From NCBI GenBank assembly GCA_002753135.1, contig PDZV01000007.1, positions 1 to 64,000 on the forward strand: DNA of 64,000 bases, written 5' to 3'. Below, piece after piece: positions 1 to 64,000 of this stretch (positions within the stretch are counted from its first letter, which is position 1; each line of letters begins with the position of its first letter). Below the pieces are notes generated by a model, which made no database searches, had not been told where the DNA came from, and saw only the letters and a program-made list of their open reading frames with translations. The stretch comes from Magnetococcales bacterium WMHbinv6. Its GTDB lineage: Bacteria > Pseudomonadota > Magnetococcia > Magnetococcales > Magnetaquicoccaceae. Position numbers and translations under genes: made by a program.

Positions 1-45
1 CTGATTCTGGTGCTTGAAATATTTTTCTATTATTTTATAAATATA

Positions 46-999
46 ATGCACAAAAAAGAGATTTTCACTATCAATAATGCCTGGATTAGCGATTTAAAAC
101 TTCCTATACTGGAACAGGTGCCGTTGGCGGGGCGAACCACATGGAAGATTGGTGGCGCAGCCCGCTGGTTGTTGCAACCAAGCAGCAGCACCCAACTACA
201 ATCGTTATTTGCCCGTTGGCCGAATGGCTTGCCACGGTTGATTCTGGGCGGTGGCAGCAATTTGCTGGTTGACGATAACGGCTTTGCTGGGGTAGTCTTA
301 GACCTCACCAGGCAGATGTGCCGTATGCAAATCATGGACAACCACCCTGACGATGAAACGGTGTTTGTCCGTGTGCAGGCTGGTGCAAGCACCCGTTCGT
401 TGGCCCATTTTGCACGGCAACAGGGCCTGAGCGGTGCGGAATTTTTGGGGGGAATTCCCGGCACGATCGGTGGTGCCTTGCGCATGAATGCCGGTGCCTA
501 TGGTAGCGATATGCAAGCTATTTTGGCTGAGTGCGAACTGCTGGATACCGAGGGTCAGGTGCATACGTTAGCCGTTGACCGTTTGGGAATGGGTTATCGT
601 CATTGTGCCGTTGCCGACGATTGGCTGTTTATCTCGGCCCTGTTGCGCTTGCAGCGCGACGATCCGCACGCCATTCGTGAACGGATGCGGATCATGAACC
701 AAAAGCGGCGCAACAGCCAGCCTCTGCACTATCCGTCGGCTGGCAGCACCTTCAAAAATCCTCCCGCAGGACCCAAGGCGTGGCAGTGGATCGAGATGGC
801 CGGAATGCGCGGAGCCCGCGAGGGGAATGCACAAGTTTCTGAGAAACATTGTAATTTTTTACTCAACTTGGGGAATGCACAAGCGCGAGACATGCGCACC
901 TTGATTGAGCGGATCCGCAATCGGGTCTGGCAAACAGGTCAGGTGGCCTTGGCGCTGGAAATAAAAATGGTCGGGACAGACGGGTTTCTGTCCGAATAA
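46..999 (+). CDS. murB: UDP-N-acetylenolpyruvoylglucosamine reductase MurB
   Basis: MurB is the cytoplasmic FAD enzyme that uses NADPH to reduce UDP-GlcNAc-enolpyruvate to UDP-MurNAc, the second committed step of peptidoglycan precursor synthesis. From the ATG used here the protein has 317 residues. Seen: the FAD-binding motif GGGSNLLV (about residues 68-75), GGIPGTIGGALRMNAGAYG (about 135-153), the proton-donor serine segment YPSAGSTFKNP, AQVSEKHCNF, and the C-terminal LEIKMVG with the expected catalytic glutamate. The YPSAG-FKNP spacing matches the shorter Bacillus-like (type II) MurB class. An in-frame GTG at 10 would add 12 residues; neither start has a clear Shine-Dalgarno sequence, so the start is uncertain. 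It is the first gene of the dcw block seen here, 20 nt before ddl. Confidence 0.96.
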   Translation: MHKKEIFTINNAWISDLKLPILEQVPLAGRTTWKIGGAARWLLQPSSSTQLQSLFARWPNGLPRLILGGGSNLLVDDNGFAGVVLDLTRQMCRMQIMDNHPDDETVFVRVQAGASTRSLAHFARQQGLSGAEFLGGIPGTIGGALRMNAGAYGSDMQAILAECELLDTEGQVHTLAVDRLGMGYRHCAVADDWLFISALLRLQRDDPHAIRERMRIMNQKRRNSQPLHYPSAGSTFKNPPAGPKAWQWIEMAGMRGAREGNAQVSEKHCNFLLNLGNAQARDMRTLIERIRNRVWQTGQVALALEIKMVGTDGFLSE

Positions 1000-1019
1000 A
1001 CCTCGATTCTGGAACAGGT

Positions 1020-2006
1020 TTGGCAGTGGACAAAACAAAAAAAATCGGCGTGCTGCTCGGAGGATCCTCCAGCGAACGGGAAGTCAGTCTGCGCAGTGGC
1101 GCGGCGTTGTTGGCTGCCTACCAGCGTCTGGGCTATCCGGCGGTGGCGATTGACACCCAATCTGGCCGGGACCTGCCAGGCCAACTGTTGCAACAGGGGA
1201 TTGAAGTGGCCGTTATCGCGCTGCATGGTCCGTTGGGCGAAGATGGCACGGTGCAAGGGTTGTTGGAGGTGATGCAGATTCCCTACACCGGTTCCGGGGT
1301 AACCGCCTCCGCCAATTGCATGAACAAAGTACTGAGCAAACGCCTGTTTCAGGCAGCAGGTGTGGCAACCCCCGCCTGGGAAGAGTTGCGCATCCGCGCT
1401 GGTGCCCCTTTGAGCGACGCCCAGCGCAGCCATCTGCACGAAGCCTGGCAGGATACGCCGCTGTTTGTCAAACCGGTTTCTGCCGGTTCCAGTGTCGGCA
1501 TTTGCCGGGTGGCTGATCTGACCGCTTTGGAAAATGCCCTGCAAGCGGCGGCAGCAGCGGCTGCCCAACCGGGGGAAGAGGCCGATATTCTGCTGGAACA
1601 AGAGGTGGTCGGACGCGAAATCACTTTGGCAGTGCTGGACGAGGAGACGCTGCCCTTGATTGAAATCAAACCGGTGAGTGGTTTTTTTGACTATCAGAAC
1701 AAATACACCCCCGGTCGAACCCGTTATCTGATTCCGACCGAATCGTTATCGGAGAGCGAAATCCAGAGAGCGACCGCGACCGGTCTGGCGGCAGGAAAAG
1801 CACTTGGTTGTCGGGGGTTATACCGGGTGGACATGATCGTCGATCAACAAGGGACAGCCTGGGCGTTGGAGATCAATACCATACCCGGTCAGACAGAAAC
1901 CAGTTTGGCACCGAAAGCCGCTTTGGCGCATGGCCTTTCGTTTGATGCCTTGGCGGAACGTATTCTGGCGGGAGCAAGATTGGATCCATGTTGCGTTCAC
2001 AAATAG
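1020..2006 (+). CDS. ddl: D-alanine--D-alanine ligase
   Basis: This ATP-grasp ligase joins two D-alanines to make the dipeptide that MurF adds to UDP-MurNAc-tripeptide. The 328 residues match the family length. Seen: N-terminal GGSSSEREVSLRSG (about residues 14-27), ATP-grasp segments VKPVSAGSSVGI and EITLAVLD, and the C-terminal metal and substrate site EINTIPGQTETSLAPKAA. The start is TTG at 1020, with an alternative GTG two codons later; no ATG lies near. Its 3' end overlaps ftsQ by 19 nt, which suggests translational coupling. The order murB-ddl-ftsQ-ftsA-ftsZ is the classic dcw order of Proteobacteria. Confidence 0.96.
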   Translation: MAVDKTKKIGVLLGGSSSEREVSLRSGAALLAAYQRLGYPAVAIDTQSGRDLPGQLLQQGIEVAVIALHGPLGEDGTVQGLLEVMQIPYTGSGVTASANCMNKVLSKRLFQAAGVATPAWEELRIRAGAPLSDAQRSHLHEAWQDTPLFVKPVSAGSSVGICRVADLTALENALQAAAAAAAQPGEEADILLEQEVVGREITLAVLDEETLPLIEIKPVSGFFDYQNKYTPGRTRYLIPTESLSESEIQRATATGLAAGKALGCRGLYRVDMIVDQQGTAWALEINTIPGQTETSLAPKAALAHGLSFDALAERILAGARLDPCCVHK

Positions 2007-2677
2007 GCTTTTTTCTGTTGATTCTCCTGTTGACCGCCATGGTGGCGGGTTGGCGGGAAATCAATAAACCCGGTTGGTTTCCGTTGCAGGAGATGCGGGT
2101 TTCCGGTTTGGTAAACACATCGGTCGCCCAGGCAACAACCGCTATCGGCGTAGAAAAAGGCAGCAATTTGCTGAGTGTACATCCAAAAACCGTGCAGGCA
2201 CGTCTGGAGGCACTGCCCTGGATCCGCTCGGTTCACGTCAAACGGCAATTTCCTTCCATTCTGCTGATTCGGGTGGTGGAGAAGAGCGCCGTCGGCATGG
2301 TGCGGGAGGGGGATCGCCTGTTTTTGGTCGATGAGTATGGTGCCACCATCAAACCGATGGAAAAAGAGGATCCGTTGATGTTGCCCATTATCGTCTCGGC
2401 TCCGGGCGAGGAAAAAGCAACTCAAGTGGTTTGGTTGATCAATCTGCTCAGCAAACATACCTGGTTGCAGGGGCGCATCTCGGAAGCGGTCAGCGCTCCG
2501 GGAGGGCGCTGGATACTTTACACCAAACAAGGTGTTAAATTATTGCTTTCTCAGCGCACAGATCAGGAACTGGAGCTGCTAAAACGTTTGCAGGATCAGT
2601 TTGCCATTCTTGATCGCAAGGTTCGCCAGGTGGAGTTACGTATTCCCGGCAAAGCGATGGTACGATTTGCACTGTGA
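1988..2677 (+). CDS. ftsQ: cell division protein FtsQ
   Basis: FtsQ is a bitopic inner-membrane divisome protein that recruits FtsB/FtsL and links the cytoplasmic ring to periplasmic septal synthesis. The 229-residue product has a short cytoplasmic start, one transmembrane helix (about residues 6-21, IGFFLLILLLTAMVAG), then a POTRA domain (about 33-100: EMRVSGLVN, LPWIRSVHVKRQFPS) and a beta domain containing GDRLFLVDEYG. The cytoplasmic tail is much shorter than in alphaproteobacterial FtsQ. The ATG overlaps the 3' end of ddl by 19 nt. A spacer of 138 nt with two inverted repeats separates it from ftsA. Confidence 0.9.
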   Translation: MLRSQIGFFLLILLLTAMVAGWREINKPGWFPLQEMRVSGLVNTSVAQATTAIGVEKGSNLLSVHPKTVQARLEALPWIRSVHVKRQFPSILLIRVVEKSAVGMVREGDRLFLVDEYGATIKPMEKEDPLMLPIIVSAPGEEKATQVVWLINLLSKHTWLQGRISEAVSAPGGRWILYTKQGVKLLLSQRTDQELELLKRLQDQFAILDRKVRQVELRIPGKAMVRFAL

Positions 2678-2703
2678 TGTGAATTTTTTGATCATTGTCC
2701 CTT

Positions 2704-2770
2704 CCATTAATGATGCGTTAATGGTAAGAAGAGCCGGAAGAGTTTTGCGAAACCGGGCAAGCCTGCCCGG
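2704..2770. other. two inverted repeats in the ftsQ-ftsA spacer
   Basis: Two short hairpins lie in the only sizeable gap inside the dcw cluster. The first pairs CCATTAA (2704-2710) with TTAATGG (2718-2724) around a 7-nt loop. The second pairs CCGGGCA (2753-2759) with TGCCCGG (2764-2770) around a 4-nt loop. Neither is followed by a T-run, so a rho-independent terminator is unlikely. They could tune mRNA processing or the relative expression of ftsA and ftsZ. Confidence 0.4.
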
Positions 2771-2815
2771 ACAAAAAGGGTAGTCTGTTGCTAATCTCCT
2801 GCGAGTGGATAGGGT

Positions 2816-4054
2816 ATGCCTGTACAGGACCAAAACCTGATTGTCGGCCTGGATATTGGTACAACGAAGATCTGTTGTATCGTTGCCGATCAGCAGCCGG
2901 ATGGCCGCCTTGACATCATTGGTGTTGGTACTCATCCTTCCCGCGGCCTGCGCAAAGGTGTCGTCATCGATATCGATTCTACTGTCGAAAGCATGCGCAT
3001 GGCAGTAGAGGAGGCAGAAATGATGGCCGGGGTTGAAATCCGTATGGTTTACGCCGGCATTGCCGGTGGTCATATCAAAAGTGGTAATTCCAACGGTGTG
3101 GTGGCCACCAAAGATGGCGAAGTAACCGCAAGTGACATTCAACGGGTGCTGGATGCCGCCAGGGCACACAATATCCCGATGGATCGCGAAATTCTGCACA
3201 TTATTCCCCAGGAGTATATTCTGGATGGCCAGGATGGCATCAAACAACCGCTGAACATGTCGGGCGTTCGTCTGGAAGCCCGCGTCCATATTGTCACCGG
3301 TGCCGTTGCCTCTGCCCAAAATATCATCAAATGTGTCAACCGGTGCGGGCTGGATGTCGGTGACATTATTCTGGAACAACTGGCTTCTGCCGAGGCTGTT
3401 CTGACCCCGGATGAAAAAGAGTTGGGCGTGTGCCTGCTCGACATTGGTGGCGGCACAACGGATATTGCGCTTTTCAGCGAAGGACACATCAAACATACCG
3501 CCGTGTTGGCTATCGGCGGTGATCACCTCACCAACGACATTGCCGTCGGCTTGCGCACACCAACCCGAGAGGCGGAACTGATCAAACGCAAATATGGCTG
3601 CGCCCTTTCCTCACTGGTCAACCCGGAAGAGACGATTGAGGTTCCCAGCATAGGCGATCGCAAGGCCCGTTCCCTTGGGCGGCATATTCTGGCTGAAATC
3701 ATCGAGCCCAGAGTGGAAGAACTCTTTACCCTGGTCAGCCGTGAGATTGCCCGTTCCGGTTTTGAAGAACAGTTGGCTGCTGGCGTGGTACTGACAGGAG
3801 GATCCTCCATCACCGAAGGTATCGTGGAGTTGGCGGAAGAGGTTTTCAACAAACCCGTCCGCCGAGGCATTCCACAAGGTATCGGAGGGTTGACCGATGT
3901 AGTCCACAGCCCGGTCTTTGCGACGGCAGTCGGCCTGGTGATGTTTGCCAGCCGTAACGAAAAAGAGATTTCCCGCCAAATGGCACCACAAGGGGCCCCT
4001 TCCGTGCAGGGAATCTTTCACCGCATGCGCTCTTGGCTGGGCGAAATATTTTAG
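2816..4054 (+). CDS. ftsA: cell division protein FtsA
   Basis: FtsA is the actin-fold ATPase that anchors FtsZ filaments to the inner membrane and recruits late divisome proteins. The 412 residues are normal for the family. Seen: the phosphate-1 motif VGLDIGTTKICCIVAD near the N terminus, the SHS2/1C region with GGHIKSGNSNGVV, the phosphate-2 motif LLDIGGGTTDIALF (about residues 206-219), the adenosine motif VVLTGGSSITEGI, and a C-terminal amphipathic helix (GIFHRMRSWLGEIF) of the type that targets the membrane. It starts at the ATG following a weak GAGTGGA-like ribosome site. It lies directly upstream of its partner ftsZ. Confidence 0.97.
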   Translation: MPVQDQNLIVGLDIGTTKICCIVADQQPDGRLDIIGVGTHPSRGLRKGVVIDIDSTVESMRMAVEEAEMMAGVEIRMVYAGIAGGHIKSGNSNGVVATKDGEVTASDIQRVLDAARAHNIPMDREILHIIPQEYILDGQDGIKQPLNMSGVRLEARVHIVTGAVASAQNIIKCVNRCGLDVGDIILEQLASAEAVLTPDEKELGVCLLDIGGGTTDIALFSEGHIKHTAVLAIGGDHLTNDIAVGLRTPTREAELIKRKYGCALSSLVNPEETIEVPSIGDRKARSLGRHILAEIIEPRVEELFTLVSREIARSGFEEQLAAGVVLTGGSSITEGIVELAEEVFNKPVRRGIPQGIGGLTDVVHSPVFATAVGLVMFASRNEKEISRQMAPQGAPSVQGIFHRMRSWLGEIF

Positions 4055-4151
4055 TAATCAGTATTGCAACAATGGATCGACGAATCAGGGTGATGTCGCA
4101 AGGCGATGTTGCGCTGTCGGGTAAGAGAGACTTTCTCCTTGGGGGATTTCG

Positions 4152-5462
4152 ATGATTATCGAAGAGTACGAACAGGTCAATCAGCTGGATGCACGGATTA
4201 AGGTCATTGGCGTTGGCGGTGGCGGTGGCAATGCCATCAACAATATGATTCAATCTCAATTAGATGGGGTTGAATTTATTGTAGCCAATACCGATGCGCA
4301 AGCCCTGGCACGCAATCTTGCTCCTACCCGGATCCAAATTGGAGAGAATGTGACGCGCGGCTTGGGCGCAGGGGCCAAGCCGGAAGTGGGCATGCGCGCC
4401 GCAGAGGAGAGCCAGGATCGTCTGCGCGAAAGTTTGGTGGGTGCCGACATGGTTTTTATTACTGCAGGCATGGGAGGAGGTACAGGTACCGGTGCCGCGC
4501 CCATTATTGCCCGCATTGCCAAAGAGTTGGGAATTTTGACCGTCGCCGTCGTGACCAAACCCTTCAACTTTGAAGGCAGGCGCCGTTATCGTTTTGCCGA
4601 AGAGGGGTTGGAAGAACTGCGCAAGCATGCCGATACCCTGATCACCATTCCCAACCAGAAACTGCTGGGGGTGGTGGGCAAAAACACCACCATTCTGGAG
4701 GCATTTCGGCGTGCCGACGATGTTTTGAACCAGGCGGTCCGTGGCATCACCGATTTGATCACGGTACCTGGCTTGATCAACGTCGATTTTGCCGATGTGC
4801 GCACGGTCATGGATGAGATGGGTCAGGCGATGATGGGTGCTGCCGAAGCCAGTGGCGATACCCGTGCGCTGGATGCCGCCACCCACGCCATCTCCAGCCC
4901 CCTGCTGGATGATGTCTCCATTCACGGTGCCCGTGGCGTATTGATCAATATTACCGGTGGTTATAACCTCTCCTTGCAGGAGGTCGATGAAGCGGCAACC
5001 GTGGTGCGTGATATGGCGCATGAGGATGCCATCATCGTCTTTGGTGCCGTTCTCGACGAAGCAATGGAGGATACCGTGCGCGTTACCGTTGTCGCGACCG
5101 GTATCGGCATGGCGGACAAGGTCGCTTTCCCCGGCAATCCGAAACGGGAGACCCATTCCTCGCACTATCCGCAAGCGCCCCACTATGGCCAGTCGCCCCC
5201 TTATCCACAAACGACCCAACAGCAACCACGCCGTTATGCCACCGCCGTCAACGCTGCCGCCGCCGCACCTCAGCAAACCCAGGCGCAACCGCAACGCAAA
5301 CCGATGCCGACCGCCAACATAACCGAAGAGTATCGCGGCAATCGGGCTGCCAGCACGACAACCACCACACGTCGTCCGATTAATCTGGATCACAGTCTGG
5401 ATCAAATCAATTCTGAAGATTCTTTTGACGTCCCAACCTTCTTGCGGCGTCAGATGGATTGA
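4152..5462 (+). CDS. ftsZ: cell division GTPase FtsZ
   Basis: FtsZ is the tubulin-like GTPase that polymerises into the Z-ring. The 436-residue protein shows [14 protein letters not shown] at the start of the GTPase domain, the tubulin signature [13 protein letters not shown] (about residues 106-118), the T7 loop with [11 protein letters not shown], a Gln/Pro/Ala-rich variable linker (about 330-415) and the conserved C-terminal peptide [14 protein letters not shown] that binds FtsA. TGGGGGA upstream of the ATG serves as the ribosome site. It is the last gene of the dcw block and is followed by a strong terminator at 5519-5552. Confidence 0.98.
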
Positions 5463-5518
5463 CGGTTGCAGCGTACAGTTGTGTAAAGAGTTGTAAAAAA
5501 ATTGTCGCATATCCTCAC

Positions 5519-5552
5519 CCCGCCCTGTCGTTTCGGGCGGGCTCTTTTTTTT
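5519..5552 (+). terminator. rho-independent terminator after ftsZ
   Basis: CCCGCCC (5519-5525) pairs perfectly with GGGCGGG (5535-5541) around a 9-nt loop and is followed within 3 nt by eight T residues (5545-5552). It lies 56 nt after the ftsZ stop and ends the murB-ftsZ transcription unit. Confidence 0.9.
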
Positions 5553-5967
5553 GCGCTGTTCAATTTATTGGCAATAAAAAACAGATATTTGTCATCTTTA
5601 TTTCTCTGCACTCCCATTGACGACCAGACGATGCAACGACCTTTTTCAACCGCCTTTCCCCCTGCCTGCCACGGAAAAAACCATTTTTTCCTTCCATTTC
5701 TACGCAAAAAAACGTAACATTGCCCCCTTCTGGACAAATCATGTTTGATATAAATTATTGGCACCAGGATTGCTGAAACGAATGTCAGGTTAATGAAAAT
5801 CTCATTGAACGCCTTTTTGACACCTGAAAAGAGAGATTTTTTGACACCTCCCGGATCATGACCCCAAAAAAATGACACCCGACGGGTTTGCAAGCAAGGC
5901 AGGGTTGACGATCCTAGACACAGAGACTGATGCACTGGGCCAACATTCTTTACTGGGAACTGCCATA
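5553..5967 (+). promoter_or_regulatory. lpxC upstream region without a gene
   Basis: This AT-rich stretch of 415 nt lies between the ftsZ terminator and the lpxC start. No open frame in it has recognisable protein character. It contains a sigma-54-like -24/-12 element (5759-5774) and three direct copies of TGACACC (5818-5824, 5842-5848, 5873-5879), the first two sharing the 12-mer TTTTTGACACCT. It therefore looks like a regulated promoter plus a leader of about 180 nt for lpxC. Confidence 0.5.
5759..5774 (+). promoter_or_regulatory. candidate sigma-54 (-24/-12) promoter element
   Basis: TGGCAC (5759-5764), 5 nt, then TTGCT (5770-5774) matches the RpoN consensus TGGCACG-N4-TTGCW at all positions but the first spacer base, with the correct 12-nt distance between the GG and GC doublets. 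Transcription would start near 5786, about 180 nt before the lpxC ATG. A chance match in 64 kb is possible, and control of lpxC by RpoN would be unusual. Confidence 0.4.
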
Positions 5968-6918
5968 ATGATTTTCCAACGGACCTTAAAAAACACCATT
6001 CGTTGCACTGGGATCGGCCTGCACAGCGGCAAAAAGGTCTATCTCTCCCTTCGTCCGGCCCCGGCGAATACCGGCATCGTTTTTCACCGCACGGATATGA
6101 AAGGGGCTTTGGTCCCAGCCAAAGTGCAAAATGTGGTGGATACCCGTCTTTGTTCCACGGTCGCCAATGCGGATGGGGTCCGCGTTTCCACAGTGGAACA
6201 TCTGTTGGCGGCTTTTGCTGGCCTGGGCGTCAATAACGCCTACGTGGATCTGGATGGCCCGGAAATTCCCATTATGGACGGCAGTGCGGCACCCTTTGTC
6301 TTTTTGATTCAATGCGCCGGTATCGTGCAACAAAAAGCCTACAAACGGTGGATCCGAATCAAACGGCCCATTTCTGTGACACAGGGCAACAAAAAAGCCT
6401 CTTTTGCACCGAGTGATCGTTTTCGCGTCAGTTTTCGCATCGATTTTGACCATCCCCTGCTCTCCGAACAGGAAGAAGATCTGGATATCAGCGAGACAAC
6501 ATTCATCAAGGAGATCAGCCGGGCCCGCACCTTCGGCTTCCTGAAAGAGGTGGAACAGCTGCGCTCCAACGGTTTGGCACGCGGTGGATCCCTGGATAAT
6601 GCCATCGTCATGGGCGATTTTCGCATTCTCAATGAGGGCGGTCTTCGCTACGAAAAAGAGTTTGTGCGCCACAAAATGATCGATGCCATCGGTGATCTCT
6701 ATCTGCTTGGTCATCCGGTCATCGGCCATTTCAAAGGGTTGCGTTCTGGACACGCCCTGAACAATACCCTGTTGCGCAAGTTGCTCTCGCATGCCAACGC
6801 CTGGGAATTTGTCGAAGGCGAACGGGTTGCCCACTATCTGCAGTCGGAAAGCGAACGGCAGTCTCTGGAGCTGCCCGGTCCAATGGAATTGGCTCCCGCC
6901 ATGGGACTGACCGCCTGA
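5968..6918 (+). CDS. lpxC: UDP-3-O-acyl-N-acetylglucosamine deacetylase LpxC
   Basis: LpxC is the zinc deacetylase that commits UDP-3-O-acyl-GlcNAc to lipid A synthesis, so the organism has LPS. From the ATG at 5968 the product is 316 residues and begins with the typical segment [18 protein letters not shown]; an upstream in-frame ATG at 5872 would add 32 atypical residues and is rejected. Zinc ligands are His78 (in TVEHLLAA), His235 and Asp239 (in [10 protein letters not shown]), and the catalytic base is His262 (in SGHALNN). It lies downstream of ftsZ as in many Proteobacteria, but with its own upstream region. A strong hairpin follows at 6966. Confidence 0.97.
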
Positions 6919-6965
6919 ACTTCCCGTTGCCCTGCATGGTAACATCTGTTCTTTTGCGTCGTATC

Positions 6966-7002
6966 ATTGGCCGGGGAAGAGTGTTTTCTCCGGCCAATCT
7001 CT
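6966..7002 (+). terminator. hairpin between lpxC and the DUF4390 gene, probable terminator
   Basis: A 15-bp stem (6966-6980 with 6984-6998, including two G-T pairs and the outer ATTGGCCGG/CCGGCCAAT) has a 3-nt loop and is followed by the pyrimidine-rich CTCTTT rather than a clean T-run. Its position 48 nt after the lpxC stop suggests an end of the lpxC transcript. It also argues that the next gene starts after it, at 7023. Confidence 0.5.
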
Positions 7003-7022
7003 TTGCCCTCTCTGCCCTGTGC

Positions 7023-7697
7023 ATGGCAACAGGCAACCCGTTGCAGCGCACATCTTCAGCAAAGTGGCGCTGGCTGTCGGCCACCGGGTTGGTGCTGTTG
7101 CCTCTCCTGTTGGGCAGTTGTTCCAAAAATGAGTCGATGCCCTTTGTCTGTCAGGGTGCCCACCTGTTGACCTGTCGAGAAAACAAACAGCCAACACAAC
7201 CGGGAGTGATCCAACAGGCCAATCTGTTTCGCCAGGGGGAAAAACTCTATGTCCGCGCCGAACTGGATCCGACCATCTCAAAACAGTTGATGGAGTTTTT
7301 GAACAACGGCGAACCACTCTGGGCCACCTATCGTTTTCGCCTGTATCAACAGAACCAGATACTGCCGGATCTGCGTATCAGCCAAACCATCAGCAAACGT
7401 CGCCTGCGCTTGCGCCTGATCACCCGTCGCTTTGAAATGCTGGACGGACAAAGCGGCCAAATTCAATATACCAGCAATCCAGACGAAGCGATGAGCTTTA
7501 TCGGGGCACCGCGTTATATTCAACTGGCCACGCTGAAAGAGAAAAACAGCCCCCTCTCGTCGCGCTATCTGTATCGGCTGCAGGTCGATTTAACCTTGGA
7601 ACATGAAGATCTTTCCCATCTGTTCCATCTGCTTGATCGATGGTTCAACCTGGAACAATCCGGTCAATTCCATCTCCATACACCCTATTTGCCATGA
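7023..7697 (+). CDS. DUF4390 lipoprotein
   Basis: This 224-residue protein (from ATG 7023) resembles DUF4390 proteins, which are commonly encoded just upstream of NtrY-type kinases and whose function is not established. It begins with a basic segment and a hydrophobic stretch ending in LLLGSC, a plausible lipobox with the acylated Cys at residue 33. The remainder is a predicted beta-rich periplasmic domain (ARAELDPTIS, ATYRFRLY, YLYRLQVDLTLE). An in-frame TTG at 6927 would put the hairpin at 6966-6998 inside the gene and hide the signal peptide, so the shorter form is preferred. The stop overlaps the ntrY start (ATGA), which points to coupled translation and a shared role in sensing or envelope function. 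Confidence 0.75.
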   Translation: MATGNPLQRTSSAKWRWLSATGLVLLPLLLGSCSKNESMPFVCQGAHLLTCRENKQPTQPGVIQQANLFRQGEKLYVRAELDPTISKQLMEFLNNGEPLWATYRFRLYQQNQILPDLRISQTISKRRLRLRLITRRFEMLDGQSGQIQYTSNPDEAMSFIGAPRYIQLATLKEKNSPLSSRYLYRLQVDLTLEHEDLSHLFHLLDRWFNLEQSGQFHLHTPYLP

Positions 7698-9937
7698 ACC
7701 ATACTACCAAAAATTTACGGACCTGGATTTTACCGCTGCTCTTTGCCGTCGTGGTGATCACGGTATTGACCGGACAGGGGCTGCGCGGCATCGCGACCAT
7801 GGAAAGTGGCAAATATGGTCTGTTTTTTTTGATTCTGCTCTATGTCAACCTCTTTTTGGTGCTGCTGTTGGGGGTATTGGTTGTCCGCAACCTGCATCGT
7901 TTGTGGCTGGACCGTCGGCAACGGCGCACCGGTTCCCGATTGCGTACCCGCATGGCCTTGATGTTTGTCGCCCTCTCCCTGGTCCCCACGCTGATTGTGG
8001 CCATTTTATCGGTCAATTTTCTCAACCGGGGGGTGGACACCTGGTTTTCCGAACAAATTTCCCTGGCCCTGGCCAACTCGTTGGAAGTATCCAAGGCCTA
8101 TTACCGGGAAAACCAGCGGGTGATTCGGCATGATGCCGAATCCATTTTGCGCAACCGGGCCATTACCACCGCCCTGACCCTGCAGGATGATGAAGCCGCC
8201 TCAGCCGCCCTTGAGGCGGAACGGGAGGCGCGCGGGCTGGATGAAATCACCATTTTTCGCCTGGATGGAACTCGGATTGCCAGCGCCGGCAGCTTGCCCA
8301 TTGATCCGATTCCCGACCTGACCCCGCTGACCGATGGCACCTTCCGCTCGTTGCTGACCACCAACGACAGCGGCGACCGGGTGCGGGCCTTTGTGTTATT
8401 GGGCGAAGATCTCTTTCTCTCTGCCGGCCATTGGATTGACCGCCAAATTCTCAGTCAGATGGACACCGTGGAGTCGGTCTATGTCCACTATCACCGTATG
8501 CGAGCCTCGCACGGCCTGTTGAAAGCCAACCATACCGTCACCCTGGCCCTGATCTCTTTGTTGTTGCTGCTGGCTGCCATCTGGTCAGGTCTGCACATTG
8601 CCGATGAGTTGACCGATCCCATCACCGAACTGGTGGTCGGCACCCGCAAGGTGGCCATCGGTGATCTTTCGGTCACCTTGTCGGTCACCGGTGATGATGA
8701 ACTGGCAGCTTTGATGGCCTCATTCAACGCCATGACGCAAAAATTGAATGAAAACCGTCAGGAACTGCAGAGTGCCAACGCCCTGTTGGAAGAGCGCAGC
8801 CGTTACATGGCGGCCATTGTGGGTAATATTTCCGCCGGGGTGGTCAGCGTCAACCGCTATGATGAAATCACCCTGATGAACCAGGCGGCCGGCATGCTGC
8901 TCAATCGTGCTGCCGAGCCGGCCATGGGGCAACCCTATCGTGCGGTTCTGCCGCCGGAACTGTTGCAGGTGATGCCAACCTTGCTGCAACATGGGCAAAA
9001 TCGGGCCGGAAACGTCAGCCGCAACCCTGGCGGGGCAACCGGCAGCCGACCTCTTGATGGGGAGGAACTGTCCGCCACCTCCAGCAAAAATCCTTCGGTG
9101 CAGATTCAGATTCAGGGACCAGAAAAACCAAAAACAGTGCTGGCCCGTCTGACCTATCTGGAAGAGTACGATGGCGTGGGACGCGGCTTTATCCTCACCT
9201 TTGACGATCTGACAGAAGTGTTGATTGCCCAACGAACCCATGCCTGGAGCGAAGTGGCTCGCCGCATTGCGCACGAGATTAAAAATCCCTTAACCCCCAT
9301 TCAGCTCTGGGCACAACGGATGCGCCGCAAATATCTGTTGCCCTCCGCCAAGGAACGACGCGACTGGCGGGTGTTGGATGAAGGGACAGAGACCATTATC
9401 AACCAGGTGGAAGAGTTGCGGGTTCTGGTCAATGAATTTTCCACCTTTGCCCGCCTGCCACGTCCGATTCTGAAAAATGAAGAGATTGCCACCACCATCG
9501 GGGAGGCGTTGCGTCTGCATGCCGCCGAATTGAACAAAGTCTCCGTCAGCACGCAATTCTGTACCGAAATCCGCTGCTGCCCCCATGACCGGAGTCAGAT
9601 CAAACAGGTAATCACCAATCTGATCAGCAACAGTCTGGCCGCGATGAGCGAACACGGGCAGGAGACCCGTCTGGCCATTGTCACCGATCTGACCCCGGAT
9701 GGAGGTTGGTATCGTATTCAGTTGGCCGATAGTGGTGCCGGCATCCCACCGGCTGATCGGGACCGGGTCTTTGAACCCTATTTTACCACCAAGAAAAAAG
9801 GAACCGGTCTCGGTCTGCCGATTGTGAAAAAAATTATTGAAGATCACGGCGGAACCATCCGTATTACCGATTCCACCTGGGGCGGAACGCAGGTGGAAAT
9901 CAAATTACCTTTGCAACCTGTTCTTCTTGCCGGATAA
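7694..9937 (+). CDS. ntrY: NtrY-like sensor histidine kinase
   Basis: This is a 747-residue membrane histidine kinase. Two N-terminal transmembrane helices (about residues 9-30 and 40-65) and a third (about 85-105) precede an extracytoplasmic domain of about 170 residues. A fourth helix (about 278-300) leads to HAMP (about 300-355), a PAS-like region (about 370-510) and the kinase core. The phospho-acceptor is His527 in ARRIAHEIKNPLTP. The ATP lid region has TNLISNSLAAM (N box), DSGAGIP (G1), FEPYFTTK and KGTGLGL (G2). The four-TM architecture with HAMP and PAS is typical of NtrY. The ATG overlaps the DUF4390 stop by 4 nt and ntrX follows 61 nt later. NtrY/NtrX pairs are linked to nitrogen, redox or envelope control; the signal here is unknown. 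Confidence 0.88.
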   Translation: MNHTTKNLRTWILPLLFAVVVITVLTGQGLRGIATMESGKYGLFFLILLYVNLFLVLLLGVLVVRNLHRLWLDRRQRRTGSRLRTRMALMFVALSLVPTLIVAILSVNFLNRGVDTWFSEQISLALANSLEVSKAYYRENQRVIRHDAESILRNRAITTALTLQDDEAASAALEAEREARGLDEITIFRLDGTRIASAGSLPIDPIPDLTPLTDGTFRSLLTTNDSGDRVRAFVLLGEDLFLSAGHWIDRQILSQMDTVESVYVHYHRMRASHGLLKANHTVTLALISLLLLLAAIWSGLHIADELTDPITELVVGTRKVAIGDLSVTLSVTGDDELAALMASFNAMTQKLNENRQELQSANALLEERSRYMAAIVGNISAGVVSVNRYDEITLMNQAAGMLLNRAAEPAMGQPYRAVLPPELLQVMPTLLQHGQNRAGNVSRNPGGATGSRPLDGEELSATSSKNPSVQIQIQGPEKPKTVLARLTYLEEYDGVGRGFILTFDDLTEVLIAQRTHAWSEVARRIAHEIKNPLTPIQLWAQRMRRKYLLPSAKERRDWRVLDEGTETIINQVEELRVLVNEFSTFARLPRPILKNEEIATTIGEALRLHAAELNKVSVSTQFCTEIRCCPHDRSQIKQVITNLISNSLAAMSEHGQETRLAIVTDLTPDGGWYRIQLADSGAGIPPADRDRVFEPYFTTKKKGTGLGLPIVKKIIEDHGGTIRITDSTWGGTQVEIKLPLQPVLLAG

Positions 9938-9998
9938 TGAGGTGTACCCTCTGTTGCCATAACCCCATCTGTCGATAGCCCAAGCGGAGCTGAAGCGC

Positions 9999-11372
9999 AT
10001 GAACCATACCATCCTGATTGTGGATGACGAAGAGCCTATCCGTACCAGTTTGCGCGGTATTCTCGAGGATGAACAGTATACCGTTCTGGAGGCATCCTCC
10101 GGGGAGGCTGCTCTGGAACTGCTGCATACACAACCGCTATCGGCGGTTCTGCTCGATATTTGGATGGAAGGTATCGACGGCGTGGAAACGTTACGGCGTT
10201 TCAAACAGCAGGAAGGCGGCATATCGCTGAATGAGGATGTACCGGTGATCATGATGTCCGGGCATGGCACCATCGAAACCGCCGTCACTGCCACCAAAGA
10301 GGGTGCCTATGATTTTTTAGAAAAACCGCTCTCTTTGGATCGTATTCTGCTGTTGCTGGGCAGGGCAATTCGCGAATGGTTGTTGCTGCAGGAAAACCGT
10401 GCCCTGCGGGCACGGATCGAAAATGCCCCGGTGATGATCGGCGAGTCAGCGGCCATGCAGGCGTTGGAGCAACAGATTCGCCGCATGGCCCCAACCGATG
10501 GCTGGGTGTTATTGATCGGCGAAAACGGCACCGGCAAAGAGGTGGCGGCCCGTCGGGTCCATGAACTTTCCAAACGGGCCAACGGCCCCTTTATCGTCGT
10601 CAATTCGGCGGCCATTCCGGAAAAATCGATTGAAACCGAACTGTTCGGACGGGAAAAAAGCGGTCCAGACGGCACGGTCATCGTGCAACCGGGACGCTTT
10701 GAGCAGAGCAATCACGGCACCCTTTTTCTGGATGCCGTCGGTGACATGCCCCTTAAAATGCAGGCAAAAATATTACGGGCTCTGCAGGAACAACAGATAG
10801 AGCGGGTCGGCGGGCAGCAACCGGTGCAAGTGGATGTCCGGGTGATTGCCGCCACCAACAAAAATTTGGAAGAGGAGATTGCCGAAGGAAGGTTCCGCCA
10901 GGATCTCTATTACCGGCTCAACGTCATCCCGCTGCATATTCCGCCACTGCGGGAACGTCTGGAGGATATTCCCATGCTGGTGGAACATTTTATCGCCATG
11001 CAGCAGGCCAACATGGCGCAGATCCGGCAATTTGCACCCGAAGCACTCACCACGATGCAGCACTATCATTGGCCCGGCAATGTGCGGGAACTGAAAAATC
11101 TGGTGGAACGGTTGATGATCATGGCAACCGGGCCGCGCATCGAGACTGTGGATTTACCGGATTTTCTCTACAAGCGAGAGGTGGCCGACGCCGGGCAGCC
11201 ATGGCAGGCACTGTTGGACCACAATCTGCGCGACGCCCGGGAAATGTTCGAGCGGGTCTATCTGAAAGCACAACTGGACCGGCAACAGGGCAACATTTCC
11301 CGTACCGCCGAAGTGATCGGCATGGAACGTTCCGCGCTGCATCGCAAATTAAAAATGTTGGGATTGGGTTAG
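9999..11372 (+). CDS. ntrX: NtrX-like response regulator with degenerate AAA+ domain
   Basis: The 457-residue protein has a receiver domain (acidic pocket D9/D10, phospho-Asp53 in LLDIWMEG, conserved Lys in FLEKPL), an NtrC-type AAA+ domain (about 145-365) and a C-terminal Fis-type helix-turn-helix (NISRTAEVIGMERSALHRKL). Walker A is intact (GENGTGKE, 174-181). The sigma-54 contact loop GAFTGA is replaced by SGPDGT (221-226), and the Walker B pair DE reads DA (Asp245-Ala246). Loss of both predicts that it does not remodel sigma-54 holoenzyme and acts as a conventional DNA-binding regulator. Absence of GAFTGA is known for alphaproteobacterial NtrX; the Walker B change goes further. It probably forms a pair with the NtrY-like kinase just upstream. 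Confidence 0.88.
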   Translation: MNHTILIVDDEEPIRTSLRGILEDEQYTVLEASSGEAALELLHTQPLSAVLLDIWMEGIDGVETLRRFKQQEGGISLNEDVPVIMMSGHGTIETAVTATKEGAYDFLEKPLSLDRILLLLGRAIREWLLLQENRALRARIENAPVMIGESAAMQALEQQIRRMAPTDGWVLLIGENGTGKEVAARRVHELSKRANGPFIVVNSAAIPEKSIETELFGREKSGPDGTVIVQPGRFEQSNHGTLFLDAVGDMPLKMQAKILRALQEQQIERVGGQQPVQVDVRVIAATNKNLEEEIAEGRFRQDLYYRLNVIPLHIPPLRERLEDIPMLVEHFIAMQQANMAQIRQFAPEALTTMQHYHWPGNVRELKNLVERLMIMATGPRIETVDLPDFLYKREVADAGQPWQALLDHNLRDAREMFERVYLKAQLDRQQGNISRTAEVIGMERSALHRKLKMLGLG

Positions 11373-11411
11373 GGGCTGTCTCTGTTGCGGGGCAAATAAA
11401 CCTCTCCCGCA

Positions 11412-12110
11412 TCAACGACTGCAGGAACCAAATTGCGTGCGTAAATTGCTGACACTGGGAATATGGATCACATGACCATCGACGCGAATCAAACCACGCA
11501 CCGCCAAATCCCGCAACAAGCGGGAAAAAGAGGCTGGCTGCACGGAAATATGGGCGGCCAGCACCTGTTTGGGAATGTTCAGGGTGACTTCCGCCGCCCC
11601 TTTTTGTTCTTCCGGTACATGCTCCAGCAGATAACGCACAAAACGGCAGGGCGCATTTTGCAGCGTGATGCCGTCAATCTCCTGTAACTGGCTCTGCAAC
11701 CGACAACTCAGCAAACCCAGCAAACGGAAAGTCGTCTCTGGCGACTCGCGCAAAATTTTTAAAAACATGGAACATTTAAACGTATAGACATCACTGGTCT
11801 GCAGTGCGGCCGCATGCACCGGATAACGTCCTTTTTTCAGAAACATCAAGGCTTCACCGAACGTTTGTCCCGCATTGACAATACGCAACACCTTCTCCTG
11901 CCCCTCGTCAGAAAGCAGAAACAGTTTGATCATCCCCCGGGCTACCATAAAAAAACGGTCGGCAGCGTCGTGTTCAGCAAACAAATATTCATCTCTTTTC
12001 AAGGTAATAATCGTGGCTTCCTTGCGAAGAGTCTCCCACTGTACTGGAGAGAGAGCTGAAAACAGTTCTGATTGTCGAATGATGGCTTCTTTGAAAGTGG
12101 AACGTGCCAT
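11412..12110 (-). CDS. Crp/Fnr-family transcriptional regulator
   Basis: This 232-residue regulator has an N-terminal cyclic-nucleotide-binding-like jelly roll (about residues 20-135: RDEYLFAEHDAADRFFMVARG, split here across the beta sheet, and GQTFGEALMF) and a C-terminal winged helix (IPKQVLAAHISVQPASFSRL, then DLAVRGLI). The N-terminal cysteines that bind the Fnr iron-sulfur cluster are absent. The recognition helix resembles Dnr/CooA-like members more than Crp. The start ATG at 12110 has a good ribosome site (AAAGGAAAGGG); an in-frame upstream start at 12185 is less likely. It is convergent with ntrX (39-nt gap) and divergent from rsmD. The ligand and regulon cannot be told from the sequence. 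Confidence 0.88.
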   Translation of the reverse strand: MARSTFKEAIIRQSELFSALSPVQWETLRKEATIITLKRDEYLFAEHDAADRFFMVARGMIKLFLLSDEGQEKVLRIVNAGQTFGEALMFLKKGRYPVHAAALQTSDVYTFKCSMFLKILRESPETTFRLLGLLSCRLQSQLQEIDGITLQNAPCRFVRYLLEHVPEEQKGAAEVTLNIPKQVLAAHISVQPASFSRLLRDLAVRGLIRVDGHVIHIPSVSNLRTQFGSCSR

Positions 12111-12366
12111 ACCGCGACCCTTTCCTTTAGAAAAACAAGATCTTACAACACGTATTCCGCAAATGTACAATTCTGATGTTGACACGCATAGCAGGTAATA
12201 TCAAGGCATTGCTTGCATCCTTTGCCTCTTTTCTGCGCACAAACTCAGGCAACAGCGCTTTATGGATGGTCAGGAGTATGCTAGACTGGTGGGATCATGT
12301 CGAACAATTGCCTTGAAAATACCACGGAATTTTCTCGCTTCTGCTCCCCCTGCGGATCGGGCAGCC

Positions 12367-12978
12367 ATGGTTTATATTAGCGGTGGCATGTTGCGGGGAC
12401 GTCGCCTGCAGGTACCCAATGAACCCTGGATTCGTCCAACCATGGGTCTCATTCGACACAGCCTGTTCCAACTGTTGCAACCCCATCTGGCAGAAAGTCG
12501 CGTGTTGGATCTTTTTGCCGGATGCGGTCTGCTCGGCCTGGAGGCGCTCAGCCGGGGAGCCAAAGAGGTTTTTTTTGTCGACCTGCAACGGAAAGCCGTG
12601 CAATCGATTGAAAAAAACGTCACCTTATGCGGCGTTCGGAACCGATGTACCCTGTTACAGGGCAATTTGTCGCACGAAGAGACCTGGCACAAAATCTGTC
12701 ACGAAGCCTCGACCATTGCCCACCCGGCAGCTCCGGTCAAAGAGAACGGTTTTGATTTGGTGCTGATGGATCCACCGTATCGGCAAGGTTGGATACCGGT
12801 CATCCTGCATCGTTTGCAACAAAGCAATCTGCTGTCACCAGGAGCCGTGATCGCGACCGAACAGGAGGCACAGGAAGAACCACCCTCTTCCACCCCCTGG
12901 CGTCTGTTGGACAATCGCCGCTATGGTGATACCCGTATTGTGTTATGGCAACAACCGCCTGCGCCGACCATCCCGTAA
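12367..12978 (+). CDS. rsmD: 16S rRNA (guanine966-N2)-methyltransferase RsmD
   Basis: RsmD methylates G966 of 16S rRNA using S-adenosylmethionine. The start at ATG 12367 yields 203 residues and the family-typical N terminus (ISGGMLRGRRLQVP, then RPTMGLIRHSLF). The SAM motif is DLFAGCGLLGLEALSRGA (the usual T of FAGTG is Cys here), and the catalytic motif is MDPPY. An upstream ATG at 12262 adds 35 untypical residues. The C terminus is Pro-rich. RsmD next to coaD (34 nt apart) is a widespread arrangement and supports both calls. Confidence 0.93.
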   Translation: MVYISGGMLRGRRLQVPNEPWIRPTMGLIRHSLFQLLQPHLAESRVLDLFAGCGLLGLEALSRGAKEVFFVDLQRKAVQSIEKNVTLCGVRNRCTLLQGNLSHEETWHKICHEASTIAHPAAPVKENGFDLVLMDPPYRQGWIPVILHRLQQSNLLSPGAVIATEQEAQEEPPSSTPWRLLDNRRYGDTRIVLWQQPPAPTIP

Positions 12979-13012
12979 AGCAGAATGGTTGGCGCTATCC
13001 GTTGGAGTGATC

Positions 13013-13504
13013 ATGCAAAAAATTGCCGTCTACCCGGGAACCTTTGATCCCGTTACCCTGGGCCATATCGATCTGATTCAAAGAGGTGCCACCCTGTTTG
13101 ACCAGCTGATCGTCGCGGTGGCGATCAATACCAGCAAGCAGGCACTCTTTTCCGTTCCGGATCGCATCCGTTTTCTGGAAAAGCAAACCTGCACCATGGA
13201 TAATGTGAAGGTTTGTGCCATGAACGGCTTATTGGTAGAATTTGTCCGCCAGCGTCAGGCCGGTTTTATCTTGCGCGGTCTGCGCGCCATCTCCGATTTT
13301 GAGTATGAATTTCCCATGGCGGCCATGAATCGCAAATTGAACTCCCTGGTGGAAACCGTTTTTTTGATGGCCGGTGAATCCACAACCTTCATCTCATCGC
13401 TCATGGTGAAAGAGATTGCCACCATGGGCGGCGATGTCAGCCCCTTTGTCCCTCCCTGGGTGGTGCCAGAACTGCAAAAGCGCCTTGCACACGGGAGCGC
13501 GTGA
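13013..13504 (+). CDS. coaD: phosphopantetheine adenylyltransferase CoaD
   Basis: CoaD transfers AMP from ATP to 4'-phosphopantetheine, the penultimate step of coenzyme A synthesis. The 163-residue product begins at ATG 13013 after TTGGAGTGA. Seen: the nucleotidyltransferase motif GTFDPVTLGH (residues 9-18), the RGLRAISDFEYE segment (about 88-99) and the C-terminal ISSLMVKEIA, a slightly altered form of the ISST(M/L)VREI motif. It lies in a compact run between rsmD and miaB. Confidence 0.97.
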   Translation: MQKIAVYPGTFDPVTLGHIDLIQRGATLFDQLIVAVAINTSKQALFSVPDRIRFLEKQTCTMDNVKVCAMNGLLVEFVRQRQAGFILRGLRAISDFEYEFPMAAMNRKLNSLVETVFLMAGESTTFISSLMVKEIATMGGDVSPFVPPWVVPELQKRLAHGSA

Positions 13505-13510
13505 TCCCCC

Positions 13511-14857
13511 TTGAAAAAGCTCTATATCAAAAATTTCGGCTGCCAGATGAACGAGTATGATACCTCGCGCATCGTCGAGCAGTTGCGGGTCAGCCGAGGG
13601 TATCAACGCACCGATATGCCCGAACAGGCCGATCTGGTGCTGTTCAACACCTGCCATATTCGGGAAAAGGCCGAGGAAAAACTCTTCTCGGAGCTGGGAC
13701 GCCTGCATAAACTGGTCGCCACCGCCCGCCAGGCTGCCGGTCAGGAACCGGCCCTGTTTGGCGTCGGCGGCTGTGTCGCCCAGGCCACCGGAGAAGATAT
13801 TTTTCGCCGCGCACCCTACGTCCGCCTCGTCTTTGGACCACAAACCTACCACCGACTGCCCATCATGCTCGATCGCCTGCAACGGGAAGATGGCCATTTG
13901 TGTGATGCCGAAATTGCCCCGGAATCCAAATTCGATGAACTGCCGCAAAGTCAGGAGGTGGGGCCGATCGCTTCGGTGACCGTGCAGGAAGGATGCAACA
14001 AATTTTGTGCCTTTTGTGTCGTGCCCTATACCCGGGGACGGGAATGGAGCCGCCCGGTGGCCGATATTCTGCAAGAGGTTCGGCATCTGGTCGCACAAGG
14101 GGCGGTGGAAATTCAACTGCTGGGGCAAAATGTCAACGCCTACCAGGGAATGGACAGCTCCGGTTTGACACACGATCTGGCCTTGTTGATCCGCAAGATT
14201 GCTTTGTTGCCGGGGGTGGAACGTATTCGTTTCGTCACCTCCCATCCTGCCGACATGACCGATGATCTGGTCGAAATTTTTGCCGATATTCCCCAATTAT
14301 GCACCTATTTCCATCTGCCGATTCAAAGCGGTTCCGACCGCATTCTGCAACGGATGGGGCGCGGACACAGCCGCGAGGCCTATCTGGAGTGGATCGCCAA
14401 ACTGCGCGCCATCCACCCGGATATGGCCATCGCCTCCGATTTTATTGTCGGCTTTCCCGGCGAAACCGAGGAAGATTTTCAGGAGACGCTCCGTCTGGTG
14501 GAACAGGTCTCTTTTGATCACGCCTATTCGTTCTGTTATTCGGCCCGACCCGGCACCCAAGCCGCAACGCTGCCCGATCCGGTGCCGTCTCAGGTCAGCA
14601 CGGCCCGTTTGGCCCTGCTGCAGGAACGTCTGAACTTTCATCAGTTGCTGCGCAACCAGCAACGGGTAGGACACATCGAAGAGGTGTTGGTGGAAGGGGC
14701 TGCCAAAAAAGGGAGCGGTGAACTGACCGGACGCACCCCCGGTTTTCGCAAGGTCAATTTTCCCGGTCCCGCCGCCTGGATCGGGCAGATTATTCCGGTA
14801 CGGATCAGCGAAGGATTACCCAATTCGCTGCGCGGGCATGCGCTCAACTCTCCTTGA
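13511..14857 (+). CDS. miaB: tRNA-2-methylthio-N6-dimethylallyladenosine synthase MiaB
   Basis: MiaB is the radical-SAM methylthiotransferase that adds a methylthio group to i6A37 of tRNAs reading UNN codons. The 448-residue protein has the N-terminal UPF0004 domain with the three cluster cysteines Cys11, Cys48 and Cys88, a radical SAM domain with CxxxCxxC at Cys162/166/169 (GCNKFCAFCVVPYTRGRE) and a C-terminal TRAM domain (about 375-440). The start is TTG at 13511, 6 nt after coaD; the residues KKLYIKNFGCQMNEYD directly after it are canonical, so no other start fits. It is followed by phoH, its usual neighbour. Confidence 0.97.
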   Translation: MKKLYIKNFGCQMNEYDTSRIVEQLRVSRGYQRTDMPEQADLVLFNTCHIREKAEEKLFSELGRLHKLVATARQAAGQEPALFGVGGCVAQATGEDIFRRAPYVRLVFGPQTYHRLPIMLDRLQREDGHLCDAEIAPESKFDELPQSQEVGPIASVTVQEGCNKFCAFCVVPYTRGREWSRPVADILQEVRHLVAQGAVEIQLLGQNVNAYQGMDSSGLTHDLALLIRKIALLPGVERIRFVTSHPADMTDDLVEIFADIPQLCTYFHLPIQSGSDRILQRMGRGHSREAYLEWIAKLRAIHPDMAIASDFIVGFPGETEEDFQETLRLVEQVSFDHAYSFCYSARPGTQAATLPDPVPSQVSTARLALLQERLNFHQLLRNQQRVGHIEEVLVEGAAKKGSGELTGRTPGFRKVNFPGPAAWIGQIIPVRISEGLPNSLRGHALNSP

Positions 14858-14879
14858 AATGGAATAACCATTCGCGCTC

Positions 14880-15917
14880 ATGTCCAGACAGGCTGACCAT
14901 ACCCTATTGACGGAACGCATTGAGTTTCCCGATAATCGCCTCCTCTTGCACCTGTGTGGTGCCTTGGACCATCATCTGAAATTGATGGAACACCATCTGC
15001 AGGTCACCCTGTCGCCACAAGGCAACGGATTGTTGATCACGGCCAGTCGTCCGCAGATCAAAAAGGTACGTCAGTTGCTAGAACGACTCTATACCGCTCT
15101 GGAACAGGGGCACAGCGTTGATCATCAATGGGTGGAACAGGGTATTCGCACCTTGGACAGCAAAAAAACCTGGCACTCGCCGCCTGCGCATCCCTCCCAT
15201 ACCGTCACGCCAGCGGATAGGGAGTTGGTTTTGCGCACCCCGCGCCGACTGCTCTACCCACGCACAACCAAACAGGCGGAATATCTTCAGGCACTCGGCC
15301 AGGCCGACCTCACCTTTGCCATCGGACCGGCAGGCACCGGCAAAACATATCTGGCAGTGGCCGCTGCGGTTACCCAATGGCTGGAAGGTCGCGTCGCCCG
15401 CATCATCCTGACCCGACCAGCCATCGAAGCAGGCGAAAAATTGGGCTTTTTACCGGGAGATTTGCAAGCCAAAGTGGATCCTTATCTGCGACCACTGCAC
15501 GACGCCCTGTACGCCATGCTTGGTCCGGAAAAGGTGGAACGTATGCTGGCCCGCAATGAATTGGAGGTGGCCCCCCTGGCCTATATGCGTGGTCGCACGT
15601 TGGATGAAGCCTTTATTATTCTCGATGAAGCGCAAAACACCACCACCGAACAGATGAAAATGTTTTTGACCCGCTTTGGAGAGGGTTCCCGTGCGGCCAT
15701 CTCCGGCGATATTACCCAGATCGATCTGCCAAAAAATCAACCATCCGGTCTGGTGCAAGCGGCCAAAATCCTGCAAAATATACCGGAGGCCGTTTTTGTT
15801 CATTTTACCCATCAAGATGTGGTTCGCCATCCGCTGGTACGCAAGATTGTCCAGGCGTATGAACAGGCGCAAGCCGGAACAAACAAAAAATCGTTTGCCC
15901 GTTCGCCAGCAGATTAG
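14880..15917 (+). CDS. phoH: PhoH-like ATPase (YbeZ type)
   Basis: PhoH-family P-loop NTPases of the YbeZ type are linked to RNA metabolism and often work with the endoribonuclease YbeY. The 345-residue product has an N-terminal KH-like region (about 15-75), Walker A GPAGTGKT (residues 149-156) and Walker B FIILDEAQNTT, followed by MFLTRFGEGSRAAISGD. The start is the ATG 22 nt after miaB. The order miaB-phoH is typical, but here a 7TM-HD gene separates phoH from ybeY. Confidence 0.93.
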   Translation: MSRQADHTLLTERIEFPDNRLLLHLCGALDHHLKLMEHHLQVTLSPQGNGLLITASRPQIKKVRQLLERLYTALEQGHSVDHQWVEQGIRTLDSKKTWHSPPAHPSHTVTPADRELVLRTPRRLLYPRTTKQAEYLQALGQADLTFAIGPAGTGKTYLAVAAAVTQWLEGRVARIILTRPAIEAGEKLGFLPGDLQAKVDPYLRPLHDALYAMLGPEKVERMLARNELEVAPLAYMRGRTLDEAFIILDEAQNTTTEQMKMFLTRFGEGSRAAISGDITQIDLPKNQPSGLVQAAKILQNIPEAVFVHFTHQDVVRHPLVRKIVQAYEQAQAGTNKKSFARSPAD

Positions 15918-15943
15918 CCCACAAAATCGTCCAGGAGACAGGA

Positions 15944-18394
15944 TTGTTCAAACTCTGGCAAGAGATTGTTGATTTTTGTTTCAGCCATAAACAAAACCTG
16001 CGCGATGCCCAGCGCAGTGACATCAGCGGCATGGGTGATTTCAACTTTCCCCGGATCATCCATCTGCTTTCGTTTACCCTGCTGGTGGTGATTTTGACCC
16101 TGGTTTATTCTCCGGTAGTGCTGCGTGCCCCCTACTTGCCGGAGGTGGGTGAAGTGGCCATCCGCAACATTAAAGCCAACCGCGACCTGCTGGTCGAGGA
16201 TGTGGAAACAACCACCCTGCGCCGACAGCAGGCCGCCAGCAATGTGCCACCGGTCTATGACTGGGATAATGGCATGATCGATACCCTGATCCTGCAACTG
16301 GATGAAGCCCTGGCCTGGTTGGATAGTGTGCGCAGCAGCCATGTCATCCCCGCTCTCAACCCGGATGGCAGCCTGGAAAACCGCCCCTCGAGCGAAAGCA
16401 AACCCTTGCCCGGCAAGAGTCTGCAACGCGACAACCGCCGCGATACCTTTACGCAACGACTGGAAGAGGAGATTCCGGAAGCCGCTTTTCAAGCCCTGCT
16501 GGCCATGCCGCAATTAAAAACCTTGATGGCGGCCATTCATAACTGGATGGGCAACCTCAAACAACAGGCTGTCGTTGAGGGGCCGGAAATATTGGATGAA
16601 CTCTCCCGACTGCCCTTCTATGTGATGCGTAACCTCAACGATGGCAGTGAACGGCAGGCTTCCGGCACCAGTGAACTGCTGGATCTGGTCGGCATGCGCC
16701 GTCTGCTGGAAGAGAGATTGCAACACGGCTTGAGCGATTTTCCCATCGAAGTGCGGCAATGGCTTCTGAATGAAGCCCGTGCGCAAATTCGCCCCAACCT
16801 GGTCTACAACTACAACGAAACCCATGCCCGGCGCAAACTGGCCTATGATGCGGTAGAACCAATCTATCTGCAATCCCGACAAGGACAAATGGTCGTCCGC
16901 GAAGGAACCATCGTCACCGAAGAGATGCGGGCCAAACTGGAAGCCATGCACCAATATCGATGGACCAACTCCATGCTCTGGCGTACCCTTGGCCTGATGG
17001 TGGCTCTTGGCGGGCTGTTGCTGGTTGGACGCTGGTTTATCCTGCTGACCTCCAGCAACTTTCCCCGTGATCAACGCACCTTTTATCTGTTGGGGGCCAT
17101 CGTTTTCATCTCTTCCCTGCTGTCGACCGTAACTTTGGCCACCGGTCAAGGTGTCATTGAATTGTTGGGTTGGCCTGCCAACATGGTGATTTATCTGCCC
17201 CTGGCCGCCATGGGTTCCGCTTTGACCTCGCTGGTTGTCGGTGCCCGTGCCGGCATTCCCGGCGGTTCGGTGGTCATCGGCATCATCCTCTCCCTGCTGG
17301 GAGCGCTGGTTACCAACGGCGGTTTGCCCCTGTTTGTCTATTTCATCCTGGGATCTTTGGTCGGTGGTGCCACGCTGCGGGCCTGTCGTCGCCGTTTCGA
17401 TGTGCTTTATGCCGGCCTGAAAATTGGTATCGCCCAAGCCATGACCGTTCCGGTCATCGAGTTGCTCTCCGGCAACGAACCCTCCTGGAGCTGGTTGGCA
17501 GGGATGATGATGGGGCTGGCCAGCGGCCTGCTGCTCGGGCTGTGGGCGTTGGCCTTGATTCCGCTGCTGGAATTTCTCTTCAATATCACGACCGATTCCC
17601 GTCTGAGCGAACTGGCCTCCGGCGACCATCCGCTGATTCGTGAACTCTCTCTGCACAGCCCGGGCACCTATCACCATTCGGTCATGATGGGCAACCTGGC
17701 CGAAGCCGCCGCCGAAAGCATTCAAGCCAATCCGCTGCTGGCCAGGGTGATGGCCCTCTACCACGATATCGGTAAAATGCAGGCACCACACTATTTTATC
17801 GAAAACCAGTCCGGGGAAAACCGCCACGACCAATTGACCCCCTCCATGTCGACCAAAGTGATCATGGCCCATGTCAAAGTGGGGCTGGAACTGGCGCGCA
17901 AATACAAACTGGGTGCTTTTATTCAGGAGGCAATCGCCACCCATCATGGCACCTCCCTGTTGCAATATTTTTATAACCGCGCACTGACCCAAGCCAACGA
18001 ACGTCACGAAACCATCTCGCCAGAAGAGTACCGTTATCCAGGACCACGCCCCCGTTCCCGCGAAGCCGGTATCCTGATGCTGGCCGATTCGGTCGAGGCG
18101 GCCTCCCGCACCCTGAAAAATCCGGTACCCGCACAAATTCAGGCCCTGGTCAAACGTATCGTCAGCAATAAAATTCGTGAAGGACAGTTGGATGAATGCA
18201 CCCTGACCTTGCGGGAGATCGCCCGCATCGAAGAGGCCTTTACCCGCGTCTTGACCTTGGGCTTTTACCACCATCGGATCGAATATCCCGATCAGGCCAA
18301 TCCTCTGAAACTTGCCCACTCCAAACAATCGGTGCTGCGCACGCATGGCAAAGGTACTTATTCACCACGAATCCACTCTGTGGCCTCCCATTGA
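15944..18394 (+). CDS. 7TM receptor with intracellular HD domain (PgpH-like)
   Basis: The 816-residue protein has a TM helix near residues 42-60, an extracytoplasmic 7TMR-HDED region (about 62-335), a block of about seven transmembrane helices (about 340-545) and a cytoplasmic HD domain (about 555-790). The HD motif includes GTYHHSVMMGNLAE, His607-Asp608 in LYHDIGKM, and ATHHGTSLL. Homologues such as Listeria PgpH hydrolyse cyclic di-AMP; whether this bacterium makes that messenger is unknown. The start is TTG at 15944 with a good AGGAGA site 6 nt upstream. Its last 50 nt overlap ybeY. The phoH-7TM-HD-ybeY order recalls the phoH-yqfF-ybeY block of Firmicutes. Confidence 0.9.
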   Translation: MFKLWQEIVDFCFSHKQNLRDAQRSDISGMGDFNFPRIIHLLSFTLLVVILTLVYSPVVLRAPYLPEVGEVAIRNIKANRDLLVEDVETTTLRRQQAASNVPPVYDWDNGMIDTLILQLDEALAWLDSVRSSHVIPALNPDGSLENRPSSESKPLPGKSLQRDNRRDTFTQRLEEEIPEAAFQALLAMPQLKTLMAAIHNWMGNLKQQAVVEGPEILDELSRLPFYVMRNLNDGSERQASGTSELLDLVGMRRLLEERLQHGLSDFPIEVRQWLLNEARAQIRPNLVYNYNETHARRKLAYDAVEPIYLQSRQGQMVVREGTIVTEEMRAKLEAMHQYRWTNSMLWRTLGLMVALGGLLLVGRWFILLTSSNFPRDQRTFYLLGAIVFISSLLSTVTLATGQGVIELLGWPANMVIYLPLAAMGSALTSLVVGARAGIPGGSVVIGIILSLLGALVTNGGLPLFVYFILGSLVGGATLRACRRRFDVLYAGLKIGIAQAMTVPVIELLSGNEPSWSWLAGMMMGLASGLLLGLWALALIPLLEFLFNITTDSRLSELASGDHPLIRELSLHSPGTYHHSVMMGNLAEAAAESIQANPLLARVMALYHDIGKMQAPHYFIENQSGENRHDQLTPSMSTKVIMAHVKVGLELARKYKLGAFIQEAIATHHGTSLLQYFYNRALTQANERHETISPEEYRYPGPRPRSREAGILMLADSVEAASRTLKNPVPAQIQALVKRIVSNKIREGQLDECTLTLREIARIEEAFTRVLTLGFYHHRIEYPDQANPLKLAHSKQSVLRTHGKGTYSPRIHSVASH

Positions 18395-18824
18395 CAAACC
18401 CCTGCGCAAGGCAGTCAAACAAACCTTGTCTGCCCGGAAAGAGGCCAAAAAGGGTGAAGTGAGCATCCTGTTGAGCGACGACAGCCATATCCAGCAGCTC
18501 AATCGCCACTATCGGCAACAGGATAAGGCCACCAATGTACTCTCCTTCGCCCTGCAGGAGGGAGAACAACCCGCCAGCAAGGCCAACAAAAGGCTCCTGG
18601 GCGATATTGTGCTTGCCTATCAGACGGTCGCCAAAGAGGCCGAGGAGCGGGCCATTCCGCTGACACAGCACACGGTGCATCTGGTGGTACATGGTCTGCT
18701 GCACCTGTTGGGCTATGATCACGAACGTTCGCCAGCAGAGGCAGAGCGGCAAGAGAGACAAGAAATTGCCATCCTGGCACAATTGGGGGTGGCCAACCCT
18801 TACACCCTTCGGGATCCCGCATGA
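18345..18824 (+). CDS. ybeY: endoribonuclease YbeY
   Basis: YbeY is the single-strand endoribonuclease required for 16S rRNA maturation and ribosome quality control. From ATG 18345 it has 159 residues, as expected. The zinc motif H-x3-H-x5-H is complete: His116, His120 and His126 in HLVVHGLLHLLGYDH. The segments ATNVLSFAL and LLGDIVLAYQTV are also conserved. It overlaps the upstream 7TM-HD gene by 50 nt in another frame and its stop overlaps the lnt start (ATGA), indicating coupled translation. Confidence 0.96.
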   Translation: MAKVLIHHESTLWPPIDKPLRKAVKQTLSARKEAKKGEVSILLSDDSHIQQLNRHYRQQDKATNVLSFALQEGEQPASKANKRLLGDIVLAYQTVAKEAEERAIPLTQHTVHLVVHGLLHLLGYDHERSPAEAERQERQEIAILAQLGVANPYTLRDPA

Positions 18825-20365
18825 ATCGTCTGACTGCCGCTTTTTTGGCCCTCTTGGCAGGGGGCGTGTCGGCACTGGCTTTTCCCTCCGACCTCTCTCC
18901 CCTGCTGATAACAACAGCCTTCTGCCTGCTCTTTATCCTGTTGGCCAATCAGTCGGCCCGCCAGGGCGCATGGCTGGCCTTTCTGTTTGCTATCGGCCAC
19001 TTCAGTATCGGCTTTTCCTGGCTGTTGACCAGCCTGCACCAATTTGGCGGCATTGCCTATCCGCTGGCCGTGGTCATGTTGATCCTGCTGGCGGCGGTGA
19101 TGGCCCTCTATCCGGCCCTGTTTGCTGCCCTGCTCCCCACCTTGGCGGCCCGTCCTGCCCTGCTGCCGCTGGCCGCTCCGGCTCTGTGGGTGGTGTGCGA
19201 ATGGTTGCGCGGCCATCTGTTTACCGGCTTTGCCTGGAATCTGCTCGGTTACGGTTGGAACGGGTGGGAATCGGTACTGCAAGTTGCTGATCTGGGCGGT
19301 ATCTACCTGCTCTCCTGGCTGATGCTGCTGCCCGCCGCTCTGTTGGCCTCCCTGTGGCTACGGCGTCCAACCGTTGCCCGTTGCGCCGCTGAACTGGCCA
19401 CGTTGGCTTTGCTCTTCCTCCTGCTCTCCGGCTACGGCCACTGGCGATTGGCCGGCAGCGCATCGACCGACCAGGCGCTCACCAGCACGATTCGGGTCGC
19501 CATTGTGCAGGGCAATATTCCCCAACAACTCAAATGGGCCGCCAACCAGCAACAAGAAACGCTGGAACACTACCTGAAGCTGAGCCTGGCCATCCCTCGC
19601 CCGATTGATCTGGTCGTCTGGCCGGAGACCGCCATGCCGTTTTTTTTCCGGGCCAAACCCGATCATCTGCAACGTATCAGTCAAACCAGCCGGGAGATCA
19701 AAGCACCCATCCTCACCGGTGCCCCTTCCGTTGACCGTGCTGGCGAAGATGAACCCTGGCGTTATTACAACAGCATGCTGCTGCTCGACGAACATGGCAG
19801 CCTGGATCAACGCTACGACAAACATCATCTGGTTCCCTTCGGGGAGTTTATTCCTTTCCGTCAGTTGGTTCCTGGCACATTCCGCAAATTTACCGAAGGG
19901 ACCGAAGATTTTTCCAGCGGCCCTGGTCCGGTTCCCCTCCCCTGGTACAAGGGCGATCTCGGCCCTCTGATCTGCTACGAAGCCATTTTTACTGACGAAG
20001 TTCGTACATTGGCTGCAACCGGTGTGCAATGGCTGGTCAACATCACCAACGACGGATGGTTCGGCGACAGCGCCAAACCACAACATTTGGCGATGGTGCG
20101 CCTGCGGGCCATCGAAAATCGTTTGCCGATGATTCGGGCTGCCAATACCGGTATCTCTGCAGTATTCGACGCATGGGGGCGCGAACTGGGGCGCATCGCT
20201 GCCGAACAGACCGATACGCTGGTTGTTACCCTCCCTGCCGGCCATGGCAACAGCTTCTATACCCGCTATGGCGGCTTGTGGTTGGCGGTCTGGATGGTAT
20301 TGTTGCTGATCGCTTACGGGCTCAGTCGCCAACGGCAGACAGAGAGCGTGCCGCAGAGTGAATAA
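18821..20365 (+). CDS. lnt: apolipoprotein N-acyltransferase
   Basis: Lnt adds the third acyl chain to the N-terminal cysteine of lipoproteins in the inner membrane. The 514-residue protein has about seven to eight N-terminal hydrophobic helices (to about residue 215), a periplasmic nitrilase-like domain and a C-terminal helix (about 485-505). The catalytic triad is Glu269 (VVWPETAMP), Lys334 (RYDKHHLVPFGEF) and Cys385 (LICYEAIF). In many Gram-negative bacteria the order is ybeY-corC-lnt; here corC is absent and lnt overlaps ybeY by 4 nt. It is the last gene of the rightward housekeeping block. Confidence 0.97.
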   Translation: MNRLTAAFLALLAGGVSALAFPSDLSPLLITTAFCLLFILLANQSARQGAWLAFLFAIGHFSIGFSWLLTSLHQFGGIAYPLAVVMLILLAAVMALYPALFAALLPTLAARPALLPLAAPALWVVCEWLRGHLFTGFAWNLLGYGWNGWESVLQVADLGGIYLLSWLMLLPAALLASLWLRRPTVARCAAELATLALLFLLLSGYGHWRLAGSASTDQALTSTIRVAIVQGNIPQQLKWAANQQQETLEHYLKLSLAIPRPIDLVVWPETAMPFFFRAKPDHLQRISQTSREIKAPILTGAPSVDRAGEDEPWRYYNSMLLLDEHGSLDQRYDKHHLVPFGEFIPFRQLVPGTFRKFTEGTEDFSSGPGPVPLPWYKGDLGPLICYEAIFTDEVRTLAATGVQWLVNITNDGWFGDSAKPQHLAMVRLRAIENRLPMIRAANTGISAVFDAWGRELGRIAAEQTDTLVVTLPAGHGNSFYTRYGGLWLAVWMVLLLIAYGLSRQRQTESVPQSE

Positions 20366-20404
20366 ATGGGCAGAAAGATCGGAGGAGCGTCGCACACAAC
20401 CGTT

Positions 20405-20439
20405 CGGCCTGCCGGAAGCAATCTCTCCCCGGCAGGCCG
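20405..20439. terminator. perfect 11-bp hairpin between convergent genes
   Basis: CGGCCTGCCGG (20405-20415) is fully complementary to CCGGCAGGCCG (20429-20439), with a 13-nt loop. It lies 39 nt after the lnt stop and 20 nt beyond the stop of the leftward gene. No T-run follows on either strand, so it may be a bidirectional end or RNA-stabilising stem rather than a classical intrinsic terminator. Confidence 0.5.
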
Positions 20440-20458
20440 ACGCACGCCAAAGGCAAAA

Positions 20459-20827
20459 CTATTTGCCCGCAGGCGGATTGCCCGCAGGTGGAGCGCCTGC
20501 CGGAGCCGCCGGGACGCCTTGAATTTTCCGTTCCTGCTCTTCCAGACGCCGCTTGTGTTCCTGAATTTTTTGCAACTTCATTTTTTTATCTTCCATCTCA
20601 CGCCGCTTGCTGACCTGTTCCCGACAGGCTTTCATCGCCTCTGGAGTGGTTGCCGCTTCAACGCAAGCCAACTTCGCTTTTAAATCATCTATTTTACGGG
20701 CTTTGGCCTTTTCAAAATTGGCTTCGGCATTGCTGCCTTTCCCCCGGTCACCACCCTCTTTGTCGGCCAGCGCCAACCCAGGCAGCAGCAACGTCACAAG
20801 CGCAACGGATAACACCATTCGTTTCAT
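20459..20827 (-). CDS. small secreted charged coiled-coil protein
   Basis: This 122-residue protein of unknown function starts at ATG 20827, preceded by the strong ribosome site GGAGGGA. It has a Sec signal peptide (MKRMVLSVALVTLLLPGLALA, one residue over twenty when counted whole, cleaved before ADKEGG), then a highly charged Lys/Glu/Arg helix (about 30-100) with two cysteines (in LACVEA and KACREQ) that could form a disulfide, and an Ala/Pro/Gly tail (PAAPAGAPPAGNPPAGK). This is the make-up of a periplasmic helical protein. It lies 108 nt downstream of ligA on the same strand and could be cotranscribed. No family is recognised. Confidence 0.7.
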   Translation of the reverse strand: MKRMVLSVALVTLLLPGLALADKEGGDRGKGSNAEANFEKAKARKIDDLKAKLACVEAATTPEAMKACREQVSKRREMEDKKMKLQKIQEHKRRLEEQERKIQGVPAAPAGAPPAGNPPAGK

Positions 20828-20935
20828 GGCACATCCCTCCATGGCAATAAAAATGATAATCCCCGCAGAATAACGTAAAACCAATCACACATAAAAGTAT
20901 TTTTTTATGTTATTTACCATTTTGATCTCTGACAC

Positions 20936-23011
<2,076 letters not shown>

Positions 23012-24046
23012 TTACGGTTGCTCTGCCGCCCAGCGATTGCAGCGGTTGATGATCCGTTTTTGTACGGCATCGCTCAACCCGGCATGACAGGGCAGTGCCA
23101 GACGTTGCTCCTGAAAGCGCTGCCAACCTGGCCAATGGCGACCGGCAGCGGGCAGGCTGAACCAGTACGGCATCGCACTGGCAATGGCTACCCGTTGCAA
23201 ATGGTGCTGTAACGCCTGCCGCAAGGCTGCCGAAGCCAGTTGCAAGGCAAAAAGCGGCCAGCAACGATCCTTCTCCCCGGCCTCCGGCAATTGCCAGCAG
23301 CCATGACCACGCAACAAACGATAGCGGGCCATCAATGCCTGTCGGCGCTGCCAGCGTTGCGGCAAGGTGCCCCATTGCGACAGACCCAGCGCACACGCCA
23401 ACGGGGCAGGCAGACGACGACGCACCGCACGCAAAGCAGCGATCAAGGAGTGATCACCGCTCAACAGCACCGCACTCCCTCCCGCTGCCAGCCACTGGTT
23501 GCCGCCGCCATAATAGAGTTGCATGCCGACGGTGTTACCGCCAGGCAGAGGCAACGGAAAAGCGGAGATCTCTTCCAACAGCCTCCCCGTGCCATCGCTC
23601 TCTCTCTGGACCGCCGTCCAACCAGCTGCAGCCATGCGCACCGCAACGGTTGCAACCTCTTCGCCCTGCTCATCGCGCCATGGTCCGGCCAGTTGCCCCC
23701 GCAACGGATCCACATCCTGCCACACCGCTCTGAGCCCGGCTTCGGCAACCGCTTCCCGCCAAACCGGTTCCAACAACGGATCCAACGCGCAAGCCGTGCC
23801 GTAAGGCCAACCCAGCACCAGCCGCAAACAACGAAACAGCTCCCGGGGATCGGCAAATGCCAGGGAAAAACGTTGCCAGGCCTCTTGCCAGGCCGCTTCC
23901 CAACGCGCCAGCAACGAGGCATCAGCAAAAGGAGCCCGTTGACGCTGCTGGCTGACAGCAACAAGGTCCGCTTGCGTCAACTCCGCCTGCCACAACCAAA
24001 CCGGCTGCCGGCTCGGTTTATCCTCCCCTCCCTGCCACACGCCCAT
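23012..24046 (-). CDS. degenerate DegT/DnrJ/EryC1/StrS-type aminotransferase homologue
   Basis: The 344 residues follow the fold-type I layout of sugar aminotransferases of the DegT family at low similarity: AGLRAVWQDVDP aligns with the usual AG-x-PVFVDVDP, ACALGLSQWGTLPQRW with AALGLAQL..L, and LPCHAGLSDAVQKRII with LP(L/I)HPGLTDE. The cofactor site is not kept. In the segment YYGGGNQWLAAGGSAV the PLP lysine expected before the GG-A-V strand is Gly, and the usual EDAA reads LEEISA. It is therefore probably not a PLP aminotransferase. It is Trp- and Gln-rich. The gene lies 29 nt after the PNPOx-family gene and 21 nt before ligA. The family call is inference from pattern alignment by eye. Confidence 0.6.
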   Translation of the reverse strand: MGVWQGGEDKPSRQPVWLWQAELTQADLVAVSQQRQRAPFADASLLARWEAAWQEAWQRFSLAFADPRELFRCLRLVLGWPYGTACALDPLLEPVWREAVAEAGLRAVWQDVDPLRGQLAGPWRDEQGEEVATVAVRMAAAGWTAVQRESDGTGRLLEEISAFPLPLPGGNTVGMQLYYGGGNQWLAAGGSAVLLSGDHSLIAALRAVRRRLPAPLACALGLSQWGTLPQRWQRRQALMARYRLLRGHGCWQLPEAGEKDRCWPLFALQLASAALRQALQHHLQRVAIASAMPYWFSLPAAGRHWPGWQRFQEQRLALPCHAGLSDAVQKRIINRCNRWAAEQP

Positions 24047-24075
24047 ACTCCAAGCCTATCCTCTGCCACACGCTT

Positions 24076-24618
24076 TCAAGGCAAAATGCCGGTCGGCACC
24101 CCATCCAGGCTGAGCTGATTTTTTTCCTGCCAATAGCGCCGGATCCCCTCCTCGCCCTTTTTTTCCGCCCAACGCACCATTTGCGGACGATCCCCCTGAC
24201 AGGTCATCAACGGCACGCCAAAGCCGCACGAGGTATGCACCAGATCAATATCGGCCACCACCACCTGCCGCTTGCCAGGCAAGTCAGGAAAATGGGCAGC
24301 CCATTGCGCCCACTGCGCAGCACGCGGATGAAGCACGCGCCCCTGTCCATAGAGGCGCACAATCCATGGTTGCGCCGCAAAACTGCAAAACATGAAAGTG
24401 ATCCGACCGTCTGGCTGCAAATGGGCTGCCGTTTCATTGGCGCTGCCGGTTAAATTCAAAAAGGCAACACAGCGGGCATTGATCACCCGAAAAGTGTCCA
24501 TTCCTTTCGGCGAGAGATTGATTCGCCCTTCCTGGGGCGCGGTGGCCACAAAAAAAAGGTTTTGTTGCTGAATAAATGCTTCCACCTTGGCATCGATTTC
24601 CGGATACAGTTCACCCAT
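24076..24618 (-). CDS. pyridoxamine 5'-phosphate oxidase-family flavoprotein
   Basis: This 180-residue protein belongs to the FMN-binding split-barrel superfamily that includes PNPOx. Typical segments are FIQQQNLFFVATAPQEGRIN followed by SPKG, then ARCVAFLNLTGSANETAAHL, ITFMFCSFAAQPWIVRLYGQ and GRVL. This pattern is that of the poorly characterised subgroup of stress- or cofactor-related flavin proteins, not true PdxH, whose C-terminal PLP motif is missing. Its start overlaps the 3' end of the TPR-glycosyltransferase gene by 8 nt. Its proximity to a PLP-type enzyme homologue with a dead site may be coincidental. Confidence 0.8.
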   Translation of the reverse strand: MGELYPEIDAKVEAFIQQQNLFFVATAPQEGRINLSPKGMDTFRVINARCVAFLNLTGSANETAAHLQPDGRITFMFCSFAAQPWIVRLYGQGRVLHPRAAQWAQWAAHFPDLPGKRQVVVADIDLVHTSCGFGVPLMTCQGDRPQMVRWAEKKGEEGIRRYWQEKNQLSLDGVPTGILP

Positions 24619-26797
24619 CTTTTTTTGCCTCCTGCGTCTGTTTTTGCCACGCTTTGACCGCTATCGCCAATTGTACGGCCACTTCGGCGATAACCGACGA
24701 CCAATCGTCCAACTGCTGTTGCCGAAACAGGCGCATCACCCCCGGATACCAGGGCGAATCCGTGCGCTCCAACAGCCAGCGCCAATCGCTGTCCCACCAG
24801 GATAACATCAACCAGCAGGGTTTGCCTAAGGCTCCAGCCACGTGCGCCACCGCCGAATCGACGGTGATCAACAGATCCAACTGTGAGACAATCGCCGCCG
24901 TATCGGCAAAATCACGAATCATCCCTCCCAACGGCAACAAAGGCTGACCAAGCGGTGCCCGGCTGGCCTCCTCCTCGCCTTCCCCTTTCTGCAAACTGAT
25001 AAAAGTGACCCCGGCCACCGACCACAACGGCGTCAGCAGCAGCAAGCTCGGCACAGAGCGGGTCACATCTCTTGGCGTTGCCCGACCACGCCAAAACAGA
25101 CCAACCCGCATACCCATACGGGGCAACAAAGGCCGCCACCAATTGATCCGCTCGGCACTGGCCTGCAAATAGGGCAAATGGTTGGGAATGGTCGGCAGCG
25201 TGCTGGCAAACTGCGCCGGTAACGACAACATACTTACCCAATAATCATGGCGCGGATAGACCGTCACCTGCTCGAAAGCCAACACCTGATCCACACCCGG
25301 CAAACAGGCAAACAAAGGACGAAGCAACACCGAACAGAGAACGGTCAGCCAGGCCGCACCCCGCTCCTTGAGCAGCGGCAGATAACGACAAAATTGAATT
25401 TGATCCCCGAAACCCTGTTCCGGAGCCACCAGGATCGATTTGCCCTGCAGGGATTCACCCTGCCAGCGCACAAACGGTAAATCTTCCAGTTGCCGCCACT
25501 CCGCCTTGTCCAACTGCAGACGCACCTCATAACAGGGCCAACCCTCTTGGTAGCGTCCGTGCGACAGCAACAACAGGCCCAAGTTCCACTGGGCTTGCCG
25601 ATAGCTCGGTTGCAAAGTCAACGCCTGGCGGTAACAGGCCTCCGCCTCTTGAGTGCGGCGCAACTCTTTTAACAAATTTCCCAGATTATTCAAAACTTCC
25701 GCATAATCTGGCTGCAAACAGAGCGCCCGGCGATAGATCGCTTCCGCCTCCACTGCCCGTTTCTGTTCAAAGAGCAGCGAACCCAGATTGCAGTAGGTCA
25801 CCGCATAGTCGGGATCCTGTTGCAACGCCTGGCGATACAACCCTTCCGCCTCTGCCGCCCGTCCAACCTCCTGCAACAACGTCGCAAGATTGTTGCGAAT
25901 TTCTACCCGATCCCCGGAATAGTGTAACGCTTGTCGATAACAGGACTCCGCCTCGGCAAACTGTTTCTGCGCCTGCAACAGGGTGCCCAAATTGTTGTGA
26001 AAGGTTGCCTCGCCGGGCTTTAAACGCAGTGCGCTGCGATAATGAAAATCGGCTTCTGACCAGCGGCGCTCCTCTTTACACAACATCCCCAGCTGATTGT
26101 GGACATCGGCCCGCGTGGCATCCATCGAGAGAAGCTGACGCAACAACCGCTCAGCCTCCTGCCGCTGTCCAAGATGGCGCAGCACCCCAGCCAGACCAAA
26201 CAACAGCTCCAACACCTGCGGATGCTGGCGCAATCCCTGCCGATAGCAGGTTTCTGCTTGTGCGTATCGCTGCTGACCCGCAAGCAAGCTGCCAAGGTTA
26301 CAATAAATCTCGTAAGGGACTCCCTCAGGCGCACGCTGCAGTGCTTGTCGGTAACAGGCTTCCGCTTCCGCAAATTTTTTTTGTTCCTTGAATAAATTGC
26401 CCAGATTATTCAAGGCATCCACATAATCCGGTCGTGCTTGCAACGCCTGTCGATAGCTGCGTTCCGCATCCTCCCACCGTTTTTGGTGCAGATACAGATT
26501 GGCCAAATTGTTATGTGCCTCGGCAAAATCAGGCCGTAAAACGAGAGCCTGCTGCCAATAGCGTTGCGCCTGCTCCGCATCTCCCAAACGAATGTGACAA
26601 ACCGCAGCCAGATTTAGCAGTGGGGCGTCTGTCACCGCACCGGTCAACGCCGCTTCCGCTGCCTGCACGGTTGCCTCCAGCTTGCCTGCCGCATACCACT
26701 GACGCAACTGAGGCAACAACGTTTCGTCCGCTGCAGCCTGTGCCTGACACCCTTTCCCGGTGCTGTTTGCCACAAGATTGCTCTTTTTTCGGGCCAT
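24611..26797 (-). CDS. TPR protein with C-terminal GT9-like glycosyltransferase domain
   Basis: The 728-residue protein has about eleven to twelve 34-residue tetratricopeptide repeats (about residues 25-410; recurring A..CYRQAL and NNLGNLL) and a C-terminal domain (about 470-715) that resembles ADP-heptose/LPS heptosyltransferase-like (GT9-type) domains fused to bacterial TPRs: GLFWRGRATPRDVTRSVP, SLQKGEGEE, RDFADTAAIVSQLDLLITVD and SAVAHVAGALGKPCWLML. Such proteins are thought to glycosylate or bind protein partners through the TPR arm; no substrate is known. ATG 26797 has a GAGGGAG site. It heads the leftward operon with the PNPOx, DegT-like and ligA genes, and lies just downstream of the giant repeat gene, from which a terminator separates it. 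Confidence 0.85.
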   Translation of the reverse strand: MARKKSNLVANSTGKGCQAQAAADETLLPQLRQWYAAGKLEATVQAAEAALTGAVTDAPLLNLAAVCHIRLGDAEQAQRYWQQALVLRPDFAEAHNNLANLYLHQKRWEDAERSYRQALQARPDYVDALNNLGNLFKEQKKFAEAEACYRQALQRAPEGVPYEIYCNLGSLLAGQQRYAQAETCYRQGLRQHPQVLELLFGLAGVLRHLGQRQEAERLLRQLLSMDATRADVHNQLGMLCKEERRWSEADFHYRSALRLKPGEATFHNNLGTLLQAQKQFAEAESCYRQALHYSGDRVEIRNNLATLLQEVGRAAEAEGLYRQALQQDPDYAVTYCNLGSLLFEQKRAVEAEAIYRRALCLQPDYAEVLNNLGNLLKELRRTQEAEACYRQALTLQPSYRQAQWNLGLLLLSHGRYQEGWPCYEVRLQLDKAEWRQLEDLPFVRWQGESLQGKSILVAPEQGFGDQIQFCRYLPLLKERGAAWLTVLCSVLLRPLFACLPGVDQVLAFEQVTVYPRHDYWVSMLSLPAQFASTLPTIPNHLPYLQASAERINWWRPLLPRMGMRVGLFWRGRATPRDVTRSVPSLLLLTPLWSVAGVTFISLQKGEGEEEASRAPLGQPLLPLGGMIRDFADTAAIVSQLDLLITVDSAVAHVAGALGKPCWLMLSWWDSDWRWLLERTDSPWYPGVMRLFRQQQLDDWSSVIAEVAVQLAIAVKAWQKQTQEAKKDG

Positions 26798-26844
26798 GCC
26801 GTTTCTCCCTCGCAACCATCACCGCAGAGGCAAAGGGTACAAAT

Positions 26845-26871
26845 AAAAAAACCCTCTCCCGAAGGAGAGGG
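26845..26871 (-). terminator. rho-independent terminator of the giant repeat gene
   Basis: Read on the minus strand, CCCTCTCC pairs with GGAGAGGG (26864-26871 with 26852-26859) around a TTCG tetraloop, followed immediately by seven T residues (26845-26851). The UUCG loop gives an exceptionally stable hairpin. It separates the 19-kb gene from the TPR-glycosyltransferase gene that starts 48 nt further on. Confidence 0.93.
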
Positions 26872-26891
26872 AATGATAGCAACCCTCCTGT

Positions 26892-26922
26892 TACCGGCTC
26901 TCTCGTCACGAGAGAGCCGGTA
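26892..26922. other. 14-bp perfect palindromic hairpin upstream of the terminator
   Basis: TACCGGCTCTCTCG (26892-26905) and CGAGAGAGCCGGTA (26909-26922) form a perfect stem with a 3-nt centre, lying between the stop codon of the giant gene and its terminator. It could protect the 3' end of the 19-kb mRNA from exonucleases or bind a protein. Confidence 0.6.
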
Positions 26923-26930
26923 AAGAGTCA

Positions 26931-29900
26931 CTAGCTGGTCCACAACACCAAGTCAAGCGGTGTACTCGGAGCAGTCGAGTGCAGGTTGGTAATCTGCGTG
27001 GTGGTGATACCAGCCGCCGTCCACGCCGCCTTGGAGGCGAAAGCACCGGCTTGAATCGAATCCATCACACCCAACTGCGTCGCGGTCAGCGCCGCAATCT
27101 GGGTCTTGGTCATTGCCGCCACATCGGTGTATTCCAAACCACCAATCTGCGTGGTGGTCAGCGCCACCACCGAGGTCTTGGTCAAAGCACGAATCTGATC
27201 GGTCGAAAGACCCGTGATCTGACTGGTGGTCAAACCACCCAACTGCGTGGTGGTCAAAGCGGCCACCTGGGTCGTGGTCAAACCGTCCAACTGGCTATCT
27301 TCCAAATTGGCCAGCTGCAGCGAGGTCAAGCCGCCAAACTGCGTACTCTTCAAGGCCGCTACCTGCGTGGAGGTTATGCCATCCAACTGGGTATTGGCCA
27401 AGCTCGCCAACTGTACTGAAGTCAAGCCAGCAAACGGCGTGACGGCAATTGCTGCCAAAGCAACGGAACTCAAACCATCCAACTGGGTATTGGCCAACCC
27501 CTTCCATTGTGCCGAAGTCAGGCCCGACAACTGCGTATCAGCAAAACCGGACAACAGGGTCGAAGTCATACCATCCAACTGCGTACCGACAAAGGCCGCA
27601 AACTGCGTCGAACTCAGCCCATCGAACTGGGTATCAGCCCAGGTACTCAACTGAGCAGAGGTCAAACCTTTCAATTGGATCGTCGAGAAGCTGCTGATCT
27701 GCGACGATGACAAACCATCCAACTGGGTTGCGACCAGCGACTTCAATTGTACCGAAGTCAAACCATTCAACGGACCATCCACCCAACTGCTGATGGTTGT
27801 CGAGCTCAAACCATCCAACTGGGTTGCGGCCAAGGTGCGCAACATGGCCGAAGTCATGCTGGCCAATTGTGTCACCGCCAAACCACTCAACTGGCCAGAA
27901 GTCAGGCCATTCATCTGAGTCTCATTCAGCTCCGACAGCTGGCTTGAATAGAGACCATTCATCTGGGTATCTGCCAGGCTGGCCAACTGCAGGGAGGTCA
28001 AACCATCCAGCTGGGTATTGGTCAAATTGCTTACAGAGGTCGACAACAGACCATTCAATTGCGCCACCGTCAGTGCCTTCAACTGCAGACTGGCCAAACC
28101 ATCCAACTGCGTATCGGCGATGGAAGCCATTTGTGTACTCGTCAAACCAGCCAACTGCGTGACGGCCAAGGTCACCAACATCAACGAAGACAAACCGTCC
28201 AGTTGCGTGCTGGCCAAATCAGCCATCTGACCCGAAGTCAAACCATTCAACTGGGTAGCCACCAGGCTGCCCAACACCAGCGAGGTCATGCCATCCAACT
28301 GGGTATTGGCCAACGAAGCCAACTGAACGGAGGTTAAACCTGTCATCTGCGTATCCACCAACGCAGCCAGTTGATCATCCACCAGGCCATTCAACTGTGC
28401 CGCCGTCAGCCCCTTCAACTGCAAGGAGGTCAAGGCATTCAGCTGGGTATCGGCCAAGCCGCTCAATTGATCGGAGGTCAAGCCAAGCAGCTGCGCTGTC
28501 TCCAATCCGGCCAACTGCGCTGAAACCAGACCATCCAACTGCGTACCCGCCAAGGAGGCCAGCCGTGTGGAGAGCAAGCCATCCAGCTGGGTATCCGCCA
28601 GGGCAGTCAACTGCAACGAGGTCAGACCATTCAACTGCGTCGCTGCCAGGGAGGCCAGGGAGGCAGAGGCCAAACCATCCAACTGGGTATTCGCCAAAGC
28701 AGCCAATTGGGCCGAGGCAAGGCCATTCAGCTGGGCAACCGACATGGCGGCCAACTGCAGCGAAGTCAGACCATCCAACTGCGTATTGACAAGGGTGGCA
28801 AGCAGTGCCGAGGTCAAACCAGCCAACTGGCTGTTGGCCAAGCCGGTCAACTGCAGTGAACGCAGGCCATCCAATTGGGTACCCACCAACGAAGCCAATT
28901 GAACCGATCTCAGGCTATCCAGTTGGGTATCCGCCAACAGATTCAGACGGTCTGAGGTCAGGCCATCCAACTGGGTACCCGACAGACCTGTCAACAACGT
29001 CGAGGTCAAGCCATTCAGTTGCGTGTCTGCCAGGGTCGTCAGTTTCAGCGAGGTCAGTCCACGCAACTGGGTACCGACCAGAGAGGCCAGTTGAGCCGAG
29101 GTCATGCCATCCAACTGCGTACCAATCAACGAAGCCAACTGCGTCGAGGTCAGACCATTGAGCTGGCTGTCCGCCAAACCACCCAATTGAACAGAACGCA
29201 AACCATGCAACTGACTGGTGCTTCTGGAACTCAACTGGACACTGGACAGACCGTCCAATTGTGTGTCTGCCAAGGCCGTCAACTGCGTCGAGGTAAGAGC
29301 AGCCAGCTGCGTTGCTGCCAGACCAGCCAACAGCGCCGAAGTCAAACCATTCAACTGGGAATCGGCCAAAGATGCCAATTGTGCCGAAGTCAGGCCATCC
29401 AACTGCGTATTGGCCAAACCGCTGAGACTGAGCGACTGCAAGCCGTTCCACTGTGTCGCTGCCAATCCCTTCAGCTGCAGAGAAGTCAGGCCATTCAACT
29501 GCGAATCTGCCAGCGCGTATAGCGAAGCGGAGGCCAAACCATTCAACTGGCCTTCACTCAGAGCCGCCGCCTGCGTGCTGGACAAACCATTCAGTTGGGT
29601 ATCAGCCAGGGAGGCCAACTGAGCAGAGGTCAAAGCAGCCAATTGGGTAACCACCAAAGCGGACAACTGCGCCGACAAAAGACCATTCAACTGGCTATCG
29701 GCCAGACCGCTCAACTGTGCCGACTTCAAGCCATCCAACTGGCTATCCGCCAACGCCGCCAGCTGAGCGCTTCTGACGCCGTTCAACAGCGCATTCGACA
29801 TACCGGTCAATTGTGCCGAGGTCAGACCGTTCAACTGGGTATCGGCCAAGGAGGAGAGTGCCGCCGTGGCGAGACCCGCCAACTGTGTTGCCACCAAAGA

Positions 29901-32900
29901 GGCCAGGTTCGTTGAGGTCAGACCGTTCAACTGGGTATCGGCCAGCCCACTCAACTGGCTGGAGGTCAACCCATCCCACTGCGTTGCAGCCAACGCATTC
30001 ACCTGGGTCGAAGCCAAACCATCCAACTGTGTCCCTACCAGAGAGGTCAGTTGCACCGACGTCAAACCGTTCAACTGGCTATCCGCCAGGCTGGTCAACA
30101 ACCCGGAGGTCAGCCCATTCAACTGTACCACCGACAGGCCAGCCAACTGGGCAGAAGAGAGACCATCCAACTGGCTGTTCGCCAAGCTGGCCAAATGACC
30201 ACTCCGCAAGCCGTCCAGCTGCGTGTCCGCCAGGCCAGTCAACGTCATGGAATAGAGACCATTCAACTGCGTGTCCGCCAACGAAGCCAGATGCAGCGAC
30301 GTCAAACCGTTCAGTTGCGTATCCGCCAAAGCACTCAGCTGCGTCGAAAGCGTACCGTTGAGCTGGGTAACCGCCAGGCTGGCCAATTGAGCGGAGGTAA
30401 AGCCGTTCAACTGGGTATCGGCCAAGGTACTCAACTGGGTCGATTTCAAGCTGTTCAAGTGCGCGTTGGACAAGGCAGCAAAGGTCACCGACGACAGCAC
30501 ATCCAACGAAGTACTGGCCAAGGTGCCCAACCATGTCGTGGCCAGACCGTTGAGCTGGGTTCCTGCCAACGCCAGGTATTGGCTCTGACTCAAACCGGCA
30601 GCCTGGGTGTTTTTCAGGATGGCCAACTGGGTTGAAGTCAGACCATTCAACTGGGTATCGGCAAGATCAGTCAACTGCGTCGAAGTCAAGCCAGCCAATT
30701 GTACCGTCGTCAACAAGCCAAGGGCTGTAGAGGTCAGGCCATCAAACTGGGTGTTGGCCATGGACGCCAATTGGGTCGAGGCCATACCAGCCAATTGCGT
30801 GGCAGCCAAACCGGCCAACTGCGTCGACTGCAAACCATTCAACTGGGTGGCAGCCAAACCGGCCAACTGCGATGAACTCAGACCATTGAGCTGGGTATCG
30901 GCCAGGGATGCCAGGCCGGTGCTGCTCAAACCATTCAGCAGTGTACCGTTCATGGCATTCAGCTGAGCCGAACTCAAACCGTTCAACTGGGTATCCGCCA
31001 GCGCCGACAACAGACTGCTGGTCAAACCGGCCACCTGTGTTACCACCAGACCATTCAACTGGGCGGAACTCAATCCATTCAACTGCGTATCCGCCAGCCC
31101 CTTCAACTGCGAGGAGAGCAGACCGTCCAACTGGGTATCTGCCAAACCGGTCAGGCTCGAGGAGGCCAAACCATCCAACTGCGAACCGAGCAGAGACTTC
31201 AGCTGCAAAGAGGTCAAACCGTCAAGCTGGCTATCCGCCAGGCCCTTCAGAGCCAAAGAGGCCAAACCGGACAACTGGGTTGTTGCCAGCCCACCCAATT
31301 GAACCGAGGTCAAACCATTCAACTGCGTATTCGCCAAAGCCAGCAGTTGACCCGTTGCCAGCCCATTCAACTGCGTGTTTGCCAGGGCTTGCAGCGACGC
31401 CGCCGCCAAACCATCCAACTGCGTATTGCCCAGAACTCTCAACTGTGTTGAAGACAATCCATCCAGTTGGCTATCCGCCAAAGCAGCCAACTGACCCGAT
31501 GTCAGACCAGACAGTTGTGTGCCTGCCAGAGTCGTCAACTGAACCGAAGTCAAGCCGTCCAACTGCGTATCTGCCACACCGGCCAACTGGGCTGAGCTTA
31601 AGCCATTCAAGGCCGCTGAGGTCAGACTGGCCAATCCCAAATTGGACAATCCATTCAACTGGGTAGCCGCCAAGCTGCCCAACGCTGCCGAGCCCAATCC
31701 TGCCAACTGGGTATCCGCCAAACCGGTAATCGCCGAGGAACTCAGCCCATTCAACTGCGTACCCGCCAGAGTCGACAGTTGGCTGGAGGTCAAACCGTCC
31801 AACTGGCTGTCAGCCAGTGCCGTCAGTTGTGCCGAAGTCAAGCTGTTAAGCTGGCTGCCCGCAAGCGTACCCAACTGAACCGAACTCAAGCCATTCAGCT
31901 GCACATTGGTCAGGTTGTACAGTTGAGTAGAAGTAAGGCCGTTCAACTGCGTACCGGCCAAATTCAGAACATTGACCGAGGTCAAACCACCCAGTTGCGT
32001 CGCCACCAATGAGGCCAGCTGTACCGAAGTCAAACCATTCAACTGGCTGTCCGCCAAAGCCGCCAGCGTTGCCGAAGTCAGAGAATGGATCTGCCCAGTA
32101 GCCAAACCAGACAATTGCGTGGAGAGCAGGCCGTTCCACTGCGTATTGGCCAGACCAGCCATTTGGGCCGAAGTCAAACCATCCAACTGCGTATCGGCCA
32201 ACGAACCCAACGAGACAGAGGTCAGACCATCCAACTGGGTTCCAACCAGGCCCTTCAACTGAACCGAACTCAAACCATTCAATTGCGTATCGACCAAGCC
32301 CTTCAGCGCCGTTGAGGACAACCCCTTCAACTGAACCGTTGTCATGCCAGTCAATTGCGTTGAACTCAAGCCATTCAATTGCGTATCCGCCACCCCCGCC
32401 AACTGCGCCGAACTCAACCCATCCATTTGGGTATCCACCAAACCGCTCAGTTGCGATGAAAGCAGGCCGTTCAATTGCGTGTCAGCCAACGACAGCAACT
32501 GGGCTGAAGTCAAACCATCCAACTGGCTATCAGCCAAAGCAGTCAGGTTGCCACTGGACAGGCCATTCAGTTGTACAACGGTCAATCCCTTCAAGTGCAC
32601 GGAACTCAGGCCGTTCATCTGCGTATCTGCCAACCCACTCAACTGGCTGGAAAGCAGAGCGGACAATTGCGTTGCCGCCAAACCGGCCAATTGGACCGAG
32701 AGCAAACCATTCAGCTGTGTATCCGCCAAAGAGGCCAAGCGGGCAGAACTCAATCCGTTCAATTGGGTATCGGCCAACGCGCTCAAGCGACCCGAAAGCA
32801 AGCCATCCAACTGGGTATTCACCAGCTTACCCAACATTGTCGACGAGAGTCCGTCCAACTGCGAATCAGCCATCGCTTTCAACTGCAGAGAAGCCAGACC

Positions 32901-35900
32901 CGCAATTTGCGCAGCAACCAAATTACCCAATTGCAACGAACCCAGCCCATTCAACTGGGTATCGGCCAGCGAAGAGAGATGCGCCGAGGTCAAACCGGTC
33001 AACTGGCTATCGGCCAACGCGGCCAACTGCGACGACAACATGCCGTTCAACTGGGTGTTGGCCAACGATTTCAATTGCGCCGACAGCAAGCCGTTGAGCT
33101 GGGTGTCCGCCAAACTCGTGAGACGCAACGACAGCAAACCGTTCAGCTGCGTGGTTTTCAACGCGGCCACTTGAGACGAACCCAAACCATCCAACTGACT
33201 ATCGGCCAAACCACTCAACAGTGCGGAGTGCAAACCGGCCAGCTGGCTGTCAGCCAGAGCATTCAACTGCAGCGAATACAAGCCGTTCAACTGCGTATCG
33301 GCCAGCGTTGCCAAATTCGCTGAGGTCAAACCGTTCAACTGCGTGTCCGCCAGGCTGCTCAATACAGCTGCTTGCAAGCCATTCAACTGCGTTGCCACCA
33401 ACGATGCCAGTTGCGTTGAAGTGAATGTATCCAACTGCGTATCGACCAATCCAGCCAGTCGACTGGAGAGCAAGCCATTCAATTGCACAACCGTCAGGCT
33501 GGCAAGCGCTGCAGACTGCAAGCCATTCAGCTGCGTGTCAGCCAATGTTGCCAAAACGGCCGAGCCCAAACCTACCAACTGCGTACCGGCCAAACCACTG
33601 ATCTGGTCCGAACCCAATTGATTCAATTGGGTACCTGCCAAGGTCGCCAACTGACCAGAAGTCAGGCCGTTCAACTGCGTATCCGCCAAGGCGGAGAGCT
33701 GCACCGAGGTCAGACCATTCAGTTGCGTGCCTGCCAACCCAGTCAATTGCAGCGACTTCAGGCCATCCAGCTGCGTATCAGCCAAAGAGGTCAGTTGGGT
33801 GGAGGTGAACCCGTTCATCTGAGTGTCGGCCAAAGCAGACAGGCGGGTGGCTGAGAATTTGTCCAACACCGCAGTACTCAACGAAGCCAACTTCACCGAA
33901 GTCAAACCACCCCACTGCGTGTCAGCCAGCCCGCTCATCTGGTCCACACTCAATCCAGACAGCTGCGTGCCAACCAAACCGCTCAATTGCGCCGAGGTCA
34001 AACCATCCAACTGACTGTCAGCCAACGAGGCCAACATGCCCGAAGTGAAGCCGCGCAACTGTACTGTACTCAAACTGGCCAGCATGACAGAGGTCAAACC
34101 ATCCAACTGGGTATCCACCACAGTCTGCAACTGATCTGATGTCAAACCAGCCAATTGGCTATTGGCCAACGCACCTACCTGGCTCGCTTGCAGGCCGTTC
34201 AGTTGCACCGAAGTCAACGAACGCAGTTGCAGCGAACTCATCCCATCCAGTTGGCTGTCTGCCAATCCAGCGAGCGATCCGGAAGCCAAACCATCCAATT
34301 GAGCAAGGGAGAGCTTGGACAGTTGTACCGAACTTAAGCCATCCAACTGGGTATCAGCCAAACCAGAGAGGCGTGCGGAGAGCAAACCAGCAATCTGGGT
34401 ATCCGCCAAGCCGGTCAAGTGGCCGGCGGTAAGCCCATTCAACTGGGTATCGGCCAAACTCATGATCTGCTGTGAGGTGATACCGTTCAATTGGCTGTCA
34501 GCCAACGAGGCCAGTTGCACGGAGGTCGATCCATTCAACTGCACCACCGTCAGGTTCTGCAGTTGAGCAGAGCTTAAACCATTCAACTGCGTGTCAACCA
34601 AACCGGCCAAACGTACAGAACTCAGACCACCCAGCTGCGCAACCGTCAAACCAGTCAGTTGCGATGCAGACAATCCGTTCAGCTGCGTATCGGCTAACGC
34701 CGCCAACTGCCCGGAGGCCAAACCATCCAACTGCGTGTCAGCCAGAGCAGACAACTGACCAGACAGCAGACCATTCAACTGCGTATTGACCAGAGAGGTC
34801 AACTGTACCGAACGCAAGCCATTGAGCTGCGTATCGGCCAAGGCGGTCAACACACTGGAAGTCATTCCATCCAACTGGCTGTTCGCCAAACCTTGCAGTT
34901 GTGCATCAGTCAAGCCGTCCAGCTGGGTATCGGCCATACTGTTCATTTGCGCCGAGGTCAAACCATTCAACTGCGTGTCGGCCAAGCTACCCAGGGCAAC
35001 GGAATACAAACCATTCAACTGTGTGGCTGCCAACGAACGCAAACCTTCGGTCGACAGCCCGTTGAACTGCGTGGACGCAAAGGCCGACAATTGGCTCGAC
35101 TTGAGACCATTAAGCTGCACAGAGCCAAGTCCCGCCAACAATGTCGAGGTCAAACCATCCAGCTGGCTGTCCGCCAAAGCAGTCAACTGTGTGGAGGTCA
35201 AACCATCCATCTGCGTATCGGACAGAGCAGCCAATTGCGATGAACCCAGCCCGTTCAACTGGCTGTCCTTGAGAACCTGCACCTGCGCAGACTGCAAGCC
35301 ATTCAATTGGGTATCGGCCAAATTGGTCAGTTGCACCGAGGTAAAACCGGCCAACTGGACAGTCGACAAACTCTTCAGTTGTGTCGAGGTCAGACCATTG
35401 AGCTGGCTATCAGCCAAGGCCTGCAACTTCGCCGACGACAAGCCAGCCAACTGAGTCGCGGCCAAACCACTCAATTGACCCGAAAGCAGACCATCCAACT
35501 GCGTGTCGGCAAAAGTGGCCAGCACGCCACTGCTCAAACCATTCAGTTGCGTGTCAGCCAAGGCCTGCAAACGCAATGAGGTCAAACCATCCAGCTGTGT
35601 ACCACTCAAACCGGCTAACGAAAGACTGCTCAAGCCATCCAACTGCGAATCCGCCAGACCCAACAAGCGCACCGAGGTCAGCCCGTTGAGCTGCGTATTG
35701 GCCATCGCGGTCAGCAAGAGCGACGTCAAGCCATTCAACTGGCTATCCGCCAGCGACAGCAGTTGCGCGGAGGTCAACCCCTTCATCTGCGTAGCCGCCA
35801 AGCCCGCCAGTTGACCTGAAAGCAGGCCATCCAATTGCGTGTTGACCACATCGCTCAACTGGCCAGAAGTCAAACCATTCAACTGGCTATCCGCCAACGC

Positions 35901-38900
35901 TTGCAGACGCAACGAATAGACACCACTCAATTGCGTTGAGAGCAGACCCGCCAACTGTGCTGAAGTCAAACCATCCAACTGGCTGTCCGCCAAACCAGCA
36001 AGCCGAGCAGAAGAGAGGCCATACAGCTGGCCGGTCGACAACGAACCCAAGCCAACGGAGGTCAGACCGTTCAACTGGCTGTCCGCCAAAGAGGCCAGCT
36101 GAATTGAGCTGAAACCATCCAGTTGGGTCTCTGCCAGACTGCTCAGTCCAGCCGTTGACAAACCATTCAACTGCGTATTGGCCAACCCCTTCCATTGCGA
36201 GGAACTCAGTCCATCCAACTGCGTATCCGCCAATGCACTCAGCTGCAGCGAGGTAAGCCCTGCCAACTGGGAATCTTTCAAGGCGGTCCAACCCGTCGAG
36301 GTCAAACCATTCAGCTGGGTATCCGCCAACGCACTCAATTGCAGCGAGGTCAGGCCAAGCAGCTGGGTATCAGCAAGCCCGCTCAATCTGGCCGAGACCA
36401 TGCCATCCAACTGCGTATTGAGCAGAGCCCGCAATTGATCAGAAGAGATACCGTTGAGCTGGGTATCCGCCAATCCCTGCAACTGCCCGGAGGCCAAACC
36501 ATGCAACTGTACTGAGGTCAGGTTCGTCAACTGCAGTGACGCCAAACCATCCAATTGGGTATCTGCAAAACCGGTCAACTGGGCAGATGACAACCCATCC
36601 AACTGGCTGTTGGCCAAGCCGGTCAGTTGTACCGATGTCAAACCATTCAACTGGCTATCAGCCAGGGCCGCCAATTGGCCATAGCTCAAACCATTGAGTT
36701 GCGTATCGGCAAGTCCCATCAAACGTGCCGAGGCCAAACCGTTCAACTGGCTGTTGGACAAACTCGTCAAATGGCTGGAGGTGAGCCCATTCAACTGTGT
36801 ATCGGCCAAGCCTGTCAATTGAGTGGAGAGCAGCCCATTCAGCTGTGCCGTACTCAACTGCGACAACGAGGCCGATTGCAAACCATTCAACTGCGAATCT
36901 GCCAAGGTCACCAGCTGCACAGAACTCAAGCCCGCCAACTGCGAGTCGGCAAAGGCCATCAAAGCCGCCGAGGTCAGACCATCCAACTGTGTCGAAACCA
37001 GACCGGTCAAGCGCACGGAGGTCAAGCCATCCAACTGGCTGTCAGCCAAACCGGCCAACTGCGTCGAAGTCAGACCATCCAACTGCGTTACCGCCAAAGC
37101 GGCCAACTGCAGCGAACCCAGACCATTCAACTGCGTATTGGCCAGACTGCTCAACACCACGGAAGTCAAACTGCGCAACTGCGTGTTGGCCAAATTGCTC
37201 AAGGCACCCGATGTCAGACCGTTCAACTGTACCGAGGTCAGTTGGCCCAACTGCGTCGAAAGCAGGGCATCCAGCTGGGTATCCGCCAAGCCAGCCAGCT
37301 GCGTTGAAGTCAGGCCTGCCAATTGGGTCGCCGCCAAACCGCGCAATTGGCCGGTTGTCAAACCATCCAACTGTGAATCGGCCAAAGCGGCCAACTGTCC
37401 TGACAACAAACCATTGAACTGCGAATCAGCCAACTGCCCAAGGCGAACCGAGGTCAAGCCGTTGAGTTGTGTGTCGGCAAGCGTCGCCAGTTGCAGCGAA
37501 CCCAATCCCGTCAACTGGGTCGCAGCCAATGCCGTCAAATGTCCCGAGGTCAAACCATTCAACTGCGTCGCGACCAGGGCATCCAACTGGACAGAACTCA
37601 AGCCGTTCAACTGCGAATCAGCGAGAGCAGTCAGCAGGGAGGAACTCAAACCATCCAATTGCGTATCTGCAAACGCACTCAACATAGCCGAGGTAAGCGC
37701 ATCCAACTGGCTGTCGGCCAGAGTGGTCAGCTGTCCTGAGGTCAAACCGTTGAGCTGCGTATCAGCAAAATTAGCCAAGCGGGTTGAGTACAAACCATTC
37801 AGTTGCGTGGCCGCCAAGGTGGCCAAACCTACCGATTGCAGGCCATCCAACTGCGTATCCGTCAATGCCTGCAGCTGTCCCGATTGCAACCCATTCAACT
37901 GGGTTCCAGACAGCCCACTCAATTGCGACGAGCCCAAACCGTTCAATTGGGTGTCTGCCAAAGCAGCCAATGAAGCAGAGGTCAAACCATTCAACTGCGT
38001 GTCAACCAAGCCGGCCAAACTCGTGCTGCGCAAGCCGTTCAATTGCGTGTCACTCAACCCGGCAAGCTGCGTCGAGGTCAAACCATCCAACTGTGTTTCC
38101 GCCAAGGCCGTCAACGACAACGACAACAGACCATTCAACTGCGTACCTGCCAAACCTTCAACCTGTGACGAACCCAAACCATTCAGCTGACTATCGGCAA
38201 GCGCCGTCAGGTGGGTTGAGGTCAGGCCGTTCAACTGCGTGTTGGCCAGCGCAGACAAGGCCAGCGAATAGAGACCATTCAGCTGGCTGTCCGCCAGGCC
38301 GGCCAAGTGCGTTGAATGCAAACCATCCAACTGGCTGTCCGCCAAGCCGATCAGACGCGACGACAACAGACCATCCAACTGGGTGCCAGCCAAAACCCGC
38401 AACTGGCTGGAGGTCAAACCATCCAACTGACTGTCCGCCAAGGCACTCAGTTGTACCGAGGTCAAACCATCCAACTGACTGTTGACCAAGGCCTGCAACT
38501 GCATCGAAGCCAGACCGTCCAGTTGCGTATCAACCAATCCGGTCAATTGCACGGAACGCAAACCATCCAACTGCGTATCGGCCAACGCCGTCAACTGCAA
38601 CGAACGCAAACCATCCAGCTGGCTGTCGGCAAGATTTTGCAACTGGCTCGAACGCAAAGCATCCAGTTGGGAATCTGCCAGTGCAAGCAGCTGCATCGAC
38701 AGCAAACCATTCAACTGCGTATTGACCAGAGCATTCAACTGCATCGAGCGCAAGCCGTTCAACTGGGTATCGGCGAGTGCTTGCAGCTGCAACGACTGCA
38801 GGCTATCCAACTGAGAGTCTGCCAAGGATTGCAAATCGGTCGCAGCAAGACCATCCAACTGCGTATCGACCAACCCTTTCAGCTGCATGCTCAACAGACC

Positions 38901-41900
38901 ATCCAACTGGGTATCGGCCAAACTTGCCAGCAGCACTGAAGAGAGTCCATCCAACTGGCTATCCGCCAATCCCCTCAATTGCAAGGAGGTCAGGCCATCC
39001 AGCTGCGTATCGGCCAGGCTGGTCAGTTGCTGTGACATGACACCGTTCAGTTGCGTATCGGCCAGGCTGTTCAACGACAACGAGCCCAAACCATTCAACT
39101 GAGAGTCGGCCAAAGCGTTCAACTGCAACGAAGTCACACCGTTGAGTTGTGTATCCACCAACGCCAGCAACTGCATGCTGCGCAGACCATCCAACTGGGT
39201 ATCGTCAAACCCCTTCAAGCGCGAAGAGAGCAGACCATCCAGCTGGGTATCCGCCAGACCTTTCAGCTGCAGCGACAAGAAACCATCCAGTTGCGTATCA
39301 GACAACCCGGCCAACTGCGCCGAGGTCAAACCATTCAACTGCGTCTCTGCCAATTCGGAAAGTTGCAGACTGGTCAGACCGTTCAACTGCGTATCCGCCA
39401 GAGAGGCCAAGGCCAGGGAGGTCAAGCCATTCAACTGCGAATTTTCCAGGGCCACTAACCGCGAAGAAAGCAGTCCGTTCAATTGCGTATCGACCAGCCC
39501 ACTCAGGTGAACGGAGGTCAATCCATCCAGCTGTGAGTCATCCATGGCCTGCAACTGCGACGCCTGTAAACCATCAAACTGCGTGCCCGCCAAGGCGGTC
39601 AGCTGCACGTCCAGCAAACCATCCAACTGGCTGTCCGCCAACGTACTGAACGCAACGGAGGTCAGGCCATTGAGCTGCGTGTTTGCCAACTCGGTCAACT
39701 GCGTCGAGAGCAGACCATTCAACTGTGAGTCTGCCAAGGCAAACAGCTGCATCGACAAAAGACCATTCATCTGGACGACCGACAACTCCGCCACATGGGC
39801 AGAACGCAATCCGTCCAGCTGCGAGTCGGCCAGGTTTTTCAACTGAATGGAGGTCATGCCATCCAACTGCGTATCCGCCAAAGCTGTCAATTGCAGTGAA
39901 CGCAAGCCATCCAATTGCGTACCGGCAAGCGTGCTGAGCTGATCAGAAAGCAGACCATCCAGTTGTGTATCCGCCAAAGCTGTCAATTGCAGCGAACGCA
40001 AACCATTCAACTGTGTTCCAGCCAAACCGGCCAATTGCGTGGCAGACAAACCATCCAATTGGGAATCAGCCAAATTGGTCAGCGCCACGGAAGAGAGACC
40101 GTCCAACTGCGTATCTGCCAGCCCTGTCAACTGCAGCGAACGCAAACCATCCAACTGCGTCATCGCCAGTGTACTCAGACGTGACGCCAACAGACCATCG
40201 AGTTGCGTGTCCGCCAACGCCGTCAATTGCAGCGAACCCATGCCATCCAACTGCGTCCCTGCCAGACTGCTTAACACATCGGAGGTCAAACCATTCAACT
40301 GCGAATCCGCCAAGGCCGTCAACTGCAGCGAGGTCAAGCCATTCAACTGTGACCCGGCAAGGGCAGTGAGCTGCGTTGAGGTCAAGCCATCCAACTGGCT
40401 GTCCGCCAAATTTTTCAGCTGGGTCGTTGCCATGCCGTCCAACTGTGAATCGGCCATCAACTTCAACGCCAAGGAACTCAAACCATCCAATTGCGTATTA
40501 GCCAACGACTGCAGCTGTACTGAACCCAAACCAAACAGCTGCGTGTCAGCCAAGGCCTGCAGTTGCAAAGATTGCAATCCATCCAGCTGCGTACCGACAA
40601 GAGCTGCGATTTGTGCTGAAAGTACGCCATTCAATTGTGAATCAGCCAAGCCCGACAACTGGATTGAAGTCAAACCGTTCAACTGCGTATCCGCCAAACC
40701 TCGCAGTTGCAGGGAGAGCAAACCATCCAGTTGGGTACCCGCCAACGTCTTCAACAACGCGGACGTCACACCATTCAGTTGTGTATCTGCCAGCGCTTTC
40801 AGTTGCAGCGAGACCATACCATCGAGTTGGGTCCCTGCCACACCCGACAATTGGCTGGCGCTCAGACCATCCAACTGCGAATCGGCCAGGGCCGTCAACT
40901 GGTTCGAGACCAAACCGTTCAACTGCGTCGCCACCAGCCCATTCAACTGCAGCGAAACCAAACCATTCAACTGGGTATCGGCCAGTCCACTCAACAGCGT
41001 CGAGGTTAAACCATCCAACTGCGTATCCGCCAATTGGGTGATACTGCCAGAGAGGAGGCCATTCAACTGCGTGCCAGACAAAGAAGCCAACTGGGTTGAA
41101 CTCACTCCATTCAATTGGCTGTCGGCCAGCGCCGTCAAGCTCAATGAATACAGGCCATTCAACTGCGTCCCAGCCAGTCCGGCCAGTTGTGCGGAAGACA
41201 AACCATTCAACTGACTGTCAGCCAAGCTCTCCAATTGAACCGACAACAAAGCATCCAACTGGCTATCCGCCAAAGCGGCCAAGCTGCCTGAACCCAAACC
41301 ATTCAGTTGGGTATCCACCAACCCTTTGATTTGCGTAGAGACCAAACCATTCAGTTGGGTATCGGCAAGATTGGTTAAGTTCACTGAACTCAGGCCATCC
41401 AGCTGCGTGCCGGTCAAGCTCGTCAACGGAACAGAGGTCAAACCATCCAGCTGTGAGTCGGCCAGAGCCATCAATTGGGTAGAGGTCAAACCATTGAGCT
41501 GGGTATTGGCCAACCCGGTCAGCTGCAAATAACGCAAACCGTTCAACTGCGTATCGGCCAGGTTCAACAACTGACCGGAAGTCAGTCCGTTCAGTTGCGT
41601 ATCCGCAAGACCGGTCAGATTGACTGAAGTCAAATTATCCAGCTGGGTATTGGCCAAAGAGGCCATCTGTGCAGAGGTCAAACCATCGAGCTGGCTATCG
41701 GCCAAGGCGCTCAACTGCATCGACGACAGACCATTGAGCTGGGTTGCGGCCAACGAAGCCAGCAGTGTGGCACCCAAACCATTCAACTGGGTGTCCGCCA
41801 AAGCAGTCAGCGAATCCGACAACAGACCATTCAACTGGGTATCCGCCATGGCACCCAGCTGGCTGCTGATCAGGCCATTCAATTGGGTATCCGCCAACGT

Positions 41901-43064
41901 TTTCAACGCCAGCGAGGTCAAACCATTGAGCTGTGTATCAGCCAATGCGGACAACTGCAGACTGTACACACCATTCAACTGCGTCGTCGCCAGCGCACTC
42001 AACTGTGCGGAGGTCAAACCGTTCAACTGGCTATCTGCCAAGGCGGACAATTGAGCGGCTGCAAGGCCGTTCAACTGCGTATCGGCCAAATTGCTCAGAT
42101 TGGTATTCGTCAAGCTGTCCAACTGCGAATCGGCCAATGCCGTCAACTGAACACTGGTTAAACCATCGAGCTGCGTATCAGCCAAAGCAGTCAATTGCAC
42201 AGAAGACAACCCATTCAGCTGAACAATCGACAAACTTGCCAACTGCCCCGATGTCAGACCATTGAGTTGCGAATCCGCCAAGGCAGCCAATTGTACCGAG
42301 GTCAAACCACTCAACTGCGATCCTGCCAGCCCGGTCAATTGAGCCGAACGCAAGCCATCCAGTTGGCTGTCTGCCAAAGCAGCCAATTGCGCCGAGGCCA
42401 GGCCATTCAGCTGCGTATCCGCAAACCCCCGCAGACTTAAGCTGGCCAAACCATTCAATTGTGTATCGGACAGCGTTACCAATCGATGTGAAAGCAGACC
42501 ATCCAATTGAGAATCTGCCAAGGCTGCCAAGTGGGACGACAACATGCCGTCCAATTGCGTACCAGCCAAAGAGGCCAATTGCACCGAAGTCAGACCATTC
42601 AACTGCGAATCGGCCAAATTCTGCAACTGCAACGACCTCAAACCATTCAACTGTGTGGCAACCAGAATCACCAGTTGACTGTCATCCAAACCATCCAGCT
42701 GCGAATCCGCCAATGAACTCAGCTGTACAGACGACATCCCCTGCAATTGGGTATCAGCAAGATTGGTCAACGCAATCGAAGTCAATGCATCCCATTGCGT
42801 TGTTGCCAAACCACCGACCGGGGTTGTCTGCAGACCATTCAACTGGGTATCCGCCAACGATGCCAACCGGGACGATGCCAAACCATCCAACTGGGTATTG
42901 GCCAAAGAAGCCAATTGCACCGATGTCAAACCATCCAGTTGCGAATCTGCCAAGGCCTGCAGCTGCAATGACGTCAAGCCGTCGAGCTGGCTATCCTCCA
43001 AACTGCCCAGTTGGATGCTGCTCAAACCATTCAGCTGGGTATCGGCCAACCCTTTCAAACCAAT
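26931..43064 (-). CDS. giant octad-repeat protein, main part after the in-frame stop
   Basis: This frame is open for 5,377 codons and is in the same frame as the segment 43065-46172, separated from it only by a TAG. It consists of 16-residue repeats with consensus A-D/N-T/S-Q-L-N/D-G-L-x-S-x-Q-L-x-x-L, each made of two 8-residue halves (xxxQLxxL). There are no cysteines in the parts I checked, few charges except the Asp at positions 2 and 6, and many Ser/Thr. The last about 115 residues are simpler octads (LTTTQIxx) ending in STPLDLVLWTS. No ribosome site precedes the first usable start (TTG 43058), so independent translation is doubtful. Synonymous codons vary between repeats while residues are kept, which argues for selection on the protein. 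Function unknown; a long solenoid fibre is my inference. Confidence 0.8.
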   Translation of the reverse strand: MGLKGLADTQLNGLSSIQLGSLEDSQLDGLTSLQLQALADSQLDGLTSVQLASLANTQLDGLASSRLASLADTQLNGLQTTPVGGLATTQWDALTSIALTNLADTQLQGMSSVQLSSLADSQLDGLDDSQLVILVATQLNGLRSLQLQNLADSQLNGLTSVQLASLAGTQLDGMLSSHLAALADSQLDGLLSHRLVTLSDTQLNGLASLSLRGFADTQLNGLASAQLAALADSQLDGLRSAQLTGLAGSQLSGLTSVQLAALADSQLNGLTSGQLASLSIVQLNGLSSVQLTALADTQLDGLTSVQLTALADSQLDSLTNTNLSNLADTQLNGLAAAQLSALADSQLNGLTSAQLSALATTQLNGVYSLQLSALADTQLNGLTSLALKTLADTQLNGLISSQLGAMADTQLNGLLSDSLTALADTQLNGLGATLLASLAATQLNGLSSMQLSALADSQLDGLTSAQMASLANTQLDNLTSVNLTGLADTQLNGLTSGQLLNLADTQLNGLRYLQLTGLANTQLNGLTSTQLMALADSQLDGLTSVPLTSLTGTQLDGLSSVNLTNLADTQLNGLVSTQIKGLVDTQLNGLGSGSLAALADSQLDALLSVQLESLADSQLNGLSSAQLAGLAGTQLNGLYSLSLTALADSQLNGVSSTQLASLSGTQLNGLLSGSITQLADTQLDGLTSTLLSGLADTQLNGLVSLQLNGLVATQLNGLVSNQLTALADSQLDGLSASQLSGVAGTQLDGMVSLQLKALADTQLNGVTSALLKTLAGTQLDGLLSLQLRGLADTQLNGLTSIQLSGLADSQLNGVLSAQIAALVGTQLDGLQSLQLQALADTQLFGLGSVQLQSLANTQLDGLSSLALKLMADSQLDGMATTQLKNLADSQLDGLTSTQLTALAGSQLNGLTSLQLTALADSQLNGLTSDVLSSLAGTQLDGMGSLQLTALADTQLDGLLASRLSTLAMTQLDGLRSLQLTGLADTQLDGLSSVALTNLADSQLDGLSATQLAGLAGTQLNGLRSLQLTALADTQLDGLLSDQLSTLAGTQLDGLRSLQLTALADTQLDGMTSIQLKNLADSQLDGLRSAHVAELSVVQMNGLLSMQLFALADSQLNGLLSTQLTELANTQLNGLTSVAFSTLADSQLDGLLDVQLTALAGTQFDGLQASQLQAMDDSQLDGLTSVHLSGLVDTQLNGLLSSRLVALENSQLNGLTSLALASLADTQLNGLTSLQLSELAETQLNGLTSAQLAGLSDTQLDGFLSLQLKGLADTQLDGLLSSRLKGFDDTQLDGLRSMQLLALVDTQLNGVTSLQLNALADSQLNGLGSLSLNSLADTQLNGVMSQQLTSLADTQLDGLTSLQLRGLADSQLDGLSSVLLASLADTQLDGLLSMQLKGLVDTQLDGLAATDLQSLADSQLDSLQSLQLQALADTQLNGLRSMQLNALVNTQLNGLLSMQLLALADSQLDALRSSQLQNLADSQLDGLRSLQLTALADTQLDGLRSVQLTGLVDTQLDGLASMQLQALVNSQLDGLTSVQLSALADSQLDGLTSSQLRVLAGTQLDGLLSSRLIGLADSQLDGLHSTHLAGLADSQLNGLYSLALSALANTQLNGLTSTHLTALADSQLNGLGSSQVEGLAGTQLNGLLSLSLTALAETQLDGLTSTQLAGLSDTQLNGLRSTSLAGLVDTQLNGLTSASLAALADTQLNGLGSSQLSGLSGTQLNGLQSGQLQALTDTQLDGLQSVGLATLAATQLNGLYSTRLANFADTQLNGLTSGQLTTLADSQLDALTSAMLSAFADTQLDGLSSSLLTALADSQLNGLSSVQLDALVATQLNGLTSGHLTALAATQLTGLGSLQLATLADTQLNGLTSVRLGQLADSQFNGLLSGQLAALADSQLDGLTTGQLRGLAATQLAGLTSTQLAGLADTQLDALLSTQLGQLTSVQLNGLTSGALSNLANTQLRSLTSVVLSSLANTQLNGLGSLQLAALAVTQLDGLTSTQLAGLADSQLDGLTSVRLTGLVSTQLDGLTSAALMAFADSQLAGLSSVQLVTLADSQLNGLQSASLSQLSTAQLNGLLSTQLTGLADTQLNGLTSSHLTSLSNSQLNGLASARLMGLADTQLNGLSYGQLAALADSQLNGLTSVQLTGLANSQLDGLSSAQLTGFADTQLDGLASLQLTNLTSVQLHGLASGQLQGLADTQLNGISSDQLRALLNTQLDGMVSARLSGLADTQLLGLTSLQLSALADTQLNGLTSTGWTALKDSQLAGLTSLQLSALADTQLDGLSSSQWKGLANTQLNGLSTAGLSSLAETQLDGFSSIQLASLADSQLNGLTSVGLGSLSTGQLYGLSSARLAGLADSQLDGLTSAQLAGLLSTQLSGVYSLRLQALADSQLNGLTSGQLSDVVNTQLDGLLSGQLAGLAATQMKGLTSAQLLSLADSQLNGLTSLLLTAMANTQLNGLTSVRLLGLADSQLDGLSSLSLAGLSGTQLDGLTSLRLQALADTQLNGLSSGVLATFADTQLDGLLSGQLSGLAATQLAGLSSAKLQALADSQLNGLTSTQLKSLSTVQLAGFTSVQLTNLADTQLNGLQSAQVQVLKDSQLNGLGSSQLAALSDTQMDGLTSTQLTALADSQLDGLTSTLLAGLGSVQLNGLKSSQLSAFASTQFNGLSTEGLRSLAATQLNGLYSVALGSLADTQLNGLTSAQMNSMADTQLDGLTDAQLQGLANSQLDGMTSSVLTALADTQLNGLRSVQLTSLVNTQLNGLLSGQLSALADTQLDGLASGQLAALADTQLNGLSASQLTGLTVAQLGGLSSVRLAGLVDTQLNGLSSAQLQNLTVVQLNGSTSVQLASLADSQLNGITSQQIMSLADTQLNGLTAGHLTGLADTQIAGLLSARLSGLADTQLDGLSSVQLSKLSLAQLDGLASGSLAGLADSQLDGMSSLQLRSLTSVQLNGLQASQVGALANSQLAGLTSDQLQTVVDTQLDGLTSVMLASLSTVQLRGFTSGMLASLADSQLDGLTSAQLSGLVGTQLSGLSVDQMSGLADTQWGGLTSVKLASLSTAVLDKFSATRLSALADTQMNGFTSTQLTSLADTQLDGLKSLQLTGLAGTQLNGLTSVQLSALADTQLNGLTSGQLATLAGTQLNQLGSDQISGLAGTQLVGLGSAVLATLADTQLNGLQSAALASLTVVQLNGLLSSRLAGLVDTQLDTFTSTQLASLVATQLNGLQAAVLSSLADTQLNGLTSANLATLADTQLNGLYSLQLNALADSQLAGLHSALLSGLADSQLDGLGSSQVAALKTTQLNGLLSLRLTSLADTQLNGLLSAQLKSLANTQLNGMLSSQLAALADSQLTGLTSAHLSSLADTQLNGLGSLQLGNLVAAQIAGLASLQLKAMADSQLDGLSSTMLGKLVNTQLDGLLSGRLSALADTQLNGLSSARLASLADTQLNGLLSVQLAGLAATQLSALLSSQLSGLADTQMNGLSSVHLKGLTVVQLNGLSSGNLTALADSQLDGLTSAQLLSLADTQLNGLLSSQLSGLVDTQMDGLSSAQLAGVADTQLNGLSSTQLTGMTTVQLKGLSSTALKGLVDTQLNGLSSVQLKGLVGTQLDGLTSVSLGSLADTQLDGLTSAQMAGLANTQWNGLLSTQLSGLATGQIHSLTSATLAALADSQLNGLTSVQLASLVATQLGGLTSVNVLNLAGTQLNGLTSTQLYNLTNVQLNGLSSVQLGTLAGSQLNSLTSAQLTALADSQLDGLTSSQLSTLAGTQLNGLSSSAITGLADTQLAGLGSAALGSLAATQLNGLSNLGLASLTSAALNGLSSAQLAGVADTQLDGLTSVQLTTLAGTQLSGLTSGQLAALADSQLDGLSSTQLRVLGNTQLDGLAAASLQALANTQLNGLATGQLLALANTQLNGLTSVQLGGLATTQLSGLASLALKGLADSQLDGLTSLQLKSLLGSQLDGLASSSLTGLADTQLDGLLSSQLKGLADTQLNGLSSAQLNGLVVTQVAGLTSSLLSALADTQLNGLSSAQLNAMNGTLLNGLSSTGLASLADTQLNGLSSSQLAGLAATQLNGLQSTQLAGLAATQLAGMASTQLASMANTQFDGLTSTALGLLTTVQLAGLTSTQLTDLADTQLNGLTSTQLAILKNTQAAGLSQSQYLALAGTQLNGLATTWLGTLASTSLDVLSSVTFAALSNAHLNSLKSTQLSTLADTQLNGFTSAQLASLAVTQLNGTLSTQLSALADTQLNGLTSLHLASLADTQLNGLYSMTLTGLADTQLDGLRSGHLASLANSQLDGLSSAQLAGLSVVQLNGLTSGLLTSLADSQLNGLTSVQLTSLVGTQLDGLASTQVNALAATQWDGLTSSQLSGLADTQLNGLTSTNLASLVATQLAGLATAALSSLADTQLNGLTSAQLTGMSNALLNGVRSAQLAALADSQLDGLKSAQLSGLADSQLNGLLSAQLSALVVTQLAALTSAQLASLADTQLNGLSSTQAAALSEGQLNGLASASLYALADSQLNGLTSLQLKGLAATQWNGLQSLSLSGLANTQLDGLTSAQLASLADSQLNGLTSALLAGLAATQLAALTSTQLTALADTQLDGLSSVQLSSRSTSQLHGLRSVQLGGLADSQLNGLTSTQLASLIGTQLDGMTSAQLASLVGTQLRGLTSLKLTTLADTQLNGLTSTLLTGLSGTQLDGLTSDRLNLLADTQLDSLRSVQLASLVGTQLDGLRSLQLTGLANSQLAGLTSALLATLVNTQLDGLTSLQLAAMSVAQLNGLASAQLAALANTQLDGLASASLASLAATQLNGLTSLQLTALADTQLDGLLSTRLASLAGTQLDGLVSAQLAGLETAQLLGLTSDQLSGLADTQLNALTSLQLKGLTAAQLNGLVDDQLAALVDTQMTGLTSVQLASLANTQLDGMTSLVLGSLVATQLNGLTSGQMADLASTQLDGLSSLMLVTLAVTQLAGLTSTQMASIADTQLDGLASLQLKALTVAQLNGLLSTSVSNLTNTQLDGLTSLQLASLADTQMNGLYSSQLSELNETQMNGLTSGQLSGLAVTQLASMTSAMLRTLAATQLDGLSSTTISSWVDGPLNGLTSVQLKSLVATQLDGLSSSQISSFSTIQLKGLTSAQLSTWADTQFDGLSSTQFAAFVGTQLDGMTSTLLSGFADTQLSGLTSAQWKGLANTQLDGLSSVALAAIAVTPFAGLTSVQLASLANTQLDGITSTQVAALKSTQFGGLTSLQLANLEDSQLDGLTTTQVAALTTTQLGGLTTSQITGLSTDQIRALTKTSVVALTTTQIGGLEYTDVAAMTKTQIAALTATQLGVMDSIQAGAFASKAAWTAAGITTTQITNLHSTAPSTPLDLVLWTS
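26985..27281 (-). repeat. C-terminal simple octad region of the giant protein
   Basis: Here the 16-residue alternation dissolves into consecutive 8-residue units of the form L-T-T-T-Q-I/L-x-x (for example LTTTQVAA, LTTTQLGG, LSTDQIRA, MTKTQIAA). About ten such octads are followed by a degenerate unit and a non-repetitive tail. It may be a capping or export region. Confidence 0.7.
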
Positions 43065-43067
43065 CTA
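43065..43067 (-). other. in-frame amber codon inside the giant repeat gene
   Basis: The codon after DTQLDGLT, which is Ser in nearly every other unit, is TAG; the same frame resumes at once with IGLKGLADTQLNGL. A single C-to-A change from TCG would explain it. It could be a sequencing error, a recent nonsense mutation, or a site of readthrough. Confidence 0.85.
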
Positions 43068-46000
43068 GGTCAACCCATCCAATTGGGTGTCAACCAACGC
43101 CGACAAGCGCGCTGACAACAAGCCATCCAACTGCGTGCCAGCCAAGCTGATGACCTGGTCGGAAGAGAGACCATTCAGTTGCGAGTCAGCCAAGGCAGTC
43201 AACTGCATGGACAACAGACCATTCAACTGCGTGGGCTGCATCTGTTGCAGGCCCAGCGAATGCAGACCATCGAGCTGACTGTCAGCCAAAGCGCTCAATT
43301 GACCAGAGGTCAGCCCCTCCACCTGCGCCGCGCTCAGACCCAGCAGTTGGGCAGCGAGCAGGCCATTCAATTGCGTGTTGGCCAGACCCTTCACCTGATC
43401 GGTTGACAAACCATCCAACTGGCTGTCGGCCAAGGCAGTCAACTGCAGCGAAAGCAAGCCGTTTAATTGGGTATTGATCAAAACGGAGATTTCCGTCGAA
43501 GTCAAACCATCCAGCTGTGAATCCGCCAGTGCGGTCAACTGCGTTGAGGTCAAACCAGCCAGCTGCGTATCATCCAGATTTTTCAACTGTATGGAACGCA
43601 AGCCATTCAGCTGGGCATCGTCCAGCCCCCGCAACTGCACGGAGGTCAAACCATCCAGCTGTGTATCTGCAAAGCCATTCAACTGCATACTCAACAGGCC
43701 ATCCAACTGCGTGTTGGCCATGTTCACCAACAGATCGGAACCCAGGCCGTCCAATTGCGAATCGGCCAAAGCGGTCAGTTGCACTGAACGCAGGGCATCC
43801 AACTGTGTACCGGCCAATTGCCCCAGATTGGTTGAGGTCAAACCATTCAGTTGCGAATCAGCCAAGGCCTTCAGTTGCAACGAGTACATGCCATCCAATT
43901 GGGTGGCAGCCAAGGCTTGCAACTGCAGCGAACGCAGACCATCATACTGCGTATTTTCCAGAGCGGTCACCTGGTCGGAAGAGAGCCCATCCAACTGGCT
44001 GTCTGCCAACGCCGCCAACTGCATCGAACCCAAACCATCCAACTGGGTGTTAACCAAACCGCTCAACTGATCGGAGAGCAGACCATCCAGCTGCGAATCA
44101 GCCAAGGCCCGCAACTGCATCGAACGCAAACCATCCAACTGGCTGTTGGCCAAACCGCTCAACTCTGCGGCACGCAAACCATCCAACTGGGAATCGGCGA
44201 ATGCGGTCAAATGTACCGAACTCAGACCATCCAACTGGGAATCAGCCAAACCATTCAATTGCATCGAGCGCAGGCCATCCAACTGGGTGTTGGCCAAAAC
44301 ACCGATCTGATCCGAGGTCAAACCATCCAATTGCGAGTCAGCCAACGCGCTCAGACGAGCTGAATAGAGTCCATCCAGCAGAGTGGAGGCCATCAGGCCA
44401 AGATTGACTGAGGTCAAACCATCCAACTGACTGTCCGCCAGGGCTTGCAAATGGCCAGAGGTCAAGCCGCTCAACTGTGTTGCAGCCAACGCGTTCAATT
44501 GCATGGAACGCAGTCCGTCAAACTGTGTGTTGGCCAGGAAGCTGAAATGATCCGCCGACAGACCATCCAACTGGCTGTCAGCCAAACCGGCGAGCTGCGC
44601 AGAGGTCAAACCGTTGAGTTGCGAATTGGCCAAAGTACCCAACTGCACCGAAGTCACACCGTTCAATTGCGTATCGGCCAAACCCTTCAATTGCAGTGAG
44701 GTCAGGCTATCCAGTTGGGTATCTTCCATGGAAGCCAAACCGGTCGACAACAAACCATCCAACTGCGAATCGGCCAGATTCAACAACTGCGAACCGGTCA
44801 ATCCATCAAGCTGGGTATCGGCCAAGGCACTCAGCTGCATCGAACGCAAGCCGTTGAATTGCGTGTTGGCAAAAGAAGCGAGCTGATCCGAGAGCAAACC
44901 ATCCAGTTGGCTGTCAGCCAAACCAGACAACTGCGTTGACAGCAGGCCATCCAACTGCGTGTTGGCCAGCAGGGAGAGATTTGTGGAGGTCAAACCATCC
45001 AGTTGCGAATCGGCAAGTGCCTTCAAGTGCAGCGAGGTCAGACCATCCAGTTGACTGTCAGCAAACACCTTCAATTGCGCAGCACGCAAACCATCCCACT
45101 GTGTGTTGGCCAGATAGGTGACTTGATCAGAGGTCAGACCATCCAGCTGCGAGTCCGCCAAAGCAGACAGTTGCGTTGAGGTCAAACCATCCAGCTGGGT
45201 TTTGGCCATCAACCCCAAAGAGACTGAGGTCAGGCCATTCAGCTGGCTGTCAGCCAGAGTTTTCAGCTGCACTGAGGTCAAGCCGGTCAACTGCGTGGCG
45301 TTGATGGCGGCCAAAAATGTTGAACTGAGTCCATCCAGCTGGGTACTGGCCAGCGCCTTGATCTGCAACGAAAGCAGACCAGCCAACTGTGAGTCGGCCA
45401 AGGCGGATAGCTGCAGGGAGCCCAGACCATCCAATTGGGTATTGGCCATATTGCCCAACTGCCCGGAGAGTACCCCGTTGAGTTGCGAATCGGCCAGGGC
45501 AGCCAATTGGCCGGAGGTCAAACCATCCAGCTGGGTATCGGCAAAAGCACTGAAAGAGAGAGAGCCCACCCCATCCAACTGGGTATTGGCCAGTGATTTT
45601 AATTGCAGGGAGGTCAGCCCGTCGAACTGGGTATCATCCAACTGCTTCAGCTGCAGTGAACGCATACCATCCAACTGGCTGTTGGCCAATGAAGTGAGCT
45701 GGTCAGAAGTGACACCGTCCAATTGGGTATCTGCCAACGCGGTCAACTGCATTGAGTAGAGACCGTTCAATTGGGTACCTACCAGAGAGCCCAGCTGATC
45801 GGAGAGCATACCATTCATTTGACTGTCGGCCAGGGCAGACAATCGGGCAGAGTACAGCCCATCCAATTGGGTGGTCGCCAGGGCCATCAACTGCAGCGAA
45901 CTCATGCCATCCAACTGCGTGTTGGCCAAACTGCTCACCTGCGTGGAGGTCAGACCATCCAGCTGGGTATCGGCCAGTGCGGTTATCTGCGACGATGAAA

Positions 46001-46172
46001 GATAATTCAGCTGGGTCGGCGTTGCTGTCGCCAGGGCGACTGCCTGCAACCCGTCTAGCACCGTATCCGCCAGAAGATAGAAAACATCTGTCTGGGTCGT
46101 AGAGGGAGAGTTGCTAGCCTGCAGGTCAGTTACGCTGGCGAGATCGCTGGATGCACCTGAATATTTTGCCAT
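43065..46172 (-). CDS. giant octad-repeat protein, N-terminal part up to the in-frame stop
   Basis: This 1,035-residue segment begins at ATG 46172 with a good ribosome site (AGAGGA, 8 nt spacing). The first about 32 residues (MAKYSGASSDLASVTDLQ, then a Ser/Thr-rich stretch) are not repetitive and do not look like a Sec signal peptide. From about residue 33 (LLADTVLDGLQAVAL) the 16-residue repeats run without break to the TAG at 43065-43067. Together with the downstream frame the gene would encode about 6,413 residues. In this part the residue at position 6 of the unit is mostly Asp (about three to one over Asn by eye), while Asn prevails later. No secretion gene lies nearby. If the stop is real, a 1,035-residue product with about 62 repeats would still be made. 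Confidence 0.85.
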   Translation of the reverse strand: MAKYSGASSDLASVTDLQASNSPSTTQTDVFYLLADTVLDGLQAVALATATPTQLNYLSSSQITALADTQLDGLTSTQVSSLANTQLDGMSSLQLMALATTQLDGLYSARLSALADSQMNGMLSDQLGSLVGTQLNGLYSMQLTALADTQLDGVTSDQLTSLANSQLDGMRSLQLKQLDDTQFDGLTSLQLKSLANTQLDGVGSLSFSAFADTQLDGLTSGQLAALADSQLNGVLSGQLGNMANTQLDGLGSLQLSALADSQLAGLLSLQIKALASTQLDGLSSTFLAAINATQLTGLTSVQLKTLADSQLNGLTSVSLGLMAKTQLDGLTSTQLSALADSQLDGLTSDQVTYLANTQWDGLRAAQLKVFADSQLDGLTSLHLKALADSQLDGLTSTNLSLLANTQLDGLLSTQLSGLADSQLDGLLSDQLASFANTQFNGLRSMQLSALADTQLDGLTGSQLLNLADSQLDGLLSTGLASMEDTQLDSLTSLQLKGLADTQLNGVTSVQLGTLANSQLNGLTSAQLAGLADSQLDGLSADHFSFLANTQFDGLRSMQLNALAATQLSGLTSGHLQALADSQLDGLTSVNLGLMASTLLDGLYSARLSALADSQLDGLTSDQIGVLANTQLDGLRSMQLNGLADSQLDGLSSVHLTAFADSQLDGLRAAELSGLANSQLDGLRSMQLRALADSQLDGLLSDQLSGLVNTQLDGLGSMQLAALADSQLDGLSSDQVTALENTQYDGLRSLQLQALAATQLDGMYSLQLKALADSQLNGLTSTNLGQLAGTQLDALRSVQLTALADSQLDGLGSDLLVNMANTQLDGLLSMQLNGFADTQLDGLTSVQLRGLDDAQLNGLRSIQLKNLDDTQLAGLTSTQLTALADSQLDGLTSTEISVLINTQLNGLLSLQLTALADSQLDGLSTDQVKGLANTQLNGLLAAQLLGLSAAQVEGLTSGQLSALADSQLDGLHSLGLQQMQPTQLNGLLSMQLTALADSQLNGLSSDQVISLAGTQLDGLLSARLSALVDTQLDGLT

Positions 46173-46997
46173 TATTATAATCCTCTTCTCTACGTTGCCC
46201 GAAATATCAGAGACCCGATGTTGGATACACTGTCTGAAAACCCGGCGACATCGCGCAGGTCATTCGTAAACTCAATCGCTTATGTAAAACAGGCGCACAC
46301 AGCCCCCCAGGGTCATGCCCCACCTCCGGCATGACTCACGCGCCTTTCAACCCCTCGTCATGGATCGTCGGCAAAATTCGACCAATCCTTTAGCAAAATC
46401 TACCAAGATGGCTGGAATTTTTTTCCTGAGGGCTCTGGCAATTCCCTCTGTGGAACGAACGAGATCGATAAATATCCACATCCGACTCCAGATAACCTGG
46501 ACGAAATTCAGCACAAAAACACCGTGGGATGTCCTGCTTACCACTCGGCAATGGTTTCAACCCGGTAAAAAGCGGCTCTCCTTTGCCTGCACCCACTTCC
46601 CACAACAGCCTGAATGTGCCATGTTTTTCCCCTCATTGTCAAGCGGAAAGTTACTGTCGCCGCTGACTAAATCCCATTAGACATGAGGAGAAATCAAATT
46701 TTACACTCTCTTCTTCCCGAAGGAAAATTCCATGTCACTCCAGCTTGCTTACACCTATCGAGCAAAAACAATGCCGGATTCAATAACCCTATTATTACTC
46801 CCCGTTCACCGCTTTTGCCGTCTGCCTGAACGGCGTGGTCGACACCTCTTCCGCATGGTAGAAGGGAATTTTGCTGTACAAAACCGATGTGTGCCGTTAT
46901 CCTGGCCCACTGGGGATACGGTTGCGTCAGATAGGCTCAATTCCCTGCTTTCATTACTCATTAATTGCCCGACTCGCCCCTCACCGGAAAAACGATC
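46173..46997. promoter_or_regulatory. divergent intergenic region between the giant gene and rmlA
   Basis: These 825 nt separate the leftward giant gene from the rightward rml operon and must carry both promoters. Short open frames here (for example 46315-46680 on + and 46347-46544 on -) show no family resemblance, no ribosome sites and mixed composition, so I do not call genes. I see no convincing sigma-70 pair. The only site I can place firmly is the giant gene's Shine-Dalgarno at 46181-46186. Confidence 0.5.
46181..46186 (-). promoter_or_regulatory. ribosome binding site of the giant repeat gene
   Basis: AGAGGA on the minus strand lies 8 nt before ATG 46172, within the purine stretch GAGAAGAGGA. 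It fixes the start of the 19-kb reading frame. Confidence 0.8.
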
Positions 46998-47882
46998 ATG
47001 GCCTCCACCTCTTTTAAAGGCATTATTCTCGCCGGCGGTTCCGGCACACGCCTGCATCCACTCACCATCGCCGTCAGCAAGCAATTATTGCCCGTCTATG
47101 ATAAACCCATGATCTATTACCCACTTTCCATTCTGATGATGGCAGGTATTCGGGAAATATTGATCATCACCACCCCACAAGATCAGGCTGCCTACCAAAA
47201 TCTGCTCGGCAACGGCAAGCAGTGGGGACTCTCTCTGGAGTATGTTATCCAGGAACGCCCGGATGGCTTGGCACAAGCTTTTTTGCTTGGCAAATCCTTC
47301 ATCGGTCAGCAACCAGTATGCCTGATCCTTGGCGATAATATTTTCTATGGCAAAGGGTTGATCAGCCTGTTGCAACACTCTGCCCAGCAAAACAGTGGTG
47401 CCACGGTGTTCGGCTATTATGTCCGTGATCCGGAACGCTATGGCGTCGTCCACTTCGACAAACAAGGAAATGCGCTTGGCATCGAGGAAAAACCGGCGCA
47501 ACCCAAATCCCATTATGCCGTAACCGGACTCTATTTCTACGATAACGATGTCGTATCCATCGCCGAAACCATCAAACCGTCGGCCCGTGGCGAACTGGAA
47601 ATTACTGATATTAACAAAACTTACCTTGCCCGCGGTTTGCTGCGCGTTGAACGTTTGGGACGGGGTATCGCCTGGTTGGATACCGGCACGCCAGGCTCTC
47701 TGGCCGATGCGACGGCTTTTGTCAAAGCCATGGAGGAGCGCCAGGGATTGAAAATTTCCTGCCCGGAAGAGATTGCCTACCGCATGGGTTTCATCGACGC
47801 CGATCAGTTGACCCAGTTGGCGCAACCACTGCGTAAAAGCGGTTACGGCGATTATTTGTTGCACATTCTGCAAGAGGAATAG
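46998..47882 (+). CDS. rmlA: glucose-1-phosphate thymidylyltransferase
   Basis: RmlA (RfbA) makes dTDP-glucose from dTTP and glucose-1-phosphate, the first step to dTDP-L-rhamnose. The 294-residue product from ATG 46998 shows the nucleotidyltransferase signature [16 protein letters not shown], then [27 protein letters not shown] and [15 protein letters not shown]. An in-frame ATG at 46965 would add 11 residues and lacks a better ribosome site. It is the first gene of the four-gene operon rmlA-rmlC-rmlD-rmlB. Confidence 0.98.
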
Positions 47883-47890
47883 TCCTCGCC

Positions 47891-48445
47891 ATGTCCTTTG
47901 AATTCATCCCCACCCGCATCCCGGAAGTGTTGCTGATCAAACCGCGCCTCTTCAGCGATAATCGAGGCTGTTTTCTGGAATCCTGGCAACGGGATAAATT
48001 TGCCGCCGCTGGTATTTCTGCCCCCATGGTCCAGGACAATCTCAGCGAATCCAGCCAGGGTACTTTGCGCGGATTGCACTATCAAATCCAGCAACCGCAA
48101 GGTAAACTGGTTCAGGTACTCGCCGGGGAGGTGTATGATGTTGCTGTCGACCTGCGCCGCCACTCTCCCACCTTCGGACAATGGATCGCCGAACGGCTCT
48201 CATGGGAAAACAAACATATGCTGTGGATTCCGCCGGGTTTTGCTCACGGCTTTTATGTCGTCTCGGCTTATGCTTTGTTTACCTACAAATGCACCGATTT
48301 CTATGCCCCCCCGTTTGAACGTTCCATTCTCTGGAACGATCCGGATTTGGCGATCCCCTGGCCGCTGCAGGATGGTCAACCCCCCGCCCTCTCGCGCAAA
48401 GATGAAGCTGGCCTGCTGTTACGTCAGGCGGAGGTCTATCCATGA
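47891..48445 (+). CDS. rmlC: dTDP-4-dehydrorhamnose 3,5-epimerase
   Basis: RmlC epimerises dTDP-4-keto-6-deoxyglucose at C3 and C5. The 184 residues form the expected cupin: the N-terminal VLLIKPRLFSDNRGCFLESW, the catalytic His63 in LRGLHYQIQQPQGKLVQV, FAHGFYVVS and TYKCTDFYAP, which carries the active-site tyrosine. It starts 8 nt after rmlA and its stop overlaps the rmlD ATG (ATGA). Confidence 0.97.
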   Translation: MSFEFIPTRIPEVLLIKPRLFSDNRGCFLESWQRDKFAAAGISAPMVQDNLSESSQGTLRGLHYQIQQPQGKLVQVLAGEVYDVAVDLRRHSPTFGQWIAERLSWENKHMLWIPPGFAHGFYVVSAYALFTYKCTDFYAPPFERSILWNDPDLAIPWPLQDGQPPALSRKDEAGLLLRQAEVYP

Positions 48446-49311
48446 AGGTACTCCTGCTCGGTGCTGAAGGACAGGTTGGACGCGAATTGCGCGACACCAC
48501 CCCAACCGGCATAACCGTGACTGCCGCTGGCCATAACGTATTGGACATTACCGATCTGCCCGCCTTGCAACAGGCCATCACGGAAATTCAACCTGACATC
48601 ATGATCAACGCTGCCGCTTATACCGCCGTTGACAAGGCCGAAGATGCCCGGGCAACTGCCTTCGCCATCAACGCCGACGGCGCAGCCAATCTGGCCATAC
48701 TTGCCGAAGAGCATAATATTCATCTTATTCATATTTCTACAGATTTTGTCTTTGATGGCCGTCAGGGAACCCCCTATCGTCCCGATTCTCCCACCCATCC
48801 GTTGAGCGTCTATGGCAGCAGCAAGCGGGAAGGCGAACGACAAATTGTGGAAATTCTCGGCACAAAAGCCCTGATCGTGCGCACCTCCTGGGTCTACTCT
48901 TCGTATGGCAACAATTTTGTTAAAACCATGCTGCGCCTGATGCGTGAAAAAACCACCCTCAACGTGGTTGCCGATCAGATCGGCAGCCCAACCTGGGCCA
49001 AAGGATTTGCCTCCGCTCTCTGGAAAATGGTCCATCTGCAGCTTACCGGCATACATCACTGGAGCGATGCCGGAGTCGCCAGCTGGTATGACTTTGCCCA
49101 GGCAATCCATGAAGAGGGCCTGAATCGTGGCCTGCTGCTGCGTCCGGTCACAATCAATCCCATTCCTACGGCACTCTATCCCACACCTGCCAGTCGGCCC
49201 CCCTACAGTGTGTTGGACAAAACTGCCACTTGGCAGGCCCTGGGTTATACCGCCAACCATTGGCGCATCTCTTTATCCAATATGTTGCAACGGATCGGAA
49301 AACATGGCTAA
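48442..49311 (+). CDS. rmlD: dTDP-4-dehydrorhamnose reductase
   Basis: RmlD reduces dTDP-4-keto-L-rhamnose with NAD(P)H to give dTDP-L-rhamnose. The 289-residue protein has the Rossmann motif LLLGAEGQVGRE, INAAAYTAVDKAE, STDFVFDG and the SDR catalytic YGSSKREGE. Its start overlaps the rmlC stop by 4 nt and its end overlaps the rmlB start by 8 nt, so the operon is translationally coupled. Confidence 0.97.
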   Translation: MKVLLLGAEGQVGRELRDTTPTGITVTAAGHNVLDITDLPALQQAITEIQPDIMINAAAYTAVDKAEDARATAFAINADGAANLAILAEEHNIHLIHISTDFVFDGRQGTPYRPDSPTHPLSVYGSSKREGERQIVEILGTKALIVRTSWVYSSYGNNFVKTMLRLMREKTTLNVVADQIGSPTWAKGFASALWKMVHLQLTGIHHWSDAGVASWYDFAQAIHEEGLNRGLLLRPVTINPIPTALYPTPASRPPYSVLDKTATWQALGYTANHWRISLSNMLQRIGKHG

Positions 49312-50377
49312 TCTATTGGTCACCGGCGGTGCCGGTTTCATTGGCACCAATTTTGTTCGCTACTGGCTGAACAGCTATCCGCACGATCAACTGCTGGTCC
49401 TGGATGCCCTGACCTATGCCGGCTGCCAAGCCAATATGGAGGCACTGGCCCATTATGGCAATTTTCGCTTCATCCACGGTGACATCGGCAACTATGATCA
49501 CGTCTGCACCCTGCTGCGCCAACACCACATTGATACCCTGGTCCATTTTGCCGCCGAATCACACGTCGACCGTTCCATTCATGGTCCCGATGCTTTTATC
49601 CAGACCAATATTCTCGGCACCCACACCTTGCTGAAAGCTGCCAAAACGGTCTGGCTTGATGAACAGCCCGGTCTGCTCCACCGCTTTCATCACGTCTCCA
49701 CCGATGAGGTCTACGGCTCTCTCGGACCCAACGATCTCCCTTTCAGCGAACAGACCCCTTACGCCCCCAATTCACCCTACTCGGCCAGTAAGGCGGCTTC
49801 TGACCATCTGGTGCGCGCCTACCATCACACCTACGGTCTGTCGACGACGATCAGCAACTGTTCCAACAACTACGGCCCTTATCAATTTCCGGAAAAGTTG
49901 ATCCCGTTAATGTTGGTCAATATTTTGAACAATAAACCGTTGCCGGTTTATGGCGATGGGCTCAACGTGCGCGACTGGCTCTATGTCGATGATCATGTAC
50001 GGGGTATCGAAAAAATTCTGACTGCGGGCATTGTCGGCGAAGTCTATAATATCGGTGGCAATAATGAGTGGAAAAACATAGATATCGTCAATTTGATCTG
50101 CCAGGAAATGGATCTTGCCTTTGCCCAGCGCCCGGATCTGGCCAGCCGTTATCCTGCTGCCCCGCCTGCCAACGGTCTCGCCTCTGCCACTCTGATCAGC
50201 TATGTGCGTGATCGACCAGGCCATGATCGGCGCTACGCCATCAACGCCAGCAAAATGGCCTATTGGCTCAATTTCAATCCAGAGGTGGCCTTTGCCTCCG
50301 GCTTGCGTAAAACCATCGCCTGGTATCTGGATAACGAATCGTGGTGGCGGGAACTGTTGTCCCGCTCGGCTTTGTAA
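49304..50377 (+). CDS. rmlB: dTDP-glucose 4,6-dehydratase
   Basis: RmlB is the NAD+-dependent SDR enzyme that converts dTDP-glucose to dTDP-4-keto-6-deoxyglucose. The 357-residue product starts at ATG 49304 within the 3' end of rmlD. Seen: LLVTGGAGFIGTNFVRYW, LDALTYAG, AAESHVDRSI, HVSTDEVYG, the catalytic YSASKAASDHL and NNYGPYQFPEKLIP. With rmlA, rmlC and rmlD it completes the dTDP-L-rhamnose pathway. The unusual order A-C-D-B places rmlB last, 47 nt before the giant glycosyltransferase gene. Confidence 0.98.
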   Translation: MANLLVTGGAGFIGTNFVRYWLNSYPHDQLLVLDALTYAGCQANMEALAHYGNFRFIHGDIGNYDHVCTLLRQHHIDTLVHFAAESHVDRSIHGPDAFIQTNILGTHTLLKAAKTVWLDEQPGLLHRFHHVSTDEVYGSLGPNDLPFSEQTPYAPNSPYSASKAASDHLVRAYHHTYGLSTTISNCSNNYGPYQFPEKLIPLMLVNILNNKPLPVYGDGLNVRDWLYVDDHVRGIEKILTAGIVGEVYNIGGNNEWKNIDIVNLICQEMDLAFAQRPDLASRYPAAPPANGLASATLISYVRDRPGHDRRYAINASKMAYWLNFNPEVAFASGLRKTIAWYLDNESWWRELLSRSAL

Positions 50378-50424
50378 TTCTGCACTGCGGAGTATCAATC
50401 GGTAGCCACCGATGATAGAGAACC

Positions 50425-53400
50425 ATGCCTGCGAAACCTAAGCGCGTGCCCCCGCAACGTCTTGCGACGGATCCAGTCGCCGCCTTGATCCAACAGGCGC
50501 TGCAGCAGCATCAGAGCGGTGCCCTGGAGAACGCGGAACGACTCTACCGGCAGGCCTTGCAGCGACAGGCCAATCATGCCGATGCTCTGCACCTGCTCGG
50601 CTTTCTGCTCTATCAGCAAGGCCAACCGGAACAGGCGTTGACCTTGATCCGCAAAGCCATCGCTGCAGATGGCAAGCAACCCCTTTTTTATAACAATCTG
50701 GCCACTGTCCTGCGGCAGAGCGGAGATGTATCGGCTGCAGAACAGGCCCTGCAGCAAGCCTTGGCGATACAACCCGACCATGCCGTAGCCTTGTGCAGTC
50801 TGGCGGAACTGCGCCATCAACAACAGCGTCGTCATGAAGCCATCTCCCTCTACCGGCAAGCCATCGCCTGCCAGCCCACTTTATCTGAAGCGATCAGCAA
50901 CCTGGGAAACCTGCTGCAGGAAGAGGGAGAGCTAAGCGAGGCGATTGCCTGCTATCAACAGGCGTTAACCATGCAACCTGCCTCCTATGATGCCTGCAAC
51001 AACATGGGTTTGGCCCGCCAGGCACAAAATCAGCTTGCGGAAGCGGAAGCCTGTTTTCGCCGCGCTTTGGCCATTAAAGCCGATTTTCCGGCGGCACTGA
51101 ACAATCTGGGCAATCTGCTGCAACTGTTGCATCGACAAGAGGAGGCCATCGCCTGCTATCAACAGGCCCTGGCCATCGATGCGCAGTTTCATCCGGCCTT
51201 GGGCAATCTGGGCAATGTGTTGCGCGATCAGGGCCGTCTGGAGGAGTCTCTCACCGCTTTGCAAGAGGCGGTGCGCCTCAACCCCCTGTTGTATGAAGGA
51301 CATTGCAACCTGGGAACCACCCTGGTCCGTGCCGGTCGGATGGCAGAGGCGATGGACTGCTTCCGTCGGGCGTTGGAGATCAACCCCGATTTTCATCTGG
51401 CGCGCAGCAATTTGGGCTTTGCCCTGCAGGATCAGGGCGATCTGCCCGCATCCATCCATTGCTACCGGCAAGTGATCGCCCAGCAACCGGATCACCTGGC
51501 GGCCTATGGTTCCTTGCTGCATCAGGCGTTGCATGTTTGCGACTGGCAGGATCTGCACACGCTGCAGGAACGCCTGCTGGCGCTGTTGCACAGCAGCGAG
51601 CAGGAGGTGAATCCCTTTTTCTTTATCTCGTTGCCCTGTTCGGCTGCCGATCAACGGATCAGCGCCGAACGCTGGGCCAGCCGTCATTATCCGCACCATC
51701 CGCCACTGACAACCGCCCCTCCTGCGGCCACCCGACCGCAGCGATTGAAAATCGGCTATCTTTCCAGCGACTTTCAGGATCATGCCACCGTGCATTTGAT
51801 GGCCGAACTGTTTGAGTTGCATGATCGGAACCGCTTTGAAATTTTTGCCTACTCTTATGGTGTGGATCATGGCAGTCAGGGACGGCAACGCATTCGCGGG
51901 GCCTGCGACCATTTTGTCGATTTGCACGCCCTGGCGCACCAGCAGGCCGCCGAGCGCATTCATGCCGATGGTATTCACCTGCTGATCGAAATGAAGGGTT
52001 ACACCAAAGATGCCCGCCTGGAAATACCCTCCTGGCGTCCGGCCCCGATCACCATCTCCTGGTTGGGCTATCCGGGCACCATAGGTGCCCATTTTATCGA
52101 TTATTTGATCAGCGATCCGTTCATTACCCCAGTCGGTTTTGAGAACCATTTCAGCGAAAAAATTATCCGCCTGCCCGATTGTTACCAGCCCAATGACCGG
52201 CAACGATTGATCGACGCTCAAACGCCCACCCGGCAGGCGTGTGGTCTGCCGGCAACCGGGATGATTTTTGCCAGTTTCAATAAAACGTACAAAATTCATC
52301 CCACGCTGTTTACTGTCTGGATGCGTATTTTGGCTGCCATCCCGGAGAGTATTCTCTGGTTGTGGCAATCCAACCCGTATGCCGCCGAACATCTGCGGCA
52401 AGCGGCCAGGCAACAGGGTATTGACCCGGCACGGTTGCAGTTTGCCGAATTTCTCCCTTCGGCACACCATTTGGCCCGTTATCGGCTGGTGGATTTGGTA
52501 CTCGATACCTACCCCTGCAACTCGCACACCACCGGCAGCGATGCCCTGTGGGCGGGTTGCCCGATGGTCACCTGTGCCGGAGAGACTTTTGCTTCCCGCG
52601 TAGCGGGCAGTCTGTTGCACAACGTCGGTTTGCCGGAGTTGGTCACCCACTCCCTGGCTGAGTATGAAGCGCTGATTCTTGCCCTGGCCCGTGATCCACA
52701 GCGCTTGCAGGCCGTGCGGCAAAAGTTGCAGGCACAACGGCTGACAACCCCTTTGTTTGCTTCTTCCCGCTACACCGACCATCTGGAAGCGGCCTATGAA
52801 GCGGTTTGGCAACGCTATCAAAGGGGAGAGGCCGCCGATCACCTGGAGATTGCTCCGCAAAGTGAGGCAGGATCCCGGCTGCGTACCCCCCTCCGGCGTG
52901 ATCTCCCCCCGGAAGAGTCGCTGCCGACAGATGAGGTGCAACAGGCACTGGCCCTGCACCAGGCCAATCGCCTGCCCGAAGCGGAAATGCTGTATCGGCA
53001 GATATTGGCCAGCCAACCCAACCATCCGACCGTCTGCCACCTTTTCGGCTATCTGCTGCACCAGCAAGGCAACCATGCCATTGCTGCCGAATGGATTCGC
53101 AAGGCCATCGCCCTGCAACCAAACGACCCTTTATTCCGTAATAATTTAGGGACGGTTCTTCTGGCCATGGAAGAGCGGCAGGAGGCGGTGGCCTGTTACC
53201 GCCAGGCCCTGGCCATTCAACCCGAGTTTGCCATGACCCTCTGCAATCTGGGCAATGTGCTTTTTGATTTGGGGGAACGGGAAGAGGCGTTGCAACTCTA
53301 CCGGCAAGCGATCAGCAAACACCCGGATTTTTATGCGGCCTACAACAGCCTGGGCAATGCCCTGCAAAAGGAGGAACGTTTTTTCGAGGCCATCGAGATT

Positions 53401-56400
53401 TATCGACAGGTGTTGCGCCTTTTTCCCAACTATCCGGAAGCCTGCAACAATATGGCGGTGGCGCTGCAGGCCACGCAGCAACTGGATGAAGCCATCGCCG
53501 CCTGCCGACAGGCACTGACCCTCAAAACCGATTATCCAGAGGCTTATCGCAATCTGGGCAACATTCTGCTGATGCAGGGACGTGCCGATGAGGCCATCGC
53601 CAGCTACCGCCAGGCATTGCGCATCCAGCCCAACTATCGGGATGCCCATAACAATTTGGGCAACGCCTTGCTGGGCCAGGGCAAATTACAAGAGGCCACC
53701 GAATCCTACCGCAAGGCGCTGGCCATCTCCCCGGATCTGTATGAAGCGCACAACAATCTGGGTATCGCCCTGCAAGAGCAGGGATTGCTCGAAGAGGCCA
53801 TCCACTGCTACCGCCAGGCGCTGGCTCTGAAAGCGGACTATGGCGGAGCCTTGGGCAATTTGGGCGTGGCGTTGATCGATCAGGGGCGTCTCGATGAGGC
53901 CATTGCCTGTTATGAACAGGCGATTGTTGCTGCTCCCGATGAACCAAACCATCAAAGTGCGCTGCTGCACCAAATGCTCCATCTGTGCGATTGGCGCCAG
54001 TTTCATGAGCGCTATGCCCGGATGATTGCCACCTTTCGCGCCCACGACAAAGAGTCCAACCCCTTTGTCTTTTTATCGCTGCCTACCACCCCCGAAGAGC
54101 AGCGTCTCTGTGCCAGCCGTTTTATCCGCAACCGTCATCCCACGACCGTCAACCTGACGGCAGGCCGCCGTTTTGACCCGGATCCGCCAAAGTTAAAAAT
54201 CGGTTATCTTTCAAGTGATTACCAAAATCACCCGGTTGCTTTTCTCACCGCTGAACTGTTTGAACTGCACGACCGCAGCCGTTTTGAGATTACCGCCTAC
54301 TCTTACGGCAGTGACGATGGTCGGGAGATGCGGCGACGGATCATGGCGGCCAGCGACCATTTTGTCGATCTGCGCCCCCTGACCTACGAACAGGCGGCCC
54401 AGCGTATCGCCGAGGATGGTACCCATATTCTGCTCGAACTCAACGGCTTTACCAAAGATGCCCGTCTGCAGATTCCCGCCATGCGTCCGGCACCGATTCA
54501 GATCAGCTGGCTTGGCTATCTGGGCAGCTCCGGGGCTCCCTTCATCGATTATCTTTTAACCGACAGTTTCATTACCCCTGAAGGTTATGAAGACCATTTC
54601 AGTGAAAAGGTGTTGCGCCTGCCGGAGTGTTTTCAACCCAACGACCGGCAACGCAGCATTGCCCCCACGCCGACACGGGCAGAACGGGGCCTGCCGGCAG
54701 AGGGTTTTATTTTTGCCAGCTTCAACAAAAGCTATAAATTCAATCCCGACACCTTTGATGTCTGGATGCGTCTGCTGCAACAAACGCCGGACAGTCTGTT
54801 GTGGCTGGTCGCCTCCAACCATTGGGTAGAGGAAAATTTGCGCCGCGAGGCTGAAGCACGTGGGGTTTCCCGGCAGCGATTGTTCTTTGCCCCCAAGATG
54901 GAACTGGCTGAATATCTGGCCAATTATCGGCTGGTGGATCTGGTGCTGGATACTTTCCCCTACAATTCCGGCACCACCGCCAGCAACGCCTTGTGGGCAG
55001 GCTGCCCGATGATCACCTGTGCGGGAGAAAATTTTGTCTCCCGCCAGGCGGGCAGTCTGTTGACCCATGTAGGGCTGGGTGAACTGGTCACCCACTCTTT
55101 GGCCGAATATGAAGCCGTGGCGTTGCAATTGGCGCATGATCCGCAACGGTTGGCTGCCTTGCGGCAACGACTGCAAGCCAATCTGGCCACTGCCCCGCTG
55201 TTTGATTCGCCCCGTTTCACCCGTCATCTGGAACGGGCCTATGAGGCGGTTTGGCAGCGCTTTCGGCAGGGTGCCAAACCCGATCATCTGACCATTGCCG
55301 CGCTGCCGCCTGGCGACGCCCCGGCCCCACTTCCCCTGGCCCCAACCACAAAGATGCCCATGACCGTCGCACCCCCCCCCTCTGCACCCGCCGCTGTCGG
55401 CAACGTAAGCAACCTGACTGCCGTGCAACTGGTGGGCTTGGCCGAGCAACAGATTGCCCAAGGAGCAGCCGCTGCCGCCGCCGAACTCTATCAAACCTGG
55501 TTGCAGGATAATGCCACGGCGGCCATTGCCTACGCCATTCAATTCAATCTGGGCATTCTTTATCAACAAATGCGGCAACTGCCGCAGGCCAAAATGGCCT
55601 GGGAGAAGGCCATTGCCAGCAAACCTCTCTTTTTCCCTGCTTATATCAACCTTGCCGGTTTGCTGGAATCTCTGGAAGGGGCGCAGGCCGCCGAAAATTG
55701 CTGGCACGCCCTGCTCACCCGTCTGCCGCTGCATGATCCGCAGCAGCAGGGGACGCTGTTGACCGCTTTCAAGCAGATTGCCCGCTTGACCGCCTCGCAC
55801 CACAATCGTCTGTTTGCCGATGGGGCCGCCCGGGCCATCGAACACTCCCTGCCTGTTCCAGAGCTGCTGCAGCTGGCCAGCCAGTTGAGTGATAACGGTG
55901 AGTCACAAAAGATGGTCGATCTCTACCGCATCTGGCTGGCTTACAACGGCGAGGATCCTCTGGCCCATGCCATTCATTTCAATCTGGGCACCTGTCTGAG
56001 CCAGGGCAGTGATTTGGCGCTGGCCCATGTTGCCTTTCAGGAGGCGATCCGTCTTAATCCCGATTTTTATCCGGCCTATATCAACCTGGGCGGGCTGCTG
56101 GATCGCAGCGCCTCCCCCCAGGAGGCCATCGCCTGCTGGCAGAAGGTGATTGAGCGGTTACCTGCAATCCGCGGCGATACCATCGAATACAAACTGGCCG
56201 CACTCAAACAGATTGCCCGTGTGGCCACCCAACCGGAACAGGCGGAAGAGGCGCTGCGGCAAAGTCTGGAAATTAATCCCAACCAGCGCGAAATTCTGCA
56301 ACAGTGGATCAACAAACGGCAGGCACAGTGCAAATGGCCGATCATTGAACCCTTTCCCTATTGCAATAAAGCACAACTGATGCGCGGTTTTGCGCCGCTC

Positions 56401-57807
56401 TCAGCCGCCTTGTATACCGACGATCCGTTATGGCAGTTGGCCAATGCCGCCCACTACAACCATTTTGAAATCGGTAAACCGACCTGCACCTTCATGGAGA
56501 GCCACGAAGCCTTGTTGGCCCTGGATGACCAGCAACCGCTGCGCGTCGGTTACCTCTCTTCTGATCTGCGTGATCACGCGGTCGGCTACCTGACCGCCGA
56601 AGTCTATGAATTGCATGATCGACGCCATGTAGAACAGTTTCTCTATTATATCGGAATACCGACCGATACCCCCTTTCACCAACGCATCAAGCGGGCCGCC
56701 GATCATTGGGTCGACATCTCCCATCTCTCCGACGAAGAGGCCGCCCGGCGTATCGTGGAAGATCGCATTCAAATTCTTGTCGATCTCAACGGCTATACGC
56801 ACAGCGCCCGCCTGCAGTTGCTGGCCATGCGACCGGCACCCATTCTCGTCAACTGGCTTGGCTATCCCGGCACCACCGGCAGCCCCTATCACAACTACAT
56901 CATTGCCGATGCGTTCATCATTCCGCCAGAACATGAACTGTACTATTCGGAAAAGGTGGTGCGTCTGCCCTGTTATCAACCCAATGACCGACAGCGTCTG
57001 CTGGCCGAACATCGTCCCACCCGTGCGGAAGCCGGTCTGCCAGAGGAGGCCATGGTCTACAGCTGCCTGAATGGTGCGCAGAAAATTACCCCCTTTATCT
57101 GGAAACTGTGGATGGATATTTTGCGCCAGGTGCCAGAAAGCCTCCTCTGGCTGCTCAACGAAGATGAAGCCATCCGCAACCGACTGCGCCTGGCAGCACA
57201 ACAGCAGGGTATCCAGCCCGAACGGCTGATTTTTGCCGACCGCAAACTCAACGCTGAACATCTGGTCCGTTTTCCCCTGGCCGATTTGACCATCGACTCC
57301 GCCCCGTATGGTTCCCACACCACCGCCTCCGATGCCCTGTGGATGGGCGTACCGGTGTTGACCCTGGTGGGTCTGGGATTTGCTGCCCGGGTGTGCGGCA
57401 GCCTGGTTCATGCCGCCGGATTGGATGAGTTGATCTGTACCAGTGCCGAACAGTATGTGGCCAAAGCGGTCGAACTCGGTCGCAATCGTGCGCAATTATT
57501 GGCCTATCGGCGCTTTTTGGCCGAAAACCGGGATCAGTGTACCTTGTTCAACAGTCCGCTTCTGGTCAAACGTCTGGAAGAGCTCTATGCCAACATGTGG
57601 CAAACCTTTCGACAGGGTCGCCAACCCCGTCCCGATCTGGCCAATTTGGGACTCTATCAGGAAATCGGTATCGAAAGAGATCAGGGCGGCACCGGTATCG
57701 CCGAACAGGAGAGTTATCACGCCGATTATCTGGCCCGCCTGCGCACAAAAAATCGTTACAGTTTCATTCGCGCTGATCAACGCTTATGGCGTGATGAAAT
57801 TAATTAA
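50425..57807 (+). CDS. three-module TPR/OGT-like (SPINDLY, GT41-type) protein
   Basis: This 2,460-residue cytoplasmic protein repeats one architecture three times: TPR array then an O-GlcNAc-transferase-like domain. Module 1 has TPRs about 15-400 and OGT about 440-806; module 2, TPRs about 836-1250 and OGT about 1258-1622; a Pro/Ala-rich linker (about 1632-1663) leads to module 3, with TPR-like helices about 1668-2010 and OGT about 2039-2400. Against human OGT as I remember it, the His498 position is kept in all three (SSDFQDHA, SSDYQNHP, SSDLRDHA) and the Lys842 position too (YKIHP, YKFNP, QKITP). The His558 position is His, His, Gln. The HTTxxD motif is intact in modules 1 and 3 (NSHTTGSD, GSHTTASD) but reads NSGTTASN in module 2. 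It follows rmlB by 47 nt, perhaps in the same operon. Donor and target are unknown. Confidence 0.85.
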   Translation: MPAKPKRVPPQRLATDPVAALIQQALQQHQSGALENAERLYRQALQRQANHADALHLLGFLLYQQGQPEQALTLIRKAIAADGKQPLFYNNLATVLRQSGDVSAAEQALQQALAIQPDHAVALCSLAELRHQQQRRHEAISLYRQAIACQPTLSEAISNLGNLLQEEGELSEAIACYQQALTMQPASYDACNNMGLARQAQNQLAEAEACFRRALAIKADFPAALNNLGNLLQLLHRQEEAIACYQQALAIDAQFHPALGNLGNVLRDQGRLEESLTALQEAVRLNPLLYEGHCNLGTTLVRAGRMAEAMDCFRRALEINPDFHLARSNLGFALQDQGDLPASIHCYRQVIAQQPDHLAAYGSLLHQALHVCDWQDLHTLQERLLALLHSSEQEVNPFFFISLPCSAADQRISAERWASRHYPHHPPLTTAPPAATRPQRLKIGYLSSDFQDHATVHLMAELFELHDRNRFEIFAYSYGVDHGSQGRQRIRGACDHFVDLHALAHQQAAERIHADGIHLLIEMKGYTKDARLEIPSWRPAPITISWLGYPGTIGAHFIDYLISDPFITPVGFENHFSEKIIRLPDCYQPNDRQRLIDAQTPTRQACGLPATGMIFASFNKTYKIHPTLFTVWMRILAAIPESILWLWQSNPYAAEHLRQAARQQGIDPARLQFAEFLPSAHHLARYRLVDLVLDTYPCNSHTTGSDALWAGCPMVTCAGETFASRVAGSLLHNVGLPELVTHSLAEYEALILALARDPQRLQAVRQKLQAQRLTTPLFASSRYTDHLEAAYEAVWQRYQRGEAADHLEIAPQSEAGSRLRTPLRRDLPPEESLPTDEVQQALALHQANRLPEAEMLYRQILASQPNHPTVCHLFGYLLHQQGNHAIAAEWIRKAIALQPNDPLFRNNLGTVLLAMEERQEAVACYRQALAIQPEFAMTLCNLGNVLFDLGEREEALQLYRQAISKHPDFYAAYNSLGNALQKEERFFEAIEIYRQVLRLFPNYPEACNNMAVALQATQQLDEAIAACRQALTLKTDYPEAYRNLGNILLMQGRADEAIASYRQALRIQPNYRDAHNNLGNALLGQGKLQEATESYRKALAISPDLYEAHNNLGIALQEQGLLEEAIHCYRQALALKADYGGALGNLGVALIDQGRLDEAIACYEQAIVAAPDEPNHQSALLHQMLHLCDWRQFHERYARMIATFRAHDKESNPFVFLSLPTTPEEQRLCASRFIRNRHPTTVNLTAGRRFDPDPPKLKIGYLSSDYQNHPVAFLTAELFELHDRSRFEITAYSYGSDDGREMRRRIMAASDHFVDLRPLTYEQAAQRIAEDGTHILLELNGFTKDARLQIPAMRPAPIQISWLGYLGSSGAPFIDYLLTDSFITPEGYEDHFSEKVLRLPECFQPNDRQRSIAPTPTRAERGLPAEGFIFASFNKSYKFNPDTFDVWMRLLQQTPDSLLWLVASNHWVEENLRREAEARGVSRQRLFFAPKMELAEYLANYRLVDLVLDTFPYNSGTTASNALWAGCPMITCAGENFVSRQAGSLLTHVGLGELVTHSLAEYEAVALQLAHDPQRLAALRQRLQANLATAPLFDSPRFTRHLERAYEAVWQRFRQGAKPDHLTIAALPPGDAPAPLPLAPTTKMPMTVAPPPSAPAAVGNVSNLTAVQLVGLAEQQIAQGAAAAAAELYQTWLQDNATAAIAYAIQFNLGILYQQMRQLPQAKMAWEKAIASKPLFFPAYINLAGLLESLEGAQAAENCWHALLTRLPLHDPQQQGTLLTAFKQIARLTASHHNRLFADGAARAIEHSLPVPELLQLASQLSDNGESQKMVDLYRIWLAYNGEDPLAHAIHFNLGTCLSQGSDLALAHVAFQEAIRLNPDFYPAYINLGGLLDRSASPQEAIACWQKVIERLPAIRGDTIEYKLAALKQIARVATQPEQAEEALRQSLEINPNQREILQQWINKRQAQCKWPIIEPFPYCNKAQLMRGFAPLSAALYTDDPLWQLANAAHYNHFEIGKPTCTFMESHEALLALDDQQPLRVGYLSSDLRDHAVGYLTAEVYELHDRRHVEQFLYYIGIPTDTPFHQRIKRAADHWVDISHLSDEEAARRIVEDRIQILVDLNGYTHSARLQLLAMRPAPILVNWLGYPGTTGSPYHNYIIADAFIIPPEHELYYSEKVVRLPCYQPNDRQRLLAEHRPTRAEAGLPEEAMVYSCLNGAQKITPFIWKLWMDILRQVPESLLWLLNEDEAIRNRLRLAAQQQGIQPERLIFADRKLNAEHLVRFPLADLTIDSAPYGSHTTASDALWMGVPVLTLVGLGFAARVCGSLVHAAGLDELICTSAEQYVAKAVELGRNRAQLLAYRRFLAENRDQCTLFNSPLLVKRLEELYANMWQTFRQGRQPRPDLANLGLYQEIGIERDQGGTGIAEQESYHADYLARLRTKNRYSFIRADQRLWRDEIN

Positions 57808-57950
57808 TGTATAATCGGCGATAATCACAAAATGATCGTGTCTAAAAAAAAGGAATATGGCAACTTACTGTCAGACTAAGAATCGTTCTTGCTGTGTCAC
57901 TCTCCACGATTCCCGCACCGGTTGACACGAGATTAGGAAAGGAGAAACAC

Positions 57951-58991
57951 ATGTTCCCATGCAATCGCAAAACGATCATTATCTTGTGCTTGCTTGTTTG
58001 GATGGCAGCAACCACCGGATACAGCCGCAACCTTCTGCCTGCCACTTTGCAAGGTCCCTCATTTTCCAACCCGGAGCAAACGGCCAGTAAACCGGAGGCT
58101 TGGCAGCAGCAACCGATTCGCTATAACGAACCGGATCGGGGTGCTGAAGTGGTGGTACTGCTCGACCAGAACAATTATCCGGGCTTGTTGCCCCTGATTC
58201 AGGGGTATGCCCGCAAACATCAACTCAGTATTGTGGTGCGGGAGGGCACCTGTGGACCAGCCATCGAAGGGTTGCACCGCAAAGAGGTGGATATTGGTGG
58301 CTCCTGCTGCCCACCGGCAAACATGGATCGCCTGCCGGGTCTCTCCTGGCACACCATCGGTATCGCCCCTCTGGCCATTCTGGCCAACAGCGATGATCCG
58401 ATTGATCAGTTGAGCAAAGAGGAGGTGCGGGCCATTTTTCGTGGTTATTGGACCCGTTGGTCGCAGGTTCCCTCGATTGGCCACCGATTTGAAAAAAATA
58501 CTCCGATTCAACCCATCATCCGTTTTCACTGCAAAACCCGACCCGGCCACTGGCGGTTGATTTTGGATAACAAGGATCTTTTTTCCACCTCTGCCAATGA
58601 AGTCGGCAGCATACTCGACATGGTCGCCAATATTGCCAAACGACGCGGCACCTTGGGTTATGAAGAAAATTGGCAAACCATCAATCACCCTCGTTTCAAG
58701 GAGTCGGTCAAGGCCATCGCCGTGGATGGCCAAGCCCCGCAGAACCGACAAGCGTTGCTGGAAGCCAAATATCCATTCTATTTCACCTACAACCTATCAA
58801 CCTGGACTGCTCCCTCCACCACAAATGCCAAGGCCGCACAACTGGTACAGTATCTCATAGAACATGCTGGAGAGATTGATCCTTCCTTTCATGTTATCCC
58901 GGCGGCTGAATTAAAAAAACAGGGTTGGCAATTCAAAGGAGATGAATTGATCGGAGAACCGCCGTGGGCAACAGCTCCAGCACGACCTTAA
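57951..58991 (+). CDS. PstS-like periplasmic substrate-binding protein
   Basis: The 346-residue protein starts at ATG 57951 after a strong AGGAAAGGAG site. A signal peptide (about residues 1-27; KTIIILCLLVWMAATTGYS) precedes a type 2 periplasmic-binding fold like PstS: LPLIQGYARKHQLSIVV, GTCGPAIEGL, VDIGGSCCPP, and DDPIDQLSKEEVRAIFRGYW followed by TRWSQV, which matches the usual NPV..L(T/S)...L..IF.G....W. Ligand residues differ from E. coli PstS and two adjacent cysteines occupy the S-R-P region. No pst transporter gene is present. It overlaps the following histidine kinase gene by 28 nt, so it more likely feeds a signal to that kinase than to a permease. Confidence 0.82.
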   Translation: MFPCNRKTIIILCLLVWMAATTGYSRNLLPATLQGPSFSNPEQTASKPEAWQQQPIRYNEPDRGAEVVVLLDQNNYPGLLPLIQGYARKHQLSIVVREGTCGPAIEGLHRKEVDIGGSCCPPANMDRLPGLSWHTIGIAPLAILANSDDPIDQLSKEEVRAIFRGYWTRWSQVPSIGHRFEKNTPIQPIIRFHCKTRPGHWRLILDNKDLFSTSANEVGSILDMVANIAKRRGTLGYEENWQTINHPRFKESVKAIAVDGQAPQNRQALLEAKYPFYFTYNLSTWTAPSTTNAKAAQLVQYLIEHAGEIDPSFHVIPAAELKKQGWQFKGDELIGEPPWATAPARP

Positions 58992-60922
58992 GACGGCTGG
59001 CGGCCTTGTGGCAAGCGACCTCGCTGACCAGCAAAGCGGCAACGATCACCATTTTGTTGAGCGGATTGTTTCTGAGTATTGTCGATTATTGGCAAACCAT
59101 TCAAATCAATAGCATATTCCGCAACCGTTTATTGAACGAGCTGGAAACCCAGGCACAACGGGACCGGCTCTTGTTTGACCAATATTTTCGCGCGCAAGAG
59201 CAGGCAGTGCAACTGTTTGCCCAGCATACCACATTGCATCACTACGTCGATCAGGCACAAAATCAATGGCAGGAAGCTGCCGAAACCGTACACTACTGGG
59301 ATGCCATGAATCCACCGCCATGGTTGCCGTCGCGCTCCCTCCTGCGCAATCTGGTGGCTGCTCCCTACATTCTCCTGCTGGATAAAGCACAACAGGTTCG
59401 TGAAATATATTCAGAACATCACGACACGACACCCATTCCGCACGATGTATTGCAAAAAATTACCGACTCGCCGCTAGAAACGGAATCCAATGTTGTTTTT
59501 TCTGGATCGGATGGCACCATTTATCTCATGTCGATAGGCTCTGTTATTAATAATCAGAATGAGGTCTATGCAACCGGTGTCTGGTTGGCCCCACTCGACA
59601 ACCATTTTCTCTCCATCTTTCACACCACCACCGAATCCAACAATATCGTCGTATTGATCAACGCCATAACCAACCAGGTTTTTGCCACCAGCCGGCCAGA
59701 TCGGGTAACCACCGGTCAAGCCGTTGCCCAACTGGAAACAGAGAACATTCTGTTCGGCAAACTGTTGGATTACGGTTCGTCCATACTCCTGCCGATCCGT
59801 TTTATCAGCATGGTACCCTTGGCCGATGTCGACAAAATCAGTCATACGGTACTGCAAACCATCCGTCATCAATTCATTCTGGGTTACGGCATGCTGGCAA
59901 TGGCGCTGTTGACGATTGTGATCGTGATTATTCATAAGGTGCAATCCGTGACCGAAAGAATGATCGACACCACTGCCGGACAATTAGGCTTGCAGAAACA
60001 GCACGCCGCGCGCGGAGACCAGTTGCAGATGATCGACCGGCAACTGCAATGGATGACCAAGGAAATCATCGAATCCCGACAACGGGAGCAGCTTCGTCAG
60101 CAGGAGTTGCAACAAATGAATGACTCCCTGCGCGCCTCCCTGCAAACAATCCGCAAAGCTCAGGATCGTTTGGTCGAATCCGAAAAGATGGCTTCATTGG
60201 GCAGTTTGGTGGCCGGCGTTGCCCATGAAATCAATACCCCCGTCGGCACTGGCATTACTGCCGCCTCTTTTTTGGATAACAAATGCCAGGAGTATGCCGC
60301 CCGTTTACCGCATGATCCGCCCGGTATTGCCGAGTGGCAACAGCTGTTTGAGGATTTGCGAGAATCTTCGCAGATGGTTTTGAGCAATCTGATGCGGGCC
60401 GCCGAGTTGGTCCGCAGCTTCAAACAGATTGCCGTCGACCGATCCCAGGAAGAGCGGCGTTTATTCGCTTTGCAGGATTATCTGCATCATGTGTTACGCA
60501 GCCTGCACCCTTTACTGGGACGCAGTCGGCATCGCATCATCCTGCACTGTCCAGGAGAGATTTTGCTCGACAGTTATCCCGGTGCCTTATCGCAGATCAT
60601 GACCCATTTGGTGGTCAACTCATTGATGCACGCCTTTCCTGACGGGGAGGCCGGAACCATCACCATTGAGATCATACAGAGGGAAAAAGCCACTTACCTC
60701 TATTATTCTGATAATGGCTGTGGCATGAGTGAAGAGGAGCGACAGCGCATTTTTGAACCATTTTTCACCACCACCCGCCATCGCGGCAGCATCGGATTGG
60801 GCCTGCATGTCGTCTTCAACCTGGTCAGCCACAGCCTGCTCGGCAGCATCCATTGCGACAGCGCCCCCGGTCAGGGCACCCGCTATGAAATCACGATCCC
60901 GCAACCGCAAGCGTATGGTTGA
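58964..60922 (+). CDS. membrane sensor histidine kinase
   Basis: The 652-residue kinase starts at GTG 58964 with GGAG 8 nt upstream, inside the 3' end of the binding-protein gene. It has a TM helix (about 24-44), an extracytoplasmic sensor domain (about 45-300, beginning with a helical region followed by a Cache-like beta part), a second TM (about 302-325, LGYGMLAMALLTIVIVII), a Gln-rich coiled coil (about 330-400) and a kinase core. Phospho-acceptor motif: GVAHEINTPVGT; N box NSLMHAFPDG; G1 YSDNGCGMSEEE; F box FEPFFTTT; G2 GSIGLGLHVVFN. The H box is of the HEINTPVG type. No receiver domain and no response regulator gene lie nearby. Confidence 0.88.
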   Translation: MGNSSSTTLRRLAALWQATSLTSKAATITILLSGLFLSIVDYWQTIQINSIFRNRLLNELETQAQRDRLLFDQYFRAQEQAVQLFAQHTTLHHYVDQAQNQWQEAAETVHYWDAMNPPPWLPSRSLLRNLVAAPYILLLDKAQQVREIYSEHHDTTPIPHDVLQKITDSPLETESNVVFSGSDGTIYLMSIGSVINNQNEVYATGVWLAPLDNHFLSIFHTTTESNNIVVLINAITNQVFATSRPDRVTTGQAVAQLETENILFGKLLDYGSSILLPIRFISMVPLADVDKISHTVLQTIRHQFILGYGMLAMALLTIVIVIIHKVQSVTERMIDTTAGQLGLQKQHAARGDQLQMIDRQLQWMTKEIIESRQREQLRQQELQQMNDSLRASLQTIRKAQDRLVESEKMASLGSLVAGVAHEINTPVGTGITAASFLDNKCQEYAARLPHDPPGIAEWQQLFEDLRESSQMVLSNLMRAAELVRSFKQIAVDRSQEERRLFALQDYLHHVLRSLHPLLGRSRHRIILHCPGEILLDSYPGALSQIMTHLVVNSLMHAFPDGEAGTITIEIIQREKATYLYYSDNGCGMSEEERQRIFEPFFTTTRHRGSIGLGLHVVFNLVSHSLLGSIHCDSAPGQGTRYEITIPQPQAYG

Positions 60923-61013
60923 CAACACCCTGTTTAACCGTAGCAACCCCTTGCCAAGTACGCTATAGTGGAGGAAGGGCCACCTTTGACCGCCAAGAAC
61001 AAGAGATAAACAG

Positions 61014-61673
61014 ATGAGTCTCCCCTCAGAATCTGGTCATGTCAGTGTGTTCGATACCTATTCGTATGTCCGGCGTCTGCGTGATGCCGGCATGAATGAG
61101 GAGTGGGCCGCCATTCAGGCCGAACAATTTGTCTCGGTGATTGAAAATCGTCTGGCCAGCAAAGAGGACATTGCCGGACTCCATGACAAATTGGAAATCA
61201 CCAAGGTAACGTTACAGAAAGAGATGGAGGCCAACCGCCTGGAACTCAAGCGGGATATCGCCGAAATCCATGCCAGATTGGAGTCCACCAAGGCAGATTT
61301 GCACAAGGAGATCGCCTCGACCAAGGCAGATTTGCACAAGGAGATCGCCTCGACCAAGGCAGATTTGCACAAGGAGATCGCCTCGACCAAGGCAGATTTG
61401 CACAAGGAGATTGAGTCGGTCCGCCTGGAACTCAAGCGGGATATCGCCGAAATCCATGCCAAATTGGAATCTACCAGGGCAGAAACAAAACGCGATTTGG
61501 CCACCGTGGAGGCCAACTTGAAGCGGGATATTAAAGAGTTGGAGATGACCACCCTGGCCCGCATGCAAGAGATGATTGCCCCGATCAAGGGAGAAATTCT
61601 GGTACTGAAATGGATGATCAGCCTGGTCATCGCCGTACAGATCATCCCGCTGCTCAAGGGTGTGCTGCCGTGA
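61014..61673 (+). CDS. DUF1640-type coiled-coil membrane protein
   Basis: The 219-residue protein matches the DUF1640/CCDC90-like layout: N-terminal VFDTYSYVRRLRDAGMNEEW, then ENRLASKEDIAGL, a long Lys/Glu coiled coil (about 55-185) and a C-terminal transmembrane helix (about 198-213, LKWMISLVIAVQIIPLL). The coiled coil carries four 11-residue hendecads (STKADLHKEIA) encoded by a 33-nt tandem repeat and flanked by two copies of LELKRDIAEIHA. Small bacterial DUF1640 proteins are often linked to toxin-antitoxin-like or membrane-associated functions, but nothing is firm. It lies 91 nt after the kinase. Confidence 0.72.
   Translation: MSLPSESGHVSVFDTYSYVRRLRDAGMNEEWAAIQAEQFVSVIENRLASKEDIAGLHDKLEITKVTLQKEMEANRLELKRDIAEIHARLESTKADLHKEIASTKADLHKEIASTKADLHKEIASTKADLHKEIESVRLELKRDIAEIHAKLESTRAETKRDLATVEANLKRDIKELEMTTLARMQEMIAPIKGEILVLKWMISLVIAVQIIPLLKGVLP
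61287..61418 (+). repeat. 33-nt tandem repeat, four copies, inside the DUF1640 gene
   Basis: Units 61287-61319, 61320-61352 and 61353-61385 are identical; the fourth, 61386-61418, differs only at its end. Each encodes one hendecad of the coiled coil, so copy-number change keeps both frame and coiled-coil phase. A longer imperfect repeat of about 60 nt flanks the array (from 61238 and from 61426). Confidence 0.92.
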
Positions 61674-62650
61674 AAAAAATTAAATTTCTGAATGATGTTA
61701 TTCCTGTGTCAAATCGTTTTGATGCTGGCGGAACCATTCACTTTCGACAACGCCAGGGAGTGCTCTTGCCAAATTTTTCAATAACCTTTCTTTCTGATCT
61801 GGTTTGGCAGCCGGAGATGCCAACCACGCCTTAATTTCTTGCGAAATCCTTTCCTTCTGCTCATTGTTCAACAGTTCTGGACGCACAAGCAGAGAGTTCA
61901 AAATAAAATCCCGGTCAGGCGCTTGATCAAATAATTTCAGCCATTCTATTGCCAGACTACAACAATATGTCCATAGCTTAGCAGGCCTTGATCATCGTTT
62001 CGTCCACCGGGTGCTCGTTCCTGGTTGTCTGGACGCGCATCCAGTTGGGAAGACGCAGAAAATTTTGGATCCTCGCGACTGCCTTGGCTGGACTGGACCA
62101 AACGATGATCAAGGCCATCTCTTCCACTTGTCTTGGAAACATGTGCAGCAGCAATGCCGAAGAATTCCGTGCAGGCATCGCCTACCAGTTGCTGAAAAAA
62201 ATCACTCCGATCATCAAACTGCTTTCCTCTGACTCCTGCCATCCGATCAGGAGTAAATTTTTCAGGAAAAAACGCCATTATCTGCTCCGCACACCTTCCG
62301 TTCACTTGGCAAAACCGTATATCTTCAACAATCAACATCTTCTGATCATCACAATCAACGCCTTGCGCCAAACTAACACAACAATCAGCATTATGTATAT
62401 ACCGAAAAACAGACAACCCTCCCGCCACCAATGGAGAGCTATCCGTCATTTATTGCACTTACCTCCCCCATCTTTCTTGTCCCATCGGTGATGATCGGTT
62501 GCTTTCGTCAGGCCATTTATGGTCGAATATCCGTTTGTTAAGCAGTTCGCCGCCAACTGAAGAGGCTGCGTTGCTGACCCCCTCCCTCTTTGGGTTTGTC
62601 AGCGGCAGCTCCCCTCGGTTTTGCGGGCGGCAACCCCTTGAGGAGTAGAT
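61674..62650. other. 977-nt stretch without a convincing intact gene
   Basis: No frame here has a ribosome site, family motifs or consistent coding character over its length. The only protein-like piece is a leftward remnant at 61698-61991. The last 90 nt before maeB are GC-rich with a weak inverted repeat (GCTGAC paired with GTCAGC) and may form a structured leader. No mobile-element ends were seen. Confidence 0.5.
61698..61991 (-). pseudogene. remnant of a helical-repeat protein gene
   Basis: A leftward frame of about 97 codons runs from just after a TGA (61992-61994) to a stop at 61698, with no good start. Its translation (SLAIEWLKLFDQAPDRDF, VRPELLNNEQKERISQEI, KAWLASPAAKPDQKERLL) resembles the degenerate helical repeats (A..WL...P.....VL..LL.RPDL) of some large bacterial sensor proteins. 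It looks like the C-terminal stump of a lost gene. Upstream continuation in other frames is not recognisable. Confidence 0.35.
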
Positions 62651-64000
62651 ATGGATTCCCATCTGAAAGCCAGTGCCCTGCAATACCACCGCATGCCGCC
62701 TGCCGGTAAAATGGCGGTGGTGCCGACCAAACCGCTGACCAATCAGCGGGATCTCTCCCTGGCCTACTCGCCGGGGGTCTCTGCCGCCTGCGAAGCGATC
62801 GTCGAGGATCCGGCGCAAGTGGCGGAGTTGACCGGGCGGGCCAACCTGGTGGCGGTGATCACCAACGGTACCGCTGTTCTCGGTCTGGGGGCCATCGGTC
62901 CTTTGGCTGGCAAACCGGTCATGGAGGGCAAGGCCGCCCTGTTTCGCAAATTTGCCGGAATCAACGTTTTCGATCTGGAGGTGGATGAAACCGATCCCGA
63001 CCGTTTCGTTGCCATTGTCGCCAGTCTGGAACCCACCTTCGGCGGCATCAACCTGGAAGATATTCGTGCCCCGGAATGTTTTATCATCGAAGCCAAATTG
63101 CGCGAGCGGATGAAAATTCCCGTCTTTCACGACGATCAACACGGAACCGCCATCGTCGTTGCCGCGGCGGTGCTGAATGCCCTCTCCCTGGTCAATAAAC
63201 GGCTGGAAACCATTCAGGTTGCTGTCTCGGGTGCCGGGGCTGCCGCCATCGCCTGCCTCAACCTGCTGGTGGAGTTGGGGCTGCCTGCCGCGCACATCCG
63301 GGTTGCCGATATTCGTGGCGTGCTGCGCCGTGATCGCCAGGATCTCTCCTGCGAACAGGCCCGTTACGCCACCGACAGCGACTGCCACCATATGGCGGAA
63401 ATTATCCAGGGTGCTGATCTTTTCCTGGGTTTGTCCGGTCCGGGAGCCGTCACTGCCGAGATGGTGGCCAGCATGGCTGCTGCACCGATCGTCATGGCCC
63501 TGGCCAACCCGACCCCGGAAATTTATCCGGCAGAAATCCGCAAAGTGCGCCCCGACGCCATTATTGCTACCGGACGCAGCGACTATCCCAATCAGGTCAA
63601 TAATGTTCTCTGCTTTCCTTTCCTGTTTCGCGGTGCCCTGGATGCCGGTGCCACCTGTATCAACACCCCGATCAAAGTGGCCTGCGTCAAAGCCATCGCG
63701 GAACTGGCCAAAGAACCGGTCCCAGAATCGGTGGCCATGGCCTATGCCGGTGAATCGCTGCAGTTTGGGCCGCACTATCTGCTGCCGAAACCTTTTGATC
63801 CCCGTCTGATTGTCGAAGTGGCCTCGGCCACCGCCCAGGCGGCAATGGCAAGCCAGGTTGCCACACGTCCGATTCGCAACCTGGAGACCTATCGGCAACA
63901 ATTGACCGAGTTTGTCTTTCGTTCCGGGCAGGTGATGCGCTCCCTCTTTGAACGGGCCAAACGCCATCCGCAAAAACGGGTTGCCCTGGCACACGGCGAG
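62651..64000 (+). CDS. maeB: NADP-dependent malic enzyme, 5' part (runs off the window)
   Basis: MaeB decarboxylates malate to pyruvate with NADP+. From ATG 62651, after a clear AGGAG site, 450 codons are visible with no stop. Seen: [30 protein letters not shown] (catalytic Tyr region), [24 protein letters not shown], the metal site [13 protein letters not shown], the Rossmann motif [22 protein letters not shown] and [14 protein letters not shown]. The visible end ([17 protein letters not shown]) enters the linker to the phosphotransacetylase-like domain of hybrid MaeB proteins, so the full gene is probably about 750 residues. The call to MaeB rather than a short malic enzyme rests on that linker. 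Confidence 0.93.

Follow-up and report, generated by a model that had tools for sequence, protein, structure and literature searches.

The giant gene in the window (the 64,000-nucleotide stretch of Magnetococcales bacterium WMHbinv6, an uncultured magnetotactic coccus, that we analyzed) encodes an array of ALTTAQ repeats whose composition varies along the gene with a period of 2.417 sixteen-residue units, which is not a whole number. This modulation is new and recurs in other families, and we read it as a screw with one acidic face. Below, we describe the array, the evidence for the screw, and the gene neighborhoods that bear on what the protein might do.

The repeat array and its ortholog in UR-1

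Most of the giant gene is a contiguous series of 16-residue units. It is read on the minus strand, from 46172 to 26931, as a single frame of 6,414 codons (Table 1), and an AGAGG ribosome-binding-like site is immediately 5' of it. Residues 65-6320 are 391 back-to-back 16-residue units with zero insertions or deletions. The unit consensus is [AGS]-L-A-D-[TS]-Q-L-[DN]-G-L-T-S-x-Q-L-x, with an 8-residue half repeat inside, and conservation is 97% at Q6, 93% at G9, 91% at L7, 89% at S12, and 88% at L2, L10, and L15. There are no Cys and five Pro among the 6,256 residues of the array. A sequence-only reading of this DNA had described about 395 uninterrupted 16-residue repeats with an 8-residue half repeat. 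We confirmed the unit and its half repeat, with all 391 units in register and free of indels, but an in-frame TAG splits the frame. The spacer that leads from the giant gene to the terminator contains a second perfect inverted repeat (26891-26923; ACCGGCTCTCTCG...CGAGAGAGCCGGT).

Table 1. Features of the giant-gene locus, in window coordinates
Feature	Position	Strand	Basis or comment
TPR protein, 734 aa	24611..26815	-	syntenic in UR-1, 68% identity
Intrinsic terminator, CCCTCTCCTTCGGGAGAGGG then T run	26852..26871	-	strong; directly 3' of the giant gene
Giant ALTTAQ-repeat gene, one internal stop	26931..46172	-	ORF reading; PF20080 over cut-off
Tail: octad-type ALTTAQ units, then non-repeat C-terminus ending ...LDLVLWTS	26931..27212	-	
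391 contiguous 16-residue units (782 octads) without indel	27213..45980	-	
In-frame TAG stop, codon 1036	43065..43067	-	conserved Ser position (UR-1: TCC, Ser)
Head, 64 residues (MAKYSGASSDLAS...)	45981..46172	-	sequence; head shared with paralog on contig C71
dTDP-rhamnose-type genes: nucleotidyltransferase, 3,5-epimerase, RmlD, epimerase/dehydratase	46965..50377	+	rmlA 91% in UR-1
2,460-aa protein, three tandem TPR + GT41 (OGT-like) modules	50425..57807	+	syntenic in UR-1

The array is old and has not been homogenized. All 391 units are distinct, both in DNA and in protein, and the mean identity between units is ~54% (amino acids) or ~58% (nucleotides), whatever distance separates them. Because every unit is unique and identity is flat over distance, we conclude that there was neither a recent expansion nor a collapse of the assembly.

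Judged from sequence comparison, the giant gene is under constraint (purifying selection) in its lineage. The best named match to the repeat (71%) was in Ca. Magnetaquicoccus inordinatus UR-1, from the same genus as the window organism (Ca. Magnetaquicoccaceae). The UR-1 ortholog is a single intact frame that is colinear with the window gene over 6,412 aligned residues (70% identity). No unit has been gained or lost between the two, and the gaps are one of three residues and one of a single residue, near the ends. The flanks are syntenic (rmlA, 91% identity; ligA, 79%; the TPR protein, 68%; a DegT-like protein, 54%), and dN was 0.23 and dS 1.49 (Nei-Gojobori). The conclusion that the gene is constrained is based on the colinear intact ortholog, a dN well below dS, and the syntenic flanks.

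The TAG divides the giant frame into ORFs of 1,035 and 5,375 codons and, if real, the product would end short of its C-terminus. It is possible, though doubtful, that the gene is a fresh pseudogene in this strain with a product truncated to 1,035 residues, a reading that is compatible with the main model for the family. The stop does hit a conserved Ser codon. However, there was no further stop or frameshift in the remaining 5,377 codons, constraint was similar on its two sides (dN versus UR-1 of 0.20 before and 0.24 after the TAG), and a single-base assembly error is equally likely. The TAG is as likely to be a sequencing or assembly error as a fresh mutation, and we favor neither.

By profile match, the giant repeat is a member of a known Pfam family, PF20080 (ALTTAQ_rpt). 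Matches in three segments of the gene scored 45.7, 63.1, and 103.6 bits (curated cut-off of 26.4 bits), and the 8-residue spacing of PF20080 is maintained throughout the array. The sequence-only reading had taken the repeat to be unlike ice-nucleation, pentapeptide, RTX, and LRR repeats and had named a confident match to a known repeat family as evidence against itself; PF20080 is such a match. Like other members, the window array has the octad x-L-[TSA]-[TSPD]-x-Q-[LIV]-x, and the ~105-degree modulation described below was also found in the long members tested. It differs in alternating x-L-A-D-T-Q-L-[DN] and G-L-T-S-x-Q-L-x octads, which makes a strict 16-mer, and in extending over 782 octads versus the 38 positions of the Pfam model. 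We did not find the repeat motif in the open literature searched for ALTTAQ, HeliScrew, and related motifs.

The family is abundant in this genome and has a narrow distribution among its relatives. A PF20080 search of the whole genome gave matches on many contigs, with further ALTTAQ loci on C40, C28, C62, C42, C23, C76, C71, and C37; some are cut by contig ends and so are possibly fragments of one gene. In all, ~2% of the assembly encodes ALTTAQ proteins. Among 61 relatives, the carriers were solely the two genera of the window's family, and the repeat was not found in any other Magnetococcales family searched. In a phylum-wide draw, it was present in 27 of 399 genomes. A control genome, that of Caulobacter vibrioides, gave matches to both PF20080 and GT41. 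A short contig binned as Nitrospinota (JADGCD010000190.1) has ALTTAQ repeats 62% identical to those of the window; it is probably misbinned Magnetococcales.

Periodic modulation and the fold of the repeat

The composition of the units varies with a period that is not a whole number of units. Unit autocorrelation was high at lags of 5, 7, 12, 17, 24, 29, 31, 36, etc., a pattern characteristic of a period that falls between whole numbers of units. The Asp residues at unit position 4 gave a spectral peak at 2.4171 units with a power of 69.4, compared to a maximum of 11.1 in 200 permutations. At this period, 95% of the units that lie on one face have Asp at position 4, compared to 5-15% of those on the opposite face. 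The local phase of Asp stayed within ~30 degrees for most of the array's length and departed from this once, near units 98-147. Lys or Arg at position 16 was enriched 133-137 degrees from the Asp face in the window gene and UR-1 alike.

A test that used all residues gave signals that exceeded the permutation maxima at 0.2906-0.2949 cycles per octad, equivalent to 104.6-106.2 degrees per octad and 27.1-27.5 residues per turn. The loci above the maximum were the window gene, UR-1, two more from their genus (G001:C92 and G002), five from the sister genus, a Caulobacter sp. MAG, and genomes G350, G371, and G392; in the last two, the strongest line came from aliasing of the second or third harmonic. 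In several shorter or internally duplicated paralogs, the periodicity was below significance in this test. We interpret the 2.417-unit period as the twist of a screw that would turn ~105 degrees per octad, with ~27.3 residues per turn.

We considered a single continuous alpha-helix, since a helix with 99.3 degrees per residue also arrives at 149 degrees after 16 residues, and in the 16-mer proteins 0.207 and 0.293 cycles per octad alias each other. This candidate was rejected. In proteins without 16-mer parity, the peaks were at ~0.291 cycles per octad or at harmonics of this value rather than in the 0.20-0.22 range, and in the four lineages without that parity the band of a single alpha-helix (0.20-0.215) was at background. 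The sequence-only reading had proposed a long solenoid-type fiber, which is still plausible, and had seen correctly that an ordinary continuous alpha-helix does not fit. Its estimate of 190 nm used a beta rise; the length would be ~0.2 micrometer if the screw rises 0.9-1.0 nm per 27.3-residue turn, as we assumed, and the two values are similar by coincidence.

The giant array very probably folds as an alpha-screw of tiny helices, based on the model of a relative. A phmmer search of the PDB matched 9ZEM "HeliScrew4", an (LTPEQIAA)n chain (E 3e-5). It too is an octad protein and its name implies a helix screw, but it has only about 12 octads, and these carry Pro at position 4 and Thr or Ser at position 3. 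We modeled a 160-residue in-family relative that is 54% identical to HeliScrew4 with AlphaFold2, using 25 further rows mostly in the same octad register, and obtained a pLDDT of 93.4 and a pTM of 0.84. The model has one short alpha-helix per octad, with positions 4-8 helical in 85-100% of octads, a break at positions 2-3, which are almost helix-free, and no strand. The sequence-only reading had suggested modeling 10-20 consecutive units; for 18 units of the window array, supplied together with 19 in-register segments, the pLDDT was 43 and the model unusable, and the fold was therefore transferred from the confidently alpha-helical relative. Such relatives bear Pro/Thr caps that the window units mostly do not have; the window octads retain L2, Q6, and L7. 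The [DN]8-G1-L2 at the boundary between octad positions 8 and 1 would serve as an alpha-helix C-cap, which Gly followed by Leu fits. Foldseek with the model of the relative found no close solved fold, and 9ZEM was not among its matches, which were distant (mesothelin, TM 0.15-0.46, and phage proteins). Three proteins in genome G193 and its relatives, whose genomes are without GT41, have ~20 TPEQ-type octads inside a larger protein, ~50% identical to HeliScrew4.

Two other folds were weighed against the alpha-screw. The sequence-only reading had favored a two-sided beta-solenoid like that of ice-nucleation proteins, in which each unit makes a single coil of 16 residues. It drew on the 16-residue unit and 8-residue half repeat, a likeness that is real, and on an N-G or D-G once per unit, taken as a beta turn; in the octad, the [DN]-G falls where a helix C-cap would fit. 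Fold and coil length would differ between the two systems. If each 16-mer were one coil, neighboring units would face nearly alike and the modulation would be slow, in disagreement with the measured period of 2.417 units, which has no slow drift. Together with the match to PF20080 and the confident strand-free model of the relative, this makes the beta-solenoid highly improbable. A leucine-rich-repeat protein seems less credible still: phmmer did match LRR chains (best E 1.4e-6), but these alignments take no account of the unbroken 16-residue register and seem to reflect composition, Pfam LRR_EndoS was under its cut-off while PF20080 was above, and the window unit is 16 residues versus 20-30 for an LRR unit.

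Neighboring genes with a possible role in glycosylation and secretion

Several ALTTAQ giants are near genes for GT41 (O-GlcNAc-transferase-like) enzymes. GT41 was found at the locus shared by the window and UR-1, at G001:C92, at sister-genus loci, ~140 bases downstream of the giant in the Caulobacter sp. MAG, ~85 bases downstream in G371, and within ~3 kb in G350. There was no GT41 in the stretches read around most other ALTTAQ loci and paralogs of the window genome, and it was not found in some ALTTAQ genomes (G193, G392). Genomes of the order commonly have GT41 whether or not they have ALTTAQ, so that co-occurrence in a genome is uninformative and adjacency alone counts. The neighborhood leads us to lean toward glycosylation of the giant protein by GT41. 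Tandem OGT-like giants similar to that in the window are present at G000:C17 (2,806 aa) and G001:C92 (3,781 aa). The C-terminal 300 residues of the TPR protein next to the giant gene had no Pfam match and show glycosyltransferase-like motifs by eye only.

ALTTAQ giants adjoin type I secretion (T1SS) genes in two lineages, the sister genus and G371. In the sister genus, a gene for an HlyB-type ABC transporter is upstream of the giant on the same strand; such a gene adjoins the giants of G007-G010, and at one locus (L073) HlyD is between it and the giant. Near the G371 giant there are matches to PrtD (722 bits, cut-off 510), HlyD (372 bits, cut-off 209), and OEP/TolC. Typical T1SS cargo includes proteins with M10 peptidase and RTX domains; RTX repeats are common in T1SS substrates and not strictly required. 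A paralog (G000:C71, 1-3851) combines an ALTTAQ array with an M10 serralysin-type peptidase and RTX, and its head resembles that of the window gene. The window gene itself had no adjacent T1SS gene, the nearest listed ABC match on the contig being ~48 kb away; no hydrophobic signal peptide was visible in its 64-residue head, and there were no RTX repeats in the segments scanned. Overall, the neighborhoods and the paralog make export of the giant protein likely. A frame of 1,328 aa at G000:C46:177812-181687 has two tandem matches to T1SS-type ABC transporters, and similar frames of ~1,300-1,480 aa are found in many Magnetococcales genomes.

A model for the giant protein

Our best model, which we favor with some reserve, is that the giant protein is a T1SS-exported, glycosylated alpha-screw extracellular fiber with one acidic face; its function is inferred from the features above. 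Each octad would form one short alpha-helix, with the next helix turned ~105 degrees, and the chain would wind as a screw of ~27.3 residues per turn for some 229 turns. One face would be acidic along its full length (Asp at position 4), with Lys or Arg at position 16 roughly opposite. The chain would be made in the cytoplasm, glycosylated on Ser and Thr by the GT41 enzyme encoded nearby, and exported through a type I secretion system, folding outside into a long fiber that we consider fairly probably located at the cell surface. The striped face could then mediate lateral packing, cation binding, or attachment. A role as an adhesin, a coat, or a flagellar sheath is speculation.

The protein might instead stay inside the cell, where it could act as a ruler or scaffold for a structure such as the cell envelope or the magnetosomes. 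The window gene is without an adjacent T1SS gene and a signal peptide, its length is fixed across species over 391 units, and short ALTTAQ domains occur within other proteins in genomes without GT41, all consistent with such a role. However, the adjacency of T1SS genes in the sister genus and G371 and the paralog with RTX and an M10 metallopeptidase argue against it, and we regard an intracellular scaffold as unlikely.

Two known systems resemble the proposed fiber. Giant T1SS-exported repeat adhesins of the LapA/RTX type are very long, repetitive, and Cys-free, as is the window protein, whose relatives have ABC and HlyD neighbors. They are built of beta-sandwich domains, whereas the window array has predicted alpha-screw octads, no RTX in the segments scanned, and a putative GT41 partner. 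In the same order, MO-1 has a flagellar sheath glycoprotein of >350 kDa and bundle fibrils (PMC7175107). The window protein would likewise be a large glycosylated extracellular protein, a putative likeness of role only; none of the other Magnetococcales families searched had ALTTAQ.

The 391-unit array, colinear across species, offers a way to study what protects giant repeat genes from slippage. Sequence alone gives the proposed screw geometry of ALTTAQ proteins with a precision better than one degree, and a solved structure offers a check on it. The gene neighborhoods suggest a testable pathway from GT41 to T1SS to fiber. We raise, as a bolder proposal that is probably wrong as a whole, that ALTTAQ giants with GT41 and T1SS make up a class of glycosylated extracellular alpha-screw fibers that has not been described before, in which the acidic stripe drives assembly of a sheath or coat. 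A constant twist would allow evolution to paint one straight acidic stripe over some 230 turns and, if the proposal is true, side-by-side assembly driven by that stripe would give freshwater magnetotactic cocci a sheath or coat.
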